Shown here: piece after piece, positions 1 through 64,000 of the stretch
Position numbering within the stretch: the first letter of the stretch is position 1
Layout of the letters: every line of letters starts with the position of its first letter
Origin: Thiobacillus sp.
Lineage (GTDB): Bacteria; Pseudomonadota; Gammaproteobacteria; Burkholderiales; Thiobacillaceae
Assembly: GCF_030696885.1 (NCBI RefSeq)
Contig: NZ_JAUYRI010000017.1
Location: 287,212-351,211, forward strand
DNA: 64,000 nucleotides
Reading direction: 5' to 3'
Position numbers and translations under genes: made by a program
The notes under the pieces: generated by a model
The model's input: the letters and a program-made list of their open reading frames with translations, nothing else
Told to the model about the DNA's origin: nothing
Databases searched by the model: none

Positions 1-1
1 G

Positions 2-529
2 CTGGCCTACCAGTTCGCCGCCGGCCTGCTCAAGCACGGCCCGGCGCTGGCTGCAATTTGCGCGCCGACGGTGAACTCCTACAAGCGCCTGGTCGTCGGC
101 CGCTCGCTGACCGGCGCGACCTGGGCGCCGGCCTACATCAGCTACGGCGACAACAACCGCTCGTCGATGGTGCGCATCCCCGGCGGCCGGCTGGAACTGC
201 GCCTGCCCGACGGCGCCTGCAACCCCTACCTCGCCACCGCCGCGGTGATCGCCGCCGGCCTCGACGGCATCGAGCACAAGCTCGATCCGGGCGAGCCGCA
301 CAACGTCAACCTCTACGAACTGTCGGCCGCCGAACTGAAAAAGGAAAAGATTTCCATCCTGCCGCAGAACCTGCACGAGGCACTGACCGCCCTGGAGAAG
401 GACAAGGTGATCCGCGACGCGCTGAGCCCGGTTGCCGACGAGTTTCTCCGGCTCAAGCACATGGAATGGGTCGAGTACATGCGCCACGTCTCCGAGTGGG
501 AAATCGAAAGTTATCTGGAATTTTTCTGA
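2..529 (+). CDS. glnT: GlnT-type (class III-like) glutamine synthetase / gamma-glutamylmethylamide synthetase, C-terminal part
   Basis: The reading frame enters from the left edge and ends at a TGA at 527-529, so only about 175 C-terminal residues are present. They carry the catalytic-domain signature [10 protein letters not shown] and the following arginine-containing segment [12 protein letters not shown] that binds glutamate and phosphate in glutamine synthetases. A second, complete paralogue lies at 7558-8970 and shows the same NSYKRL and NNR blocks. The family ligates ammonia or methylamine to glutamate using ATP. The stop lies 13 bases before glxB, so the gene heads or belongs to the glx operon. 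The pairing with three glutamate-synthase-like subunits recalls gmaS-mgsABC of the N-methylglutamate pathway as well as rhizobial glxBCD; sequence alone does not decide between ammonia and methylamine as substrate. Confidence 0.9.
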
Positions 530-542
530 AAGGACTTGAGCC

Positions 543-1451
543 ATGTGTGGAATCGTTGGACTGCTGGTGAAGAAGCCGGCACTGAGACCCCGCCTCGGCG
601 AGTTGATGGTGCCGATGCTGATCGGCATGACCGAGCGCGGCCCCGATTCGGCCGGGCTCGCCGTGTTCACTGAACCGCTGGCGGAAACCATGCGCAAGAT
701 CAGCCTGTACTCCGGAATGAGCGAGGAAGGCGCGGACTTCAACTGGCTCGGCCTTGGCCATGAACTGAAGGCGCATCTTGGAATTGAGGCGACGATCGCG
801 GCGCAGGGTAACCACGCCATCCTAACCGCCGCCATCGCGCCGGAACCGGTCAAGCGCTGGATCAGGGAGCGTTACCCGAAGCTGCACATCCTCTCCACCG
901 GGCGCTCGATCGACCTCTACAAGGACATTGGCACGCCGGGCGAGGTGGCTGCGCGCTATGCCTTCAGCGGCCTGGCTGGCAGCCATCTGGTTGGTCACAC
1001 GCGGATGGCGACCGAATCGGCGGTAACGCCGGACCGCGCCCACCCGTTTACCGCCGGCGAGGATTTCTGCCTGGTGCACAACGGCTCGCTGTCGAATCCC
1101 TACGGCGTGCGCCGCATGCTGGAGCCACACGGTATCCGATTCGAAACCGACAACGATACCGAGGCCGCCTGCCGCTTCCTCGAATGGCGACTGCGCGAAG
1201 GCGATGACCTGGAAACCGCGTTGCAGAAAGGCTTCGAGGAACTGGACGGTTTCTACACCTTCCTCATGGGCACCGCCGACAAGCTGGCGCTGATCCGTGA
1301 CCCCTTCGCCTGCAAGCCGGCGGTGGTGGCGGAAACCGACGACTACGTGGCGATCGCCTCCGAATTCCGTTCGCTGGCGCATCTGCCCGACATCAAGCAC
1401 GCCACGGTATTCGAGCCGGCACCCGAGGAGATGTACGTATGGAACGCATGA
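543..1451 (+). CDS. glxB: Class II glutamine amidotransferase, GlxB / MgsA-like
   Basis: A 302-residue stand-alone glutamine amidotransferase domain. The mature N-terminal nucleophile is Cys2 (MCGIVGLL), followed by the family motifs RGPDSAG, HTRMAT and HNGSLSN. It corresponds to the amidotransferase domain of glutamate synthase large subunit (GltB), here a separate protein as in GlxB and in MgsA of N-methylglutamate synthase. Its expected role is to release ammonia (or methylamine) from glutamine (or gamma-glutamylmethylamide) for transfer to 2-oxoglutarate on the GlxD subunit. It lies 13 bases after the glnT stop and overlaps glxC by 13 bases, so the subunits are probably translated together. 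Confidence 0.88.
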   Translation: MCGIVGLLVKKPALRPRLGELMVPMLIGMTERGPDSAGLAVFTEPLAETMRKISLYSGMSEEGADFNWLGLGHELKAHLGIEATIAAQGNHAILTAAIAPEPVKRWIRERYPKLHILSTGRSIDLYKDIGTPGEVAARYAFSGLAGSHLVGHTRMATESAVTPDRAHPFTAGEDFCLVHNGSLSNPYGVRRMLEPHGIRFETDNDTEAACRFLEWRLREGDDLETALQKGFEELDGFYTFLMGTADKLALIRDPFACKPAVVAETDDYVAIASEFRSLAHLPDIKHATVFEPAPEEMYVWNA

Positions 1452-2128
1452 GCTTCGACCTTGCGCAGGTGACGCTGCGCGAGCTGAATTCCTTCCTGCA
1501 TAAGGAAGCTCCGGCCAAAGGTGTGCACCAGGTCGTGGTGGCGAACCCTGACGGCGCGCACAACATCGCCGTTGGCCTCGACTGTCCGGTCGACGTTGAA
1601 GTGCACGGGCATGCCGGCTACTACGCCGGCGGCATGAACAAGACCGGCACGGTCACGATCTTCGGAAGCGCCGGTACCGGCGTGGCCGAGAACATGATGT
1701 CGGGGCGCGTGCACGTCAAGGGCTTCGCCTCCAACGGCGCCGGCGCCTCGATGCACGGCGGCCTGCTGGTGATCGACGGCGACGCCGGCCTGCGCTGTGG
1801 CATCTCCTTGAAGGGCGGCGACATCGTCGTCGGCGGCTCAGTCGGCAGCTTTTCCGCCTTCATGGCGCAGGCCGGGCGCATGGTGGTCTGCGGCAACGCC
1901 GGTGATGCGCTCGGCGATTCGCTGTATGAAGCCGTGCTCTACGTGCGTGGCAGCATCAAGTCGCTTGGCGCCGACGCGCAGATCGAGCCGATGACCGAAG
2001 CCGACTACGCCACCGTCAAGGAACTGCTCGACGCGGCGGGCATGCAGCACGACCCGCACGACTTCAAGCGCGTGGCCTCGGCCCGCAGCCTTTATCACTG
2101 GAACGCCGACGCGGATCAGGAGTACTGA
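1439..2128 (+). CDS. glxC: GXGXG-domain protein, GlxC / MgsB-like (glutamate synthase C-terminal domain)
   Basis: A 229-residue protein made of the right-handed beta-helix GXGXG repeat of glutamate synthase; repeated G-x-x-G-x-G blocks (for example HGHAGYYAGG, GSAGTGVAE, GGDIVVGGSVG) fill residues 45-170. In GltB this domain is structural. ATG 1439 has a GAGGAG ribosome site 7-8 bases upstream and overlaps glxB by 13 bases; a second ATG at 1448 overlaps the glxB stop as ATGA but is too far from that site, so 1439 is preferred. It is the middle subunit of the three-part enzyme encoded by glxB, glxC and glxD. Confidence 0.85.
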   Translation: MERMSFDLAQVTLRELNSFLHKEAPAKGVHQVVVANPDGAHNIAVGLDCPVDVEVHGHAGYYAGGMNKTGTVTIFGSAGTGVAENMMSGRVHVKGFASNGAGASMHGGLLVIDGDAGLRCGISLKGGDIVVGGSVGSFSAFMAQAGRMVVCGNAGDALGDSLYEAVLYVRGSIKSLGADAQIEPMTEADYATVKELLDAAGMQHDPHDFKRVASARSLYHWNADADQEY

Positions 2129-2129
2129 C

Positions 2130-3494
2130 ATGAGCAGCAACGAACACCCCGCCAAACCTGTCGTCAAGGAAGAATCCTTCGGCTACGACCGCAAGACCAT
2201 CGACTACATCCGCAACGCGGCGGCGCACGGCCTGTATGAAATCCGCGGCATGGGTGCCAAGCGCGCACTGCCGAATTTCGACGACCTGGTCTTCCTCGGC
2301 GCCTCGCTGTCGCGCTACCCGCTCGAGGGCTATCGCGAGAAGTGCTCGACCAAAACCGTGCTCGGCACCCGCTTTGCGACCAAGCCGATCGAGCTCGAGA
2401 TTCCCATCACCATCGCCGGCATGAGCTTCGGCTCGCTGTCGGCCAACGTGAAGGAAGCGCTGGGGCGTGCCGCGAGCGAAGTCGGCACCTCGACCACGAC
2501 CGGCGACGGCGGCATGACGCAGGAAGAGCGACAGTCGTCGAAGACCCTGGTCTACCAGTGCCTGCCTTCGCGCTATGGCTTCAACCCGGACGACGTGCGC
2601 CGCGCCGACGCCATCGAGATGGTGATCGGCCAGGGTGCCAAGCCCGGCGGCGGCGGCATGCTGCTGGGGCAGAAAGTGTCGCCGCGCGTCGCCGCCATGC
2701 GCACGCTGCCGGCCGGCATCGACCAGCGCTCGGCCTGCCGCCATCCCGACTGGACCGGCCCCGACGATCTGGCGATCAAGATCCACGAGATGCGTGAACT
2801 GACCGACTGGGAGAAGCCGATTTACGTCAAGGTCGGTGCCACGCGCACCTTCAACGACGTCAAGCTTGCGGTGCATTCCGGCGCCGACGTCGTCGTGGTC
2901 GACGGCATGCAGGGCGGCACCGCCGCCACCCAGACCTGCTTCATCGAGCACGTCGGCATCCCCACCCTGGCGGCGCTGCGCCAGGCGGTGGATGCGCTGG
3001 AAGACCTGAACATGAAGGGCAAGGTGCAGCTCATCGTCTCCGGCGGCATCCGCAGCGGCCCCGACGTCGCCAAGGCACTGGCGATGGGTGCCGACGCCGT
3101 GTCGATCGGCCAGGGCGTGCTGATCGCCTTGGGCTGCAACCATGACAGCTACTGGCAGGACGGCGCACATCATGACGCCACAACGGATTACGCTGCCCTC
3201 GGCACCGCCCCCGGCTACTGCCACCACTGCCACACCGGCAAGTGCCCGGTCGGCATCACCACCCAGGATGCGGTGCTCGAGCAGCGGCTGACCCCCGAGG
3301 TCGGCGCGCGGCATCTGAAGAACTACCTGAAGACGCTGAACATGGAGTTGACGACCATCGCGCGCGCCTGCGGCAAGCAGAATGTCCACCACCTCGAGCC
3401 GGAGGACCTGGTCGCGCTGACCATCGAGGCTGCCGCGATGGCGCGTGTGCCTCTGGCCGGGACAGCGTGGATTCCCGGCGTAACCGGGTGCTGA
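2130..3494 (+). CDS. glxD: FMN-binding glutamate synthase family protein, GlxD / MgsC-like
   Basis: A 454-residue protein matching the FMN/iron-sulfur synthase domain of glutamate synthase. Visible are a TIM-barrel segment with ITIAGMSFGSLS and QGAKPGGGGML, the GGTAATQ region, the phosphate-binding VSGGIRSGPDV-AKALAMGADA, and the cysteine cluster C-HH-C-HTGK-C near residue 370 that binds a 3Fe-4S centre in GltB. It should carry out the reductive amination of 2-oxoglutarate with the nitrogen released by GlxB. ATG 2130 is one base after the glxC stop. No mgdABCD-type N-methylglutamate dehydrogenase genes follow, so whether the product is glutamate or N-methylglutamate stays open. Confidence 0.88.
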   Translation: MSSNEHPAKPVVKEESFGYDRKTIDYIRNAAAHGLYEIRGMGAKRALPNFDDLVFLGASLSRYPLEGYREKCSTKTVLGTRFATKPIELEIPITIAGMSFGSLSANVKEALGRAASEVGTSTTTGDGGMTQEERQSSKTLVYQCLPSRYGFNPDDVRRADAIEMVIGQGAKPGGGGMLLGQKVSPRVAAMRTLPAGIDQRSACRHPDWTGPDDLAIKIHEMRELTDWEKPIYVKVGATRTFNDVKLAVHSGADVVVVDGMQGGTAATQTCFIEHVGIPTLAALRQAVDALEDLNMKGKVQLIVSGGIRSGPDVAKALAMGADAVSIGQGVLIALGCNHDSYWQDGAHHDATTDYAALGTAPGYCHHCHTGKCPVGITTQDAVLEQRLTPEVGARHLKNYLKTLNMELTTIARACGKQNVHHLEPEDLVALTIEAAAMARVPLAGTAWIPGVTGC

Positions 3495-3560
3495 TGATTT
3501 CCTAGAACCCTGCGGACGGCAGCGTGGCGCGCTTGTCGTTATTTCTCAATGGCCCGAAAA

Positions 3561-3588
3561 AAAGCATTGGGGTTTTCGCCAATGCTTT
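3561..3588 (-). terminator. Hairpin with T-tract in the minus direction
   Basis: AAAGCATTGG and CCAATGCTTT form a perfect 10-bp stem around an 8-base loop. Read on the minus strand the stem is followed by seven T residues, an intrinsic terminator shape; read on the plus strand only three T follow. The plus-strand glx genes end 66 bases upstream, so it may act weakly for them. No minus-strand gene enters from the right. Confidence 0.5.
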
Positions 3589-3678
3589 CCGCATGTATCG
3601 GGTGCCTTCACGCGTTCGGATTGCGAGCCCCCTGGTGAATCTTTCCGCACGGCTTTTCTTATTCGTTGACGCCAAATC

Positions 3679-3694
3679 GGTGCGGCCATGCACC
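3679..3694. promoter_or_regulatory. Inverted repeat GGTGC-N6-GCACC upstream of the sigma-54 promoter
   Basis: A perfect 5-bp inverted repeat about 90 bases upstream of the -24 element, where an enhancer-binding protein could bind. The half-sites point the opposite way from the classical NtrC site (GCACC-N5-GGTGC), so I do not call it NtrC. It may be chance. Confidence 0.25.
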
Positions 3695-3782
3695 AAAAGA
3701 ATGCTCGGATCAGACCTCGCGGATACGCAAGAGCGCTCAATTATTTCTTTACATTCATGCAGATAAACGGAGAGTGCTGCTA

Positions 3783-3798
3783 TGGCACGGCGGTTGCT
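3783..3798 (+). promoter_or_regulatory. Sigma-54 (-24/-12) promoter of the guanidine/urea operon
   Basis: TGGCACGGCGGTTGCT matches the RpoN consensus TGGCACG-N4-TTGCW, with GG (3784-3785) and GC (3796-3797) separated by exactly 10 bases. A start site near 3808-3810 leaves a leader of about 50 bases before the ATG at 3860. Sigma-54 control fits a nitrogen-source operon activated by NtrC or a dedicated activator. Confidence 0.8.
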
Positions 3799-3859
3799 TA
3801 TTGGCTGTTGAGTATTACGAATATTCACTCTGGTAATACCCATCACCTAGGAGCCCACC

Positions 3860-4858
3860 ATGAACCTGAAGCACATCCGAAGCACCCTCAAGACGCTTTT
3901 CACCCGGCTGCTGATTCCGCTCGCTGCCGTGATGACCCTCACGGCCCACGCCGCCCAACCCCTCAAAATCGGCTACAGCGACTGGCCCGGCTGGGTTGCC
4001 TGGCAAGTCGCCATCGACAAGGGCTGGTTCAAGGAAGCCGGCGTGCCGGTGACGTTCGAGTGGTTCGACTACACGGCGTCCATGGATGCCTTCGCTGCCG
4101 GCAAGATCGACGCTGTGACCATGACCAACGGCGATGCGCTCGTCACGGGTGCGGCAGGCGGCAAGAGCGTCATGATCCTGATCAACGACTACTCCAACGG
4201 CAACGACATGATCATCGGCAAGCCGGGTGTCCGTACCCTCAAGGACCTGAAGGGCAAGAAGGTCGCGGTGGAGATGGGATTCGTCGAGCACCTGCTGCTG
4301 CTCAACGGTCTGAAGAAAGCCGGCATGAAGGAGTCCGACGTCACGCTGGTGAACGCGAAGACCAATGAGATGCCGCAAATGCTGGCATCCGGCGCCGTCG
4401 CTGCCGTGGGTGCTTGGCAGCCGATTTCCGGCCAGGCGATCAAGTCGGTTCCGGGCGCGCGTCCGATCTATACGTCTGCCGACGAACCCGGCCTGATCTA
4501 CGACGTGCTGGCTGTCAATCCGGCGAGCGCCAAGCAACGCCGCGCCGACTGGGTCAAGGTCGTGAAGGTGTGGGACCGCGTGGTGAAATACATCAACGAT
4601 CCCAAGACCCAGCCCGATGCGGTGAAGATCATGGCCGCCCGTGTCGGCGTGTCGCCCGAAGCCTATCTGCCGCTGCTCAAGGGCACCAAGCTCCTGACCC
4701 TCGACGAGGCGAAGAAAATCTACGTCAAGGGCGATGGCTTCAAGACGCTGTACGGCTCGACCAAGATCGCGGATGAGTTCAACGTCGCCAACGAGGTGTA
4801 CAAGAAGGCCGAGGACGTGAACAGCTATCTCGACGCGTCCTTTACCTTCGCCAAGTAA
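3860..4858 (+). CDS. ABC transporter periplasmic substrate-binding protein, urea-carboxylase-associated type
   Basis: A 332-residue periplasmic protein with a clear Sec signal peptide (charged start, hydrophobic stretch, cleavage after AHA near residue 31). The mature protein starts with the nitrate/taurine/thiamine-precursor type fold ([14 protein letters not shown], then [10 protein letters not shown] and [14 protein letters not shown]). Proteins of this kind are a recurrent partner of urea/guanidine carboxylase operons. It should deliver the nitrogen compound to the permease encoded next. A GGAG ribosome site lies about 6 bases upstream of ATG 3860, and the sigma-54 promoter sits about 60 bases upstream. 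The ligand cannot be read from sequence; guanidine or a derivative is inferred from the operon. Confidence 0.9.
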
Positions 4859-4877
4859 GCCGGGGCGCGAAGCGGAA

Positions 4878-5834
4878 ATGAGCCTGATCGCCATGCTGAC
4901 CGGAACCGACGAGCGCAAGCGCGTGCTGCTGGCGGTCGGTTCGTTTCTGCTGCCCCTGTTCGTCTGGTGTTTGGTGAGCTATGTCCCGTTCATCTGGCAC
5001 CCCAAGGTCGAGGTCACCGTTCCCGGTGGCATCGACTATTTTCAGGTCGGCATGCTGGTCGACAAGCCGCAGTTCGACGACGAGGTGGCCTACGCGCGCG
5101 AACAGAACCTGGCGCTTCCGGCCGGCAAGCCGGCCAACCCCATTTACCTGCCTGCGCCGCACGAAGTGGCGCAGGCTTTCTACACCGGCTTCACCAAGAT
5201 GCCTGTGCAAAAAGATGCACCGTGGCTGCACGAAAGCCTGTGGCACAGCATCCAGATCATTTTCTGGGGCTTTCTGATCTCGTCCATCATTGGCGTGCCG
5301 CTCGGCATCCTCGCCGGGACCTACGCCAGTTTTGGACGCCTGACTGAGCCCTTCATCGAATTCTTCCGCTATCTGCCCGCACCCGCTTTCGGCGCGCTGG
5401 CGGTGGCCGTGCTGGGCATCTACGACGGTCCCAAGATCGCGATCATCGTCATCGGCACCCTGTTCCAGCAGGTGCTCATCGTCGCCAACACCACGCGCAA
5501 GCTCGAAGTCACCATCGTCGAGGCGGCGCGCACCCTGGGCACCCGCGGCGTCAAGCTGCTTACCAAGGTGGTGGTTCCCGGCATCCTCCCGGACCTCTAT
5601 CGCGATCAGCGTATTTTGCTGGGCTGGGCGTGGACCTACCTGATCGTCGCCGAACTCATCGGCACCAGCTCGGGCATCACCTTCTACATCACCCAGCAGG
5701 CGCGCTACCAGAACTTCGACAACGTCTACGCCGCGATCATGATCATCGGCATCATCGGTTTCGGCACCGACCTGATCCTGGCCCGCTTCGGTCGCCGCCT
5801 GTTCCCCTGGGATCGCAGCCAGGATCGCCGCTGA
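4878..5834 (+). CDS. ABC transporter permease, nitrate/sulfonate/urea-carboxylase type
   Basis: A 318-residue integral membrane protein of the binding-protein-dependent transport family. The first helix lies at residues 15-38, followed by a periplasmic stretch, with the remaining helices from residue 115 on. The EAA-like coupling loop ([27 protein letters not shown]) spans about residues 215-240. The gene follows the binding protein by 19 bases and precedes the ATPase by 11. The periplasmic insertion before the second helix (about residues 40-110) is long compared with SsuC/TauC and is typical of the version found with urea carboxylase genes. Confidence 0.9.
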
Positions 5835-5845
5835 GAGGGCAAGCC

Positions 5846-6757
5846 ATGAACGATCAGAACCTGCCCAGCTACCTGGATCAGTCGGAGGCCGTGAGGGCGC
5901 GCTTCGACCGGATCAACCAGCGTGAGACCATTCTCGAAGTGCGCGGCCTCGGCAAGCGCTACCGCTCGCCCCAAGGCGAGACCGAGGCGCTGCGCGGGAT
6001 TGACTTCAGCGTCCGCCGGCGCGAATTCGTCTGCGTCATCGGCCCCTCCGGCTGCGGCAAGTCGACCCTGATCCGCATTCTCGCCGGGCTGGAAGATCAC
6101 ACCTCCGGCGATGTGCTGCTCGACGGCAAGCCGGTCACCGGACCGGGGCAGGACCGAGGCATGGTGTTCCAGGGCTATTCGCTGTTTCCCTGGCTGACGG
6201 TAAAAAAGAATGTGATGTTCGGGCCGCAGATGAATGGCCGCAGCCACGACGAGGCGGAGCGGGATGCCCGAACCTGGCTGGAACTGGTTGGCCTGGACAA
6301 GTTCGCCGACGCCTATCCGCATCAGCTGTCCGGCGGTATGCGCCAGCGCGTCGCCATCGCCCGAGCGCTGGTCAACCAGCCTCGCATCCTGCTGATGGAT
6401 GAGCCTTTCGGCGCGCTCGACGCCCAGACCCGCTCGAAGATGCAGTCGCACCTGATCGACATCTGGAAAAACATCGACGTCACGGTGCTGTTCATCACCC
6501 ACGATCTCGATGAGGCGATCTACCTGGCCGACCGCATCCTGGTGCTGAAGGCCCATCCCGGCGAGGTGCAGGAAGTGATCGAGGTGTCGGTGCCGCGGCC
6601 CCGCTCGCCGGGCCAGTTCAACTCGTCGGAATTTCGTGCCACCAAGGCGCGCCTGGAGGAGCTGATCCATCCGGCACCGGAACCGCTGCCGGAAGACGAG
6701 CAGGCGGTGAAACCGCACATGATTCGCTTCACCGACGTGCACGACAACGTCGAGTAA
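5846..6757 (+). CDS. ABC transporter ATP-binding protein, nitrate/sulfonate/urea-carboxylase type
   Basis: A 303-residue ATPase: Walker [10 protein letters not shown] near residue 70, Q-loop [10 protein letters not shown], signature LSGGMRQR, Walker [12 protein letters not shown], and switch histidine in [12 protein letters not shown] 5846 was chosen because GAGAGGGC lies just before it; the open frame itself extends further upstream inside the permease gene. It has about 30 extra N-terminal residues before the ATPase fold and an acidic C-terminal tail. It powers the importer formed with the two preceding genes. Confidence 0.92.
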
Positions 6758-6767
6758 GAGGCTCACT

Positions 6768-7544
6768 ATGCGCTGGTCCGATCTCACCTGGTCCGAAATC
6801 CCAGACGTGCTGGCCCGTTGCGGGCAGGCCGCCATCCTGCCGGTGGGCGCCACCGAGCAGCACGGCCCGCATCTCGGCTGCGGCGTCGACTTCGTGATCG
6901 CCGAGCAGCTGTGCGCCGCCGTCGCCGCACAGACCGGCGTGCCCATGCTGCCGACGCTGCCGTACGGCTGTTCGCTCGGCCACAGCCGGCGCTGGCCTGG
7001 CACAATCGCGCTGCAGCCGATCACCCTCATTGAAGTCGTCAAGCAGGCTGGCGACTGGGCCTATCACAGCGGCATCCGTCGCCTGTTCATCGTCAACGCG
7101 CACGTCACCAATGCCGCGCCGCTGCGCTGCGCGCTGGAGATGCTGCGCGCCGAGCACGACGACCTGATGGTCGCGGTGATCAATACCGCGACGCTTAGCG
7201 AGCGGGTGCGCCAGTTCCACTCGGCCGACGCCGCCGACTGGCACGCCAACGACGCCGAGGCCTCGATCATGCTGTCCATCGCCCCGGCGGGCGTGCGCCC
7301 GGACAAGCTGGCTGAGGCCGACGATCCGGACCGCACCTGCGGCTGCGTCTTCGCGCATCCCGTGAATCGCACCAGCCTCAACGGGGTCACCGGCACGCCC
7401 AGCCTTGCCAGCGCGGAGAAAGGTCAGCAGTGGTTCGACTGGCTGGTGGAAGACCTCGCCGCACTGGTTCGCACAGGCAGTGTGGAGACGCCGCCGCTCG
7501 ACCATTCCTATTTCGGGGACATTGTCTCCGCTACAAACCGATAG
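6768..7544 (+). CDS. Creatininase-family amidohydrolase
   Basis: A 258-residue protein of the creatininase/FAPy-deformylase fold. Metal-ligand blocks are visible: [13 protein letters not shown] near residue 30, [10 protein letters not shown] near 110 (in place of the usual NGHGGN), and [10 protein letters not shown] near residue 155. The family hydrolyses cyclic or linear amides using Zn, Mn or Fe. It sits inside the operon, 10 bases after the ABC ATPase and 13 before glnT2, so it probably acts on the imported compound or a breakdown product (creatinine, formamide-like or N-substituted amide). The exact substrate is unknown. Confidence 0.8.
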
Positions 7545-7557
7545 ACAAGGACGCATC

Positions 7558-8970
7558 ATGAATACGATCGACGACACCGCCGTGCTGGAAAAACCGGACA
7601 CCGGTACCCATCATCCGGCCGAGGCAACCGCGCAACTGCAGCGCGAGCTGACCGACAAGGGCGTGAAATACTGCATCGGCGCCTACGTCGACATACACGG
7701 TGTGCCCAAGGCCAAGGTCGTGCCGATCGCCCACCTCGGCCAGATGGCCAAGGGCTCCGAGCGCTACACCGGCTATGCGCTGGACGGCCTCGGCCAGGCG
7801 CCGAACGACGACGAACTGACCTCGGTGCCGGACCTCGACCGCGCCATCCAGTTGCCGTGGGAGCCGAAGATCGCCTGGATTCCGGCCGACAACCATTTCC
7901 AGGGCAAGCCCTATGCGCTCAACACCCGGGTCGCGCTGAAGAACCAGCTCGCCGAGGCGGCCGAGCTGGGCTACGGCATGAACCTCGGCATCGAGTGCGA
8001 GGTGTTTCTGCTCAGGCAGGATGCCGACGGCAGCCTGTCGGTGCCGGTCGCCGATGACAAGCTGACCAAGCCCTGTTACGACGTGCGCGGCTTCGTCGAC
8101 AACTTCTCCTGGCTCGACAAGATGGCCACCTCGATCAACGATCTTGGCTGGGACCTGTATTCCTTCGACCACGAGGACGCCAACGGCCAGTTCGAGTTCG
8201 ACTTCAACTACGCCGATGCGCTGACCACCTGCGACCGGCTGACTTTCTTCCGCTTCATGGCCAAGCACTACGCCAAGGAAGAGGGGCTCCTCGCCACCAT
8301 GATGCCCAAGCCCTTCGCCGACAAGACCGGCAACGGCGCCCACTTCAACATGTCGCTCTATGATCTCGCGAGCGGCCAGAACCTGTTCGCCTGCGCCCCC
8401 GAGGACGACCCCCACGGCATTGGTCTGACTCCGCTCGGCTACAGTTTTGTCGCCGGCATCCTCAAGCACGGCCGCGCCCTGTGCGCCGTGTTCGCGCCGA
8501 CCGTGAACAGCTACAAGCGCCTGGTCCGGCGCGGCGCCATGAGCTACTTTTCCTGGGCCCCGGTGTTCAACTCCTGGGGCTCCAACAACCGCACCAACTC
8601 GGTCCGGATCCCGGCCGGCGGCGGGCGCTGCGAATCGCGCAACGCCGACGGTGCGGTCAATCCCTATCTGGCCGCGACCCTGGTGCTGGCCGCCGGACTG
8701 GAAGGTGTTCGCGAAGGGCTGAATCCGGGCAACCCGAACGAGGACAATCTGTACGCGATCAGCGAGGAAGAACGCAACGCGCGCGGCATCGAGTTTCTGC
8801 CGCAGACCCTGCAGGAGGCGGTCGCCGCTTTTGCTGCCGACCCGCTGGTCGAGGCCACCCTGGGCCGCGAACTGCGCGACGAATTCATCCGTTACAAGAC
8901 CGAGGAGTGGGAGGCCTACCACCTCTCCGTCTCCAAGTGGGAAGTGGAACGCTACAGCTACATGTTCTGA
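7558..8970 (+). CDS. glnT: GlnT-type glutamine synthetase (second copy)
   Basis: A complete 470-residue enzyme. The N-terminal beta-grasp segment ([17 protein letters not shown]) and catalytic blocks [34 protein letters not shown] (about residue 315) and [11 protein letters not shown] are all present. ATG 7558 is preceded by ACAAGGA. It ligates an amine to glutamate, and in this operon could trap ammonia liberated from guanidine or urea, or an amine released from a substituted substrate. The N-terminal 25 residues before the fold are non-conserved. It is a divergent paralogue of the fragment at 2-529. Confidence 0.9.
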
Positions 8971-8977
8971 GCCGATC

Positions 8978-9448
8978 ATGAAGATGAGCCTGGAAAAGCC
9001 CGCCACCCTGGTCAGCCGGATCAGCGTCTCGCTGCCGCCCGACCTGCTTGCGGAACTCGACCATATGGTCGAGAGCCGCGGCTACGGCAGCCGCTCGCAG
9101 GCGATCGGTGAGATGGTCAACTACCAGCTCGCCGAGCACAAGCGGTCGCTCGGAAGCGAGGTCATGGCCGGTACGCTGACGCTGCTCTACAATCGCGACA
9201 CGCGTGGCCTGCAGGGCAAGCTGGCGGACATTCAGTACCAGCACATCGCCGAAGTCATCAGCTCGCTGCACGTGCACCTCTCCGAAGACCAGATGCTGGA
9301 GGTGCTTCTGGTTCAGGGCCCAGCCACCCAGCTCCAGGCCATCGCCGATGAGATGATTGCCCTGCGCGGCGTCATCACCGGCCACCTGAAACTGCTGGCG
9401 GCGGTCATCCCGCCCCTGCATGCCCCTGCAAGCGATACGAAAGAATAG
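8978..9448 (+). CDS. NikR-like ribbon-helix-helix regulator with altered metal site
   Basis: A 156-residue protein. Residues 14-52 form the ribbon-helix-helix DNA-binding domain (RISVSLPPDLLAELD, RGYGSRSQAI) and residues 60-145 an ACT-like regulatory domain aligning with NikR (LHVHLSEDQMLEV, IALRGVITGHLKLL). Of the four canonical nickel ligands, the two histidines of LHVH (H98, H100) are kept, but the positions of E. coli H76 and C95 are Tyr87 and Met106. A nearby H89 could partly compensate. It lies 7 bases after glnT2 and 2 bases before UAAP1, so it is probably the operon's local regulator. A second ATG two codons in (8984) is possible. Confidence 0.82.
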   Translation: MKMSLEKPATLVSRISVSLPPDLLAELDHMVESRGYGSRSQAIGEMVNYQLAEHKRSLGSEVMAGTLTLLYNRDTRGLQGKLADIQYQHIAEVISSLHVHLSEDQMLEVLLVQGPATQLQAIADEMIALRGVITGHLKLLAAVIPPLHAPASDTKE

Positions 9449-9450
9449 CC

Positions 9451-10257
9451 ATGGATCATCCCGAACTTCTCATCGACAACCCGCCTGTTTCGGCACCGGT
9501 CGACGTGCCCGAGCATTGGCGCCGCTTCGCCCCCGACCTGCCCGAGGACAAGGTGCTGTTCTCCGAACTGGTGCCCGGCGGCGGCCATTGGTCCTATCGC
9601 CTGCCGCGCGGCACTACGCTGCGGATCACTGCGCTCGACGCCGGGGCCAACCTGTCGCTGGTGCTGTATTCGGCGCAGGAAAAACTCGAGCGTTACAACA
9701 TGCCCGATTCGCTCAAGGCCCAGCACACCGCGCACTACACGCGCGGCCACGTGCTGATGAGCGACATGGGCCGGGCCATGGCCTCGTTCACGGCCGACAG
9801 CCTGGGCTGGCACGACCCGCTCGGCATGCTGCTCGACAACCGCCTGATGCATGAAAAATACGGCGAGCATTCCTACCAGGCCAACCGCAACGGCATGACG
9901 CGTTCCGGCCGCGACGGCCTGCTGATCGAGATCGGAAAATACGGCCTGGCCAAGCGCGATCTGGTGGCGCCGGTCAATGTCTTCAGCAAGATCACGGTCG
10001 ACGACGAAGGGCGCTTCCGCTTCGTGCCCGACCATGCCCAGGCCGGCGACTTTGTCGACCTGCGCATGGACATGGACGTGCTGGTCGCGTTTTCCGCCGC
10101 GCCGCATCCGCTCAACCCGGCGCCGGTTTATCCGGCCTGCAAGGTCGGTCTGGCCGTGTGGCGCTCCGGCCCTGCGCCCAGGGACGACTACTGCCGCGGC
10201 TTTCGCCCAGAGAACGCGCGCGCCCTGCACAACACCGATATGCTCTACCTGACCTGA
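9451..10257 (+). CDS. DUF1989 protein, urea amidolyase-associated UAAP1 type (probable carboxyguanidine deiminase subunit)
   Basis: A 268-residue DUF1989 protein, the longer of a tandem pair (next gene 10268-10927). Family blocks visible are WSYRLPRGTTLRI, ALDAGANLSLVLYS and KRDLVAPVNVFSKI. In pseudomonads two DUF1989 proteins made beside the carboxylase form CgdAB, which deiminates carboxyguanidine to allophanate; the older name is urea carboxylase-associated protein. The gene lies 2 bases after the NikR-like gene. I cannot say which of the pair corresponds to CgdA or CgdB. Confidence 0.88.
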   Translation: MDHPELLIDNPPVSAPVDVPEHWRRFAPDLPEDKVLFSELVPGGGHWSYRLPRGTTLRITALDAGANLSLVLYSAQEKLERYNMPDSLKAQHTAHYTRGHVLMSDMGRAMASFTADSLGWHDPLGMLLDNRLMHEKYGEHSYQANRNGMTRSGRDGLLIEIGKYGLAKRDLVAPVNVFSKITVDDEGRFRFVPDHAQAGDFVDLRMDMDVLVAFSAAPHPLNPAPVYPACKVGLAVWRSGPAPRDDYCRGFRPENARALHNTDMLYLT

Positions 10258-10267
10258 GGCACCTGCC

Positions 10268-10927
10268 ATGACTACTGCCGCCATTCGCATCCAGGAAAGC
10301 ACGCTCGCCCCCGAGGCTGCCGTGCTCGACCACACCCTGCCCGCCGGTGAACCCTACCTGCTGGCGATCGACAAGGGCCAGACGCTGCGCATCGTCGACC
10401 TCGAAGGCAATCAGGCCGTCGACGTCATCTTCTACAACCGCGACGACGGCGCCGAGCACTACAGCGCCACCGAAACCATCCTGCGCCAAGGCGGCATCTA
10501 CCTGACCACCGGCTCAGTGCTGTACAGCGACGACGGCAACCCCATGCTGACCATCGTCGCCGACACCTGCGGTCGCCACGACACCCTCGGCGGCGCCTGC
10601 GCGGCCGAGAGCAACACGGTGCGCTACGCCTTGCAGAAAAAGTTCATGCACAGCTGCCGCGACAATTACCTGACGGCGCTGCAGCATGCCGACATCGGCC
10701 TGGGCAAGCGTGACCTGGTGCCCAACATCAACTTCTTCATGAACGTGCCGGTGACCGAAGCGGGTGACCTGAGCTTCGCAGACGGTGTCTCGGCGCCCGG
10801 AAAGTACGTCGAACTGCGCGCCGAAATGAACCTGTGGATGCTGGTCTCCAACTGTCCCCAGCTCAACAATCCCTGCAACGCCTACAATCCGACACCGGCC
10901 CGGTTCCTCCTCTGGAACCCGCAATAA
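10268..10927 (+). CDS. DUF1989 protein, urea amidolyase-associated UAAP2 type (probable carboxyguanidine deiminase subunit)
   Basis: A 219-residue DUF1989 protein, partner of the preceding gene. Visible blocks: LRIVDLEGNQAVDVIFYN, the cysteine-containing DTCGRHDTLGGAC near residue 105, KRDLVPNINFFMNV, and NCPQLNNPCNAYNPTP at the C-terminus. Expected role is carboxyguanidine deiminase together with UAAP1. Its TAA at 10925-10927 is followed at once by two hairpins resembling a guanidine-II riboswitch and then by the carboxylase gene. Confidence 0.88.
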   Translation: MTTAAIRIQESTLAPEAAVLDHTLPAGEPYLLAIDKGQTLRIVDLEGNQAVDVIFYNRDDGAEHYSATETILRQGGIYLTTGSVLYSDDGNPMLTIVADTCGRHDTLGGACAAESNTVRYALQKKFMHSCRDNYLTALQHADIGLGKRDLVPNINFFMNVPVTEAGDLSFADGVSAPGKYVELRAEMNLWMLVSNCPQLNNPCNAYNPTPARFLLWNPQ

Positions 10928-10930
10928 ATC

Positions 10931-10982
10931 CGGCCCGGGACGACCCGGGCCGGCCGTGTATAGATGCGGGACGCCCCGCACC
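10931..10982 (+). ncRNA. Candidate guanidine-II (mini-ykkC) riboswitch upstream of the carboxylase
   Basis: Two tandem hairpins. P1 is a perfect 9-bp stem (10931-10939 with 10944-10952) closed by the loop ACGA at 10940-10943. P2 is a perfect 6-bp stem (10965-10970 with 10975-10980) closed by ACGC at 10971-10974. They are joined by 12 bases. Guanidine-II riboswitches consist of two GC-rich stems with ACGR loops that dock on each other through the central C-G. P1 fits exactly; P2 differs at the fourth loop base. P2 ends 11 bases before the ATG at 10992, so the switch could control ribosome access. No T-tract follows, arguing against terminators. Confidence 0.65.
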
Positions 10983-10991
10983 AGGTAAACG

Positions 10992-13900
10992 ATGTTCAAG
11001 AAAGTCCTGATCGCCAACCGCGGCGCCATCGCCTGCCGCATCATCCGCACCCTGCGCCGCTTGGGGGTGAAGTCGGTCGCTGTCTATTCCGAGGCCGATC
11101 GCCACAGCCTGCACGTACGCCTCGCCGACGAAGCAGTGGAAATCGGCCCGGCCCCGGCGGCGCAGAGCTACCTGCGCGCCGAGAAAATCCTCGAAGCTGC
11201 GCAGGCCACCGGCGCCCAGGCGATTCACCCCGGCTACGGCTTCCTCTCCGAGAACCCTGGCTTCGCCGAGGACTGTGCAGCGGCCGGCATCGCCTTCATC
11301 GGCCCCAGCCCAGACCAGATGCGCGCCTTCGGACTCAAGCACACTGCGCGCGATCTGGCCGAGCACAACCAGGTGCCGCTGCTGCCGGGCTCGGGATTAT
11401 TGAGTGACACCGGCCACGCCCAGGCCGAAGCCGCGCGCATCGGCTACCCGGTGATGCTGAAGAGTACCGCCGGCGGCGGCGGCATCGGCATGCGGCTGAT
11501 CTGGAGTGCCGACGAGCTGGTGGAAGCCTTCCAGTCGGTCGAGCGGCTGGCGCGTGCCAACTTCAAGGAGGCGGGCATCTTCCTGGAAAAATACGTTGAG
11601 CACGCACGCCACATCGAAGTGCAGATCTTCGGCGACGGCAAGGGGCACGTGGTCGCGCTGGGCGAGCGCGACTGTTCGGTGCAGCGGCGCAACCAGAAGG
11701 TCATCGAGGAAACCCCCGCGCCGGGCCTCACCGATCTGCAACGCAAACAATTGCTCGCCACCGCCGTGCGCCTCGGCGAGGTGGTCGGCTATCGGTCCGC
11801 CGGCACGGTCGAGTTCGTCTACGACACCTTGAGCGGTCAGTTCTACTTCCTGGAAGTGAACACGCGGCTGCAGGTCGAGCACGGCGTCACCGAGGAAGTC
11901 ACCGGCGTCGATCTGGTCGAGTGGATGGTGAAAGAGGCCGCCGGCGAACTGAATCTATCTGGATTCAAGGCCGAACCCCAAGGCGCGTCGATGCAGGTGC
12001 GACTCTACGCCGAAGACCCGGGCAAGGACTTCCAGCCCGCCGCCGGCGTATTGACCGAACTGGTGTTCCCGCAGGGTGCGCGGATCGAGACCTGGGTCGA
12101 GCGCGGCGCCGAGGTGCCGCCGTTCTACGACCCGATGGTGGCGAAGCTCATCGTCAAGGGTCGTGACCGCACCGAGGCGCTGGAAAAAATGCAGCAGGCG
12201 CTGGCGAATACCCGCATCGCCGGAATCGAGACCAACCTCGGTTACCTTGGCCAGATCGTGCGCGATGCGGTGTACGTGGAAGGGCGCCAGACCACGCGTT
12301 ATCTGAATGCCTTCCGCTACCATCCCGCGACTGTCGACGTCATCGAACCTGGGGTGCAGTCGAGTATCCAGGACTGGCCGGGCCGCACCGGCTACTGGGA
12401 CGTCGGCGTGCCGCCGTCGGGGCCGATGGATGCGCTGGCGCTGCGGCTCGCCAATCGCCTGGCCGGCAACGCCGAAGGAATGGCTGCGCTCGAGTTGACC
12501 GTCGCCGGCCCCACGCTTCGCTTCAACTGCGACGCAGTGATCGCGCTCGCCGGCGCCGAGATGGGCGCCGAACTCGACGGGGTGCCGTTGGCCAACTGGG
12601 CTGCGCATGCGGTGAAGGCCGGTTCGATCCTCAAACTCGGCGCGATCAAGGACACCGGCTGCCGCGCCTACCTCGCGGTGCGCGGCGGTTTTGACGTGCC
12701 GGATTATCTCGGCAGCAAATCGACCTTCACGCTCGGCCAGTTCGGCGGCCACGCCGGGCGCACGCTGCGGGTCGGCGATGTGCTGCATGTTTCAGCATCG
12801 GAATCCGCGGTCAGCGAGAATACGCTGCCCGCCGCGCTGATCCCCGCCTACACCCACGCGTGGGAAATCGGCGTGCTCTACGGCCCGCACGGCGCGCCGG
12901 ATTTTTTTACCGACGCCGACATCGGGATGTTCTTCGCCACCGACTGGGAGGTCCATTACAACTCTAGTCGCACTGGCGTTCGACTGATCGGTCCGCGTCC
13001 AGAATGGGCGCGCAAGGACGGCGGTGAAGCCGGTCTGCATCCGTCCAACATCCACGACAACGCCTACGCTATCGGTGCGGTCGACTTCACCGGCGACATG
13101 CCGGTGATCCTCGGGCCTGACGGCCCCAGCCTCGGCGGCTTCGTCTGCCCGGCGACCATCGTGCAGGCCGAGCTGTGGAAGATGGGCCAGCTGCGTCCCG
13201 GCGATACGGTGCGCTTCAAGCGCCTCTCGCAGACGCAGGCCGAACAGATGGAAGCGACGCAGGATGCCGCCATCGCCAGCCTCGCTGCCCCGGCCGCGCC
13301 TGTATTGATCGCAGATAACGGGCCGCTCGCCGAGCCGGTGCTGCACCGCACGCCCGAAACCGATAACCCCGTCGCCGTCGTCTACCGCCGCGCCGGCGAC
13401 AAGTACCTGCTCATCGAATACGGCCCGCTGGTGCTCGACCTCAACCTGCGCTTCCGCGTGCATGCGCTGATGACGCATCTCCAGGCGATGGCCGTGCCGG
13501 GCAGCCTCGACCTCACCCCCGGTATCCGCTCGCTGCAGGTGCACTACGATTCGCGCGTGCTGCCGCTGAGCAAATTGATGGACCTGCTGCTGACCGCGGA
13601 AAAGGCACTGCCCGCGATCGAGGACATGCAGGTGCCGACCCGCATCGTTCACATCCCGCTGTCGTGGGACGACGCTGCGACCAAATTGGCCATCGAGAAG
13701 TACATGCAGTCGGTGCGCAAGGATGCGCCCTGGTGCCCCTCCAACATCGAGTTCATCCGCCGCATCAACGGCCTCGACTCCATCGAAGAAGTGAAGCGGA
13801 TCGTCTTCGACGCCAGCTACCTGGTGATGGGCCTGGGTGACGTCTACCTCGGTGCGCCGGTGGCCACCCCGGTCGACCCGCGCCATCGCCTGGTCACCAC

Positions 13901-14594
13901 CAAGTACAATCCCGCCCGCACCTGGACCCCGGAAAACGCCGTCGGCATCGGCGGCGCCTATATGTGCGTGTACGGCATGGAAGGCCCCGGCGGCTACCAG
14001 TTCGTCGGCCGCACGCTGCAGATGTGGAACCGCTGGCGGCAGACCGCCGACTTCACCGACGGCAAGCCGTGGTTGCTGCGCTTTTTCGACCAGGTGCGCT
14101 TCTTCCCGGTGAGCGAAGAAGAGCTGCTGAAAATCCGCGAGGATTTCCCGCTCGGCCGCTACCAGCTGAAGATCGAGGAAACCACCTTCAGCCTGCGCGA
14201 ATACAACCAGTTCCTCGCCGACAACAGCACGTCCATCACCGCCTTCAAGACGCAGCAACAGGCCTCGTTCGACGCCGAGCGCGAGCGCTGGCGGGAAAGC
14301 GGCCAGGCCGAGTACGCCAGCGACCTGACGGTGGCCGAAGCCGCGCCCGACAGCGAACTCGACCTGCCGGAAAATGGCCGCGCCATCGCCAGCCATGTCG
14401 CCGGCAACGTGTGGAAGGTGGAAGTGGAGGAGGGCACCAAGGTGAAGCAGGGCGACCCGCTCGTCATCGTCGAATCGATGAAGATGGAATTCGCCGTGAT
14501 GGCGCCGTGCGACGGCCGCATCCACAAGGTGTTCTGCCGCGAGGGCGGGCAGGTGTCCGCCGGGCAGGACCTGCTGGTGCTGGTGAGCGAGTGA
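10992..14594 (+). CDS. Biotin-dependent guanidine/urea carboxylase
   Basis: A 1200-residue multidomain enzyme. Residues 1-450 are biotin carboxylase (IANRGAIACRI, GGGGIGMRLIW, HIEVQIFGDG, EVNTRLQVEH). Residues about 455-745 match the KipA/allophanate hydrolase subunit 2 fold and 785-990 the KipI/subunit 1 fold; these form the carboxyltransferase. Residues 1125-1200 are the biotinyl domain with the biotin lysine in ESMKMEF (Lys1164). The enzyme carboxylates urea or guanidine using ATP and bicarbonate. Enzymes encoded with the two DUF1989 proteins have been shown to prefer guanidine. The ACG-loop hairpins directly upstream support this. The separate allophanate hydrolase follows 10 bases later, so it is not the fused yeast-type amidolyase. 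Confidence 0.93.
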   Translation: MFKKVLIANRGAIACRIIRTLRRLGVKSVAVYSEADRHSLHVRLADEAVEIGPAPAAQSYLRAEKILEAAQATGAQAIHPGYGFLSENPGFAEDCAAAGIAFIGPSPDQMRAFGLKHTARDLAEHNQVPLLPGSGLLSDTGHAQAEAARIGYPVMLKSTAGGGGIGMRLIWSADELVEAFQSVERLARANFKEAGIFLEKYVEHARHIEVQIFGDGKGHVVALGERDCSVQRRNQKVIEETPAPGLTDLQRKQLLATAVRLGEVVGYRSAGTVEFVYDTLSGQFYFLEVNTRLQVEHGVTEEVTGVDLVEWMVKEAAGELNLSGFKAEPQGASMQVRLYAEDPGKDFQPAAGVLTELVFPQGARIETWVERGAEVPPFYDPMVAKLIVKGRDRTEALEKMQQALANTRIAGIETNLGYLGQIVRDAVYVEGRQTTRYLNAFRYHPATVDVIEPGVQSSIQDWPGRTGYWDVGVPPSGPMDALALRLANRLAGNAEGMAALELTVAGPTLRFNCDAVIALAGAEMGAELDGVPLANWAAHAVKAGSILKLGAIKDTGCRAYLAVRGGFDVPDYLGSKSTFTLGQFGGHAGRTLRVGDVLHVSASESAVSENTLPAALIPAYTHAWEIGVLYGPHGAPDFFTDADIGMFFATDWEVHYNSSRTGVRLIGPRPEWARKDGGEAGLHPSNIHDNAYAIGAVDFTGDMPVILGPDGPSLGGFVCPATIVQAELWKMGQLRPGDTVRFKRLSQTQAEQMEATQDAAIASLAAPAAPVLIADNGPLAEPVLHRTPETDNPVAVVYRRAGDKYLLIEYGPLVLDLNLRFRVHALMTHLQAMAVPGSLDLTPGIRSLQVHYDSRVLPLSKLMDLLLTAEKALPAIEDMQVPTRIVHIPLSWDDAATKLAIEKYMQSVRKDAPWCPSNIEFIRRINGLDSIEEVKRIVFDASYLVMGLGDVYLGAPVATPVDPRHRLVTTKYNPARTWTPENAVGIGGAYMCVYGMEGPGGYQFVGRTLQMWNRWRQTADFTDGKPWLLRFFDQVRFFPVSEEELLKIREDFPLGRYQLKIEETTFSLREYNQFLADNSTSITAFKTQQQASFDAERERWRESGQAEYASDLTVAEAAPDSELDLPENGRAIASHVAGNVWKVEVEEGTKVKQGDPLVIVESMKMEFAVMAPCDGRIHKVFCREGGQVSAGQDLLVLVSE

Positions 14595-14604
14595 GGAATA
14601 GACA

Positions 14605-16401
14605 ATGAAACCATCGCTCGACATCGCCACCCTGCGCCAGCGCTATCAGTCGGGCGAACTCACGCCGCTTGCACTGGTGGACGATCTGCTCGGCCGGCTG
14701 GGCAGCGAAGACAGCCACGCCATCTGGATCAGCCGTCTCGACGCCGACACCCTGCGGGCCTATGCAAGGAAGCTCGAAGGCCAGGACATCGCGATCCTGC
14801 CGCTCTACGGCATCCCCTTCGCCATCAAGGACAACATCGATCTCGCCGGCCTGCCCACCACCGCCGGCTGCCCGGAGTATGCGTATACGCCTGAGCGACA
14901 CGCGACCGTCGTTGCGCGCCTGATCGATGCCGGCGCGATTCCGCTGGGCAAGACCAATCTCGATCAGTTCGCCACCGGATTGAACGGCACCCGTTCGCCC
15001 TACGGCGCCTGCCGCAACGCCTTCAATCCCGATTTCATTTCCGGCGGTTCCAGTTCCGGCTCGGCCGTCGCCGTGGCGCTGGGACTCGTCAGCTTCAGCC
15101 TCGGCACCGATACCGCCGGCTCCGGCCGCGTGCCCGCCGCGTTCAACCAACTGGTCGGCCACAAGCCGAGCTGCGGCGCGCTCTCCACCCGCGGCGTGGT
15201 GCCCGCGTGCCGCTCGCTCGATGCGGTGTCGATCTTCGCGCTCACCGCCGAGGACGCCGAGCGCGTGCTGGCGGTCGCTGCCGGCTTCGACGCCGAGGAC
15301 GAATATTCGCGCCCGCTGGCGCCGCACGGATTCGACTTCGGCCGCGCGCCCGGCTTCCGTTTCGGCGTGCCGATGCAGAAAGATCTGGAATTCTTCGGCA
15401 ATGCCGAGGCGGAGCAGCTGTTCGGCGAAGCGGTGGCCAGGATGACATCGCTCGGCGGCACGCCGGTGGAAGTCGACCTCGCCCCCTTCCTCGACACCGC
15501 GCACCTGCTCTACGGCGGCCCCTGGGTCGCCGAGCGCTATCTCGCCATCCGGGATTTCTTCGACGCGCAACCCGAGAACGTCTTCCCGCCGGTGCGCGAG
15601 ATCATCGCCGGCGGCCGCGATATCAGCGCCGCCGACACCTTCGCACACCTCTACACGCTGCGTTCACTCAAACGGATTTGCGATGCGGTGTGGAACGACA
15701 TCGACGTCATGCTCACCCCCACTGCCGGCACGATCTATCGTGTGGACGAAATGCAGGCCGACCCCATCCGCCTCAACGCCAACCTGGGCTATTACACCAA
15801 TTTCATGAACCTGCTCGATCTGGCCGCCACCGCCGTGCCGGCCGGGTTCCAGAACGACGGCCTGCCGTTCGGCGTTACCCTCGTCGCGCCGCCGCACCAG
15901 GACGGTCCGTTGCTGCATTTGGCCTCCAGAATGCAGCAGGCGTTGGGCGGCAAGCTCGGCGCCGCCGATCACGCGCTGCCGCTTGCCGAGAAACTGAATC
16001 TGTTGCCGGACGGCCAGGTCCGGGTCGCCGTCGTCGGCGCCCACCTCTCCGGCCTGCCGCTCAATCACCAGCTCACCGAGCGCAACGCGCGTTTGGTGGG
16101 TGCGGCACAGACCGCGCCAACATACCGCTTCTATGCCCTGCCGGACGGCAAGCGCCCCGGCCTCATCAAGGTGGAAGCGGGCGGCGCATCGATCGCCTGC
16201 GAAGTCTGGGAAATGCCCAGCAGCCAGTTCGGTTCCTTCGTCGCAGGCATTCCCGCGCCGCTCGGCATCGGCAAGCTGGAACTCGCCGATGGATCGGTGG
16301 TGAGCGGGTTTATCTGCGAAGGCATCGGCGTGGCCGATGCGAAGGACATCACGGCGTTCGGGGGATGGCGGGCGTGGTGTCGTGTTTCAACACCCGATTG
16401 A
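14605..16401 (+). CDS. atzF: Allophanate hydrolase
   Basis: A 598-residue amidase-signature enzyme splitting allophanate into two ammonia and two CO2. The Ser-cisSer-Lys triad is readable: Lys75 in FAIKDNIDLAG, Ser149 in GGSSSGSA and Ser173 in DTAGSGRVPA. After about residue 460 comes the second domain typical of AtzF/DUR1-type hydrolases (VAVVGAHLSGLPLNHQL, then YALPDGKRPGLIKV). Length agrees with AtzF. Last gene of the operon; the next gene is on the other strand after 27 bases and no intrinsic terminator is apparent. Confidence 0.93.
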   Translation: MKPSLDIATLRQRYQSGELTPLALVDDLLGRLGSEDSHAIWISRLDADTLRAYARKLEGQDIAILPLYGIPFAIKDNIDLAGLPTTAGCPEYAYTPERHATVVARLIDAGAIPLGKTNLDQFATGLNGTRSPYGACRNAFNPDFISGGSSSGSAVAVALGLVSFSLGTDTAGSGRVPAAFNQLVGHKPSCGALSTRGVVPACRSLDAVSIFALTAEDAERVLAVAAGFDAEDEYSRPLAPHGFDFGRAPGFRFGVPMQKDLEFFGNAEAEQLFGEAVARMTSLGGTPVEVDLAPFLDTAHLLYGGPWVAERYLAIRDFFDAQPENVFPPVREIIAGGRDISAADTFAHLYTLRSLKRICDAVWNDIDVMLTPTAGTIYRVDEMQADPIRLNANLGYYTNFMNLLDLAATAVPAGFQNDGLPFGVTLVAPPHQDGPLLHLASRMQQALGGKLGAADHALPLAEKLNLLPDGQVRVAVVGAHLSGLPLNHQLTERNARLVGAAQTAPTYRFYALPDGKRPGLIKVEAGGASIACEVWEMPSSQFGSFVAGIPAPLGIGKLELADGSVVSGFICEGIGVADAKDITAFGGWRAWCRVSTPD

Positions 16402-16428
16402 CGGTTCGTGATCAGAACTCTTCTCTAC

Positions 16429-17175
16429 TCACGCAGGTTGAGGAAGCTCGCCGCCGACCAGAAACAGATCCGCCTCGAAGCCATGGATCGTCCGGTTGTG
16501 CCCGGCGCTGAACTTGGCGTGGCTGCCAGTCAGTTCGCACAGCCATGACTCTTTTGATACCGGCTCGTTGTCCGGCAGGGCATCAGGGGTGAACAAGGCA
16601 ACATTCACGCCGCCCTCGGAATCGCGCGCGGAGAGATACTCGAATGCCTCGATGCCGGCCTGTCGCATCTTCGAACCCAGTTCCTGAGTGGCGGCATAGT
16701 TGGAAGGGTGGGTGAGCTGTTTCTTGTGTGTTGCAAAGGGCGGCGCATGGAGCTGCAGGCCTCGCTCGGTTCGGTATTCTGCCTCCAGCATCGTGTGCTG
16801 GGTGACCAGTTTGTCCTCGGGCGGCACCGTCATGCCCTGCCAGAAGACGAAGCGGTAATAGGCCGCCTCGGCCAGCACGGTATTCAAGCCCAGCGAGCCG
16901 TAGAACAGGCTCGGCTCGATACGCGACCCGAAGCGTGAGCCATGTTTCAGGGGCGGGTAGCGGAAGGGCGTGGCGAGCAGGTAATGTAGCCTTTCCGTCC
17001 CCACACGACGGGGCGGCTTGGTGGCTTCCAGCAGTTCTTCCAGCACGGCCTGGCGCTCTAGCGAGCTGACCAGCTGAGTGGTGGCGACTTCTTCCTGACT
17101 CTCGACCAGGCGGAGCAAACGGCCGGAAATCAGGCCTGCGGTTGCCTTTGCAAGGCAGGCATCCCAGTCGACCAC
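16429..17175 (-). CDS. RES-domain toxin (NAD+ phosphorylase/ADP-ribosyltransferase type)
   Basis: A 248-residue protein with a RES domain in residues 60-230: RLHYLLATPFRYPP, GSRFG, LFYGSLGLNTVLAEAAYYR. RES toxins (as MbcT or ParT) degrade NAD+ or modify proteins. The start is a GTG at 17175-17173 placed immediately after the TAA of the antitoxin gene, so translation is coupled and toxin output is probably kept below antitoxin. Convergent with atzF. The pair interrupts otherwise metabolic gene order and is likely an acquired module. Confidence 0.82.
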   Translation of the reverse strand: MVDWDACLAKATAGLISGRLLRLVESQEEVATTQLVSSLERQAVLEELLEATKPPRRVGTERLHYLLATPFRYPPLKHGSRFGSRIEPSLFYGSLGLNTVLAEAAYYRFVFWQGMTVPPEDKLVTQHTMLEAEYRTERGLQLHAPPFATHKKQLTHPSNYAATQELGSKMRQAGIEAFEYLSARDSEGGVNVALFTPDALPDNEPVSKESWLCELTGSHAKFSAGHNRTIHGFEADLFLVGGELPQPA

Positions 17176-17535
17176 TTACAGCTTGCCCCGCATGGCGTCC
17201 AGATATTCGAGCACGCTGACAAGACCTTGCACGGTCTTGACCTGCTCTGCGGGAACGCCGCCGGTGTGGCGGTTTTCCGTGTTCATCCAGTGACGCATTT
17301 CCTTCTGGCCGCCGCCGACCAATACATAGAGCGCGCGGTAGCAGCGTATGAACAGCAGCGCGAGTTCGCCGGCCTTGCTGTCGGGATCGATCCGTCCCCG
17401 GCTGACCACCGTGCGGTCCTTGCCGATGATTTCCCCAAGGTCGGCCTGACTCATGCCGAGGAATTTGCCGGCATTGCCGAATGCCTCGGACAGCACGCTG
17501 ACCCTGTCTGCATCCTGGGCGAGTGCGAGATTCAT
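17176..17535 (-). CDS. Xre/MbcA/ParS-type antitoxin of the RES toxin
   Basis: A 119-residue protein with an N-terminal helix-turn-helix (KFLGMSQADLGEIIGKDRTVVSR) and the C-terminal DUF2384-like region (ELALLFIRCYRALYVLVGG, HWMNTENRHTGGVPAEQV) typical of antitoxins that plug the RES active site. ATG 17535 was chosen over an upstream in-frame start because AAGGAG precedes it at correct spacing. It is the first gene of the pair and probably autoregulates through the AT-rich repeat at 17562-17578. Confidence 0.82.
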   Translation of the reverse strand: MNLALAQDADRVSVLSEAFGNAGKFLGMSQADLGEIIGKDRTVVSRGRIDPDSKAGELALLFIRCYRALYVLVGGGQKEMRHWMNTENRHTGGVPAEQVKTVQGLVSVLEYLDAMRGKL

Positions 17536-17561
17536 GGCCGCTCCTTGCTGGGTAAAAATGT

Positions 17562-17578
17562 TATATACGCACAATATA
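17562..17578 (-). promoter_or_regulatory. Inverted repeat TATAT-N7-ATATA upstream of the antitoxin gene
   Basis: A perfect 5-bp inverted repeat 27 bases upstream of the antitoxin ATG in a strikingly AT-rich stretch that also supplies a plausible -10 hexamer. Toxin-antitoxin operons commonly carry such an operator for autorepression. Candidate only. Confidence 0.4.
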
Positions 17579-17704
17579 GCAAAAATTATGTAATAAGCAC
17601 ATTAATTAAAGGGGCGGTCGGCCTACCAAAAACCGGCTTCATTCCAAGTAAAACCCCGCCAGGTCTTGCATCAGTAAGTCGTCCCTGGCCTGAACAGGCA
17701 ACGG

Positions 17705-19519
17705 TCACAAGGGCCACACCCACATCAGCATCGGCAGGCTGACGCCAATGACGATCACGTCCAGCGGCAGGCCCATGCGCCAGTAATCGCCGAAACGGAA
17801 ACCGCCCGGCCCGAGAATCAGGGTGTTGTTCTGATGGCCGATCGGCGTCAGGAACGCGCACGAGGCGCCGACCGCCACCGCCATCAGGAAGGTGTCCGGA
17901 TTTGCGCCCAGCTGGCTGGCGGCGCCCAGCGCGATCGGGCACATCACTGCCGCAGTGGCCGCGTTGTTCATCAGGTCGGTCAGCATCATGGTGACGATGA
18001 GGAGCGTCGCCAGCGCGATGACGGCGTCGCCTTGAGCAATGTGGTCCAGCAGGAAGCGGGCGATCAGGTCGGCGGTGCCGGTGCTCTGCATGGCGGTTGC
18101 CACCGGGATCAGCGCCCCGAGCAGGATGACGACAGGCCAGTCGATGGCCTCGTAGACTGCGCGCGGCGGCACCGTGCGCAGCACCATCGAAGCGAGCACG
18201 CCGGCGGTGAAGGCGACCGCGATCGGCAGCACTCCCAGCGCCGCGACGACGACCGCCAGACCCAGGATGAGGCTCGCGGTGATCGCCTTGCGCTTGTCCG
18301 GAATGTAGAGCGCGCGTTCGGCCAGCGGCACGCAATTGGTGGCGGATGCGAATTCAGCGATGGCTTCCGGCGTGCCCTGCATCAGCAGCACGTCGCCCGC
18401 CTTGAAACGATAAGTGCGCAGCCGGGCCCGGCTGCGCTTGCCCTGGCTTGAGACCGCGAGCAGGTTGATGCCGTAACGGCTGCGCAACTGGATGTCGCTC
18501 GGCGTGCGTTCAAGCAGGCCGGATGACGGCAGGATCGCCAGTTCCACCAGCGCGATTTCATCCGACGGCGGCGCCTTCTTGCTTTCGTCCGGCGGAGCGG
18601 CATCGCCGGTGTCGTCCTTGTCCATGTTGGACTGGGATTCCTCCAGCACCAGCCCGAGACTGGACAGGGCATTGGCCAGCGTTTCCGCTTCGGCTTCGAT
18701 GATCAGAATGTCGCCGGCCAGGATGTGACGGCCGGCATTCGGGGCCGACACCCGCACGTCGTTGCGCACCAGGCCGATGATCTGTGCTTCCGCGTCCTCC
18801 AGTGCCGTCTCGATCTCGCGCAGCTTCATGCCGGCCGCCTTGCTGTTCTCGGTCACCCGCGCTTCGGTCAGGTAGGTGCCGGTATCGAAGCCCTCGGCGT
18901 CCGTCCGGGTGCGAGCCGGCACCAGGCGCCAGCCGACGAGACCGATGAAAGCCACGCCCAGCAGCGTGAGTACGACTCCCACCGGGCTGAAGTCGAACAT
19001 GCCGAAGCTGCCGAGGCCGGCTTCTTCGCGCAGGCCGGATACGATCAGGTTGGGCGGCGTGCCGATCAGCGTGGTGGTGCCGCCGAGAATCGAGCCGAAG
19101 GCAAGCGGCATCAGCACCTTGCCGGGCGGCAGGTCGAGGCGGGTGGCCAGCTGCATCGCCACCGGAATCAGCAGCGCCAGTGCGCCGACATTGTTCATGA
19201 AGGCGGACAGCAGCGCCCCCAGCGTGGTCAGCGAAAGAATGGCCAGTGTCGGCCCGGCCCTGGCGGGCAGCACGCGGCGGGTCAGGGCGTCCACCGCGCC
19301 CGAGGTCTGCAGGCCGTGGCTCAATACCAGGACGCAGGCCACGGTGATCACGGCCGGATGGGCAAAGCCGGCAAAGGCGTCGGCATACGACACCAGGCCG
19401 GCAAACACGCAGGCCAGCAACGCACCCACCGCCACCATGTCGTGGCGCCAGCGTCCCCACAGAAACATGCCGACGGTGGCGAAGAGGATGCCGACGATGA
19501 GCATCTGCTCAAGACTCAT
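17705..19519 (-). CDS. SLC13-family permease with two TrkA-C (RCK_C) domains
   Basis: A 604-residue membrane protein with about 11-12 hydrophobic helices split by a central soluble part. The N-terminal transport half contains FMNNVGALALLIPVA and GTTTLIGTPPNLIVSGL, the C-terminal half DLMNNAATAAVMCPIA and GHQNNTLILGPGGF, the repeated NN/GT-P signatures of the DASS/SLC13 group. Residues about 210-390 hold two TrkA-C domains (NDVRVSAPNAGRHILAGDIL; YRFKAGDVLLMQGTPEA) separated by an acidic linker. Members carry sulfate, dicarboxylates or other anions; the substrate here is not evident. It stands alone on the minus strand. Confidence 0.85.
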   Translation of the reverse strand: MSLEQMLIVGILFATVGMFLWGRWRHDMVAVGALLACVFAGLVSYADAFAGFAHPAVITVACVLVLSHGLQTSGAVDALTRRVLPARAGPTLAILSLTTLGALLSAFMNNVGALALLIPVAMQLATRLDLPPGKVLMPLAFGSILGGTTTLIGTPPNLIVSGLREEAGLGSFGMFDFSPVGVVLTLLGVAFIGLVGWRLVPARTRTDAEGFDTGTYLTEARVTENSKAAGMKLREIETALEDAEAQIIGLVRNDVRVSAPNAGRHILAGDILIIEAEAETLANALSSLGLVLEESQSNMDKDDTGDAAPPDESKKAPPSDEIALVELAILPSSGLLERTPSDIQLRSRYGINLLAVSSQGKRSRARLRTYRFKAGDVLLMQGTPEAIAEFASATNCVPLAERALYIPDKRKAITASLILGLAVVVAALGVLPIAVAFTAGVLASMVLRTVPPRAVYEAIDWPVVILLGALIPVATAMQSTGTADLIARFLLDHIAQGDAVIALATLLIVTMMLTDLMNNAATAAVMCPIALGAASQLGANPDTFLMAVAVGASCAFLTPIGHQNNTLILGPGGFRFGDYWRMGLPLDVIVIGVSLPMLMWVWPL

Positions 19520-19601
19520 GAACGTCCTCGGCAGGGGAATACGGAACCCGCATTCTAGGGCACTGCCTGCCTGCCGGAAGTTTGCCGGCGCCCACTGCGG
19601 G

Positions 19602-20420
19602 TTACAGCGTTGTCACTGCCCAGTCCAGAATCATCCAGCGGCGTTCGCCCCGGCCTTCAACGACCCGCTGGTGGCCGCGGCGCTGGAGCGCGCCGGGAGA
19701 CGTGACGCAATGCCCCTCGCGGAAAGGCAGGGTGGAATGTTCGATGCGCCAGGGCGTGGGGCCGGAGCGGCGGCCGAAGCTGATTTCGATATCGAGCCAT
19801 GCAAGCAGCTGTTCGCGGTCGGGGCGGGCATGGGCGATGAGCGTGTTCAGATCGGCCGCGCGCGGCAGGCGTGCGGCGCGGCCGCGCACGAACATGAAGC
19901 AGTCGCCGGCAACCAGCAGCCGGGTAGGGCGGGCTGGCTGGCGGCCTAATTCTGCCGCTAGTTCGAGCGCCGCCACGCCGCCACGGCTGTGCGGCAGGCG
20001 TTCCCAGATTTCCAGATAGTCCGCTTCGATGCCGGTTTCGGTCATGCGCTCGCCGTCGACGATCATGCGGCCGGTGTCGCGTCCGCCGTTGGTGGGCTGA
20101 ATGTCCATTTGCCGATGCCAGGTGCAGCGCTCGCCGTCGACCTGGGTGACGCCGCAGAAGCCCTGCTGGGTGGCGAGCCAGGCGAGTTGGGCGTCGTCGC
20201 ATTCGGCGAGGCTCGTCACGCCGGCGAAATCCGGCCGGTCGGCAGGAATGCGCAGGTCGGCGTGCCAGCGCGGCGTCTGCAGCCACAGCACGCGGCTCGT
20301 CATGTCGCGCGCGGCGGGCGTCTCCAGCAGGCTGCGCTGCCAGACGCCGAGGTAGTGCGCGGGAACCGGGGCGGGCGGCTCGATCATGTCCGCGGGCGGC
20401 ACGGGGATGCGTGCGGTCAT
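19602..20420 (-). CDS. Conserved hypothetical protein (unrecognised), coupled to a GGDEF-EAL protein
   Basis: A 272-residue soluble protein I cannot assign. No signal peptide or membrane helix is visible. It is rich in Trp ([48 protein letters not shown]), with alternating beta-strand-like segments suggesting a lipocalin-like or beta-barrel ligand-binding fold. ATG 20420-20418 overlaps the stop of the upstream cyclic-di-GMP gene as ATGA, so the two are translationally coupled. A function linked to the signalling protein is possible but unproven. Confidence 0.75.
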
Positions 20421-22624
20421 TCGAAAATCTGCTCTTCGCAGCCGCATGCGCTGGCGGTGTGCGTGTCGAGGGTGGCCAGGCAATGGCAGCAGGCGTTTTC
20501 CGGGCCTCGCATCAGGGCCTCCATCCCGGCGGCCGGAACCGGTCGGCTGAAGTAATAGCCCTGCAGTTCGTCGCAGCCGTGCCGCTGCAGAAATTCGAGG
20601 TGAGCAGGCGTTTCCACGCCCTCGGCCACCACCTTGAGCCCGAGCGCGTGGCCGAGGGTGATGATGGCGCGCACGATGGCGGCGTCGTCGGGGTCGGTGT
20701 CGATGTCGCGCACGAAGCTCTTGTCGATCTTGAGGCGATCGACCGGAAAACGCTTGAGATAGCTCAGGCTCGAATAGCCGGTGCCGAAGTCGTCCACGGC
20801 GATGTCGACGCCGAGTTTTTTCAGGGCCTGCATGGCGACATTGATGCGTTCGGCGTCCTGCATGACGAAGGATTCGGTCAGTTCCAGCTCCAGATAGGCC
20901 GGATCGAGACCGGCCTGTGCGAGTGCCTCCGCTACCGAGTCCACCAGGCCTGCATGGCGGAACTGGATCGGCGACAGGTTCACCGAGATGCTGATCGGCA
21001 GCAGGCCGGCGGATTGCCAGGCACTGTTCTGGCGGCAGGCTTCCTGCAGGATCCATTGTCCGATCGGAATGATGAGGCCGGTTTCCTCGGCGATCGGGAT
21101 GAAGCTGTCCGGCGGGATCAGACCCTTGCCCGGGCAGTTCCAGCGGATCAGGGCTTCGGTACCGACGATGCGGCCGCTGGCGACCTCGATGCGCGGCTGG
21201 TAGTAGACGATGAATTCATCGCGCTCAAGCGCGTGGCGGAGGCTGTTCTCGAGTTCGAGGCGTTCGCTGATCGCCTGGTTCAGTTCGGGCGTGAAGAAAT
21301 GGTAGGTGCTGCGTCCGGAGGCCTTGGCCTTGTACATGGCGGCGTCGGCGCAACGCAGCAGGGCGTCGGGGTCGTCACCATCCTGCGGGAAGCAGCTGAT
21401 GCCGACGCTGCAGCTGAGTCCGTATTCCTGGCCTTCGTCCACCCAGGGCTGTGAGATCGCCTCGAGCAGGCGGCCGACGATGGAAATGATTTCGTTCTTG
21501 TCGTGCTGTTCGGTGAGCACGATGACGAACTCGTCGCCGCCCTGGCGCGCCACGCTGTCGTGGCCGCGGACGCAGGCCATCAGCCGGTCGGCAACCTCCA
21601 GCAGCAGCCGGTCGCCGACGTGGTGGCCCAGGCTGTCGTTGATCAGCTTGAAGTGGTCGAGATCGACGAACGCCACTGCGACCAGATGATTGTCACGCCG
21701 CGCCTTGCCGATGGCCTGCTCGATGCGGTCGCGCAGCAGCGAGCGGTTGGGCAGGCCGGTCAGACTGTCGTGGCTGGCCTGGTATTCGAGTTCGGCATCG
21801 TGCTGCTTGCGCTCGGTGATGTCGACCACGGTGCCTTCGAAAAACTGCACGCTGCCGTCGGCATTTTTCACCGCGCGCGCGTTCTCGGTAATCCAGATGA
21901 TGCGGCCGTCGTGCCGATACACCTGCGATTCGAAATTTCGCACCACGCCCTGTTCCTGCATCAGGCGCACGAATTCGACGCGCCGTTCCGGCAGCACGTA
22001 GAGCTGGCGCGGGATGTCGTGCAGATGCGCGATCAGCGCATTCGGCGAGGCATGGCCGTAAATGCGCGCAAGCGCCGGGTTGGCGTTGAGGTAACGGCCT
22101 TCCGGCGTGGTCTGGTAGATGCCTTCGGTGGCATGTTCGAACAGGCTGCGGTAGCGCCGCACCGCTTCGTGCAGCGTCTCATTGGCGGCCATGCGTTCGG
22201 AGATGTCCTGGATGAAGCCCTCGATCCAGGCCAGCTGGCCGTGCGCGTTGCGCAGGCCGACGCCGCGCTCCAGCACCCAGCGCACGCGGCCGTCGGCACG
22301 CAGGATGCGGTATTCCACGTCGAAGGTCTGGTTGGCTTCGAGCGCGTCGTGGATGGTACGGCTGACGCGCTCGCGGTCTTCCGGCAGCGTCATCTGGCCG
22401 TAGGACACGCGATTGTTGAACACCAGTTCGTCGGGGCGGTAGCCGGTGAGCTTGTGGCAGCCCTCGCTGACGTATTCCATGGTCCAGATCGCGTCGATGC
22501 GGCAGCGGTAGATCATGCCGACGAGGTTGTCGGTAATAGTGGTGAGCAGGCGAGTGATGTCGAGCGGCGCGGCGGTGTCCGTCGCGACCGTTCCGAAAGG
22601 CGGGGGAGGCGTCCACCTATTCAT
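20417..22624 (-). CDS. PAS-GGDEF-EAL cyclic-di-GMP signalling protein
   Basis: A 735-residue protein without an obvious membrane segment. Two PAS/PAC sensor units (about residues 25-150 and 155-280: [37 protein letters not shown]) precede a GGDEF domain with an intact GGDEF motif at residues 362-366 and an EAL domain from about 490 ([34 protein letters not shown]). Both cyclase and phosphodiesterase motifs look intact, so the net activity cannot be predicted. Its first codons overlap the end of a lactonase remnant by 8 bases. Confidence 0.93.
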
Positions 22625-22862
22625 GGAAGTCGGGGAAGCGCCGCAGGGTGCGCCAGAAGGCGATATCGTGGTTGGGCCACAGCTCGGCGCGCGCCTGCCG
22701 TGCCAGGGTCTTGAGTTTGCGGATGCTTGCCAGCGCCTCGTCCTCGCCGTCCTGCCAGCACAGGCCGGGGGCGATTTCCTGCTCGAGATTTTCCGCGAGG
22801 TCGGCGGCGTCGCCGCACAGGATCAGCGGCGGCCCCTTCGGCAGTTCGACGAACAGTGACAT
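22617..22862 (-). pseudogene. C-terminal remnant of a metallo-beta-lactamase-fold lactonase
   Basis: 81 residues from the first ATG to the stop match only the C-terminal third of N-acyl-homoserine-lactonase-like MBL-fold proteins: [23 protein letters not shown] with the metal-bridging Asp, and [11 protein letters not shown] with the last metal histidine. The HxHxDH metal motif and the whole N-terminal half are absent. Going upstream, the frame continues for about 30 unrelated codons to a TAG at 22953-22955. The gene appears truncated by a deletion or rearrangement and is probably non-functional. Confidence 0.65.
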
Positions 22863-23237
22863 GTGGCCCCCGAGCTTTTGTCCCTTCGTGGAGTCCCGCC
22901 TGTCGGCGGAACCGGCGGCTCTCAGACCAGCATCCCTTGCGGGACCGGAACCCTAGCCCTCCTTCGCGGTATTGGCGGACGCGCTGCGCCGCTGTTCCCG
23001 GTAGAGGAGAGATAGCAACCGTTGTGCCAGCCGCGTGCCGGCGGGGCGGCATCCCGGCACCGCGCGCCAGTGCTGGGGGAAGGGCGCATGATTCCGGTAT
23101 GGGCAGAAGGGGAGACCGGCGGCGGATGGGCACAATTGGTGCGGGGCGCGTGCCGCCGTGCACCAAAGCGGGGTGCGCCCTTTTTAATTGGATGGCTTTT
23201 CGGTAGGCTTCGCGCTAATCATACGAAAATCGACCCC
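22863..23237. other. Gene-free 375-bp stretch between the lactonase remnant and the P-loop gene
   Basis: No supported gene. The lost 5' part of the lactonase should have been here but is not recognisable. The right part has a terminator-like hairpin (GGGCGC 23144-23149 with GCGCCC 23175-23180, then five T) followed by an AT-richer segment that probably holds the promoter of the gene starting at 23238. Confidence 0.5.
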
Positions 23238-24137
23238 ATGCACTTCACACCTGAAAGCTTCCGCGCCTGGCCAACCAAGCGGATTACCCTACTTGGCATG
23301 TCCGGTGTCGGCAAGACGCATATCTCGTCCATGCTGCGTGGTCACGACTGGTTTCATTTTTCCGGCGACTACCGCATCGGCACGCGTTATCTCGACGAGC
23401 CGATCCTGGACCTGATCAAGCATCAGGCGATGCAGGTGCCGTTCCTGCGCGACCTGCTGCGGCGCGACTGGATCGACATCAAGAACAATATCAAGATCCA
23501 CGACCTCGGGCCGGTGCTCACCTTCGTCGGCAAACTCGGCGGACCGGAGTGGGGTGGATTGCCGCTGGACGAGTTCTCGCGCCGCCAGGCCGCCTACCGC
23601 GACGCCGAAATTGCCGCCATGAAGGATGTGCCGGCGTTCATCCGCAAGGGGCAGGACGTCTATGGCTACCCGCATTTCGTCAACGACGTGGGCGGCAGCC
23701 TGTGCGAGCTCGACGCGCCCGGTGTGGTTGAACTGCTGGCCGAGCACACGCTGATCCTCTATATCCAGACCACCACGCGCGAGGAGGAGGACACGCTGAT
23801 CCGGCGCGCCCAATCCGATCCCAAGCCGCTGTATTTCCGCCCGGCGTTTCTTACCGAGCAACTGCCGGTCTATCTCCGGGAAAAGGGCCTCGAATTCGTC
23901 GCCCAGATCGAGCCGGACGACTTTGCGCGCTGGGTGTTCCCGCGCCTGTTCCATTCGCGCATTCCGCGCTACGAGGCGATCGCGCAGCCGCACGGCTACA
24001 CGGTGACGTCGCAGGAAATCGCGCAGGTGCGCGACGAGCGCGATTTCCTGGCGCTGCTGGAAAGCGCGATTGCCAGGAAGGGGTCAGGATTCAGGGGCCA
24101 GGATTCAGGGGGCAAGCATGCCGCTGGTCGCGCATAA
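23238..24137 (+). CDS. P-loop NTPase/kinase-like protein of unknown function
   Basis: A 299-residue protein with a Walker A/P-loop GMSGVGKTHISSML at residues 20-33. After it comes a DYRIGTRYLDEPILDL segment resembling small-molecule kinase folds, and a Walker B-like hydrophobic strand ending in HTLILYIQTT. ATG 23238 is the first start that gives the conserved N-terminus; the open frame extends upstream without coding character. The last 17 residues (from GSGFRGQDSGG) are encoded by a G-rich repeat and overlap the next gene by 20 bases, so the original C-terminus was probably shorter. Coupling to homoserine O-succinyltransferase suggests, but does not show, a role near methionine synthesis. 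Confidence 0.75.
   Translation: MHFTPESFRAWPTKRITLLGMSGVGKTHISSMLRGHDWFHFSGDYRIGTRYLDEPILDLIKHQAMQVPFLRDLLRRDWIDIKNNIKIHDLGPVLTFVGKLGGPEWGGLPLDEFSRRQAAYRDAEIAAMKDVPAFIRKGQDVYGYPHFVNDVGGSLCELDAPGVVELLAEHTLILYIQTTTREEEDTLIRRAQSDPKPLYFRPAFLTEQLPVYLREKGLEFVAQIEPDDFARWVFPRLFHSRIPRYEAIAQPHGYTVTSQEIAQVRDERDFLALLESAIARKGSGFRGQDSGGKHAAGRA
24080..24113 (+). repeat. G-rich stop-proximal repeat (GGGTCAGGATTCAGG type)
   Basis: Two copies of CAGGATTCAGGGG in tandem, fused to the end of the P-loop gene and ending 4 bases before the next ATG. The same sequence style occurs at 45276-45310. Confidence 0.7.
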
Positions 24138-25167
24138 CGCGCTGCCCACCTTCGACCGCCTGCGCGGTGACGGCATCACGGTGCTGTCGACTGAACGCGC
24201 GGCCAAGCAGGAAATCCGCGAGCTGCATGTCGGCCTCTTGAACATGATGCCGGACGCGGCACTGGAAGCCACCGAGCGCCAGTTCTACCGTCTGGTCGGC
24301 GAATCCAACCCGATCGCGCAGTTCTACATGCATCCCTTCACGCTGCCGACGTTGCCGCGCGGCGAGGCGGCGCAGGCGCATATTGCGCAGTTCTACGAAT
24401 CCTTCGACACCATTCGCGAACAAGGTCTCGATGCGCTGATCATCACCGGCGCCAACGTCAGCCACCCCAATCTCGCCGACGAGGCGTTCTGGCAGCCGCT
24501 GATCGAGGTGATCGACTGGGCCTGGGACAACGTGACATCGACCCTGTGCTCGTGCCTGGCTACCCATGCGGTGCTGCAGTTCCGCCACGGCCAGACGCGG
24601 GTGAAGCAGCCGCACAAAATCTGGGGCGTGTTCGAGCACCGCGTCACCGATGCGCGCCACCCGCTGGTGGCCGACGTCAACACGCGCTTCGACGTGCCGC
24701 ATTCGCGCTGGAACGACGTGTCGCGAGCGCAGTTCGAGGCGGCCGGCCTCAAGGTACTGGTCGAAAGCGCGGAAGCCGGCGTGCACCTGGGGGTGAGCCA
24801 CGACGGCCTGCGCACGGTGTTTTTCCAGGGCCATCCCGAATACGACACGGTGTCACTGTTGAAGGAATACAAGCGCGACCTGATGCTGGCCGCCGCCGGC
24901 AAGCTGGCTGAATTTCCGCCTTTTCCGGTGCGCTATTTCAACCGCCAGGCACAGGCGCTACTGGCCGAATTCGGCAGCCGCATGCAGGCGGGCGAGACAC
25001 TCACTTTTCCCGAGGCGCACCTGCTGCCGCAGCTCGACAACACCTGGCACGACACCGCCGAGGCGGTGATCGGCAACTGGATCGGCTGTGTCTATCAAGT
25101 CACCCACCGTGAGCGCGGCCTGCCTTTCATGCCCGGCATCGACCCCGGCAACCCGCTGGGCCTTTGA
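24118..25167 (+). CDS. metA: Homoserine O-succinyltransferase
   Basis: A 349-residue enzyme of the MetA (HTS) family, forming O-succinylhomoserine or O-acetylhomoserine at the start of methionine synthesis. Visible are the conserved LHVGLLNMMPDAALEATERQFYRL region, the nucleophile segment STLCSCLATHAVLQF, SHWGI-like SHDGLRTVFFQGHPEYD with the catalytic His/Glu, and the C-terminal NTWHDTAEAVIGNWIG. ATG 24118 begins directly after a G-rich repeat; the frame is open further upstream through that repeat, but those codons are not conserved. Stop and next start overlap as TGATG. Whether succinyl- or acetyl-CoA is used cannot be judged safely. Confidence 0.88.
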   Translation: MPLVAHNALPTFDRLRGDGITVLSTERAAKQEIRELHVGLLNMMPDAALEATERQFYRLVGESNPIAQFYMHPFTLPTLPRGEAAQAHIAQFYESFDTIREQGLDALIITGANVSHPNLADEAFWQPLIEVIDWAWDNVTSTLCSCLATHAVLQFRHGQTRVKQPHKIWGVFEHRVTDARHPLVADVNTRFDVPHSRWNDVSRAQFEAAGLKVLVESAEAGVHLGVSHDGLRTVFFQGHPEYDTVSLLKEYKRDLMLAAAGKLAEFPPFPVRYFNRQAQALLAEFGSRMQAGETLTFPEAHLLPQLDNTWHDTAEAVIGNWIGCVYQVTHRERGLPFMPGIDPGNPLGL

Positions 25168-26261
25168 TGGCTGATACGCGCGCGCGCTACGACGAGGAGC
25201 AGGGCGCACTGATCGCCAGCGGCGTCTGGCAGGCCGAGGCCGCAGCCGCGTTGCCGGACCTCGCCGGCAAGACCGTACGCGTGCTCGACGGCGCCGGCGT
25301 CACCCAGCTCGACACCAATGGCGCGTGGCTGCTGCTCAATGCCGCCCGCCCGAACGCCAGCGATCCGATGCCGGAACTGCGTGCCTTCGATCCGCACCAT
25401 CTGGCGCTGCTGCAGCTGGTTGCGGAACATGCGGCCAGCACTGCTGCGCAGAGCGGGCCGCGCCACCCAGGCGTACTCGAAGAGATCGGGCGTGGCACCA
25501 TGGTGATGGCCGGGCACGTGACCGGTCTGCTCAACTTCACCGGCCGGCTGACGCTGGAACTCGTTTCACTCGCGGGCCACCCGCACCACTGGCGCTGGCG
25601 CGAATTCGGCGCCCAGCTCGGCGCAATCTTTGTCGGCGCGATTCCGATCGTGGCCGGCATGCTGTTCCTGCTCGGCGTGGTGTTCGCCTACCTGCTCGGG
25701 GATCAGGCGCGGCAGTTCGGTGCCAACATCTTCGTCGTCGACGGCATCCTGCTGGCGGTGATGCGCGAGGTCTCGCCGGTCATCGTCGCGGTGCTGGTGG
25801 CGGGACGCACCGGCGCCGCAATCACCGCGCAGCTCGGCACCATGAAGGTCACCGACGAGATCGACGCCATCACCACACTCGGCCTGTCGCCGATGGCGGT
25901 GCTGGTGGTTCCGCGCATGCTGGCGCTGCTGATCGCGATGCCGCTGCTGGTATTCATCGGTGATATCGCCGGGGTCATTGGCGGCATGCTGGTGGCGCAG
26001 GAGCAGCTGGATATCTCGTACTACATCTTCAAGGATCGCATGGTCGCCGTGCTGGAGCTGAAAACCCTGCTGGTCGGACTGGGCAAGGCGCCCGTGTTTG
26101 CCGTCTTCATCGCGCTGATCGCCTGCAGGATGGGCCTTTCGGTCACCCGCGACGCACGCAGCGTGGGCGTCAACACGACGTCCACCGTGGTGCAGAGCCT
26201 GGTGGCCATCATCGTCCTCAACGCGATCTTTGCGGTCACCTTCGTGAAGCTGGGAATCTGA
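25167..26261 (+). CDS. MlaE-family ABC permease with N-terminal STAS-like domain
   Basis: A 364-residue protein. Residues 1-95 form a STAS/MlaB-like domain (KTVRVLDGAGVTQLDTNGAWLLL), then five to six membrane helices of the MlaE permease family from residue 145 (AIPIVAGMLFLLGVV, RTGAAITAQLGTMKVTDEIDAI, PRMLALLIAMPLLVF). In E. coli these two parts are separate proteins. ATG 25167 overlaps the metA stop; a TTG one codon earlier is less likely. Together with the next three genes it makes an MCE-type phospholipid transporter between inner and outer membranes. Confidence 0.9.
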   Translation: MADTRARYDEEQGALIASGVWQAEAAAALPDLAGKTVRVLDGAGVTQLDTNGAWLLLNAARPNASDPMPELRAFDPHHLALLQLVAEHAASTAAQSGPRHPGVLEEIGRGTMVMAGHVTGLLNFTGRLTLELVSLAGHPHHWRWREFGAQLGAIFVGAIPIVAGMLFLLGVVFAYLLGDQARQFGANIFVVDGILLAVMREVSPVIVAVLVAGRTGAAITAQLGTMKVTDEIDAITTLGLSPMAVLVVPRMLALLIAMPLLVFIGDIAGVIGGMLVAQEQLDISYYIFKDRMVAVLELKTLLVGLGKAPVFAVFIALIACRMGLSVTRDARSVGVNTTSTVVQSLVAIIVLNAIFAVTFVKLGI

Positions 26262-27028
26262 TGACCGAATACATCATCGACGTCCGCAACGTGTCCACCA
26301 CCCTCGGCGGGCACAGCATCCATCGCGACCTCAGCCTGACCGTGGCGCGCGGCGAAGTGATTGCGCTGATCGGCGGCAGCGGTACCGGCAAGTCGGTGCT
26401 GCTGCGCGAGATCATCGGCTTGCTGAGGCCGCAGGCGGGCCATATCGAGCTGTTCGGGCAATCGGTGCTGGACAGCACGCCGGAACAGATGAACGTGCTG
26501 CGCCGCCGCTTCGGTGTCCTGTTCCAGGACGGCGCGCTGTTCTCTTCGCTGTCCGTGGAAGACAACGTCGCCACCCCGCTGTTCGAGCATACCGCCCTGC
26601 CGCACGGCACCTGCCGCCAGCTGGCGCGGCTGAAACTCGCACTGGCGGGGCTGCCGCCGGATGCCGCCGGCAAGCGTCCCAGCGAGCTTTCCGGCGGCAT
26701 GCGCAAGCGGGTGGCGCTGGCGCGCGCGCTGGCGCTCGACCCCGAACTGCTGTTTCTCGACGAGCCGACGTCCGGCCTCGACCCGATTTCGGCGCGCGCA
26801 TTCGATTCGTTGATCCGGCTGCTGGCCGACAGTCTCGGCCTCACCATATTCCTCGTCACCCACGACTTGGATACACTGTTTTCCATTATCGACCGCGTCA
26901 TCGTACTGTCGAACGGCCGCGTGCTCGGCAGCGGCACCGTGGCCGAACTGAAACACATCGACGACCCGTGGCTCAAGGACTACTTTGCCGCGCGGTCATC
27001 GGAGGAGACAATGCCGCATGGAAACTGA
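26261..27028 (+). CDS. MlaF-like ABC ATPase of the MCE transporter
   Basis: A 255-residue ATPase with Walker A GGSGTGKSVLLREI (about residue 40), Q-loop LFQDGALFSSL (the DGALFSSL wording is typical of MlaF), signature LSGGMRKRVALARA, Walker B LLFLDEPTSGLDP and FLVTHDLDTL. Start and upstream stop overlap (TGATGA). The C-terminus runs 11 bases past the start of the MCE gene. Confidence 0.92.
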   Translation: MTEYIIDVRNVSTTLGGHSIHRDLSLTVARGEVIALIGGSGTGKSVLLREIIGLLRPQAGHIELFGQSVLDSTPEQMNVLRRRFGVLFQDGALFSSLSVEDNVATPLFEHTALPHGTCRQLARLKLALAGLPPDAAGKRPSELSGGMRKRVALARALALDPELLFLDEPTSGLDPISARAFDSLIRLLADSLGLTIFLVTHDLDTLFSIIDRVIVLSNGRVLGSGTVAELKHIDDPWLKDYFAARSSEETMPHGN

Positions 27029-27965
27029 AGGCCGCTATACCCTCGTGGGCACCCTGGTGCTGGCGGCGATCGCGCTGATGACGGCTGCCATCCTGTGGCT
27101 GGCGGGCGTGGCAGACACCATCGCGTACCAGACCTACACCATTTATTTCAAGCAGCAGTCGCTCGACGGGCTGGCGGTCGGCAGCCCGGTGAAAATGCGC
27201 GGCATCAAGGTCGGTGTGGTCGAGAGTTATCGTTTCGCCAAGGGCGGCGACGAAGCCGTCAGCGTCACCGCGCGCATTGACGAAGGCGTGCCGGTGCATG
27301 CGGGCGCCGAGGCCTACATCAAGCGCAATCTGGTCACCGGTATCGCCTCGGTCGAAATCAACAACGGCCTGAGCAACAGCCCGCTGCTCGGCAAGGCGCC
27401 CAAGGGTGAGCGCTATCCGGTCATTGCCGAGGGCAGCTCCGACATCGACAAGGTCGCCACCGCGGTGTCGCGGCTGGCGGAAAACGGCGCGCAGGTGGTG
27501 GAGCGCGTGAACACGCTGCTGTCCGATGAAAACCAGCGCGCCATCAGCCAGACGCTTGCCAACCTCAATGAGTTGTCCACTCACCTCGCCGCCAACAAGC
27601 AAAGTCTCGACGCAGTGGTACAGGGCATACGCGACGCCTCCGACGAATTCCGCTTTGCCGGCGCCAGCATCAGCCAGGCCGCCACCCGGGCCGAAGGCAG
27701 CATCGTCGGGGTCGGCAACGATGCCGAGGCCGTGCTGAAGGAGGCCTCGGTCGCGCTGGAGGCGCTGCAGCGCGACGCCAGCCTGATTTCGGGACAAATC
27801 CAGCAGCTCACCGAAACCAGCACGCTGGAGCTCACCAACGTCAGCCGCGACGTGCGCACCAGCACCGATGCCCTCACCACAGCCGGGCAGCGTCTGTCCA
27901 ATCCGCGCGCCATTCTGTTCGGTCCCGGCCAGACGCAGCTCGGCCCCGGAGAAAAATTGCCATGA
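27018..27965 (+). CDS. MlaD/MCE-domain periplasmic substrate-binding protein
   Basis: A 315-residue protein with one N-terminal membrane anchor (residues 8-28) followed by the MCE domain (YTIYFKQQSLDGLAVGSPVKMRGIKVGVVES) and a long helical region to the C-terminus, as in MlaD and PqiB-type proteins that form hexameric lipid channels. ATG 27018 is preceded by GGAGGAG; it overlaps the ATPase gene. The C-terminal helix (about residues 150-290) is longer than in E. coli MlaD. Confidence 0.9.
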   Translation: METEGRYTLVGTLVLAAIALMTAAILWLAGVADTIAYQTYTIYFKQQSLDGLAVGSPVKMRGIKVGVVESYRFAKGGDEAVSVTARIDEGVPVHAGAEAYIKRNLVTGIASVEINNGLSNSPLLGKAPKGERYPVIAEGSSDIDKVATAVSRLAENGAQVVERVNTLLSDENQRAISQTLANLNELSTHLAANKQSLDAVVQGIRDASDEFRFAGASISQAATRAEGSIVGVGNDAEAVLKEASVALEALQRDASLISGQIQQLTETSTLELTNVSRDVRTSTDALTTAGQRLSNPRAILFGPGQTQLGPGEKLP

Positions 27966-28666
27966 ACCGCGCCCTTGTCCTCGCCGCGCTGAGTCTGTTG
28001 CTGACCGGCTGTTTGAACCTGGGCCAAAAATCCAATACGCCGCCAGTGGTGTATTACGTGTTGACCGACTCCACGCTTACCGCCGAATCCAGCTCGCCGC
28101 ACGCTGAAAATGCTAATGCGCGTGAAGAATCGTCTGTCCCACAAGGGGACTCCGATTCTCTACGGGCTGAAGCCCGTGAGAAATCGTATGTGCCGACGCT
28201 GGTGGTGCTCGACACCACCACCAGCGGTTTTTACAACGCCGATCACCTTGTGTTCGGCCGCAGCGCAGAAACCCGCGGCCAATACCAGTTCGCGCGCTGG
28301 ACCGAGCGGCCCGGCAAGCGCTTCGCCGATCTGATGCGCGCACGGCTCGATCGCGTGGGCGCATACCACGTGGCCACGCCTGGCGGTTACGTGCGGGGCG
28401 ACCTGTTGCTGGATACCGGGCTGATGGAGTTCTATCACGACGCCTCCAGCGAACCGGGCCGGGTGCGGTTGGTGCTGCGCGCCGATCTGGTCGATCTCAA
28501 GCAGCGCAAGCTCCTTGGGCGCCGCGTATTCGAACAGCAGGTGGCATTGACGAGCTTCGACGCCGCCGGCGCCGCACAGGCGTCGAATCTCGCGACCGGC
28601 CGGGTGCTCGACGCGCTGACGGCCTGGCTCGCCACGCTTGAATTAGCGCCTACAATCAAGCAGTAA
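27962..28666 (+). CDS. ABC-type transport auxiliary lipoprotein (PqiC-like)
   Basis: A 234-residue lipoprotein: signal peptide with lipobox LLTGC (Cys17 acylated) and the auxiliary-component domain (PTLVVLDTTTSGFYNADHLVF, RWTERPGKRFADLMRARLDRVG). These outer-membrane lipoproteins receive lipids or brace MCE complexes. ATG overlaps the MCE gene stop by 4 bases. About 35 low-similarity residues (from SSSPHAENANARE to REKSYV, residues 43-77) interrupt the domain start and are encoded by a palindromic repeat region that keeps the frame open. Confidence 0.85.
   Translation: MNRALVLAALSLLLTGCLNLGQKSNTPPVVYYVLTDSTLTAESSSPHAENANAREESSVPQGDSDSLRAEAREKSYVPTLVVLDTTTSGFYNADHLVFGRSAETRGQYQFARWTERPGKRFADLMRARLDRVGAYHVATPGGYVRGDLLLDTGLMEFYHDASSEPGRVRLVLRADLVDLKQRKLLGRRVFEQQVALTSFDAAGAAQASNLATGRVLDALTAWLATLELAPTIKQ
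28153..28186. repeat. REP-like palindrome inserted in frame in the lipoprotein gene
   Basis: TACGGGCT-GA-AGCCCGTG forms a 7-bp perfect core, extended on both sides (CGATTCTC and AGAAATCG) into an imperfect 16-bp hairpin. A second small hairpin GTCCC-N5-GGGAC precedes it at 28136-28150, and a direct repeat (CGTGAAGAATCGT near 28120; CGTGAGAAATCGT at 28175-28187) flanks it. The codons remain open through the element. Confidence 0.65.
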
Positions 28667-28699
28667 GGCATTCCCCACAACAATCAAGAGGAGAGATCC

Positions 28700-29128
28700 A
28701 TGAAGCGCCTGCTAGCCGCCCTCTGCCTGTGTTCCGCCGCAACCCTTGCACACGCCGAAATCGCCCAGAAATTCGGCCCGATCGAGATTCACTACAACGC
28801 GCTGACCACTGATGAACTGATGCCGGAAGTCGCGCGCGCCTACAAGATCGAGCGCAGCAAGACGCGCGGTCTGGTCACCATGTCGATCCTGAAGCAGAAC
28901 ACCGTCGGCGCGCTGTCACCGATGCCGGCAAAGCTCACCGTCTACGTCACCAATCTCAACCAGCAGTTGGCCAATGTGACGATGCGCGAAGTCCGGGAGG
29001 GCACCGCAATCTATTACCTGGGCGAATTCCGCGTCGCGCCGCCTGATACGCTGAAATTCACTGCTACGGTGGAAATGGAAGGCGAGCCCAAGCGTGAGAT
29101 CGTCTTCAATCAGAAGTTCTATAAATAG
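28700..29128 (+). CDS. DUF4426 periplasmic protein
   Basis: A 142-residue secreted protein: signal peptide MKRLLAALCLCSAATLAHA, then the DUF4426 fold (FGPIEIHYNALTTDELMPEVARAYKIERSK, NPLAP-like LSPMPAKLTVYVTNLNQQ, FNQKFYK at the end). Family function is unknown. A GAGGAGAGA ribosome site precedes ATG 28700. An intrinsic terminator follows 2-30 bases after the stop. Confidence 0.85.
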   Translation: MKRLLAALCLCSAATLAHAEIAQKFGPIEIHYNALTTDELMPEVARAYKIERSKTRGLVTMSILKQNTVGALSPMPAKLTVYVTNLNQQLANVTMREVREGTAIYYLGEFRVAPPDTLKFTATVEMEGEPKREIVFNQKFYK

Positions 29129-29130
29129 AC

Positions 29131-29157
29131 ACCCGCCCTGGTCCCGGGGCTTTTTTT
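29131..29157 (+). terminator. Intrinsic terminator after the DUF4426 gene
   Basis: A GC-rich hairpin (GCCC at 29135 paired with GGGC ending at 29150) followed by seven T residues. It closes the plus-strand genes just before the convergent minus-strand gene. Confidence 0.6.
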
Positions 29158-29167
29158 CGGGTGCGCG

Positions 29168-29848
29168 TCAGGCTGGTGCGAAGTGTGAGTAGGCCAGCGC
29201 CAGCAGGCCCCACACGCCGAAACCCGCCACCGTCAGTCCGGCCGCGCGGCGCACCCACACCAGCTGCATGAAAGGCTGGATCTGGCGCGCGAACATGCCC
29301 ATGCCGAGCAGGTTCGGCAGCGTGCCGAGGCCGAACGCCAGCATCAGCGCCGCGCCCGAGGGGGCGCTGCCCGCCGCCACGGCTGAAACCAGCACTGAAT
29401 ACACCAGGCCGCAGGGCAGCCAGCCCCAGGCCAGGCCGGCCAGCAACGCCTGCGGCAGGGTCTTCACCGGCAGCAGTTTCTGGAACAGCGGCTTCACCCG
29501 GCGCCACAGCGCGCCGCCGGCACGCTCGAACACCAGCACCCATTGATTGAAGCCGGCCAGATACAGGCCGAGCAGGATCATCACGACCTGCGCCAGCACA
29601 TAGAGCAGTGTCTGCAGCGGCATGAAACCGGTGAGTTTGAGCGAAGCGCCGAGCGCACCGGCAAGCGCGCCGAACAGTGTGTAGGAGGCGATGCGGCCCA
29701 GGTTGTAGGCCAGGTGCAGGCGAAACGGCGGCGCACTGCCGTCGGCGCGGAAGGAAAACGCCGCGACGATGCCGCCGCACATGCCGACGCAATGCACGCC
29801 GCCGAGCAGACCGGCGAGGAGGGCAGCGAGCAGGGAAAATTCGATCAT
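29168..29848 (-). CDS. Sulfite exporter TauE/SafE-family membrane protein (CcoH/urease-accessory-like subgroup)
   Basis: A 226-residue membrane protein with about six helices. The start MIEFSLLAALLAGLLGGVHCVGMCGG carries the HCVGMCGG motif typical of the cytochrome-oxidase/copper-associated branch of the TauE/SafE family; a second half begins PLFQKLLP and AGLAWGWLPCGLVYS with its own Pro-Cys-Gly. ATG 29848 was preferred over an in-frame start 11 codons upstream because it gives the conserved N-terminus. A role in copper handling or anion export is possible. It follows ampG in the same direction. Confidence 0.8.
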   Translation of the reverse strand: MIEFSLLAALLAGLLGGVHCVGMCGGIVAAFSFRADGSAPPFRLHLAYNLGRIASYTLFGALAGALGASLKLTGFMPLQTLLYVLAQVVMILLGLYLAGFNQWVLVFERAGGALWRRVKPLFQKLLPVKTLPQALLAGLAWGWLPCGLVYSVLVSAVAAGSAPSGAALMLAFGLGTLPNLLGMGMFARQIQPFMQLVWVRRAAGLTVAGFGVWGLLALAYSHFAPA

Positions 29849-29884
29849 GGATGGGTACGCGAGGGCAGGTGTGCGGAACACACC

Positions 29885-31279
29885 CTAAACCGGCTTGTCC
29901 TCGGATTGGCTGGAAACAAGCTGGTCGGCCTGTCGCCCCACCAGCCACACCAGCACCAGCACCGGCACCCCGATCAGCGCGGTACCAGTGAAAAAATTCG
30001 CCCAGCCCCAGGCATCGACGAACTGGCCGGAAAACCCCGCGATGAATTTGGGCAACAGCAGCATCACCGAGGTGAACAGCGCATACTGCGTGGCCGAATA
30101 CGCCTGGTTGACGAGGCTTGAGAGGTAAGCGACGAAGGCGCTGGATGCAATGCCGGCCGAAAGGTTGTCGGCCGAAATCGTGAACACCAGCGCGCCCACA
30201 TCGTGGCCGCGCCCGGCCAGCCAGACGAACAGCAGGTTGGTCGCAGCCGACAGCACCGCGCCGAGAAACAGCGTGCGCATCACGCCCATGCGCATCACCA
30301 GCAGGCCGCCAAGTCCCGCGCCGAGGATGGTCATGATCACGCCGTAGACCTTGGAGACGGTGGCGACCTCGTCCTTGGTGAAGCCCATTTCCTGATAGAA
30401 GGGGTTGCTCATCACCCCCATCACCACGTCGGAGATGCGGTAGACCGCGATCAACGCCAGCATCAGCACCGCCTGCCACTTGTAGCGCTGGATGAAATCG
30501 ATGAAAGGCGCCAGCACCGCGCTGTGGAACCACGCCGTCGCGGTCAGCAGCCAGCCCGTGAGACCCGCTGCAGCAAAGCGCTCCCGCGTGTGCGCTTCGC
30601 GCTCGGTGGTGGTGCGGGAGATTTTCTTTTCCGGCTCGCGAATGGTCAGCGTGGTGAGGATGCCCACCGCCATCAACGCTGCCATCACCGTGTACGCCAC
30701 CTGCCAGGGCCGGAAGTCGTAGGTCGCCTCACTGGGGTCGAACGCCGCCGCAATCCACAGCGCGCCCGCGCCGGCGGTGATCATCGCGATGCGATAGCCC
30801 GCCTGATAGGTCGCCGCCATCGCCCCCTGCTTCTCGATTTCCACCGCTTCGATACGATAGGCGTCGAGCGCGATGTCCTGCGTCGCCGAGGCAAACGCGA
30901 CGGCCAGCGCGAGGTAGACCATATGGGTCAGGTTCTGTGCCGGGTCGGTGTTCGCCATCCCCAGCAGCGCCGCGGCGATGCACACCTGCGACAGCAGCAG
31001 CCACGCCCGCCGCTTGCCCAGCCGCGCGGTCAGGAAAGGCAGCGGCAAGCGGTCCACCAGCGGCGACCACAAAAACTTGAAGCCATACGCCAGCCCCACC
31101 CAGCTCAAATGCCCGATCGTCGCCCGCGCGATGCCCGCTTCCGACAGCCAGAACGACAACGTGCCCAGCACCAGCAGCAGTGGCAAGCCGGCGGAAAAGC
31201 CGAGAAACAGCATGCCGACCACGCGCGGGTGCGTGTAGACCGCAAGGGCGGCAAGCCAAGGGTGGTTGCGTACGGTCAT
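29885..31279 (-). CDS. ampG: AmpG-type muropeptide MFS transporter
   Basis: A 464-residue protein with 12 or more predicted helices. The N-terminal sequence (GMLFLGFSAGLPLLLVLGTLSFWLSEAGI) and the cytoplasmic loop KFLWSPLVDRLPLP-TARLGKRRAWLL are hallmarks of AmpG, which imports anhydromuropeptides for cell-wall recycling. The SATQDIALDAYRIE motif lies near residue 130. Its start overlaps the end of the exonuclease gene by 4 bases, so both are likely transcribed together. Confidence 0.88.
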   Translation of the reverse strand: MTVRNHPWLAALAVYTHPRVVGMLFLGFSAGLPLLLVLGTLSFWLSEAGIARATIGHLSWVGLAYGFKFLWSPLVDRLPLPFLTARLGKRRAWLLLSQVCIAAALLGMANTDPAQNLTHMVYLALAVAFASATQDIALDAYRIEAVEIEKQGAMAATYQAGYRIAMITAGAGALWIAAAFDPSEATYDFRPWQVAYTVMAALMAVGILTTLTIREPEKKISRTTTEREAHTRERFAAAGLTGWLLTATAWFHSAVLAPFIDFIQRYKWQAVLMLALIAVYRISDVVMGVMSNPFYQEMGFTKDEVATVSKVYGVIMTILGAGLGGLLVMRMGVMRTLFLGAVLSAATNLLFVWLAGRGHDVGALVFTISADNLSAGIASSAFVAYLSSLVNQAYSATQYALFTSVMLLLPKFIAGFSGQFVDAWGWANFFTGTALIGVPVLVLVWLVGRQADQLVSSQSEDKPV

Positions 31280-32055
31280 GGGGTGTAATCGTAATCGACG
31301 ATCAGCGGCGCATGGTCAGAAAAGCGCTGGTCCTTATAGACGCTGGCGAACTTTGCCGTTTTCGCAATGCCGGGCGTCGCGATCTGGTAGTCGATGCGCC
31401 AGCCGACGTTCTTGGCATACGCCTGGCCGCGGTTGCTCCACCAGGTGTAGGCCTCGCCGGTGTGTTCGGGATACAGGCTGCGGTAGACGTCGACCCAGCC
31501 GAGCTCGTCGAAGAGCCGCGTCATCCAGGCGCGCTCCTCGGGCAGGAAGCCGGAGTTCTTCTGGTTGGATTTCCAGTTTTTGAGGTCGATTTCCTGGTGG
31601 GCGATGTTCCAGTCGCCGCAGATGACGATTTCGCGGCCGCATTTGACCAGTCTTTCCAGATGCGGGAAGAAGGCGTCGAGAAAGCGGAATTTGGCTTGCT
31701 GGCGCTCGTCGCTGCTGGAACCAGACGGCTGATAGAGCGAAATGACGGCGAGGTTTCCGTAATCGGCCTCGATATAGCGGCCTTCCAGGTCGAATTCGGG
31801 TACGCCGAGGCCTTCGATAATCTGCTGCGGAGGCGTGCGGGTGTAGACGCCGACGCCGCTGTAGCCTTTTTTCTCGGCGTAATGGAAGGCGCCGCTGAGC
31901 CCATCGCATTGAATGAATTCGGGTTTGAGGTCGGTAGCCTGCGCTTTCAGCTCCTGCACGCAGACGACGTCGGCGCCCTGGGCGGGCAGCCAGTCGAAGA
32001 AGCCCTTGCTGGCGGCGGAACGGATGCCATTGAGGTTGGCCGATATAATTCGCAT
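31276..32055 (-). CDS. xthA: Exodeoxyribonuclease III
   Basis: A 259-residue AP endonuclease/3'-exonuclease of the ExoIII family: MRIISANLNGIRSAA, the metal-binding VCVQELKAQ, YSGVGVYTR, the DWNIAHQEIDLKNWKSN segment, and the C-terminal FSDHAPLIVDYD with the catalytic histidine. It repairs abasic and oxidised DNA. It is divergent from pyrE with 31 bases between the starts. Confidence 0.92.
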   Translation of the reverse strand: MRIISANLNGIRSAASKGFFDWLPAQGADVVCVQELKAQATDLKPEFIQCDGLSGAFHYAEKKGYSGVGVYTRTPPQQIIEGLGVPEFDLEGRYIEADYGNLAVISLYQPSGSSSDERQQAKFRFLDAFFPHLERLVKCGREIVICGDWNIAHQEIDLKNWKSNQKNSGFLPEERAWMTRLFDELGWVDVYRSLYPEHTGEAYTWWSNRGQAYAKNVGWRIDYQIATPGIAKTAKFASVYKDQRFSDHAPLIVDYDYTP

Positions 32056-32086
32056 TACGCTTTAATTACTCAAGAAAAGTCCAGAA

Positions 32087-32725
32087 ATGTCCGATTACAA
32101 AGCCGAGTTTGTGGAATTCGCCATTGATTCAAACGTACTGTGTTTTGGCGAGTTCAAGACCAAGGCGGGGCGCTTGAGCCCCTACTTTTTTAATGCGGGG
32201 CTGTTCAACGACGGCGACAAGTTGAAACGGCTGGGCGAATTTTACGCGAAAGCCATTGTCGACTCGGGGATCGCATTCGACGTGCTGTTTGGCCCGGCGT
32301 ACAAGGGCATCCCGCTGGCGGCGAGCATCGCGATCGCGCTGTCGGGCATGGGCCGCAATGTGCCGTTTGCGTTCAACCGCAAGGAGGCCAAAGACCATGG
32401 CGAGGGCGGCACGGTGGTCGGCGCGGCCCTGAAAGGCCGCGTGCTGATCGTCGACGACGTGATTTCGGCGGGCACCTCGGTGCGCGAGTCGGTGGACCTG
32501 ATCCGCGGCGCGGGCGCCGAACCGGCCGGCGTGGTGATCGCGCTGGACCGTATGGAGCGCGGCACCGGGGAGAAGTCCGCGGTGCAGGAAGTACGCGAGC
32601 AATTTGGCATTCCGGTGGTGGCTGTGGTCACGCTGGACAATCTGGTGGAATTTCTGGAACGTGATGCGAACCGACAAACTGAATTGCAGGCCGTGGCTGA
32701 CTACCGTGCACGGTATGGCGTTTAG
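32087..32725 (+). CDS. pyrE: Orotate phosphoribosyltransferase
   Basis: A 212-residue enzyme of pyrimidine synthesis that joins orotate and PRPP. Recognisable are [20 protein letters not shown] at the N-terminus, the flexible loop [14 protein letters not shown], and the PRPP-binding motif [13 protein letters not shown] near residue 125. Length is normal. It overlaps the following gene. Confidence 0.95.
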
Positions 32726-33314
32726 CCTGCTGGCAGCGGTATTGCTGCTGAGCGCGGGGACGGCGCAGGCGGCGATGTATCGCTGGGTGGACGGCAACGG
32801 CCGCGTGCACTACAGCGACACGCCGCCGACGACCTACCAGAGGAGCGGTGGCGCCGAGATGAGCAAGCAGGGCGTGGTGATCAAGCGCACGCAGTCCGAG
32901 GCGGAACGCCGCGCGGAGGTGGAGCGCCAGGCGGAACAGGCGCGGATCCAGGAAGAACAGAACCGGCAGGCGCAGGTCGACCGTGCGCTGATGGCCACCT
33001 ACACCACCGAGGCAGAAATCGACCTGGCGCGCGACCGCGCGCTGGAACACCACAAGCTGGCGATCAAGGGGGCGGAAATTCGCGGTACGGCGGTGAACGC
33101 CACGCTGGTCGACCTGAAGCAGCGCATTGCCAACATCGAAAAGGCGGGCCGCCCGGTGGGTGCCGGTCTGACCGATCAACTGGAACAGGCCAATCGTGAA
33201 CACCAGGACCTGAAACGCGTGATTCAGAACAACCAGGAGGCGATGGAAAAGGTGCGCGCGAAGTATGCGGCCGACAAGGCGCGTTTCAGGCAGCTGTCCG
33301 GCAACCCGCAGTAG
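32664..33314 (+). CDS. DUF4124-domain periplasmic protein
   Basis: A secreted protein whose mature N-terminus shows the DUF4124 signature ([19 protein letters not shown]). The remainder, to residue 216, is a charged coiled coil rich in Glu, Arg and Gln. Two starts are possible: ATG 32664, which gives a signal peptide with positive charges but overlaps pyrE by 62 bases, and ATG 32715, which gives a very short uncharged n-region. I prefer 32664, with low certainty. Function unknown; often linked to the envelope. Confidence 0.75.
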
Positions 33315-33340
33315 CGCGGGGCGGATATCCGCCACACAAA

Positions 33341-33364
33341 AGGCCGCAAGCATGCGGCCTTTTT
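33341..33364. terminator. Bidirectional intrinsic terminator between DUF4124 gene and gatB
   Basis: AGGCCGCA and TGCGGCCT form a perfect 8-bp stem with a 4-base loop, flanked by A residues on the left and T residues on the right, so it can end transcription from both convergent genes (gatB ends at 33370). Confidence 0.85.
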
Positions 33365-33369
33365 CTCGC

Positions 33370-34797
33370 TTACTGCAAGCGGGCTTTCAACAGGTCGTTG
33401 ACCTGCGCCGGGTTGGCTTTGCCGCGGCTGGCTTTCATCACCTGGCCGACCAGCGCGTTGAAGGCCTTGTCCTTGCCCGCGCGGAATTCCTCGACGGATT
33501 TTTGATTCGCGGCCAGCACCTCGTCGACGATTTTTTCCAGTTCGCCGGAATCGGACATCTGCTTCAGGCCGCGCGCCTCGATGATCGCATCGACTTCGCC
33601 GGCACCTTCCCACAGGCCTTCGAACACCTGTTTGGCCAGCTTGCCGGACAGCGTGCCGTCCTGGATACGCGCGATCAGCGCACCGAGTTGCGCGGCGGAC
33701 ACGGGGCTCGCCGCGATGCCGAGCTCGGCCTTGTTCAGTGCGGCCGAGAGTTCACCCATCACCCAGTTGGCGGCGAGTTTTCCCTGGCCGCAGGCGCGTG
33801 CGGCGGTTTCGAAATAATCGGCGAGCGCGCGCGATCCGGTCAGCACGGCCGCATCGTAGGCCGACACGCCATACTCGGCCTGGAAGCGTGCCTGCATCGC
33901 AGCGGGCAGTTCGGGAAGCGCGGCGCGCACGCGTTCGATCCAGTCCTCGTCGAGCTTCACCGGCAGCAGGTCGGGGTCGGGGAAGTAGCGGTAGTCGTGC
34001 GCGTCTTCCTTGCTGCGCATCATCCGCGTCTCGCCAGTGTCGGGGTCGAACAGCACCGTGGCCTGCTCGATGCGTCCGCCGTCTTCCAGCGTCTCGATCT
34101 GCCAGCGCACCTCGTAGTCGATCGCCTGCTGCAGAAACTTGAAGGAGTTGAGGTTCTTGATCTCGCGGCGGGTGCCGAATTCAGCCTGCCCCACCGGGCG
34201 CACCGAAACGTTGGCGTCGACGCGGAAGCTGCCTTCCTGCATGTTGCCGTCGCAGATGCCGATCCAGGTCACCAGCGTGTGCAGCGCGCGCGCATAGGCG
34301 ACGGCCTCGGCGCTGGAACGCATCTCCGGCTCGGAGACGATTTCCAGCAGCGGCGTGCCGGCGCGGTTCAGATCGATCCCGGTCATGCCGTGGAAATCTT
34401 CGTGCAGCGACTTGCCGGCGTCCTCTTCCATGTGTGCGCGGGTCAGATTGACCGTCTTTTCTTCGCCCTCCACCACGATTTTCAGCGCGCCGCCCTCGAC
34501 GATGGGCTTCGCCAGCTGGCTGATCTGATAGCCCTTGGGAAGATCGGGGTAGAAATAGTTCTTGCGGTCGAACACGTTGACACGGTTGAGGTTCGCCCCG
34601 ATTGCGAGGCCGAACTTGATCGCGCATTCCACCGCGCCGCGGTTCAGCACCGGCAGCACGCCGGGCAGCGCGATGTCGACCGCGCTCGCCTGGGTGTTGG
34701 GCGCGGCACCGAACGCGGTGCTGCTGCCCGAAAAGATTTTCGATTTCGTGGCGAGCTGGGTGTGGACTTCCAGCCCGATGACGGTCTCCCACTTCAT
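33370..34797 (-). CDS. gatB: Aspartyl/glutamyl-tRNA amidotransferase subunit B
   Basis: A 475-residue subunit that activates misacylated Glu-tRNA-Gln/Asp-tRNA-Asn for amidation. Starts [13 protein letters not shown], followed by [19 protein letters not shown] sequence ([17 protein letters not shown]) and [19 protein letters not shown]; the C-terminal YqeY-like tail ([19 protein letters not shown]) is intact. It overlaps gatA by 4 bases (ATGA). Confidence 0.95.
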
Positions 34798-36251
34798 TTC
34801 AGGCCCTCCGGCGCGTGCGCATGCCAGTCGGTGGCGCGCTGGTATTGATGGGCGACGTTGAGCATTTTCGCTTCGCTGAAATAATTGCCGACCAGCTGCA
34901 GACCGATCGGCAGCCCCTTGGTGTCGAAGCCGCACGGCAGGCTCATGCCGGGCAGGCCCGCGAGGTTGGCGGGAATGGTGTAGAGGTCGTTCAGATACAT
35001 CTCGACCGGATCGTCGGATTTCTCGCCCAGTTTGAACGCGGTGCCCGGCGCGGTGGGGCCGAGGATGACGTCGCAGGTCTTGAACGCCTCGGAAAAATCG
35101 TCGGCGATCAAGCGGCGGATTTTCTGCGCCTGCAGGTAGTAGGCGTCGTAGTAACCGTGGGAGAGCACATAGGCGCCGATCAGGATGCGCCGCTTCACTT
35201 CCGCGCCGAAACCCTGCGCACGCGTCTTGCAGTACATGTCGTCGAGATTGGCGTAATCCGGCGCGCGGTAGCCGTAGCGCACGCCGTCGAAGCGCGACAG
35301 GTTGGACGAGGCTTCGGCGGGGGCCAGCACGTAGTAGACCGGGATCGCGAGCTTCGAATTGGCGAGCGAGATCTCGACCGGGGTGGCGCCGAGCTTCTTC
35401 AGTTCGGCGACCGCGGCGTCCACGGCGGCGGCGACTTCGTTGTTGAGCCCCTCGGCGAAGAACTCCCTGGGCAGCCCGACGCGCAGGCCGGCGAGCGGCT
35501 TCTCCAGATCGCGCGTGTAATCCTCTTTCTCGCGTTCCAGGCTGGTCGAGTCCCGGGGGTCGAAGCCGGTCATCGCATTCAGCAGCAGCGCGCAGTCCTC
35601 GGCCGAAAGCGCCATTGGCCCGGCCTGGTCGAGGCTGGAGGCAAACGCGATCATGCCGTAGCGCGACACCAGCCCGTAGGTGGGCTTGAGGCCGGTGATG
35701 CCGGTAAGCGCGGCCGGCTGGCGGATCGAGCCGCCGGTGTCGGTGCCGGTGGCGGCGGGCGCCATCCGCGCCGCCACGCAGGCCGCAGCGCCGCCCGAGG
35801 AGCCGCCCGGCACATAGGCCAGGTTCCAGGGATTTTTCACCGCGCCGAAATAACTGGTTTCGTTGGACGACCCCATCGCGAACTCGTCCATGTTGGTCTT
35901 GCCGAGCGAGGGCATGCCGGCGGCCTTGAAGCGCTCGATCACCGTGGCGTCATAGGGCGCGACGAAATTGGACAGCATTTTCGAGCCGCAGGTGGTGAGC
36001 CAGCCATCGGTGCAGAAGATGTCCTTGTGCGCCACCGGAATCCCGGTCAGCGGCCCGGCATTGCCTGCGGCGATGCGCACGTCGGCGCCGGCGGCCTCGA
36101 GCAGGGTCTTGTCGGGATCGACCGTGATGAAGGCATTGATCGCCGGGTTGAGCGCAGCGATGCGGTCGAGATAAACCTGCGCCAGTTCGCGGCTGGACAC
36201 CTGCTTGGCGGCCAGTTGGGCGGCCAGTGTGGAAAGGCTTGCGTCAGACAT
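34794..36251 (-). CDS. gatA: Aspartyl/glutamyl-tRNA amidotransferase subunit A
   Basis: A 485-residue amidase-signature protein that releases ammonia from glutamine. Catalytic lysine in PVAHKDIF, cis-serine and nucleophile in [10 protein letters not shown] and [13 protein letters not shown]. It is the second gene of gatCAB, five bases after gatC, and translationally coupled to gatB. Confidence 0.95.
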
Positions 36252-36256
36252 GATGC

Positions 36257-36544
36257 TTACTCGATGACTTTGGGCACGAGGTAGAGCCCGTTCTCGACCG
36301 CCGGGGCAACCGCCTGGAAGGTCGTGTGGCGGTCGGACTCGGTCACGGCGTCGTCGCGCAGGCGCTGATAGACCTCCTGCGCATGCGCCATCGGCGCGAT
36401 GCCGGCCGTGTCCACCGCCTGCATGGTGGCGATCAGACCGAAAATGTTGTTGAGCTGGGCTTGCGTGGCCGCGGCCTCGGCATCGCTGGTCTCGATGCGT
36501 GCGAGGCGGGCGATGCGTTTGATGTCGTCCGTGCTGAGGGACAT
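36257..36544 (-). CDS. gatC: Aspartyl/glutamyl-tRNA amidotransferase subunit C
   Basis: A 95-residue small subunit that holds GatA and GatB together: [18 protein letters not shown] start, [25 protein letters not shown], and the conserved C-terminal [12 protein letters not shown]. First gene of the operon, divergent from mreB with 100 bases between starts that must contain both promoters. Confidence 0.94.
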
Positions 36545-36572
36545 GAAACCACCTGCTGAGGTACTTGAATGA

Positions 36573-37688
<1,116 letters not shown>

Positions 37689-37737
37689 GCGCAGCCCACC
37701 CCGGTTTCGTCCCCTGTTTCGTCGCTAGGGGCTGCTG

Positions 37738-38598
37738 ATGGCAATGCCCGGCCAGCTCATGTTCGTCCGCCAGCTGGGGCCGAACGCACGCCTGCTGATC
37801 TGGCTGCTGGTAGGCGTGAGCAGCATGGTGCTCGACACCCGCTATCAGACGCTCGATGGCCTGCGCAGCGGATTCTCGCTGGCGCTGCAACCGGTGCGCG
37901 AAGTGTTGCGTGCCCCCTCCGCCGTCGCCCTCGAACTGCAGGGCTTTTTCACCCGCCACCGACTGTTGCAGAACGAACGCGACGCGCTGCTGGCCGAGCG
38001 CGCGCATTGGCAGAACCAACTCAATGACACCCAATCGCTGGCGCGCGAAAACGCCGAGCTGCGCGGCCTGCTGCAATTGCCGGCCCGTCCTGGCCAGCAG
38101 GTGGTGCGCGCCGCGCTGCTGTATCAGGGACACAACTGGTTTGCCCAGCGCATCACGCTCGATCAGGGCGCGGCGGCCGGGCTGCGCGGCGGCCTGCCGG
38201 TGGTCGATGCCAACGGGCTGGTGGGCCAGGTGAGCCGGGTCTATCCCGGATCGAGCGAGGTCACGCTGGTGAGCGATGCCAACCAGCTGACGCCGGTCTT
38301 CATCGAACGCACCGGCCAGCGCGGACTGGCCGCCGGCAGCGGACGCAACCAGATGGAATTGCGCTACATGCCGGCACAGACGGACATCCGCCGGGGCGAT
38401 CGCCTGCTGACCTCGGGCATCGACCGGGTGTATCCGGCCGGCATACCGGTGGCGCGCGTCACCCGGGTGACGCGCTCGCAATCGAGCCCCTACCTGCGGA
38501 TCGAGAGCCAGCCATTGGCCGGGCTCGACCGTTCGCAGGCGGTCCTGGTGCTGGTGACAGAAGCACTGGCGCCAGAAGCGCAGGCGGTGCAGCCATGA
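37738..38598 (+). CDS. mreC: Rod-shape-determining protein MreC
   Basis: A 286-residue inner-membrane protein with a single N-terminal helix (residues 18-38), a coiled coil (QNERDALLAERAHWQNQLND) and the MreC beta-barrel domain (DQGAAAGLRGGLPVVDANGLVGQVS). It is somewhat short of the longest homologues but complete. Starts 49 bases after mreB; its stop overlaps mreD by 4 bases. Confidence 0.93.
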   Translation: MAMPGQLMFVRQLGPNARLLIWLLVGVSSMVLDTRYQTLDGLRSGFSLALQPVREVLRAPSAVALELQGFFTRHRLLQNERDALLAERAHWQNQLNDTQSLARENAELRGLLQLPARPGQQVVRAALLYQGHNWFAQRITLDQGAAAGLRGGLPVVDANGLVGQVSRVYPGSSEVTLVSDANQLTPVFIERTGQRGLAAGSGRNQMELRYMPAQTDIRRGDRLLTSGIDRVYPAGIPVARVTRVTRSQSSPYLRIESQPLAGLDRSQAVLVLVTEALAPEAQAVQP

Positions 38599-39095
38599 AC
38601 GCGCCCGCCCAGGCCTTCGGCAGCTGGCGCCATATCTTCGGCAGCCTGATATTGGCCGTATTGCTGGAACAGTTTCCCTGGACCGGCTGGGCGCTGGCGC
38701 TGCGTCCTGATTTCGTGTTGGTCGGCGTTCTGTTCTGGGTGCTCTACCAGCCGGCGCGCATCGGTTTCGGGGTGGCGTTTTTTCTCGGGCTGCTGGCCGA
38801 TTTTCAGGATGGCGTGGTGTTCGGCCAGCACGCCATCGCCTATGCGCTCGGTGTCTATATCGTGCTGTTCCTGCGCTTGCGGCTGCTGCAGTTTGATCCC
38901 TTGCGCATGGCCGCGCAGATGTTCCCGGTTTTTCTCGCGGTGCAGCTCGTGGTGTTGCTGGCGGGCTGGCTGGCAATCAACCCGCCGGACAATCTGGCCA
39001 TCCTGTTGCCGGTGCTGGGCAGCACGCTGCTGTGGTATCTGCTGACGGGCTTTCTGCGTCTGTGGCACGGAAAAAGCCTGCAGGATCGGACCTGA
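38595..39095 (+). CDS. mreD: Rod-shape-determining protein MreD
   Basis: A 166-residue membrane protein with about five hydrophobic helices and little charge, in the invariant position after mreC. Recognisable is FFLGLLADFQDGVVFGQHAIAYAL. It supports the MreC-PBP2 elongation complex. Confidence 0.92.
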   Translation: MNAPAQAFGSWRHIFGSLILAVLLEQFPWTGWALALRPDFVLVGVLFWVLYQPARIGFGVAFFLGLLADFQDGVVFGQHAIAYALGVYIVLFLRLRLLQFDPLRMAAQMFPVFLAVQLVVLLAGWLAINPPDNLAILLPVLGSTLLWYLLTGFLRLWHGKSLQDRT

Positions 39096-39101
39096 TCTCG
39101 G

Positions 39102-40994
39102 ATGTACCCGGCCACAACGCTGAAAAATCTCGACCTGGAGCTGGCCCGTTTCGTGGGCCGGCTCAAGGTCGGCGGCGCGTTTGTCGTGCTGCTGGCGGCC
39201 GCGCTGCTGGGACGCGCGTACTACCTGCAGATTGTGCAGCAGGAGCATTATCTGCAGCGCGCCGAAAGCAATCGCATTTCGCTGGTGCCCGCGGCGCCCC
39301 ACCGCGGACTGATTCTCGATCGCCAGGGCCGCATCCTGGCGGAAAACTATTCGGCCTATACGCTGGAGCTGACGCGCACGCGGATTGATGACCTGGACGC
39401 CACGCTGGCCCAGGTGGGTGAACTGGTCGACATCACACCGGGGCAACTGCGGCGTTTTCGCCGGCTGCTCTCTGAATCGCACGAATTCGAAACGGTGCCG
39501 CTGAAAAGCAAGCTGACCGATGAAGAGGTGGCGATCCTGGCGGCCAACCGCTATCGCCTGCCGGGGGTGGAGATCAAGGCGCGGCTGTTCCGAAACTACC
39601 GGGCCGGCCCGGGCATGGCGCATGTGCTGGGCTTCATCGGCCGCATCAACGACCGCGACCTCGAGCGTCTGCGGGAAGAGGGCCGCGAGCAGAACTACCG
39701 GGGCAGCGCCCACATCGGCAAGACCGGGCTCGAGCAGAGTTACGAAACCCTGCTGCACGGACGCACCGGCTTTGACCAGATGGAGACCGATTCCAGCGGC
39801 CGCGCGGTGCGCATGCTGTCGCGCATTGCGCCGGTGCCGGGCAAGGATCTGCGCCTGCATCTCGATGTCGAACTGCAGGCGGTGGCCGAACAGGCATTTG
39901 GCGATTTTCTGGGCGGCTTGGTGGCGATCGATCCCAACACCGGCGGGGTGCTGGCGCTGGTATCGAAACCGGGATTCGATCCCAACCTGTTCGTCGACGG
40001 CATCGATCCGGAAACCTGGAAATCGCTCAACGAATCGCCCGAGCGGCCGATGGTCAACCGCGTGCTGCGCGGCATCTACCCGCCTGGTTCGACGATCAAG
40101 CCGCTGATGGCGCTGGCCGGGCTGGAGCTGGGCCTGCGCAAGCCGTCCGACAGCATCAACGACCCCGGCTACTATTCGCTGCCCAACAGCCGGCACCGCT
40201 TTCGCGACTGGAAAGTGGAGGGACATGGCGTGGTCGATCTGCGCAGATCGATTTCGCAATCCTGCGATACCTATTACTACCGGCTGGCCGTCGACATGGG
40301 CATCGACCGCATGCACGACTACCTGGCGAAATTTGGTCTCGGTGCGCGCACCGGCATCGACCTCGAGGGCGAATCGTCCGGACTGCTGCCTTCGCGGGAC
40401 TGGAAGCAGCGCCGCTGGAAACAGCCCTGGTACCCCGGTGAAACCGTGATCGCCGGCATTGGCCAGGGCTATCACCTGACCACGCCGCTGCAACTGGCCG
40501 TGATGACTGCGATGCTCGCCAACGGCGGCAAACAGGTCGAGCCGCGTCTGGTCGATGCGGTACGCGATTCGCACGACCGTGACTGGCAGCAGTTGCCGGG
40601 CATGTCACGTGGCCAGGTGGCGATCACGCCCGCGCATCTCGACGTGGTGCGTGCGGGCATGCTCGACGTCATGAGTCCGGGCGGCACCGCTGCCCGCTCC
40701 GCGGCCGGGGCGCCCTACACGATTGCCGGCAAGACCGGCACCGCGCAGGTGGTCGGCATCCGCCAGGGCGCGCGCTACGATGCCAGCAAACTGGCGCGCG
40801 AGCATCGCGACCATGCGCTGTTCATCGCCTATGCGCCGGCCGAGAATCCCACCATCGCGGTGGCGGTGATGGTGGAAAACGGCGGTTCCGGCAGCGGCAC
40901 GGCGGCGCCGGTCGCGCGTGCCGTATTCGATTACTACCTGACGGGAAAGCGTCCTGTCGTACCCAAGCTGGAGGCAGGCAATGGCACGGAGTAG
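39102..40994 (+). CDS. mrdA: Penicillin-binding protein 2 (elongasome transpeptidase)
   Basis: A 630-residue class B PBP: one N-terminal membrane helix (residues 20-45), the dimerisation domain (RGLILDRQGRILAEN), and the transpeptidase domain with intact SxxK (GSTIKP, about residue 330), SxD-type SCDTYYY and KTG (GKTGTAQV). It cross-links peptidoglycan in lateral growth with RodA. It overlaps rodA by 14 bases. Confidence 0.95.
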   Translation: MYPATTLKNLDLELARFVGRLKVGGAFVVLLAAALLGRAYYLQIVQQEHYLQRAESNRISLVPAAPHRGLILDRQGRILAENYSAYTLELTRTRIDDLDATLAQVGELVDITPGQLRRFRRLLSESHEFETVPLKSKLTDEEVAILAANRYRLPGVEIKARLFRNYRAGPGMAHVLGFIGRINDRDLERLREEGREQNYRGSAHIGKTGLEQSYETLLHGRTGFDQMETDSSGRAVRMLSRIAPVPGKDLRLHLDVELQAVAEQAFGDFLGGLVAIDPNTGGVLALVSKPGFDPNLFVDGIDPETWKSLNESPERPMVNRVLRGIYPPGSTIKPLMALAGLELGLRKPSDSINDPGYYSLPNSRHRFRDWKVEGHGVVDLRRSISQSCDTYYYRLAVDMGIDRMHDYLAKFGLGARTGIDLEGESSGLLPSRDWKQRRWKQPWYPGETVIAGIGQGYHLTTPLQLAVMTAMLANGGKQVEPRLVDAVRDSHDRDWQQLPGMSRGQVAITPAHLDVVRAGMLDVMSPGGTAARSAAGAPYTIAGKTGTAQVVGIRQGARYDASKLAREHRDHALFIAYAPAENPTIAVAVMVENGGSGSGTAAPVARAVFDYYLTGKRPVVPKLEAGNGTE

Positions 40995-42081
40995 CCACTG
41001 GATCGTGCGCAGGCTGAGCCACCTCGACGGCATCCTGCTGGTGCTGGTGCTCGTCCTGCTTGGCATCAGCCTGGCGGTGGTGGCCAGCGCGTCGGGACAG
41101 AGCCCGGCGCGTATCAGCGGCCACCTGATCAACATGGGACTGGCGCTAGCGGTGATGCTGGTGATGGCCAACGTGCCACCGCATATCCTGTCCAAGGTGG
41201 GCCCGCCTTTGTATGTGGCGGGGGTGGTGCTGCTGATCGCAGTGGCGCTGTTCGGCGAGGTCCGCAACGGTTCGCGGCGCTGGCTCGATCTGGGCGTGGT
41301 GGCATTCCAGCCGTCGGAACTGCTGAAACTGGCGTTGCCGCTGATGATGGCGTGGTATTTCCAGCGCAACGAGGGTGTTCTGCGGGCCAAGCATTTCCTG
41401 GTCGGCGGCGCCATGCTGCTGGTGCCGTTTTTCCTCATCCTGCGCCAGCCCGATCTGGGCACCGCGCTGATGATCGGCGCCTCGGGCTTTTACCTGCTGT
41501 TTTTTGCCGGCCTGCCGTGGAAAGTGATGGTCGGCGGTGCCGTACTGGGCGGGGCGAGCCTGCCGGTACTGTGGAATTTCATGCACGACTACCAGCAGCG
41601 CCGCGTGCTGACCCTGCTCGACCCCAGCTCCGACCCGCTCGGCGCCGGCTACCACATCATCCAGTCGACAATCGCGATCGGTTCGGGCGGCCTCTTCGGC
41701 AAAGGCTGGATGCAGGGTACGCAAACCCAGCTCGACTTCATTCCCGAGCGCACAACCGATTTCGTGTTTGCCGTATTCGGCGAGGAATTCGGCTACCTCG
41801 GCGCCATCCTGCTGGTGGGGCTGTACCTGGCCATTGTCGCGCGCGGGCTGGTGATCGCGGCACGCGCACCGACGCTGTTCGGGCGGCTGATGGCGGCTAC
41901 CTTGAGTCTCAATCTGTTCACCTATGCCTTCGTCAACATGGGCATGGTGTCGGGCATCCTGCCGGTGGTGGGCGTGCCGCTGCCGCTGATGAGCTATGGC
42001 GGCACCGCACTCGTCACGCTGCTGCTGGGCATGGGGATTCTGATGAGCGTGGCGACGCATCGCCAGCTCAATAAAACCTGA
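40981..42081 (+). CDS. rodA: Peptidoglycan glycosyltransferase RodA
   Basis: A 366-residue SEDS protein with about ten membrane helices. Typical blocks are NGSRRWLDLGVVAFQPSELLKL, FLLRQPDLGTAL-like ILRQPDLGTALMIG, and the C-terminal VGVPLPLMSYGGTALVTLL. It polymerises glycan strands in partnership with PBP2. Followed by rlpA after 17 bases. Confidence 0.95.
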   Translation: MARSSHWIVRRLSHLDGILLVLVLVLLGISLAVVASASGQSPARISGHLINMGLALAVMLVMANVPPHILSKVGPPLYVAGVVLLIAVALFGEVRNGSRRWLDLGVVAFQPSELLKLALPLMMAWYFQRNEGVLRAKHFLVGGAMLLVPFFLILRQPDLGTALMIGASGFYLLFFAGLPWKVMVGGAVLGGASLPVLWNFMHDYQQRRVLTLLDPSSDPLGAGYHIIQSTIAIGSGGLFGKGWMQGTQTQLDFIPERTTDFVFAVFGEEFGYLGAILLVGLYLAIVARGLVIAARAPTLFGRLMAATLSLNLFTYAFVNMGMVSGILPVVGVPLPLMSYGGTALVTLLLGMGILMSVATHRQLNKT

Positions 42082-42098
42082 CAGGCTAAAATGCGAAC

Positions 42099-42932
42099 AT
42101 GACTGTGATTCCGATACTGATGGCGGCCGTGCTGGCACTGGCGCTGGCCGGCTGCGGCAGCACCCCGACCCGGCAGGCCAAGACCCCCACACCCGCCCCC
42201 AACGCACCGCAGGGCGGCGGCTATTACCTCGACGATGGCCCCGAGGCGACGCCGCCAGCGAATCTCGATACTGTGCCCGATGCGGTGCCGCGCGACGAGC
42301 CGCTGCACCGCTTTGCCAACCGCACCTATACGGCGCTGGGCAACACCTACACACCGCGGACGACGCGCCGCGGCTTCAGCGAGGAGGGGCTGGCGTCGTG
42401 GTACGGACGTCGTTTCCACGGCAGGAAAACCGCATCGGGCGAGGTCTACGACATGTATGCGATGACGGCCGCCCACCCCACGCTCCCGATCCCGAGCTAT
42501 GTCCGGGTGACGGCGCTCAACAGCGGCAAATCGGTGGTGGTGCGCATCAACGACCGTGGCCCGTTCCACAGCAAGCGCGTCATCGACCTGTCGTATACCG
42601 CCGCCCACAAGCTCGGCTACATCCGGCAGGGCAGTACCCGGGTGCGCGTGGAAAGCATCGATCCCGCCAGCCACGACACGCAGGGCGAAGCGCTCGGCGA
42701 AGGGCTTTTCCTGCAGGTGGGCGCGTTCTCCAGCGCCGACAATGCGCAACGGCTGCGCGAACGGCTGACGCGCGAACTGGCGCTCCACGCCGGCCGCACC
42801 CGCGTGGTCCTCAACGACAAGCTGCATCGCGTGCAGCTCGGTCCCTATCCCAGCGACGTCGACGCGCACGCGGACCGCGATCGGGTGCGGGAACGTCTCG
42901 ATTTGAACGCGGTCCTGCTCAGACGCGATTAG
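42099..42932 (+). CDS. rlpA: RlpA-family septal-ring lipoprotein / lytic transglycosylase
   Basis: A 277-residue lipoprotein: signal peptide with lipobox ALAGC, double-psi beta-barrel domain (GLASWYGRRFHGRKTASGEVYDM, and VRINDRGPF with the catalytic Asp), and a C-terminal SPOR domain (LFLQVGAFSSADNAQRL) that binds denuded glycan at the septum. Located between rodA and the dac gene, as in many betaproteobacteria. Confidence 0.93.
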   Translation: MTVIPILMAAVLALALAGCGSTPTRQAKTPTPAPNAPQGGGYYLDDGPEATPPANLDTVPDAVPRDEPLHRFANRTYTALGNTYTPRTTRRGFSEEGLASWYGRRFHGRKTASGEVYDMYAMTAAHPTLPIPSYVRVTALNSGKSVVVRINDRGPFHSKRVIDLSYTAAHKLGYIRQGSTRVRVESIDPASHDTQGEALGEGLFLQVGAFSSADNAQRLRERLTRELALHAGRTRVVLNDKLHRVQLGPYPSDVDAHADRDRVRERLDLNAVLLRRD

Positions 42933-42953
42933 GGCGATTAAAAGGTATTGCAG

Positions 42954-44069
42954 ATGAAGATTTTCTGGCTGGGGCTGGCGCTCCTGTTTTCAGCACACGC
43001 ATGGGCCGCACCGGCCGGCATTTCCGGGCGCGCCTGGGTGGTGATCGATCAGGCCAGTGGCCGCGAACTGGCCGCGCACCAGGCCGATCTGCCGCTGGCG
43101 CCGGCGTCGCTGACGCAGTTGATGACGGCCTATGTGCTGTTCGGCGACATCCGCAAGAACCGGCTCAACTTGGGCGAGACCCTGACGGTGCCGGAAGTCG
43201 CCACAGAGATCGACGGCGCGCGTGCTTTCCTCAAGGCGGGCGACCAGATCAGCGTCGATACGCTGATCCAGGCGATGCTGGTGCAGTCGGCAGGCGATGC
43301 GATTCTGGCGCTGGTGACGGCGGTCGACGGCAACGAAGCGGTATTCGTCGAGCGGATGAACCGCGAAGCCAAGCGGCTCGGCATGAACAAGACGCGTTTC
43401 ATGAATGCCACCGGGCTGACCGAGCCGGGCCACGTGTCGAGCGCGCGCGATCTCGCGCTGCTGGGGCGCGCGCTGGCGCGCGACTTTCCCGAGCGCAGCG
43501 CCTATTTCGCGCAGAAGGAGCTGCCGCTGAAGGGCATCACCTACTACAACGCCAACCGCCTGCTGTGGCGTGACAACACCGTGAATGGACTCAAGGTCGG
43601 GCGCACCGTGCAGGCCGGCTACTGCATGGCCGCCTCGGCGCAACGCGGCGAGCAGAGCCGCATTGCCGTGGTGCTGGGCGCGCGCTCCGACGCCCAGCGC
43701 ACCCAGGACGCGCTGCGTCTGCTCAACTACGGCTTCGAGAATTTCGACAGCATGCGGCTGTACCGCGCGCAGCAGCCGGTCAAGATCGCTCCCCTCTACC
43801 GCGGCGCGCGCGCGTCGGTCAGCATGGGATTTGCGCAGGACTTTCACCTGCTGGTGCCGCGCGGCAGTGCGTCGCGCGTCAAGGCCGAAATCATCACCCA
43901 GCAGCCGATCGTGGCGCCGGTGCGCAAGGGCCAGCGCATGGGCACGCTGCGGCTGACGCTCGACGGCAAGCCGCTCGGCGACTATGCCCTGGTCGCGCTG
44001 CACGATGTCGCCGTGGCCGGCATCTTCGGTCGCGGCTGGGATTCGATCCGGCTGTTCTTCGCACAATGA
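42954..44069 (+). CDS. DacA/DacC-like D,D-carboxypeptidase homologue lacking catalytic motifs
   Basis: A 371-residue secreted protein with a signal peptide (cleaved after AWA), the penicillin-binding domain and the C-terminal PBP5-type beta domain and amphipathic anchor (GRGWDSIRLFF). All three active-site motifs differ from the family: SxxK reads SLTQ (residues 52-55, CAG codon), SxN reads SAG (112-114), and KTG reads KVG (214-216). The rest is well conserved and the frame intact, so it looks like a selected pseudoenzyme that may bind peptidoglycan without trimming it. ATG 42954 with AAAAGG upstream is preferred to a TTG two codons earlier. It overlaps dat by 4 bases. Confidence 0.88.
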   Translation: MKIFWLGLALLFSAHAWAAPAGISGRAWVVIDQASGRELAAHQADLPLAPASLTQLMTAYVLFGDIRKNRLNLGETLTVPEVATEIDGARAFLKAGDQISVDTLIQAMLVQSAGDAILALVTAVDGNEAVFVERMNREAKRLGMNKTRFMNATGLTEPGHVSSARDLALLGRALARDFPERSAYFAQKELPLKGITYYNANRLLWRDNTVNGLKVGRTVQAGYCMAASAQRGEQSRIAVVLGARSDAQRTQDALRLLNYGFENFDSMRLYRAQQPVKIAPLYRGARASVSMGFAQDFHLLVPRGSASRVKAEIITQQPIVAPVRKGQRMGTLRLTLDGKPLGDYALVALHDVAVAGIFGRGWDSIRLFFAQ

Positions 44070-44914
44070 ACGCCTACCTGAACGGCGATTATCTGCCACT
44101 GGCCGACGCGAAAGTCTCGGTGCTCGACCGTGGTTTCATCTTCGGCGACGGCGTCTACGAGCTGGTGCCGGTGTATTCACACAAGCCGTTCCGGCTCGAC
44201 GAGCACCTGCGCCGCCTGCAGGGCAGCCTCGACGGCATCCGTCTGGCCAACCCGCATGACGCGGCTGGATGGCGCGAGCGCATCCTGAAATTGATCGATC
44301 TGCAGGACGTCGCCGACCAGTCGCTCTACATCCAGGTGACCCGTGGGGTCGCCCCGCGCGACCATGCGTTTCCCCAAACGGTCTCGCCGACCGTCTTCAT
44401 GTTCGCGCAGCCGCTGGTGACCGCGACGCCCGCGCAGAAAGCGGCCGGCGTGTGCGCCGTCACCGCCATCGATAACCGCTGGTTGCGCTGCAACATCAAG
44501 GCGATTTCGCTTCTGGCCAACATCCTGCTGCGCCAGCAGGCGGTGGACGCCGACTGCGCGGAGACCCTGATGCTGCGCGACGGCTTTCTGACCGAGGGTG
44601 CGGCGAGCAACATCTTCGTGGTGAAGGACGGTGTGTTGCTGGCGCCGCCGCCGTCCAACCTGATGCTCACCGGCATCACCTACGACGTGGTGCGGGAGCT
44701 TGCGGTGGCGAACGGCATGCCGCACGCGGTGCGGGCGATCTCCGAATCCGAGCTGCGGGCTGCCGACGAACTGTGGATGACCTCGTCGACCAAGGAAATC
44801 ATGCCGATTGTCCGGCTGGATGGCGCGCAGGTCGGCGCCGGCGTGCCGGGCCCGCTGGCGCAGCAGATGGACGCGCTCTACCAGGCCTTCAAGCAGGCGG
44901 TCATGCGCGCATGA
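44066..44914 (+). CDS. dat: D-amino acid aminotransferase
   Basis: A 282-residue fold-IV PLP enzyme making D-alanine/D-glutamate from keto acids. The N-terminal block LNGDYLPLADAKVSVLDRGFIFGDGVYE, PLP lysine in RCNIKAISLLANIL, and TEGAASNIFVVKDG are clear. Standard partner in this cluster, supplying D-amino acids for peptidoglycan. It is coupled to the preceding gene. Confidence 0.92.
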   Translation: MNAYLNGDYLPLADAKVSVLDRGFIFGDGVYELVPVYSHKPFRLDEHLRRLQGSLDGIRLANPHDAAGWRERILKLIDLQDVADQSLYIQVTRGVAPRDHAFPQTVSPTVFMFAQPLVTATPAQKAAGVCAVTAIDNRWLRCNIKAISLLANILLRQQAVDADCAETLMLRDGFLTEGAASNIFVVKDGVLLAPPPSNLMLTGITYDVVRELAVANGMPHAVRAISESELRAADELWMTSSTKEIMPIVRLDGAQVGAGVPGPLAQQMDALYQAFKQAVMRA

Positions 44915-45008
44915 GCAGCGAGCCTCGGCACGTGCGAGCGCTCGCGAATGCGCGCCACGCCCGACGCGATAGGTTTGTATACCCGGGAACCGAACGGAGG
45001 GCGCGCGC

Positions 45009-45275
45009 ATGAGCGAAGAAGACACGCTGCTCGTATTCCCCACCGATTTTCCGATCAAGATCATGGGCGAGCGACGCGACGATTTCGCGCAGGCCATGGT
45101 CGAACTGGTGCAGCGTCATGCGCCCGACTTCAATGCCGAAACGGTCGAGATGCGGGCGTCTTCCAGCGGCAACTACCTGTCGGTGACCTGTGTGGTGCGC
45201 GCCACCTCGAAAGCCCAGCTCGATGCGCTGTATCGCGAGATCACCGCGCATCCGTGGGTGAAGATGGCGTTGTGA
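45009..45275 (+). CDS. ybeD: YbeD-like DUF493 protein (lipoate-associated regulator)
   Basis: An 88-residue ACT-like protein: [30 protein letters not shown] and [34 protein letters not shown]. Conserved neighbour of lipB; its molecular role is unclear. Its TGA is directly followed by a G-rich repeat. Confidence 0.9.
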
Positions 45276-45310
45276 GGGGTCAGGGGCCAGGGATCAGGGG
45301 TCAGGGGGGC
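45276..45310 (+). repeat. G-rich stop-proximal repeat between ybeD and lipB
   Basis: Four tandem GGGTCAGG/GGCCAGGG-like units starting immediately after the ybeD stop codon and ending about 10 bases before the lipB start. Same style as 24080-24113. Confidence 0.7.
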
Positions 45311-45319
45311 GAGGCGATC

Positions 45320-45916
45320 GTGCGCGGCCTGGGTCGGGTCGCGTACGTGCCGACCTGGCGGGCGATGCAGGATTTCACCGCGCAGCGCACGACCGACACG
45401 CCGGACGAGATCTGGTTGCTGGAGCATCCGCCGGTCTACACCCAGGGGCAGGCCGGCAAGCCTGAGCACCTGATCGCCGCCACCGACATTCCGGTGGTGC
45501 CGATCGATCGCGGCGGCCAGATCACCTATCACGGGCCGGGACAACTCGTGGCCTATGTGCTGGTCGACCTGCGGCGGCGTGGCTATGGCATCCGCGAACT
45601 GGTGACGCGCATGGAACAGGCGGTGATCGATCTACTGACGGACCATGGTGTGGTCGCCGCACGCCAACCCGGCGCGCCGGGCGTCTATGTCGGCGGGGCG
45701 AAAATCGCCGCGCTTGGCCTGCGGGTGAAGCACGGTTGCACCTATCATGGCCTGGCGCTTAACGTCGACATGGATCTGGCGCCGTTTGCCGCGATCAACC
45801 CTTGCGGCTACGCCGGCATGGCGGTCACCCAATGCCGTGACCACGGCGTGCAGCTGACGCTGCCGCAGACGGAGCAGGCGCTTACTCAGGCCTTGCTGGC
45901 CGCGATCTATTCTTGA
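45320..45916 (+). CDS. lipB: Octanoyl-(acyl carrier protein) transferase LipB
   Basis: A 198-residue enzyme from the GTG at 45320. It carries [16 protein letters not shown], the catalytic lysine in [14 protein letters not shown] and catalytic cysteine in INPCGYAG. It transfers octanoate to lipoyl domains for LipA. The frame is open upstream through the G-rich repeat to another GTG at 45272 overlapping the ybeD stop; residues from there ([12 protein letters not shown]) are repeat-encoded, so 45320 is preferred. Confidence 0.9.
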
Positions 45917-45942
45917 CTGATTTAGTCGAGTATTAGTATTCT
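45913..45942 (+). promoter_or_regulatory. Sigma-70-like promoter for the TrpD-fold/Rieske pair
   Basis: TTGACT (45913-45918, overlapping the lipB stop) and TATTCT (45937-45942) with an 18-base spacer, 24 bases before ATG 45966. The segment is AT-rich against its surroundings. Confidence 0.45.
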
Positions 45943-45965
45943 TCGGACTTCTAATGGAGTAAACC

Positions 45966-47081
45966 ATGAGCACCGACACCCTGCCGTCCGATCCCAAACT
46001 CCTGATGCGCTCGATCATCCAGCGCATCGCCACCGGGCCCGATCTGTCCAAGGACATCAGCCGCACCGAGGCGCACCTGGGCACCAAGGCCATTATCGAT
46101 AACCTGATCGACCCGGTGCAGGTGGGCATCTACTTCATTGCGTTGCGGATGAAGCGCGAGACGATGGATGAAAACCGCGGGGTGCTCGACGCGGTGCTGG
46201 AAACCACCCGGCGTGTCACCGCCGACGTCGACGAAGTGGTCGACATCGGCGATCCCTACGATGGCTACACGCGCTGCCTGCCGGCCGCGCCCTTTCTCGG
46301 CCCGCTACTGGCGGAACTCGGGGTGCACGTGGTGAGCCACGGTCTCGACAAGGTCGGCCCCAAATACGGCGTCACCGTGCGCCACGTGCTGCAAGCCGCC
46401 GGCGTCCCGGTCAACCTGAGTCCCACAGAGGCCGCCGCGCGCCTCGCCGACCCGGCGATCGGCTGGACCTACGTCGACCAGGCGAACTCCAACCCCGGCA
46501 TGCACAACCTGATCCCGCTACGCACGCAGATGATCAAACGCCAGGTGCTGACCACGGTGGAAGTGCTGTCCAAGCCCATCGCCGGCAAGAAACTGACTCA
46601 CTTCGTCACCGGCTATGTGCACAAGCCGTATCCGCCGATCTATGCTGAACTTGCCCGCGTGGCGGGCTTCGACACCGCCTGCATCGTGCGCGGCGTCGAG
46701 GGCGGCGTGATCCCCTCGCTGCGCCAGACCGGCAAGTACTTCCATTATCACGACCGCGGCAACGAAGTCGAAGCCAACATCGATCCGGTGGCCCTGGGCA
46801 TCGACCAGCCGGTGCGCGCGGTGCCGCTTCCGGGTAGCGTGGCGACCGAGGAAGGCGCCGACGAAATCGTCGCCGCCATCGACATCAAGGCCACCGCGCA
46901 CGCCGCGGCAGAAGCCGGCATCCTGGCACTCAAAGGCGACAAGGGCGCCACCTATGATTCGCTGGTGCTGGCCGGCTCGATCATCCTGCACCACGTCGGC
47001 CGTGCCGCGAGCGTCGCCGACGCCGCTGCGCAAATCCGCGCCGTGCTCGATTCCGGCAAGGCCGTCGCAAGGGTGCAGTGA
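45966..47081 (+). CDS. TrpD-fold (anthranilate phosphoribosyltransferase-like) protein of unknown activity
   Basis: A 371-residue protein with the glycosyltransferase-family-3 architecture: N-terminal helical domain (LMRSIIQRIATGPDLSKDISRTEA) and a nucleoside-phosphorylase-like domain. The TrpD PRPP motif GTGGD is replaced by IGDPYDGY, and the KHGNR region by SHGLDKVGPKYG, so true anthranilate transfer is unlikely. Its stop overlaps the start of a Rieske gene (TGATG). Function unknown; the coupling suggests an electron-transfer or modification role for the pair. Confidence 0.8.
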   Translation: MSTDTLPSDPKLLMRSIIQRIATGPDLSKDISRTEAHLGTKAIIDNLIDPVQVGIYFIALRMKRETMDENRGVLDAVLETTRRVTADVDEVVDIGDPYDGYTRCLPAAPFLGPLLAELGVHVVSHGLDKVGPKYGVTVRHVLQAAGVPVNLSPTEAAARLADPAIGWTYVDQANSNPGMHNLIPLRTQMIKRQVLTTVEVLSKPIAGKKLTHFVTGYVHKPYPPIYAELARVAGFDTACIVRGVEGGVIPSLRQTGKYFHYHDRGNEVEANIDPVALGIDQPVRAVPLPGSVATEEGADEIVAAIDIKATAHAAAEAGILALKGDKGATYDSLVLAGSIILHHVGRAASVADAAAQIRAVLDSGKAVARVQ

Positions 47082-47389
47082 TGAGCGAATACATCGCCAT
47101 CGCCGCCGCCGACGAACTCAAGCCGGCGCAGATGAAGCGCGTCGTCGTCGACGGCAGGAAGCTGCTGCTGTGCAATTCGAGCGGCACCCACTACGTCGTC
47201 GACGAAATGTGTAGCCACGAAGACTATTCGCTGTATCTCGGCTGCATCAAGGACGGCAAGATCAAGTGCTCGCTGCACGGCAGCTACTTCGACCTCGTCA
47301 CCGGCCAGCCGACCTGCGACCCCGCCGACGAACCGATCCGGACCTATCCGGTGAAGGTCGAGGATGGGCAGGTGTGGGTGAAGGTCTAG
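47081..47389 (+). CDS. Rieske 2Fe-2S ferredoxin-like protein
   Basis: A 102-residue small Rieske protein. Cluster ligands are visible as CSH (near residue 45) and CSLH (near residue 64), 16 residues apart, the bifurcated C-x-H...C-x-x-H pattern of dioxygenase-type ferredoxins. Translation is coupled to the TrpD-fold gene. No oxygenase gene is nearby. Its TAG lies within a repeat starting TCTAGGGG. Confidence 0.9.
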   Translation: MSEYIAIAAADELKPAQMKRVVVDGRKLLLCNSSGTHYVVDEMCSHEDYSLYLGCIKDGKIKCSLHGSYFDLVTGQPTCDPADEPIRTYPVKVEDGQVWVKV

Positions 47390-47493
47390 GGGCTAGGATT
47401 TAGGGATTAGGGTGCCTTGAGCGGCTGCGCCGCGTTCCATCAATTCATGAAGGCGCGGCCTGTGGCCGCTCATCCCCTAGATCCTAGATCCTA
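47385..47493. repeat. Inverted CTAGG-type repeat between convergent genes
   Basis: Left arm of CTAGGGG/CTAGGATT/TAGGGATTAGGG units (47385-47412) and right arm of the complementary CCCCTAG/ATCCTAG/ATCCTA units (47473-47493). Between them GAGCGGC (47419-47425) pairs with GCCGCTC (47465-47471) and further GC-rich segments pair inside, giving one large imperfect hairpin. The stop codons of both converging genes lie inside the arms. Confidence 0.65.
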
Positions 47494-48027
47494 TTTCCTC
47501 ACCAGGTCTCCCACCGTCTTCACAATCTCCGGATGATCGAACTCGCGCCCGCCGATGGCGCTGGCGACGATGCGTCCCTGTTTGTCGACCAGGAAGGTCG
47601 TTGGCAGGCCGGCCACCCGCCATGCCCGCATGGCGTGGCTGCGGGTGTCGAGCAGGATGGGGAAGGTCAGCGTGGTGTCGAGCTGGCTGGTGAAGGTCTC
47701 GATGGTGTCTACGTCTTCGCCGACGTCGACCGCGAGCACGACGAAGGGCTGGCCCTTGAATCGCTGCGACAGACGTTCCATCGACGGCATTTCGCGGCGG
47801 CATGGCGGACACCAGGTCGCCCAGAAGTTGATCAGCACGACCTTGCCCTTGAGCTTTGCGAGGTCGTGGGACTTGCCCTCGATGTCCTTCAGCTTCAAGG
47901 CGGGTGCGGGCTTTGGCGCCTGCATCGTCAGCTTGTGCGCGAGCGGCGGCAGATCGGCCGCATGGGCAGTGCCCAGGGAACAACAGGCCGCGAGCATCAG
48001 GGCCAGGAGGGGTTTACGCATTGTCAT
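47491..48027 (-). CDS. TlpA-family periplasmic thiol-disulfide reductase
   Basis: A 178-residue protein with an N-terminal signal or anchor ([15 protein letters not shown]) and a thioredoxin fold: [17 protein letters not shown] with a CPPC active site and the cis-Pro segment [17 protein letters not shown]. It probably reduces apocytochrome c or other exported thiols. ATG 48027 is chosen over the GTG two codons upstream; ATG 48021 is also possible. It overlaps the preceding gene. Confidence 0.88.
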
Positions 48028-48574
48028 CGGCACATCTCACCTGTTCGAGTTTTCCGGAAAAAGTCCTGCCACCCGCCTGCCAGACGAAATGCAGGTCGAA
48101 GGTTTCGCCGCGCGGCACGCTGTAGCTCGTCATGCCCTGGTTCCAGTCGCCCGGCGCGTAGGTCTGCGCCGTCGGCAGCTGCGCCCATTCGAAGGCGATG
48201 CGCGCGGATTCGGGCACGCCCATGCGCTTCCACTGGTAGGCCCACGCCGCCTTGCCGCGCAGCGTGCGCGGCGGCTCGCCAACCGTCACGTAGCGCCAGT
48301 TGGCCAGGCGATGCAGCAACGTGACGTCGCCGACGTTGCGTACCACGGTCATGAAGACGCATTCGCGCGCGAAGCGTTCCGTCGCTTCGGGCGAAAAGCC
48401 GCGCGCCAGATAGAAGCCGCGGATCTGGTCCGGGCTGATCTGGGTCAGCCGCACCTCGATGCCCTGGGTTTGGGTCTCCCAGGTGGCGAGGCCGGTTTCC
48501 GCGTCGATGCTGGGAGCGCTGGACAGGGCGGCCAGCGGCCATGCCGCCAGCAGGGTCAGGGTGATCCGTCGCAT
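48014..48574 (-). CDS. Secreted hypothetical protein
   Basis: A 186-residue protein with a signal peptide ([20 protein letters not shown]) and no recognised domain. It contains [15 protein letters not shown] and a Trp-rich region ([28 protein letters not shown]) with a C-terminal cysteine, so it may form a disulfide and be a client of the TlpA protein, whose start lies within its 3' end (overlap of 14 bases). Confidence 0.75.
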
Positions 48575-48607
48575 AGGCTAAAATTCGTTTTCAATGTTGT
48601 TCCGAGC

Positions 48608-49546
48608 ATGATTATGGCAGACCCCGTTCAGCACAAAGGCGCCGCGAAAACTGCGCGCATCCCGATCAAGATCGTGCCGCAGCCGCGCATGCGCCTGCCG
48701 TCGTGGATTCGCGCCAAATCGCCCAACGTGCCGAACGTCGCGCGGCTGAAAGGCATCCTGCGCGAAGCGAAGCTGCACACTGTGTGCGAGGAAGCCTCGT
48801 GCCCCAACCTCGGCGAATGCTTCGGCCACGGCACCGCCACCTTCATGATCCTGGGCGACCTGTGCACGCGGCGCTGCCCGTTCTGCGACGTCGGCCACGG
48901 CACGCCGTTGCCGCCGGACGTCGACGAGCCGCGCCACCTGGCCGAGACGATCGCACTGATGGCGCTGAAGTACGTGGTGATCACCAGTGTCGACCGCGAC
49001 GACCTGCGCGACGGCGGCGCTGACCATTTCGCGCAGTGCATCGCGGCGGTACGCGAAAAATCGCCCGCGACCCGGATCGAAATCCTCACCCCGGACTTTC
49101 GCGGCCGCCTCGACAAGGCGCTGGATAAACTCGACACCGCGCCGCCCGATGTAATGAACCACAACCTGGAAACCGTGCCGCGCTTGTACAAGGCGGCGCG
49201 TCCCGGCGCCGACTACGCGCATTCGCTGAAGCTGCTGAAGGACTTCAAGGCGCGCCATCCCGACATCCCGACCAAGTCCGGCCTGATGTTGGGCCTGGGC
49301 GAGGAAGACGACGAAATCCTGCAGGTGATGCGCGATTTGCGCGCGCACGACGTCGACATGCTGACGCTCGGCCAGTATCTGCAACCCTCGCAGCACCACC
49401 TGCCGGTGCTGCGCTTCGTCACCCCCGAACGTTTTGCGCAGTTCGAGCAGGAAGCGCTGGCGATGGGGTTCAAGCACGCAGCCTGCGGGCCGATGGTGCG
49501 CTCGAGCTACCACGCCGACCAGCAGGCGGCGGGCGTCGAAGCCTGA
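48608..49546 (+). CDS. lipA: Lipoyl synthase
   Basis: A 312-residue radical SAM enzyme inserting two sulfurs into octanoyl-lipoyl domains. The auxiliary cluster [12 protein letters not shown] and radical SAM motif CTRRCPFC are intact, as are [11 protein letters not shown] and [19 protein letters not shown] 48608 (or 48614) fits the family N-terminus. It is separated from lipB by five genes or elements. Confidence 0.96.
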
Positions 49547-49552
49547 CAGTCT

Positions 49553-50455
49553 TCAGGCCGGGCTGAGCAAATCCGGCCGGCGGCGTCCGCTCCACACCAA
49601 CGCGGCCACGCCCAGTAGCATCAATCCCAGCATCGACGGCTCCGGCACGGCGTTCGGTTGCGTCGCCAGCTCCTTGCCGGGCGGCTGTGTCTGCGTGTCG
49701 GCCAGCGGCGGGATCGGTAGGCCGGGCAGCGTATCGGGCCCGGGCAGTGTGTCCTGCGTCGGGCCGTTTCCTGGCGGCTGATTGCCCGGATTCGGCTGGG
49801 AATTTATTTCGGGCGGCGGCAAAAAGTGCGTTTCATCCGGCTTATCCGGTGCGCCTTCCTCGTTGGATGTTTCGTCGGGGTCGTCCTTGCCCGTGGGCGG
49901 GTGAGGCCCGCCGGCGACGGGCGGAACCGACGGGGTCGCGGGAGGCTTGGCCCCCGGCGGCAAGCCGCTAGGCGCTCCGTCGCCAGGCGGGCCACCAAGG
50001 GACGGCGGATTCGCCGGGCTGCCGCTGCCGGGACCGAAGCCGCCGGCCGGCATGGACTTGCCGGGCGATCTGCCGGAGGGCATGCCTGCGGGCGTGCCGG
50101 GCTGGGTCGGACCATTTCCGGCAAGGCCGGCGAACAGAGGATTGGCCGGATCGAAGCTGCCGGCGCCGCTGCCCTGTCCGGGCGTTTCCTCGGCGATGAC
50201 CAGCGCGACGGTTTTTCCATCGCGCCCGATGTTGAGGTGTTGCGGGTTGCCGGTTTTAACCGTAACGGGATACACAGGCGTAACGGTGGTCTCGGGTTCG
50301 GCGCGGCTCAGGTGGAACGCGCCGCCGATCAGGGCAGCCGCGGTGACCGTGCTGATGATGATGCCGGCAGGCGTGAGCAGCGTGGTGAGCAGCAGGCCCA
50401 GCAGGCCGATGCGACGGATGCGGCGTGCGCGTGAAGCGGAGGAGGTGCGTGGCAT
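49553..50455 (-). CDS. PEP-CTERM sorting-domain protein, Pro/Gly-rich
   Basis: A 300-residue protein. N-terminal Arg-rich segment and hydrophobic helix (residues 15-49) act as signal or anchor. Residues 100-265 are disordered and rich in Pro, Gly, Asp and Asn (repeats such as PGNGPTQ, PPGD, LPGP). The C-terminus is a classical PEP-CTERM tripartite signal: VPEPSMLGLMLLGVAALVW then SGRRRP. The exosortase A locus 3.3 kb away should process it at the surface. A sigma-54-like promoter lies just upstream. Convergent with lipA. Confidence 0.85.
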   Translation of the reverse strand: MPRTSSASRARRIRRIGLLGLLLTTLLTPAGIIISTVTAAALIGGAFHLSRAEPETTVTPVYPVTVKTGNPQHLNIGRDGKTVALVIAEETPGQGSGAGSFDPANPLFAGLAGNGPTQPGTPAGMPSGRSPGKSMPAGGFGPGSGSPANPPSLGGPPGDGAPSGLPPGAKPPATPSVPPVAGGPHPPTGKDDPDETSNEEGAPDKPDETHFLPPPEINSQPNPGNQPPGNGPTQDTLPGPDTLPGLPIPPLADTQTQPPGKELATQPNAVPEPSMLGLMLLGVAALVWSGRRRPDLLSPA

Positions 50456-50491
50456 GGCAGCGGTCCGGATGCGGGGAATGCAGGCAATGCC

Positions 50492-50506
50492 GCAATTCCC
50501 GTTCCA
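50492..50506 (-). promoter_or_regulatory. Sigma-54-like promoter of the PEP-CTERM gene
   Basis: On the minus strand TGGAACGGGAATTGC fits TGGCACG-N4-TTGC with one mismatch; GG and GC are 10 bases apart. The -12 GC is 37 bases before the ATG. PEP-CTERM genes in XrtA bacteria are known to be driven by RpoN with the PrsK/PrsR two-component system. Confidence 0.65.
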
Positions 50507-50610
50507 CCCCGCTGTGCAGACGGAGGCCGCGCCCCGCCTTGCATGCCGCCCAATTTGTGGTGTGCGCTGCGTCCAGCGGCCGACGCCTTCGGCGACACTT
50601 CAACGCCGGT

Positions 50611-51396
50611 TTATTTGAGCAGCCGCTTGCGCGTCAGCGCCAGCGCGATGACATAACCCGCACTGCCATAGATCAGCAGGCCGGCGACATGCAGCGCGAT
50701 GTTGTCGGGCACGCTGCCGACCACCAGCGGGCGCGCCAGGTCGATGGCGTGGGTGAGCGGCAGCCAGGCCGACACGGCCTGCACCGGCAGCGGCAGCTGC
50801 GACACCGGGAAGAACACGCCGCACAAGAGCACCATCGGCGTGATCACCAGCGTGAAGTAATAGAGGAAGAAATCGTAGCTGGGCGACACCGCGTTCATCA
50901 CCAGCCCCAGGCCACCAAAGCAGAAGCCGACCAGCGCCACCACCGGGATGATCCACAGCGTCATCCAGAAGTTTCCGTACAGCCCCAGCCCCCAGATCAC
51001 CGCCAAGATCGCCACGCCCGAAAGCAGGCTCTTTGCCACCGCCCAGGTCAGTTCGCCCAGCATCACGTCGTCGAGCGTCATCGGCGCGTTGAGAATGGCA
51101 TCCCAGGTGCGCTGCACGTGCATGCGCGAAAAACTCGAGTACAGCACCTCGAAAGTGGCTGCGTTCATCGTGCTGTAGGCCACAGTGCCGGCGGCGAGGA
51201 AGGTGAGATAGGGCATGCCGCCGACATCGGGCAGGAGGCTGCCGAGGCCGTAGCCCAGGCCCAGCATGTACAGCATCGGGTCGGCCAGGTTGCCGAGGAT
51301 GGACGGAATCGCGAGCTTCTTCCACACCAAGTAGTTGCGCTGCCACACCGGGATGAAACGCCAGGACAGCTGGGGTAAACGCAGATGCCTAATCAC
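50611..51396 (-). CDS. ABC-2 type exporter permease (NodJ-like)
   Basis: A 261-residue membrane protein with six helices of the ABC-2 family: [53 protein letters not shown], and [33 protein letters not shown]. Starts with GTG 51396, with GGGAGG at correct spacing, overlapping the ATPase gene by 8 bases. Similar to NodJ/YadH exporters; the substrate is unknown but may be a cell-surface polymer. Confidence 0.88.
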
Positions 51397-52294
51397 GCAG
51401 ATCCCTCCCGGTGAGCTTGAGGAACACGTCCTCGAGGCTGGAGGGTCGGTGCACGTAGCGCAGCGCGGGGGCCTGCTTCAGCGCGTCGATCACGCGATCG
51501 GCGTCGTCGGTGTAGCAGAACAGCGTCTCGCCGACCGACTCGAAGCGCTGGCAGACCTGGCTGGCGTGCAGGCGCGTCCAGTCCTCCAGCCCCTCGCCGT
51601 AGACTTCGACCACCGCCGGCTCAATGTGCGATTCGATCAGCGCGCGCGGCGCGCCTTCGGTCATCACGCGGCCATGGTCAAGAATGGCCAGCCGGTCGAC
51701 CAGTCGCTCGGCCTCATCCATGAAATGCGTGGTCAGCACGATGGTCTTGCCGGCATTGATCAAGCGCCTGAGGCCCTGCCAGATCAGGTGGCGCGCTTGC
51801 GGGTCGAGACCGGTGGTGGGTTCGTCGAGAAACAGGATGTCGGGATCGTGCACCAGCGCGCGCGCCAGCGTCAGCCGCCGTTTCATGCCGCCCGACAACT
51901 GTGCGATCTGCGCGTCGGCCTTGCTGGCGAGCCCGGCGAATTCCAGCAGCGCGGGCACGCGCGCGGCGACTGCCGCCTTGTCCATGCCGAAATAGCGGCC
52001 GTAGGCGAGCAGGTTCTCGCGCACTGAAAAATCCGGGTCGAGGTTGTCCATCTGCGGCACCACGCCGACTTTCATCCGGGCCTCGCGCGCATGCTGCGGC
52101 ACTGCGATGCCGGCCAGCTCGATCGTGCCGGCGTCGGGCTCGATCAGCCCCAGCAGCAGTCTCAAGGTGGTGGTCTTGCCGGCACCGTTGGGTCCCAGGA
52201 GGCCGAAACATTCGCCGCGCCGCACATGCAGGTCGATGCCGCGCACCACTTCGGTGTCGCCGTATTTCTTGATGAGACCGTGCACCTTCAGCAC
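51389..52294 (-). CDS. ABC exporter ATPase (NodI/daunorubicin type)
   Basis: A 301-residue ATPase from GTG 52294 with GGAGG seven bases upstream; the frame is open further but encodes no conserved residues there. Walker [16 protein letters not shown], signature [15 protein letters not shown], Walker [14 protein letters not shown], and [11 protein letters not shown]. Length and order are those of NodI-like exporters. Overlaps the hydrolase gene by 7 bases. Confidence 0.9.
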
Positions 52295-52890
52295 GGGCAG
52301 GCCTCCAGGAAGGCTTGCCTGAGCTCTTTCAGCTTGCCGTGGAAAAAGTGCCCGGCATCGGGAATTTCCTTCACCGCCAGTTGCTGCTGCTCGGCCCACA
52401 GGCGGATCGCGGCGGGCGGAATCAGCTCGTCGGCATCGCCGTAGATCACCACCGTGTCCTCGGGCACCGGGTCGAATTCGTACATCGTGACGGCCGGCGC
52501 AACCAGGATCAGGCGCTTGGCATGAAGCTCCTGCCGCAGACGGTGCTGCACGAAGGCACCGAAGGAAAAGCCGGCCAGCGCCCATGGCAGGCCGGGGTAG
52601 CTCGCCTCGACGAAACGGGCAACCGCGAGCAGGTCGTCGGTCTCGCCCACCCCGGCATCGAATGCGCCGTCGCTCATGCCGACGCCGCGAAAATTCGGCC
52701 GCACACTCACCCAGCCGGCCTCGTTGGCGGCCTTGGCCAGTGTAGTTACCACCTTGTTGTCGAGGCTGCCGCCGTGCAGCGGATGCGGGTGGGCAACCAG
52801 CAGCAGGCCGCGGCGTTCGGTCTCGGGGTCGTCGATCACGGTTTCCAGCTTGCCGACGGAAACCGGGATGCGCAGCTTGAAGCGTTTCAT
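52288..52890 (-). CDS. Alpha/beta hydrolase
   Basis: A 200-residue hydrolase: oxyanion segment [15 protein letters not shown], nucleophile elbow GFSFGAFV, and the histidine in [13 protein letters not shown]. The family is usually annotated as a dienelactone-hydrolase-like or CocE-type small hydrolase; the substrate is unknown. Part of an apparent five-gene minus-strand run down to the ABC exporter. Confidence 0.85.
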
Positions 52891-52900
52891 TGTGCCCGCT

Positions 52901-53218
52901 TCACTTCAGTTGAAGGCGTTCGACGATCTGCCCCTTTTTAAGGTGGGATTCGAAAATCTCGTCGATGTCGGACTCGTCCACATAGGTGTACCAGACGCCT
53001 TCGGGGTAGACCACCAGCAGCGGGCCCTCGTCGCAGCGGTCCATGCAGCCGGCGCTGTTGATGCGGCATTTTCCCTCGCCGTTGAGGTGGGCGGTCTTGG
53101 CTTTCTTCTTCAGGTAGTCGCGCATCTGCTGGCCGCCCGAGGCGCCGCAGCACTTGGCGCCATCCTCGCGCTGGTTGGTGCAGAAAAAGACGTGGTGCTT
53201 GTAATAGGGGTCGGTCAT
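52901..53218 (-). CDS. Thioredoxin-like 2Fe-2S ferredoxin
   Basis: A 105-residue protein. Four cluster cysteines can be assigned from CTNQREDGAKCCG and CRINSAGCMDRCDEG, the pattern of the thioredoxin-fold (Shethna-type) ferredoxins. Commonly annotated as (2Fe-2S) ferredoxin domain protein. It overlaps the MazG gene by 4 bases. Confidence 0.9.
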   Translation of the reverse strand: MTDPYYKHHVFFCTNQREDGAKCCGASGGQQMRDYLKKKAKTAHLNGEGKCRINSAGCMDRCDEGPLLVVYPEGVWYTYVDESDIDEIFESHLKKGQIVERLQLK

Positions 53219-53583
53219 TGCGAAAGGTCCGTGTATTTGAGGGCGTTGCCGCGTGCCTTGTCGACAGGGTATTTGCGCGCATTGATCGCCAGCTTGTCGG
53301 CGGCGGCTTCTAGCAGGTCGATGTCCAGCAGGTCGGCCAGCCGGGTCAGGTAGATCAGCACGTCGGCGATTTCCTGGCGCACTGCCTCGTGCTGCTCGGC
53401 GCTCAACTGCTGGCTCTGCTCAGGGGTCAGCCATTGGAAGGGCTCCAGCAATTCTGCCGCCTCCACCGAGAGCGCCATCACCAGATTCTTCGGCGTGTGA
53501 TAGCGTTCCCAGGCGCGCGCTTCGGCGAATGCCCGAATATGCTGGCGCAGGGTGTCGAGACTGTCGATTGCGTGCGGGTTCAT
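53215..53583 (-). CDS. MazG-like nucleotide pyrophosphohydrolase
   Basis: A 122-residue protein of the MazG/dCTPase group: PKNLVMALSVEAAELLEPFQWLT, QEIADVLIYLTRLADLLDIDL with the E-x3-D metal site, and KYPVDKARG. It should hydrolyse non-canonical or excess nucleotides. Two starts are possible, ATG 53583 and 53592 (three codons apart). The gene heads the minus-strand run and is divergent from the exopolysaccharide operon. Confidence 0.88.
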   Translation of the reverse strand: MNPHAIDSLDTLRQHIRAFAEARAWERYHTPKNLVMALSVEAAELLEPFQWLTPEQSQQLSAEQHEAVRQEIADVLIYLTRLADLLDIDLLEAAADKLAINARKYPVDKARGNALKYTDLSQ

Positions 53584-53759
53584 GGGGCGCATGATACCGC
53601 GCCGGGCGGCGGGCTTACGACAGGCATGACGGACGGCCAACGCTTGGGCCCTGGCCGGACCGGTTCCATTCACGCCGGCCCGGGGCTGCATCGCCGCGTA
53701 GCGCCTGGTCCGGGGATTGCTTATAGGCTTGTCTGTTGGCGCCAGTTTCCGATTCGCTC

Positions 53760-53768
53760 TGGCATAAT
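53760..53768 (+). promoter_or_regulatory. Extended -10 promoter candidate of the XrtA EPS operon
   Basis: TG-G-CATAAT, an extended -10 element, 37 bases upstream of ATG 53805, in the only AT-rich part of the 221-base divergent region. No good -35 hexamer is seen. Confidence 0.35.
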
Positions 53769-53804
53769 GCGGACGGATTAACTGCATATTAAGGGAGGGT
53801 GGAC

Positions 53805-54428
53805 ATGTTTACGATCCAGAAACAACTCGCGCGCGTCGGTCTGGTATTGGCCGTGGCTGCAATGGCCGGCTGTTCCGGTACGCCGACGTATCCACCCGCG
53901 CCCGCGCAGACGGGCAGTTATGACTGGAACTATCTGGTCGGCCCGGGCGACTCGGTCCAGGTGTTCGTGTGGCGCAATCCCGAAGTATCGGGCAGTTTCC
54001 CGGTGCGTCCCGACGGCAAGATGACCATGAATCTGGTCGAAGACCTGCAGGCATCCGGCAAGACCCCCTCCCAGCTGGCGCGCGACATCGAGAAAGCGCT
54101 CTCCAAATACATTCAGGAACCCATCGTCACCGTCATCGTCGCCGGCGGTATCGGTCCGTTCGACCAGCAGATCCGGGTCGTGGGCGAAGCGGCCAAGCCG
54201 CAGGCGCTGAACTATCGCGAAAAAATGAGCCTGATCGACCTGATGATTGCGGTCGGCGGCCTCACCGATTTCGCGGCCGGCAACAAGGCCTACATCCTGC
54301 GCACCGTCGACGGCAAGCAGGAACGTCTCGGCGTCCGCCTGGAAGACCTGTTGCGAGGTGGCGACACCTCGGCCAACGTCGACATGCGCCCGGGCGATGT
54401 GCTGGTGGTACCCGAAAGCCTGTTCTAA
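53805..54428 (+). CDS. XrtA/PEP-CTERM system polysaccharide export lipoprotein (Wza-like)
   Basis: A 207-residue outer-membrane lipoprotein: lipobox AAMAGC, Poly_export domain (YLVGPGDSVQVFVWRNPEVSGSFPVRPDGKMTMNL), one SLBB-like domain (IRVVGEAAKPQALNYREKMSLIDLMIAVGG) and a final VRPGDVLVV-type motif. AAGGGAGGG precedes ATG 53805; a GTG two codons earlier is less likely. It should form the export channel for the exosortase-associated polysaccharide. Confidence 0.92.
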   Translation: MFTIQKQLARVGLVLAVAAMAGCSGTPTYPPAPAQTGSYDWNYLVGPGDSVQVFVWRNPEVSGSFPVRPDGKMTMNLVEDLQASGKTPSQLARDIEKALSKYIQEPIVTVIVAGGIGPFDQQIRVVGEAAKPQALNYREKMSLIDLMIAVGGLTDFAAGNKAYILRTVDGKQERLGVRLEDLLRGGDTSANVDMRPGDVLVVPESLF

Positions 54429-54436
54429 CTGTATGT

Positions 54437-54460
54437 GCGCCGCGGAACGCGGCGCTTTTT
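54437..54460 (+). terminator. Intrinsic terminator/attenuator inside the EPS operon
   Basis: GCGCCGC and GCGGCGC form a perfect 7-bp stem with a GGAAC loop, followed by TTTTT (54456-54460). It lies between the export lipoprotein and chain-length genes, 15 bases before the next ATG. Confidence 0.75.
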
Positions 54461-54474
54461 GATGGACCGTCCGC

Positions 54475-56010
54475 ATGGATCAAGTACTTCAACAACTTCT
54501 GGGGTATGCCAAGGCCTCCTGGCGACGCCGCTGGTGGGGCGTGGTCGTGGCCTGGCTGGTCTGCATCGTCGGCTGGACCTGGGTGATGACGATTCCCGAT
54601 CGCTATGAGGCGTCGGCGCGCGTCTATGTGGATACGCAAAGCCTGCTGAAGCCCTTGCTGACGGGCCTGACGGTCGCACCCAACGTCGACCAGCAGATCA
54701 AGCTGATGACGCGACAGCTGGTCAGCCGGCCTACGCTGGAAAAAGTGGCGCGCATGACCGATCTCGACGTCAAGGCCAAAACGCCTGAGCAGACCGAGGC
54801 CATGCTGAACGGTCTGGCCGGCAAGATCTCCATCGCCGACGCCGGCCGCGAAAACCTCTATACCATCAGCTACCAGGACGCCAACCCCGATCTGGCGAAG
54901 AAGGTCGTGCAGTCGCTGCTGACCATTTTTGTCGAGACCAGCCTGGGCAAGACGCGCCAGGACATTTCCAGTTCGGCGCGCTTCATCGAGGAGCAGCTGC
55001 AGCAGTACCAGCAAAAACTGGTGGATGGCGAAAATGCGCTGACCGAATTCAAGCGCAAGCACATTGGCATGATGCCGGGGCAGGGCGGCGACTATTACGC
55101 CAAGCTGGCCGAGACGACAGCACAGCTACGCCAGGCCCAGCTCGACCAGCAGGAAGCGGTCAACCGCCGCAACCAGCTCAAGCGCCAGCTGGCCGACGAG
55201 GAGCCCGAGCTCAATGCCGCTGCGGCAGCGGTATCGACCCACAGCGAAATCGACGGCCGCATCCAGGCGCTGGAAAAGCAGATGGACCAGCTGCGCCTGC
55301 AATACACCGACAGGCACCCCGATATCCAGTCGACCAAACGCCTGATCGAAAAGCTGGAGGCGCAGAAGAAGGTCGATCTCGCCGAGAGCAAGGCCGATCC
55401 GGCCGGCTCTAAAATCCAGAATCCGGTCTATCAGCAGCTCACCATCGCCATTGCCGAGGCGGATGCCACCGTGTCCTCGCTGGGCGCGCGGGTGGCCGAG
55501 TATCAGCGCCGTTTTGGCGAACTGCGCGCTGCGTCCAACATGATTCCCCAGGTGGAGCAGGAATACACCCAGCTGATGCGCGACTACGAGGTCTATCGTC
55601 AGAACTACGACGCCCTGCTGAAACGGCGCGAGTCGGTCACCATGTCCGGCGAGGTGGAAAGCAAGACCGACACCGTCGACTTCCGCGTGATCGATCCGCC
55701 CTTCGTGCCGAGCGAGCCGGCGTTCCCCAACCGTCCGCTGCTGCTGTCGCTGGTGGCATTGGGGGGGCTGGCCGCCGGCATCGCTGTCGCCTTCCTGCTG
55801 AGCCAGCTGCGGCGTACCGTCACCGATCGCCGCGTGCTGCGCGAACTGACCGGCCTGCCGCTGCTGGGCGCCGTGTCGCGGGTTGAGACTGACGAAACCC
55901 GTCGGCGCAAGCGCAAGGGGCTGTTGACCTATCTGGCCACGCTGGGCAGCCTGATTGCCGCCTACGGCGCGGTGATGATCCTGCAAATGGTCGTTTCGCG
56001 CGCAGGCTAG
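54475..56010 (+). CDS. XrtA system chain-length determinant protein
   Basis: A 511-residue Wzz/GNVR-type protein with two membrane helices (about residues 22-42 and 420-445), a long periplasmic coiled coil (residues 160-390) and the GNVR-like segment DYEVYRQNYDALLKRRES. No kinase domain is fused; the cytoplasmic kinase is the next gene. It sets polymer length with the outer-membrane exporter. Confidence 0.92.
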   Translation: MDQVLQQLLGYAKASWRRRWWGVVVAWLVCIVGWTWVMTIPDRYEASARVYVDTQSLLKPLLTGLTVAPNVDQQIKLMTRQLVSRPTLEKVARMTDLDVKAKTPEQTEAMLNGLAGKISIADAGRENLYTISYQDANPDLAKKVVQSLLTIFVETSLGKTRQDISSSARFIEEQLQQYQQKLVDGENALTEFKRKHIGMMPGQGGDYYAKLAETTAQLRQAQLDQQEAVNRRNQLKRQLADEEPELNAAAAAVSTHSEIDGRIQALEKQMDQLRLQYTDRHPDIQSTKRLIEKLEAQKKVDLAESKADPAGSKIQNPVYQQLTIAIAEADATVSSLGARVAEYQRRFGELRAASNMIPQVEQEYTQLMRDYEVYRQNYDALLKRRESVTMSGEVESKTDTVDFRVIDPPFVPSEPAFPNRPLLLSLVALGGLAAGIAVAFLLSQLRRTVTDRRVLRELTGLPLLGAVSRVETDETRRRKRKGLLTYLATLGSLIAAYGAVMILQMVVSRAG

Positions 56011-56018
56011 GAGGAAGC

Positions 56019-56969
56019 ATGAGCATTATTGAAAAAGCAGCAGGCAAGATCGGCTCCGGGTCGCCGGCCTCGCCGGGCGCGCCTCGCGACAACCAAAGCG
56101 GCCGCGACGATGCCAGCCTGATCGAGAACGCGCTCAACAAACAGCGCCATACCGGCCACGCCGCGCCTTTTGTCGCCACCCCGGTCGAGCCGATGTTCAG
56201 CCCACAGGATGCCGAGGGTGTGCTGGACGGCAATAGCCAGATCCAGTCGATCAACCTGGCGCGTCTGCATCGTATGGGCGTGGTGTCGCCGGACGCCGAG
56301 AAGAGCCAGATCGCCGAGGAATTCCGTATCATCAAGCGCCCGCTGATCGCCAATGCCTTCGGTCAGGGCACCGCGCGGGTGAAGAACGGCAACCTCATCA
56401 TGGTCACCAGCTCACTGCCGGGCGAAGGCAAGAGCTTCTGTGCGATCAACCTTGCCATTTCGATGGCGATGGAAATGGACCGCACCGTCCTGTTGATCGA
56501 CGCCGACGTCGCCAAGCCGCGCGTGCCAGAATACCTGGGCATCCATGCCGACAAGGGCCTGCTCGACGTGCTGCAGGACAAGGATCTCAAGCTGTCCGAC
56601 GTGCTGATCCGCACCGATATCGCCAAGCTGACCGTGCTGCCCGCCGGCCGCACCTACAAGCGTGCCACCGAGCTGCTGGCGAGCGCCGCGATGACGCGTC
56701 TGGTCGAGGACATCGGCAACCGCTACCCGGACCGCATCATCCTGTTCGATTCCCCGCCGCTCCTGGCGACCAGCGAATCGAGCGTGCTGGCCACCCACAT
56801 GGGGCAGATCGTCATGGTGGTGGAAGCCGAAAAGACCTCGCAGGATGCCGTGCGCGAAGCGCTCAGCCACATCCAGTCCTGCGAGGTGGTGGGCATGCTG
56901 CTGAACAAGACCACGCCAACCCCGGGCGCAGATTATTACTATGGCTACTATGGCAGTTACGGCAAATAA
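56019..56969 (+). CDS. XrtA-associated tyrosine autokinase
   Basis: A 316-residue BY-kinase: Walker A LPGEGKSFCAINLA (about residue 135), Walker A' LLIDADVAKPRV, Walker B ILFDSPPLLA, and the C-terminal tyrosine cluster DYYYGYYGSYGK that is autophosphorylated. It pairs with the chain-length protein. The 3' end overlaps the outer-membrane protein gene by 29 bases. Confidence 0.93.
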   Translation: MSIIEKAAGKIGSGSPASPGAPRDNQSGRDDASLIENALNKQRHTGHAAPFVATPVEPMFSPQDAEGVLDGNSQIQSINLARLHRMGVVSPDAEKSQIAEEFRIIKRPLIANAFGQGTARVKNGNLIMVTSSLPGEGKSFCAINLAISMAMEMDRTVLLIDADVAKPRVPEYLGIHADKGLLDVLQDKDLKLSDVLIRTDIAKLTVLPAGRTYKRATELLASAAMTRLVEDIGNRYPDRIILFDSPPLLATSESSVLATHMGQIVMVVEAEKTSQDAVREALSHIQSCEVVGMLLNKTTPTPGADYYYGYYGSYGK

Positions 56970-58515
56970 GCATCGCCCGCGCGGCGTCCGCACGGCGCAT
57001 GCGCTTCCTTTCCTGGTGCTGGCGTTTGCGCCGGCCGCGCAGGCGCTCGACTGGCGCTTTGAGCCCAATGTCGCAGCGTCAGCCACCTACACCGACAATG
57101 CAAACAGCAGCGCCACCAATCCGGAAGATGCGCTGATCCTGACCGTAACGCCGGGCTTCGGCCTGCGTTCAGAGGGCTCGCGTCGGGTGCAGGCCAGCCT
57201 GCAATATGGCTTGACCGCCGTCTCGCGTTTTGGCGAGGACAGCAGCAACGATCTCTACCATCGTCTCAGTGCCGTGGGTAACGCCGAACTGGTCGAGGAT
57301 TTCCTGTTCATCGACGGCAGCGCCAACATTTCGCAGGAACTGATTTCACTGCTCGGCCCGACTGCCGACGCCGAGACCAACGACAGCAACCGTTCCACCG
57401 TCGGTACGTATTCGATCAGCCCCTACATCCAGCAGCGTTTAGGCACTTTTGCCAACGCGCTGGTGCGCTACACCGCCAGCGGCGCGATTTTCGAGAACAA
57501 CACCTCCGCCGATTCCAGCGTCAATTCGCTCGCGGCCGGGCTGAGCAGCGGTACCCGGTTCAACGACCTAAGCTGGGCGCTCAATTACTCCATCCGCAAG
57601 GCGGAAAACCGCAATGCCTCCACCACGGCGGCCAATTCGGACACCACCTTCGAGAGCGCCAGCGCAACCGTCGGCTATGCGCTGACGCGCCAGTTTCGGG
57701 TGTTTGGCACGGTCGGTCAGGACTGGAACGACTACCTGAGCACGACCGAAACCGATGGTTCGTTCTACAGTGCGGGCTTCGGCTGGTCGCCCACGCGCCG
57801 AACCAGCGTCGAGGCTTCCGCGGGCAAACGTTATTTCGGCGACACCTTCAGCGTGTCCGGCAGCCATCGCACCCGCATGACGCGCTGGACGGTGCGCTAT
57901 TACGAAGACGTCAGCGATATCACGCAGCAGTTCCTGGAGCAAGCCAGCCGTATTTTCTGGGTGTGCAACGGAACGCTCCAAGAAGCCCAGGCCAACCCGG
58001 GCGGCTGTGACGGTCCGTACACAGCCGGCCAGATGGCACTTTATTTCGCCAGCTACGGCGTCTCGACTGCCGATCTGGTTGCAGCAGGCTTGCTGAACAT
58101 CGCAAGCGCCAATGGCGTTTACATCATCAAGAGCCTGACCGCAGGCGTGTCATGGGACATCGGCCGCCTGGCATTTGGGCTGTCGGCGCAGGACACCCGG
58201 CGACTCTATCAGGTGCTCAGTGACGCAGAGGACCATATCCAGGGGATCACGGGTTCGGTCAGCTACCGCATGACGCCCCAGACCACGGCCAGCGGCGGCC
58301 TGTCCCTTACGCGCACCAGCACTGATAGCCAGCTCACACAGGGCGGCGTGGCGCGTGAGGAGGACCAGTTCACCCTGAGCCTCGGTCTCCACCACCGCTT
58401 TGCCGATAAGCTCAACGGTGCGCTGACATTACGCCACACCCAACGGGATTCGAACGCGCCCAATTCGGACTACGACGTCAACAGCATCACGGCGACGGTC
58501 AACATGGGCTTCTGA
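56941..58515 (+). CDS. XrtA/PEP-CTERM system outer-membrane beta-barrel protein
   Basis: A 524-residue protein with signal peptide (cleaved after AQA-LDW) and alternating amphipathic strands over the whole length ending in the outer-membrane signature ITATVNMGF with terminal Phe. It matches the TIGR03016-type family found only in exosortase A loci. One cysteine pair (VCNGTLQEAQANPGGCDG) lies in a long loop near residue 345. ATG 56941 or 56950 can serve as start, both inside the kinase gene. Confidence 0.88.
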   Translation: MATMAVTANKHRPRGVRTAHALPFLVLAFAPAAQALDWRFEPNVAASATYTDNANSSATNPEDALILTVTPGFGLRSEGSRRVQASLQYGLTAVSRFGEDSSNDLYHRLSAVGNAELVEDFLFIDGSANISQELISLLGPTADAETNDSNRSTVGTYSISPYIQQRLGTFANALVRYTASGAIFENNTSADSSVNSLAAGLSSGTRFNDLSWALNYSIRKAENRNASTTAANSDTTFESASATVGYALTRQFRVFGTVGQDWNDYLSTTETDGSFYSAGFGWSPTRRTSVEASAGKRYFGDTFSVSGSHRTRMTRWTVRYYEDVSDITQQFLEQASRIFWVCNGTLQEAQANPGGCDGPYTAGQMALYFASYGVSTADLVAAGLLNIASANGVYIIKSLTAGVSWDIGRLAFGLSAQDTRRLYQVLSDAEDHIQGITGSVSYRMTPQTTASGGLSLTRTSTDSQLTQGGVAREEDQFTLSLGLHHRFADKLNGALTLRHTQRDSNAPNSDYDVNSITATVNMGF

Positions 58516-58593
58516 TCGTTTTCCCGGCATGGCACAGCCGTTGCTACGTATCTCGCGTGCACGCGCAACGCCCCTTCAGACAACGGATCGTTC

Positions 58594-59625
58594 ATGTACG
58601 AAGACTATTACCGCTTTAGCGCCAAGCCTTTTCAGCTTAACCCCGACCCGCGATTTTTCTTCGGCTCCAAGGGCCACAAGCGGGCGATGGCGTATCTGGA
58701 TTACGGGCTGTCGCTCGGCGAAGGTTTTATTGTCATCACCGGCGAAGTCGGTGCGGGCAAGACCACGCTGGTGCGCAACCTGTTCCGCCAGCTCGAGTCG
58801 CACAACCTGCTCGCCGCGCAGCTGGTCTCCACCCAACTCGACGCCGAGGACACGCTGCGCAGCGTGGCCGCGTCGTTCGGGCTGGAGCACGAGGGCCTCA
58901 CCAAGTCGGCGCTGCTGAAAAATCTGGAAGAGTTCCTGATTGCCGCCACCCGCCAGGGCAAGCGCGTGCTGCTGGTGGTCGACGAGGCGCAGAACCTGAC
59001 GTCGCGCGCGGTCGAGGAGCTGCGCATGCTGTCCAACTACCAGAATAACGAGCGCTCGCTGATCCAGACCTTTCTGCTCGGCCAGCCGGAATTCCGCGGC
59101 ATCCTGCAAAGCCCCGACATGCAGCAGCTGCGCCAGCGCGTGGTGGCTTCGTATCACCTGGGGCCGCTTGATGCGGACGAGACGCGCGGCTACATCGAAC
59201 ACCGCCTGCGCACCGTTGGCTGGCAGGGCATGCCCGGTTTTGACGAGGCCGCGTTCGATGCGCTGCATCGCTTTACCGGCGGCATTCCGCGTCGCCTCAA
59301 CACCACCTGCGACCGCCTGCTGCTGTTTGGTTTTCTCGAGGAGAAGACGCATTTCGGCGAGGCGGAAGTCGAGGAGGTGATCGCCGACCTGAAGAACGAG
59401 GTGGCGCATCAGGAGTTTCACGTTACCGCGGGCCTCGCCAACGGTTCATCGGAAGGCGGCGCGCTGAACAGCGAGGACAGCATCCGCGTGGTGCAGCGCA
59501 TCGATCAGCTGGAGCGCTCGGTCAACCGCATCCTGCCCATCGTGCGCAAGATTCTGTATACGGTCAGCGAGCGCCAGTCCGCGGACGAGGGCGTGCCGCC
59601 GGAAAATCAGGACGCAGCGCGCTAG
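58594..59625 (+). CDS. XrtA-associated ATPase (ExeA/GspA-like)
   Basis: A 343-residue AAA protein: start MYEDYYRFSAKPFQLNPDPRFFF, Walker A GEVGAGKTTLVRN (about residue 50), Walker B VLLVVDEAQNL, and the GGIPRRLNTTCDRLLL sensor segment. The ExeA-like family is a constant member of exosortase A loci. The C-terminal 60 residues form a helical extension. Confidence 0.92.
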   Translation: MYEDYYRFSAKPFQLNPDPRFFFGSKGHKRAMAYLDYGLSLGEGFIVITGEVGAGKTTLVRNLFRQLESHNLLAAQLVSTQLDAEDTLRSVAASFGLEHEGLTKSALLKNLEEFLIAATRQGKRVLLVVDEAQNLTSRAVEELRMLSNYQNNERSLIQTFLLGQPEFRGILQSPDMQQLRQRVVASYHLGPLDADETRGYIEHRLRTVGWQGMPGFDEAAFDALHRFTGGIPRRLNTTCDRLLLFGFLEEKTHFGEAEVEEVIADLKNEVAHQEFHVTAGLANGSSEGGALNSEDSIRVVQRIDQLERSVNRILPIVRKILYTVSERQSADEGVPPENQDAAR

Positions 59626-59628
59626 GTC

Positions 59629-60732
59629 ATGACCCAGGTTCTGTGCGTGGCGGGTGCCCGCCCCAATTTCATGAAAATCGCGCCGGTGATGGCGGCCTTC
59701 GCCGAGACCGGCATTGCTGCACAGCTGCTGCATACCGGCCAGCATTACGACGCAGCGATGAGCGACAGCTTCTTTGCCGACCTGGGCATCCCGCCGCCGG
59801 ACCACCATCTTGAAGTCGGTTCCGGCAGCCATGCGGTGCAGACTGCCGAGGTGATGAAGCGCTTCGAGCCGGTGCTCGAAAGCGCGCAGCCGCAGGCCGT
59901 GCTGGTGGTGGGTGACGTCAACTCCACCATTGCCTGCGCACTGGTGGCGGCCAAGCGCGGCGTGCGCGTGATTCATGTCGAAGCCGGGTTGCGCAGCTAC
60001 GACCGCGGCATGCCGGAGGAAATCAACCGCGTGCTGACCGACCAGATTTCCGATCTGCTGTTCATCACCGAAAAGAGCGCACTCGCCAACCTGGTGCGCG
60101 AAGGCATCGATCCCGCGCGTGTCGAGTTCGTCGGCAACGTGATGATCGACACCCTGTACCGCAACCTCGAGCGCGCGGTGCCGGCGAGCCGTACCCTCGG
60201 CGTCGCGCTGCCGCAGTACGCGGTGCTGACGCTGCACCGGCCGTCCAACGTCGACGACCGCGAGACGCTGGCCGCGTTGCTCGACGTGGTCGCAGAAATC
60301 AACCGTCGCCTGCCGGTGGCGATGCCGTTGCATCCGCGCACGCGCGGCAATATCGAAAAATTCGGCTTCACCGCCAAGCTCGACGGCCTGCACATCCTGC
60401 CGCCGGTCGGCTATCTGGAAATGCTCGGCCTGATGCGCGACGCCAGGCTGGTGCTCACCGATTCGGGCGGCATCCAGGAAGAGACCACCGCGCTTGGCGT
60501 GCCCTGCCTGACGCTGCGCGAAAACACCGAACGTCCGATTACCATCGCCGAAGGCACCAACACCCTGGTCGGCCCCGACCCCGATGCCATCCGGGCGGCG
60601 TTCAACGAAGTGATAGCGGGCGGCGGCAAGGCCGGGCGTATTCCAGAATTCTGGGATGGTCGCGCGGCCATGCGCATTGCGCACACGCTGAAGGGCTGGT
60701 TGCCTGGACACAAGGGGAGGCGTGCCGCGTGA
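59629..60732 (+). CDS. wecB: UDP-N-acetylglucosamine 2-epimerase
   Basis: A 367-residue non-hydrolysing epimerase making UDP-ManNAc: GARPNFMKIAPVM, HTGQHYD, EAGLRSYDRGMPEEINRVLTD, TLHRPSNVD, and the UDP site LTDSGGIQEETTALGVPCLTLRENTERP. Three bases after the ATPase stop. It provides an activated sugar for the polymer. Confidence 0.94.
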   Translation: MTQVLCVAGARPNFMKIAPVMAAFAETGIAAQLLHTGQHYDAAMSDSFFADLGIPPPDHHLEVGSGSHAVQTAEVMKRFEPVLESAQPQAVLVVGDVNSTIACALVAAKRGVRVIHVEAGLRSYDRGMPEEINRVLTDQISDLLFITEKSALANLVREGIDPARVEFVGNVMIDTLYRNLERAVPASRTLGVALPQYAVLTLHRPSNVDDRETLAALLDVVAEINRRLPVAMPLHPRTRGNIEKFGFTAKLDGLHILPPVGYLEMLGLMRDARLVLTDSGGIQEETTALGVPCLTLRENTERPITIAEGTNTLVGPDPDAIRAAFNEVIAGGGKAGRIPEFWDGRAAMRIAHTLKGWLPGHKGRRAA

Positions 60733-61595
60733 TGGAAAACGCCCCACTGAAAAAGCCGCGGATGAAGAATGCGATGTCGATCGACGTCGAGGACTACTTC
60801 CAGGTCTCGGCGTTTGCCCCGCACATCCGGCGCGAGGACTGGGACAGCCTGCCGTGCCGGGTCGAGCGCAACGTCGAGGTGATCCTGGACCTGCTCGACG
60901 AGGCCGATGCCAAGGCCACGTTCTTCACGCTGGGTTGGATCGCCGAGCGCTATCCGCAGGTGGTGCGCCGCATCGTCGACAACGGCCATGAGCTTGCCAG
61001 CCACGGCTACGGCCACCAGCGCGCGAGCGACCTCACGCCGGCCGAATTCCGTGACGACATCACCCGTGCCAAGACCCTGCTCGAAGACCTTGGCGGCGTC
61101 GCGGTGCGTGGTTATCGCGCACCGAGCTTCTCCATCAACCGCGACAACTGGTGGGCGGTCGAAGAACTGCAGAATGCGGGCTACGTGTACAGCTCCAGCA
61201 TCTATCCGGTCAAGCACGACCACTACGGCATGCCCGACGCGCCGCGCTTCCCGCATCGCCCCAATGGCGAGGCCGGCATTCTTGAACTGCCGCCGACCAC
61301 GCTGCCGCTGTTCGGCCGTAATCTGCCTGCGGCGGGCGGTGGCTGGTTCCGTCTGCTGCCCTACCAGATGTCGCGCTGGATGCTGCGGCGTGTCAACGCG
61401 CAGGATCAGGCGCCGTGCATGTTCTACTTCCACCCCTGGGAGCTCGATGCGGAGCAGCCTCGCCAGCACGGCATTTCCGCCAGGACGCGCTTCCGCCATT
61501 ACGTCAATCTGCAACGCATGCCCGGCAGAATGCGGCAATTGCTGAACGATTTTGAATGGGATCGTGTCGACCGCGTATTCCTTCCCGAACATTGA
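60732..61595 (+). CDS. XrtA-associated polysaccharide deacetylase
   Basis: A 287-residue NodB-type deacetylase with SIDVEDYFQV (metal Asp), ATFFTLGWIAERYPQ, SHGYGHQRAS (metal histidines) and GYRAPSFSINRDN. The C-terminal DUF3473 extension (MFYFHPWELDAEQPRQHGI) is the exosortase A-specific form. ATG 60732 overlaps the epimerase stop. Confidence 0.92.
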   Translation: MENAPLKKPRMKNAMSIDVEDYFQVSAFAPHIRREDWDSLPCRVERNVEVILDLLDEADAKATFFTLGWIAERYPQVVRRIVDNGHELASHGYGHQRASDLTPAEFRDDITRAKTLLEDLGGVAVRGYRAPSFSINRDNWWAVEELQNAGYVYSSSIYPVKHDHYGMPDAPRFPHRPNGEAGILELPPTTLPLFGRNLPAAGGGWFRLLPYQMSRWMLRRVNAQDQAPCMFYFHPWELDAEQPRQHGISARTRFRHYVNLQRMPGRMRQLLNDFEWDRVDRVFLPEH

Positions 61596-61597
61596 AC

Positions 61598-62665
61598 ATG
61601 CAGGCCGAATCTCTTGCCGTGCCCGATGCCGTCGCGGCTGAAGTCACGGTCCGCCTTCTTGATGCAGCCGATCTCGCGCGCTGGGATGTCTATGTGAATG
61701 CGCACCCGGACGCCAGCTTCTTTCACCGCGCCGGCTGGAAGCGGGTGATCGAGGATGCGTTCGGCCACCGCACGCATTTTCTGCTGGCCGAGCGCGGCGG
61801 CGACGTGGTGGGCGTGCTGCCGCTGGCCGAAATCAAAAGCCGCCTGTTCGGCCACAGTCTGGGTTCGCTGCCGTTCTGCGCCTACGGCGGCATTCTGGCC
61901 GACCACGACGCCGCGTATCGCGCGCTCGACGCGGCGGCGCAGGCGCTCGCCACCCAACTGGGCGTCGGCGCGCTCGAATACCGCAACCAGATCGCACAAA
62001 ACGCGCACTGGCCGACCAAGGACCTCTACGTCACGTTCAGGAAGGCCATCGAACCCGAGGTCGAAGCCAACATGAATGCCATCCCGCGCAAGCAGCGCGC
62101 GATGGTGCGCAAGGGCATCAAGGCCGGCCTCACCGGCGAGATCGATGCCGACACCACACGTTTCTTCGCGGCCTATTCGGCGAGCGTGCACCGGCTCGGC
62201 ACGCCGGTGTTCTCGCGCAAATTCTTCCGCCTGCTGAAGGATGAATTCGGCGACGATTGCGAAGTGCTGACCATCACGCTCGACGGCAAGGTGATCGCCA
62301 GTGTGATGTCCTTCTATTTCCGCGAGGAAGTGCTGCCGTATTACGGCGGCGGCGTTGATGCCGCGCGCGCGGTGGCCGGCAACGACTTCATGTACTGGGA
62401 CCTGATGCGGCGCGCCTGCGAGCGTGGCCTCAAGGTGTTCGACTTCGGCCGCAGCAAGCGCGGCACCGGCTCGTTCGATTTCAAGAAAAACTGGGGCTTC
62501 GAGCCGACGCCGCTGTATTACGAATATTTTCTGGTGGCGGACAGCGAGGTGCCCGACATCAATCCGCTCAACCCCAAATACCGTCTGTTCATTCAGGCCT
62601 GGAAGAAAATGCCGCTGGCGATCGCCAATGTCATCGGGCCGCATATCGTGAAGAACCTGGGGTAA
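61598..62665 (+). CDS. XrtA-associated FemAB-like acyltransferase
   Basis: A 355-residue GNAT/FemAB-fold protein: FHRAGWKRVIEDAFGHRTHFLLAERGG, IPRKQRAMVRKGIKAGL and FDFGRSKRGTGSFDFKKNWGFEP. Members of this group in exosortase loci are thought to add amino acids or acyl groups to the polymer. The start is two bases after the deacetylase stop. Confidence 0.9.
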   Translation: MQAESLAVPDAVAAEVTVRLLDAADLARWDVYVNAHPDASFFHRAGWKRVIEDAFGHRTHFLLAERGGDVVGVLPLAEIKSRLFGHSLGSLPFCAYGGILADHDAAYRALDAAAQALATQLGVGALEYRNQIAQNAHWPTKDLYVTFRKAIEPEVEANMNAIPRKQRAMVRKGIKAGLTGEIDADTTRFFAAYSASVHRLGTPVFSRKFFRLLKDEFGDDCEVLTITLDGKVIASVMSFYFREEVLPYYGGGVDAARAVAGNDFMYWDLMRRACERGLKVFDFGRSKRGTGSFDFKKNWGFEPTPLYYEYFLVADSEVPDINPLNPKYRLFIQAWKKMPLAIANVIGPHIVKNLG

Positions 62666-62668
62666 GGC

Positions 62669-63892
62669 GTGAAAGAAGGCCTGCTGTTTCTCGCGCACCG
62701 CATCCCGTTTCCGCCCAATAAGGGCGACAAGATTCGCTCATTTCACCTGCTGCGGCACCTCGCCGCGCGTTATGACATCCACCTGGGCGCCTTCGTCGAC
62801 GATACTGACGACTGGCAGTTCCGCGACGCGCTGAAACCCTGGTGCAAGTCGATCACGCTGCTGCCGCTGCATCCGCGCCGCGCCCGGCTGGCGAGTCTTG
62901 TGGGCCTCTTGACCGGCGAGGCGCTGACGCTGCCGTATTACCGCAACCGCGAACTCGCGCGCTGGGCCGCTGGGCTGGCCGCCGCCGGCACGGTGACGCG
63001 CGGACTGGCTTTTTCCTCGGCGATGGCGCAGTTCATGCCGGCCACGCTCGACCGTCGCGTGCTCGACATGGTCGACGTCGATTCCGACAAATGGATGCAG
63101 TACGCGCCGACCCAGCGCTGGCCACTGTCGTGGGTGTATGCGCGCGAAGGCCGCAAGCTGGCCGCGTGGGAAGCCCGGATGGCGCAGGATCTCGACGCCA
63201 CTCTGCTGGTGTCGAACGACGAGGCGGCGCTGCTGCAGCAGCGCGCACCGCAGGCGCGCCACAAGATCAGCGCGTTCGAAAACGGCGTCGACGCCGACTA
63301 TTTCTCGCCGGCGCGCGATTATCCGAGCCCGTATGCGGAGGATGTCCGCGGCGTGGTGTTCACCGGCGCCATGGACTACTGGCCCAATATCGACGCGGTC
63401 ACCTGGTTTGCCGAGCGCATTTTCCCGGCCATACGCGAAGCGGTGCCGGCGGCGCAGTTCACCATCGTCGGCAGCCGTCCCGGCGAGGCGGTGAGCGCGC
63501 TGGCGCGCCAGCCCGGCGTCGTCGTCACTGGCGGCGTGCCCGACGTTCGACCCTGGATCGCCCACGCCGTCTGTGCCGTGGCGCCGCTGCGCATTGCGCG
63601 CGGGGTGCAGAACAAGGTGCTCGAAGCGATGGCGATGGCGCGCCCGGTTGTCGCCAGCGCGCAAGCCGCCGAAGGCATCCGCGCCGAGGCCGGACGTGAC
63701 TATCTGCTGGCGCAGGGCGAAGCCGATTTCGCCCGCGCGGTGGTGAACTGCCTGCAGGTCCCGGTCAGCGCCGCCCCGGCGCGCGACTGCATCCTGGCGA
63801 ATTACGACTGGGCTCGCAATCTGGCTGCAATCGATTCCCTGTTCGACGCGGCATCCGCCGTCCAACCCGTCCTGGAGACCTGTCCCGCATGA
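62669..63892 (+). CDS. XrtA-associated glycosyltransferase (TIGR03087 / Stp1 type)
   Basis: A 407-residue GT-B glycosyltransferase from a GTG start: HRIPFPPNKGDKIRSFHLLRHLA, SVVDADSDKW-like DMVDVDSDKWMQY, VVFTGAMDYWPNIDAVTWFAERI, and PLRIARGVQNKVLEAMAMARPVVAS. This subgroup is confined to exosortase A systems. Its stop overlaps the xrtA start. Confidence 0.92.
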   Translation: MKEGLLFLAHRIPFPPNKGDKIRSFHLLRHLAARYDIHLGAFVDDTDDWQFRDALKPWCKSITLLPLHPRRARLASLVGLLTGEALTLPYYRNRELARWAAGLAAAGTVTRGLAFSSAMAQFMPATLDRRVLDMVDVDSDKWMQYAPTQRWPLSWVYAREGRKLAAWEARMAQDLDATLLVSNDEAALLQQRAPQARHKISAFENGVDADYFSPARDYPSPYAEDVRGVVFTGAMDYWPNIDAVTWFAERIFPAIREAVPAAQFTIVGSRPGEAVSALARQPGVVVTGGVPDVRPWIAHAVCAVAPLRIARGVQNKVLEAMAMARPVVASAQAAEGIRAEAGRDYLLAQGEADFARAVVNCLQVPVSAAPARDCILANYDWARNLAAIDSLFDAASAVQPVLETCPA

Positions 63893-64000
63893 GCACCCTG
63901 TCCGATACGCCGACGCCGCTCCACCCCTCGTGGCGTGTGCCGGGCCTGCTGACGGCCGGATTGCTGCTGGCCTTGTTCGCCCTGTTCTGGCCGACTTTTT
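63889..64000 (+). CDS. xrtA: Exosortase A, N-terminal fragment
   Basis: Only the first 37 residues are inside the window: a short polar start (MSTLSDTPTPLHPSW) and the first membrane helix (GLLTAGLLLALFALFWPTF). ATG 63889 overlaps the preceding TGA as ATGA. The call rests mainly on position after the Stp1-type glycosyltransferase and on the wording of the first helix; the catalytic Cys/Arg/His lie beyond the edge. Confidence 0.75.
   Translation, partial: MSTLSDTPTPLHPSWRVPGLLTAGLLLALFALFWPTF

Follow-up and report, generated by a model that had tools for sequence, protein, structure and literature searches.

In those parts of a 2025 review that deal with the class, the guanidine-II riboswitch is described as a translational ON switch that promotes initiation, and in enterobacteria it is placed before the gene of a carboxylase, behind an importer and a deaminase that are themselves controlled by guanidine-I; the same sections state that the carboxylases linked to such riboswitches mostly use guanidine (PMC12186494). 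In the account of the crystal structures that we draw on, the fourth base of the loop lies outside the helix and is stacked across the dimer, an interaction that favours purines, and the contacts to guanidine are assigned to other parts of the RNA (PMC5486947). For the regulator NikR, the relevant portions of a third paper give the nickel ligands as His76, His87, His89 and Cys95 and the operator of the E. coli protein as GTATGA-N16-TCATAC (PMC7055735).

Here we describe an operon of Thiobacillus sp., contained in a contiguous stretch of 64,000 nucleotides (the window), in which a pair of hairpins of the guanidine-II type precedes a putative guanidine carboxylase gene and a NikR-like protein is encoded upstream. 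The features on which the argument depends are as follows, with the evidence for each in brackets.

3783-3797, + strand: sigma54-type -24/-12 motif TGGCACGGCGGTTGC (sequence)
3812-3839, + strand: dyad GTATTA-N16-TAATAC, candidate operator of the NikR-like protein (sequence)
3860-6757, + strand: ABC importer, consisting of binding protein, permease and ATPase (family search)
6768-7544, + strand: creatininase-family protein (PF02633)
7558-8970, + strand: type III glutamine synthetase-like ligase (TIGR03105)
8984-9448, + strand: NikR-like ribbon-helix-helix regulator with an incomplete nickel site (profile, structure match, ligand alignment)
9451-10257, + strand: DUF1989 protein UAAP1 (PF09347, NCBIfam UAAP1)
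10268-10927, + strand: DUF1989 protein UAAP2 (PF09347, NCBIfam UAAP2)
10930-10953, + strand: guanidine-II P1 hairpin, 10 bp, loop ACGA at 10940-10943 (read directly, Rfam, fold, covariation)
10954-10964, + strand: P1-P2 linker, 11 nt (read directly, partition function)
10965-10980, + strand: guanidine-II P2 hairpin, 6 bp, loop ACGC at 10971-10974, fourth loop base variant
10983-10985, + strand: AGG, probable ribosome-binding element of the carboxylase gene (sequence, inferred)
10992-14594, + strand: putative guanidine carboxylase of the urea-carboxylase family (TIGR02712, 1929.6 bits against a cut-off of 1303.85)
14605-16401, + strand: allophanate hydrolase (family search)
22865-22967, - strand: guanidine-I riboswitch (Rfam, 65.6 bits against a cut-off of 63)

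The genes flanking the hairpins had been named in the initial annotation as those of two DUF1989 proteins and a urea-carboxylase-family protein, and Pfam, NCBIfam and TIGR02712 bear these names out; the carboxylase also matches the K. lactis urea carboxylase-type chain 3va7. We take the UAAP1/UAAP2 pair to be the subunits of a carboxyguanidine deiminase, and the promoter motif was called on what we take to be the -24/-12 consensus of sigma54. Around the operon, a glutamate-synthase-domain protein lies just before it (2130-3494), a second glutamine synthetase-like stretch at 2-526 is 49% identical to residues 294-471 of the operon's own, and behind the allophanate hydrolase two adjacent genes on the - strand (16429-17574) resemble what is presumably a RES-type toxin with its antitoxin.

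Both hairpins can be read directly from the letters. P1 is CCGGCCCGGG-ACGA-CCCGGGCCGG, with a pairing probability of at least 0.987 for all ten pairs in a partition function over 10921-11040, and P2 is TGCGGG-ACGC-CCCGCA, with at least 0.879 for its six pairs in the same calculation, so that the stems and loops first described are confirmed; the original 9-bp stem and 12-base gap were right in position and left out the outermost pair of P1, which makes the stem 10 bp and the linker 11 nt. P2 ends 11 nt before the carboxylase ATG (10992), and at the upstream edge the second DUF1989 gene ends with its stop codon at 10925-10927. The Rfam Guanidine-II model (RF01068) matches over its full length (1-48) with 39.6 bits against a gathering score of 32, at an E-value of 2.1e-4 when the whole window is compared with all 4227 Rfam families and of 2.3e-6 when the genome is searched with this model only. 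One copy, that before the carboxylase, was found genome-wide, in 35 contigs totalling 3.0 Mb of which 150 among 582 first-look candidates were scored. The minimum free energy of 10922-11030 has a z-score of -2.63, an equally good fold arising in 5 of 200 shuffles. Score, P1 stem with an ACGR loop, covarying stems and a site just upstream of the start codon of a putative guanidine-modifying enzyme's gene are all as in RF01068; P2 has the GC-rich stem, of 6 bp, but its loop is ACGC and not ACGR, and we therefore class the element as a variant of guanidine-II and not as one of its textbook representatives. In the predicted folds of 10921-11040 and 10922-11030 no anti-Shine-Dalgarno partner was identified, and the AGG is paired with the carboxylase gene's own codons, an arrangement that does not show switching.

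Failure of the two loops to be conserved where relatives share the gene order had been named as a refutation, and this is not what is seen: the pair is found before the carboxylase in 29 of 35 examined genomes of the window's bacterial family and at 40 of 77 named loci. The 35 are those in which the start of a carboxylase of at least 69% identity was available, which leaves aside startless fragments (e.g. G016, G032, G079, G086) and homologues of 59-63% (G070 contig 37, G062 contig 6, G088). The named loci are the best 80 of 554 relatives, a sample that leans to close relatives, minus L086 and L087 (repeats of G080 and G063) and L164 (no start); within those best 80 the nearest informatively named relative is Thiobacillus sp. 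0-1251 (L087), with a carboxylase 91% identical. More widely, a carboxylase protein search gave matches in 115 of 117 family genomes, among the matches listed mostly biotin carboxylases at ~47%, and the Rfam model, with strict filters, found guanidine-II in 25 of the 117 at E <=0.001, 17 of them above the cut-off. The distance from P2 to the ATG is 10-26 nt in all 29 family pairs. The location within the operon had been thought unusual, a view that finds no support: of the 40 named loci with the pair, 37 have the end of a DUF1989 gene no more than 400 nt above the carboxylase and 33 have a guanidine-I core motif in the up to 10 kb upstream, counts which make the junction between deiminase and carboxylase an ordinary place for guanidine-II, and the location is published, in the part of the review concerned, for Raoultella, Erwinia and Klebsiella (PMC12186494). 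With a score above the Rfam cut-off, retention in relatives and covarying stems, the class first suggested for the hairpins is upheld.

All six family genomes without a normally spaced pair retain P2. The P1 stem is broken in one (G004), the contig stops 85 nt upstream in two (G083, G084), and in G055, G069 and G076 P1 stands ~170 nt above P2 with an insert between them. This insert (loci L190, L166 and L173, respectively) is a ~140-nt element that leaves the hairpins ~150 nt apart as against 11, and its ends are the inverted repeats GGAGAGGCTGAA / TTCAGCCTCTCC, with one base different in G069; the three genomes offer a natural test of linker length. Relatives also hold twelve guanidine-II matches with no adjoining carboxylase (L002-L008, L010, L016, L019, L020, L026), several of which, by eye, precede a start resembling that of a small multidrug-resistance exporter, and in both G063 and G106 one match lies beside a carboxylase and one does not.

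Covariation was assessed against 500 shuffles on 69 pairs, 29 from the family and 40 from named loci, each distinct arm set being counted once; since the pair search admitted only stems with ACG, a 5' G and three or more pairs, pairs 1-3 are biased to pairing, and pairs from the fourth on were not required. Pairs 3-8 of P1 form above every one of the 500 shuffles, and pair 3, within the biased range, forms in all 65 distinct arm sets, four Watson-Crick types being represented, as against a shuffle maximum of 44. P2 is more constant than P1; its pairs 3-6 exceed all shuffles, by a small margin in some cases (pair 4, 53 as against 52), which pairs 7 and 8 do not. Among the distinct arm sets, all 65 of P1 and all 54 of P2 close with a G-C pair, ACG and the 5' G having been required by the search.

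The deviant last base of the second loop had raised the suspicion of a variant, and it proves to be a frequent trait of the family: a pyrimidine occupies the fourth position in 17 of 58 family loops as against 1 of 80 loops of named loci (L162). The family pyrimidines divide between P1 (8/29) and P2 (9/29), both loops being affected only in G034, so that 28 of the 29 pairs have at least one purine-ended loop, and the P2 loop is ACGC, as in the window, in 9 of the 29 genomes with the pair. In a carboxylase tree (400 columns, 29 genomes), 4 of 26 inner branches are well supported and the aberrant row G108 distorts the topology; the well-supported branches force at least two changes for each loop label. 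Many members of one bacterial family thus have a pyrimidine where the guanidine-II loop otherwise has a conserved purine, and these loops constitute a natural test of the structural model of guanidine-II, by analogy with which an ACGC loop in P2 may lower affinity and a pyrimidine at the fourth position is expected to weaken cooperativity and not to bring a new ligand.

Upstream of the importer genes, the operon head of the window (3380-3960) gave no guanidine riboswitch in an Rfam scan to E 2, the one match being a chance one of snoRNA type. What it has are the sigma54-type motif and the dyad GTATTA-N16-TAATAC, a single site in the window's 3.0-Mb genome (backward control, 0). The head is visible in 27 of the 35 family genomes (G091, which has the NikR-like gene, G068, G059, G047, G095, G083, G084 and G073 lack a visible one), and the 27 fall into two kinds. 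Nineteen are of the window type, with the NikR-like gene in 19, a strict sigma54 motif in 18, the inner dyad TATTAC-N14-GTAATA in 18 and a guanidine-I core in none; the other eight all have the guanidine-I core, and neither dyad nor NikR-like gene occurs among them (core 0/19 against 8/8, Fisher p 4.5e-7, uncorrected for relatedness). Six of these eight guanidine-I heads also lie behind a sigma54-type motif (L166, L167, L168, L169, L171, L173), so that guanidine-I and the NikR-type dyad share their place behind the same promoter type. Guanidine-I occurs away from these heads in G000, G034, G075 and G082 (in G082 at 36.5 bits, below the cut-off). All P2 pyrimidines whose head is visible are in operons with NikR-type heads (8/8; the head of G095 is absent), an association that shared descent could explain. 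A tie between P1 pyrimidines and head type was rejected, as these occur with guanidine-I heads (G093, G078) and with NikR-type heads (G052, G106).

The same exchange is seen outside the family. A NikR-like gene stands upstream of the carboxylase at 4 of 78 named loci (L089, L094, L097, L113), where Rfam found no guanidine-I at its gathering threshold and the guanidine-I core is absent; of the remaining 74 loci, 58 have the core (Fisher p 0.0034, again without correction for relatedness). Seven new stretches from the class with the NikR-like gene gave guanidine-I in none and guanidine-II in three by Rfam. Guanidine-I was thus found at 0 of 30 NikR-type heads overall (19 family, 4 named, 7 class). 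The exchange is independent of the transporter, because L090 and L091, with a transporter of the same type (binding protein 70-72%), have guanidine-I and lack a NikR-like gene. With at most two mismatches, the dyad is present at 8 of 11 loci outside the family, exact in G243 and G261, with one mismatch in G279, G451 and L089 and with two in G329, L113 and G308, whose head gene is less certain; the background is 20 of 660 stretches of 320 nt drawn at random from these 11 loci, true sites possibly included. Weaker dyads with four mismatches occur in L094 and G200 (symmetrical, a nearby asymmetrical stretch having three), and L097 has none in the expected place, so that the dyad is not universal outside the family. 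Separately, an inverted repeat GGTGC-N6-GCACC lies at 3679-3694, ~90 nt upstream of the sigma54 motif, and similar GTGC/GCAC repeats were seen by eye in the heads of relatives; an NtrC-type pattern had no match in four operon heads.

The protein encoded at 8984-9448 belongs by sequence to the NikR family, scoring 118.5 bits with NF003381 (cut-off 105; scanned as the 205-aa open reading frame 8831-9445) and matching the NikR structure 2bj1 at E 1.1e-28, and it stays below the cut-offs of TIGR02793 (89.2 against 175.45) and NF002169 (102.1 against 111). Its nickel site is not that of NikR: at the positions of His76, His87, His89 and Cys95 it has Tyr, His, His and Met. Cys95 is lost in all 31 guanidine-operon proteins (Met 20, Thr 8, others 3) and His76 in 26, with His87 kept in 26 and His89 in 24, as against all four ligands in 22 of 22 ordinary NikRs. 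The motif [VLM]QGP likewise separates them, being present in 31 of 31 and 0 of 22, respectively. Among the 14 of the 31 that were compared with the 22, a PPLHAP-like C-terminal tail is found, and E. coli position 5, which we take to be in the DNA-reading strand, is Ser in 13 of 14 and Gly or Thr in the ordinary proteins. In 369 genomes of the class, a profile of the NikR-like proteins hit 41 at E <=1e-25; the eight best, the window's included, sit in guanidine-type operons, the deiminase gene adjoining in seven and the eighth (G329) having importer and ligase only on its stretch. Within ~1.5 kb of 22 lower matches no guanidine-operon genes were found, and 13 further matches had no locus.

The second guanidine riboswitch of the window, the guanidine-I copy on the - strand, precedes an 80-residue piece and then a PAS-GGDEF-EAL gene (20417-22862). 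The piece resembles, weakly, metallo-beta-lactamase-fold proteins of the lactonase kind at their end (38.5 bits, the family cut-off being far higher). In G075 (L077) guanidine-I is followed by an open gene of 260 residues, the end of which is 91% identical to the window's piece, and then by a GGDEF-EAL gene. Among 27 family matches listed, the window's copy has the second lowest score; it may be a relic, and in relatives guanidine may bear on c-di-GMP turnover.

We consider it very probable that the hairpins at 10930-10980 form a riboswitch of the guanidine-II (mini-ykkC) type, with one variant loop, which would act as an ON gate of carboxylase translation, second to a gate operated by the NikR-like protein. 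Transcription would start from the sigma54-type promoter before the importer genes, and the NikR-like protein, as a repressor, would probably gate the operon head at the point where a set of relatives carries guanidine-I. When guanidinium is present, the P1 ACGA and P2 ACGC loops are predicted to kiss through their CG dinucleotides and so to allow the carboxylase to be translated, and probably also the allophanate hydrolase encoded behind it; when guanidinium is absent, translation of both would be low despite the operon mRNA, the riboswitch thereby constituting a second, post-transcriptional gate within the operon. Separate tuning of the carboxylase by guanidine, suggested at the outset, is plausible, the more so here as the search of the operon head turned up no guanidine riboswitch.

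Three other explanations of the hairpins have to be weighed against a functioning guanidine-II switch. The loop pyrimidines of the family, the ACGC loop of P2 among them, would also fit a weakened or decaying switch, in which the P2 pyrimidine cuts affinity and the carboxylase is near-constitutive once transcribed, control having moved to the operon head; the six of 35 family genomes without a normally spaced pair, three of them with the ~140-nt insert, and the restriction of P2 pyrimidines to NikR-type heads, explicable by descent as it is, point the same way. Against this, the window's pair scores above the Rfam cut-off, and the stems, the ACG of both loops and a purine loop in nearly every family pair have been retained, as expected under continued selection for function, and we regard decay as unlikely. 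A change of ligand, with the altered loop sensing another guanidino compound (methylguanidine, carboxyguanidine or one derived from creatinine), could be suggested by the same loop variation and by the creatininase-family protein and the type III glutamine synthetase-like ligase of the operon; we hold it to be very improbable, since the changed base is extrahelical and the guanidine contacts lie elsewhere in the structures as far as described (PMC5486947), and the closing pair is invariably G-C in the distinct arm sets, ACG and 5' G being required there. Perfect, very GC-rich hairpins immediately 3' of a stop codon might, finally, be a transcription terminator, a processing site or a repetitive element and not a ligand-binding RNA, which we judge the least credible of the three: the score is at family level, and ACG loops and covariation recur over many genera at the same gene junction. 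An internal terminator or repeat was rejected, there being no T-run after either stem and one copy found in the genome.

As regards the operon head, the NikR-like protein probably controls the operon through the dyad, judging by the sequences compared here. A more tentative proposal is that guanidine, or a compound closely derived from it, is the effector, and the loss of one ligand type notwithstanding, another metal may serve instead; among the matches listed from the open-licence literature we found no relevant report tying NikR to guanidine or carboxyguanidine. It is conceivable, at somewhat less than even chances, that the subfamily is a receptor of guanidine, or of a close guanidino metabolite, which replaces guanidine-I at GTATTA-N16-TAATAC by the sigma54-type promoter, with guanidine-II kept as the second gate. 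Closely related guanidine operons are headed either by an RNA, guanidine-I, or apparently by a protein, the NikR-like one, and by both together in none of those examined.

In comparison with the known systems, the riboswitch is an extension of a published arrangement. It shares with RF01068 two GC-rich hairpins with tetraloops that start with ACG, a short linker and a place just before the start of a guanidine gene, and it differs in the P2 loop, which is ACGR in the family and ACGC here. As in Raoultella terrigena, Erwinia rhapontici and Klebsiella michiganensis, in the operons that the review depicts, guanidine-II stands directly before the genes of a guanidine carboxylase and allophanate hydrolase, and genes of an importer and a carboxyguanidine deaminase lie upstream of it (PMC12186494). 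What is new is the operon head with its NikR-like gene and dyad and not the position of the riboswitch: the importer/deaminase part, under guanidine-I in the enterobacteria so far as that source describes them, has in the window a sigma54-type promoter and a NikR-type dyad and includes a NikR-like gene, guanidine-I having been found nowhere in it. By sequence, the window protein shares with E. coli NikR (1q5v, 2bj1) the ribbon-helix-helix and the regulatory domain, and its dyad GTATTA-N16-TAATAC has the same 6-N16-6 layout as the E. coli operator in the account cited above; unlike NikR, the window-type proteins are without Cys95, have [VLM]QGP and occur in guanidine operons. Should the NikR-like protein sense guanidine, it would be, as far as the consulted parts of the review and our searches show, the first guanidine-binding transcription regulator, and these operons would show cleanly how an RNA sensor and a protein sensor can stand in for each other at one site behind a single promoter type.
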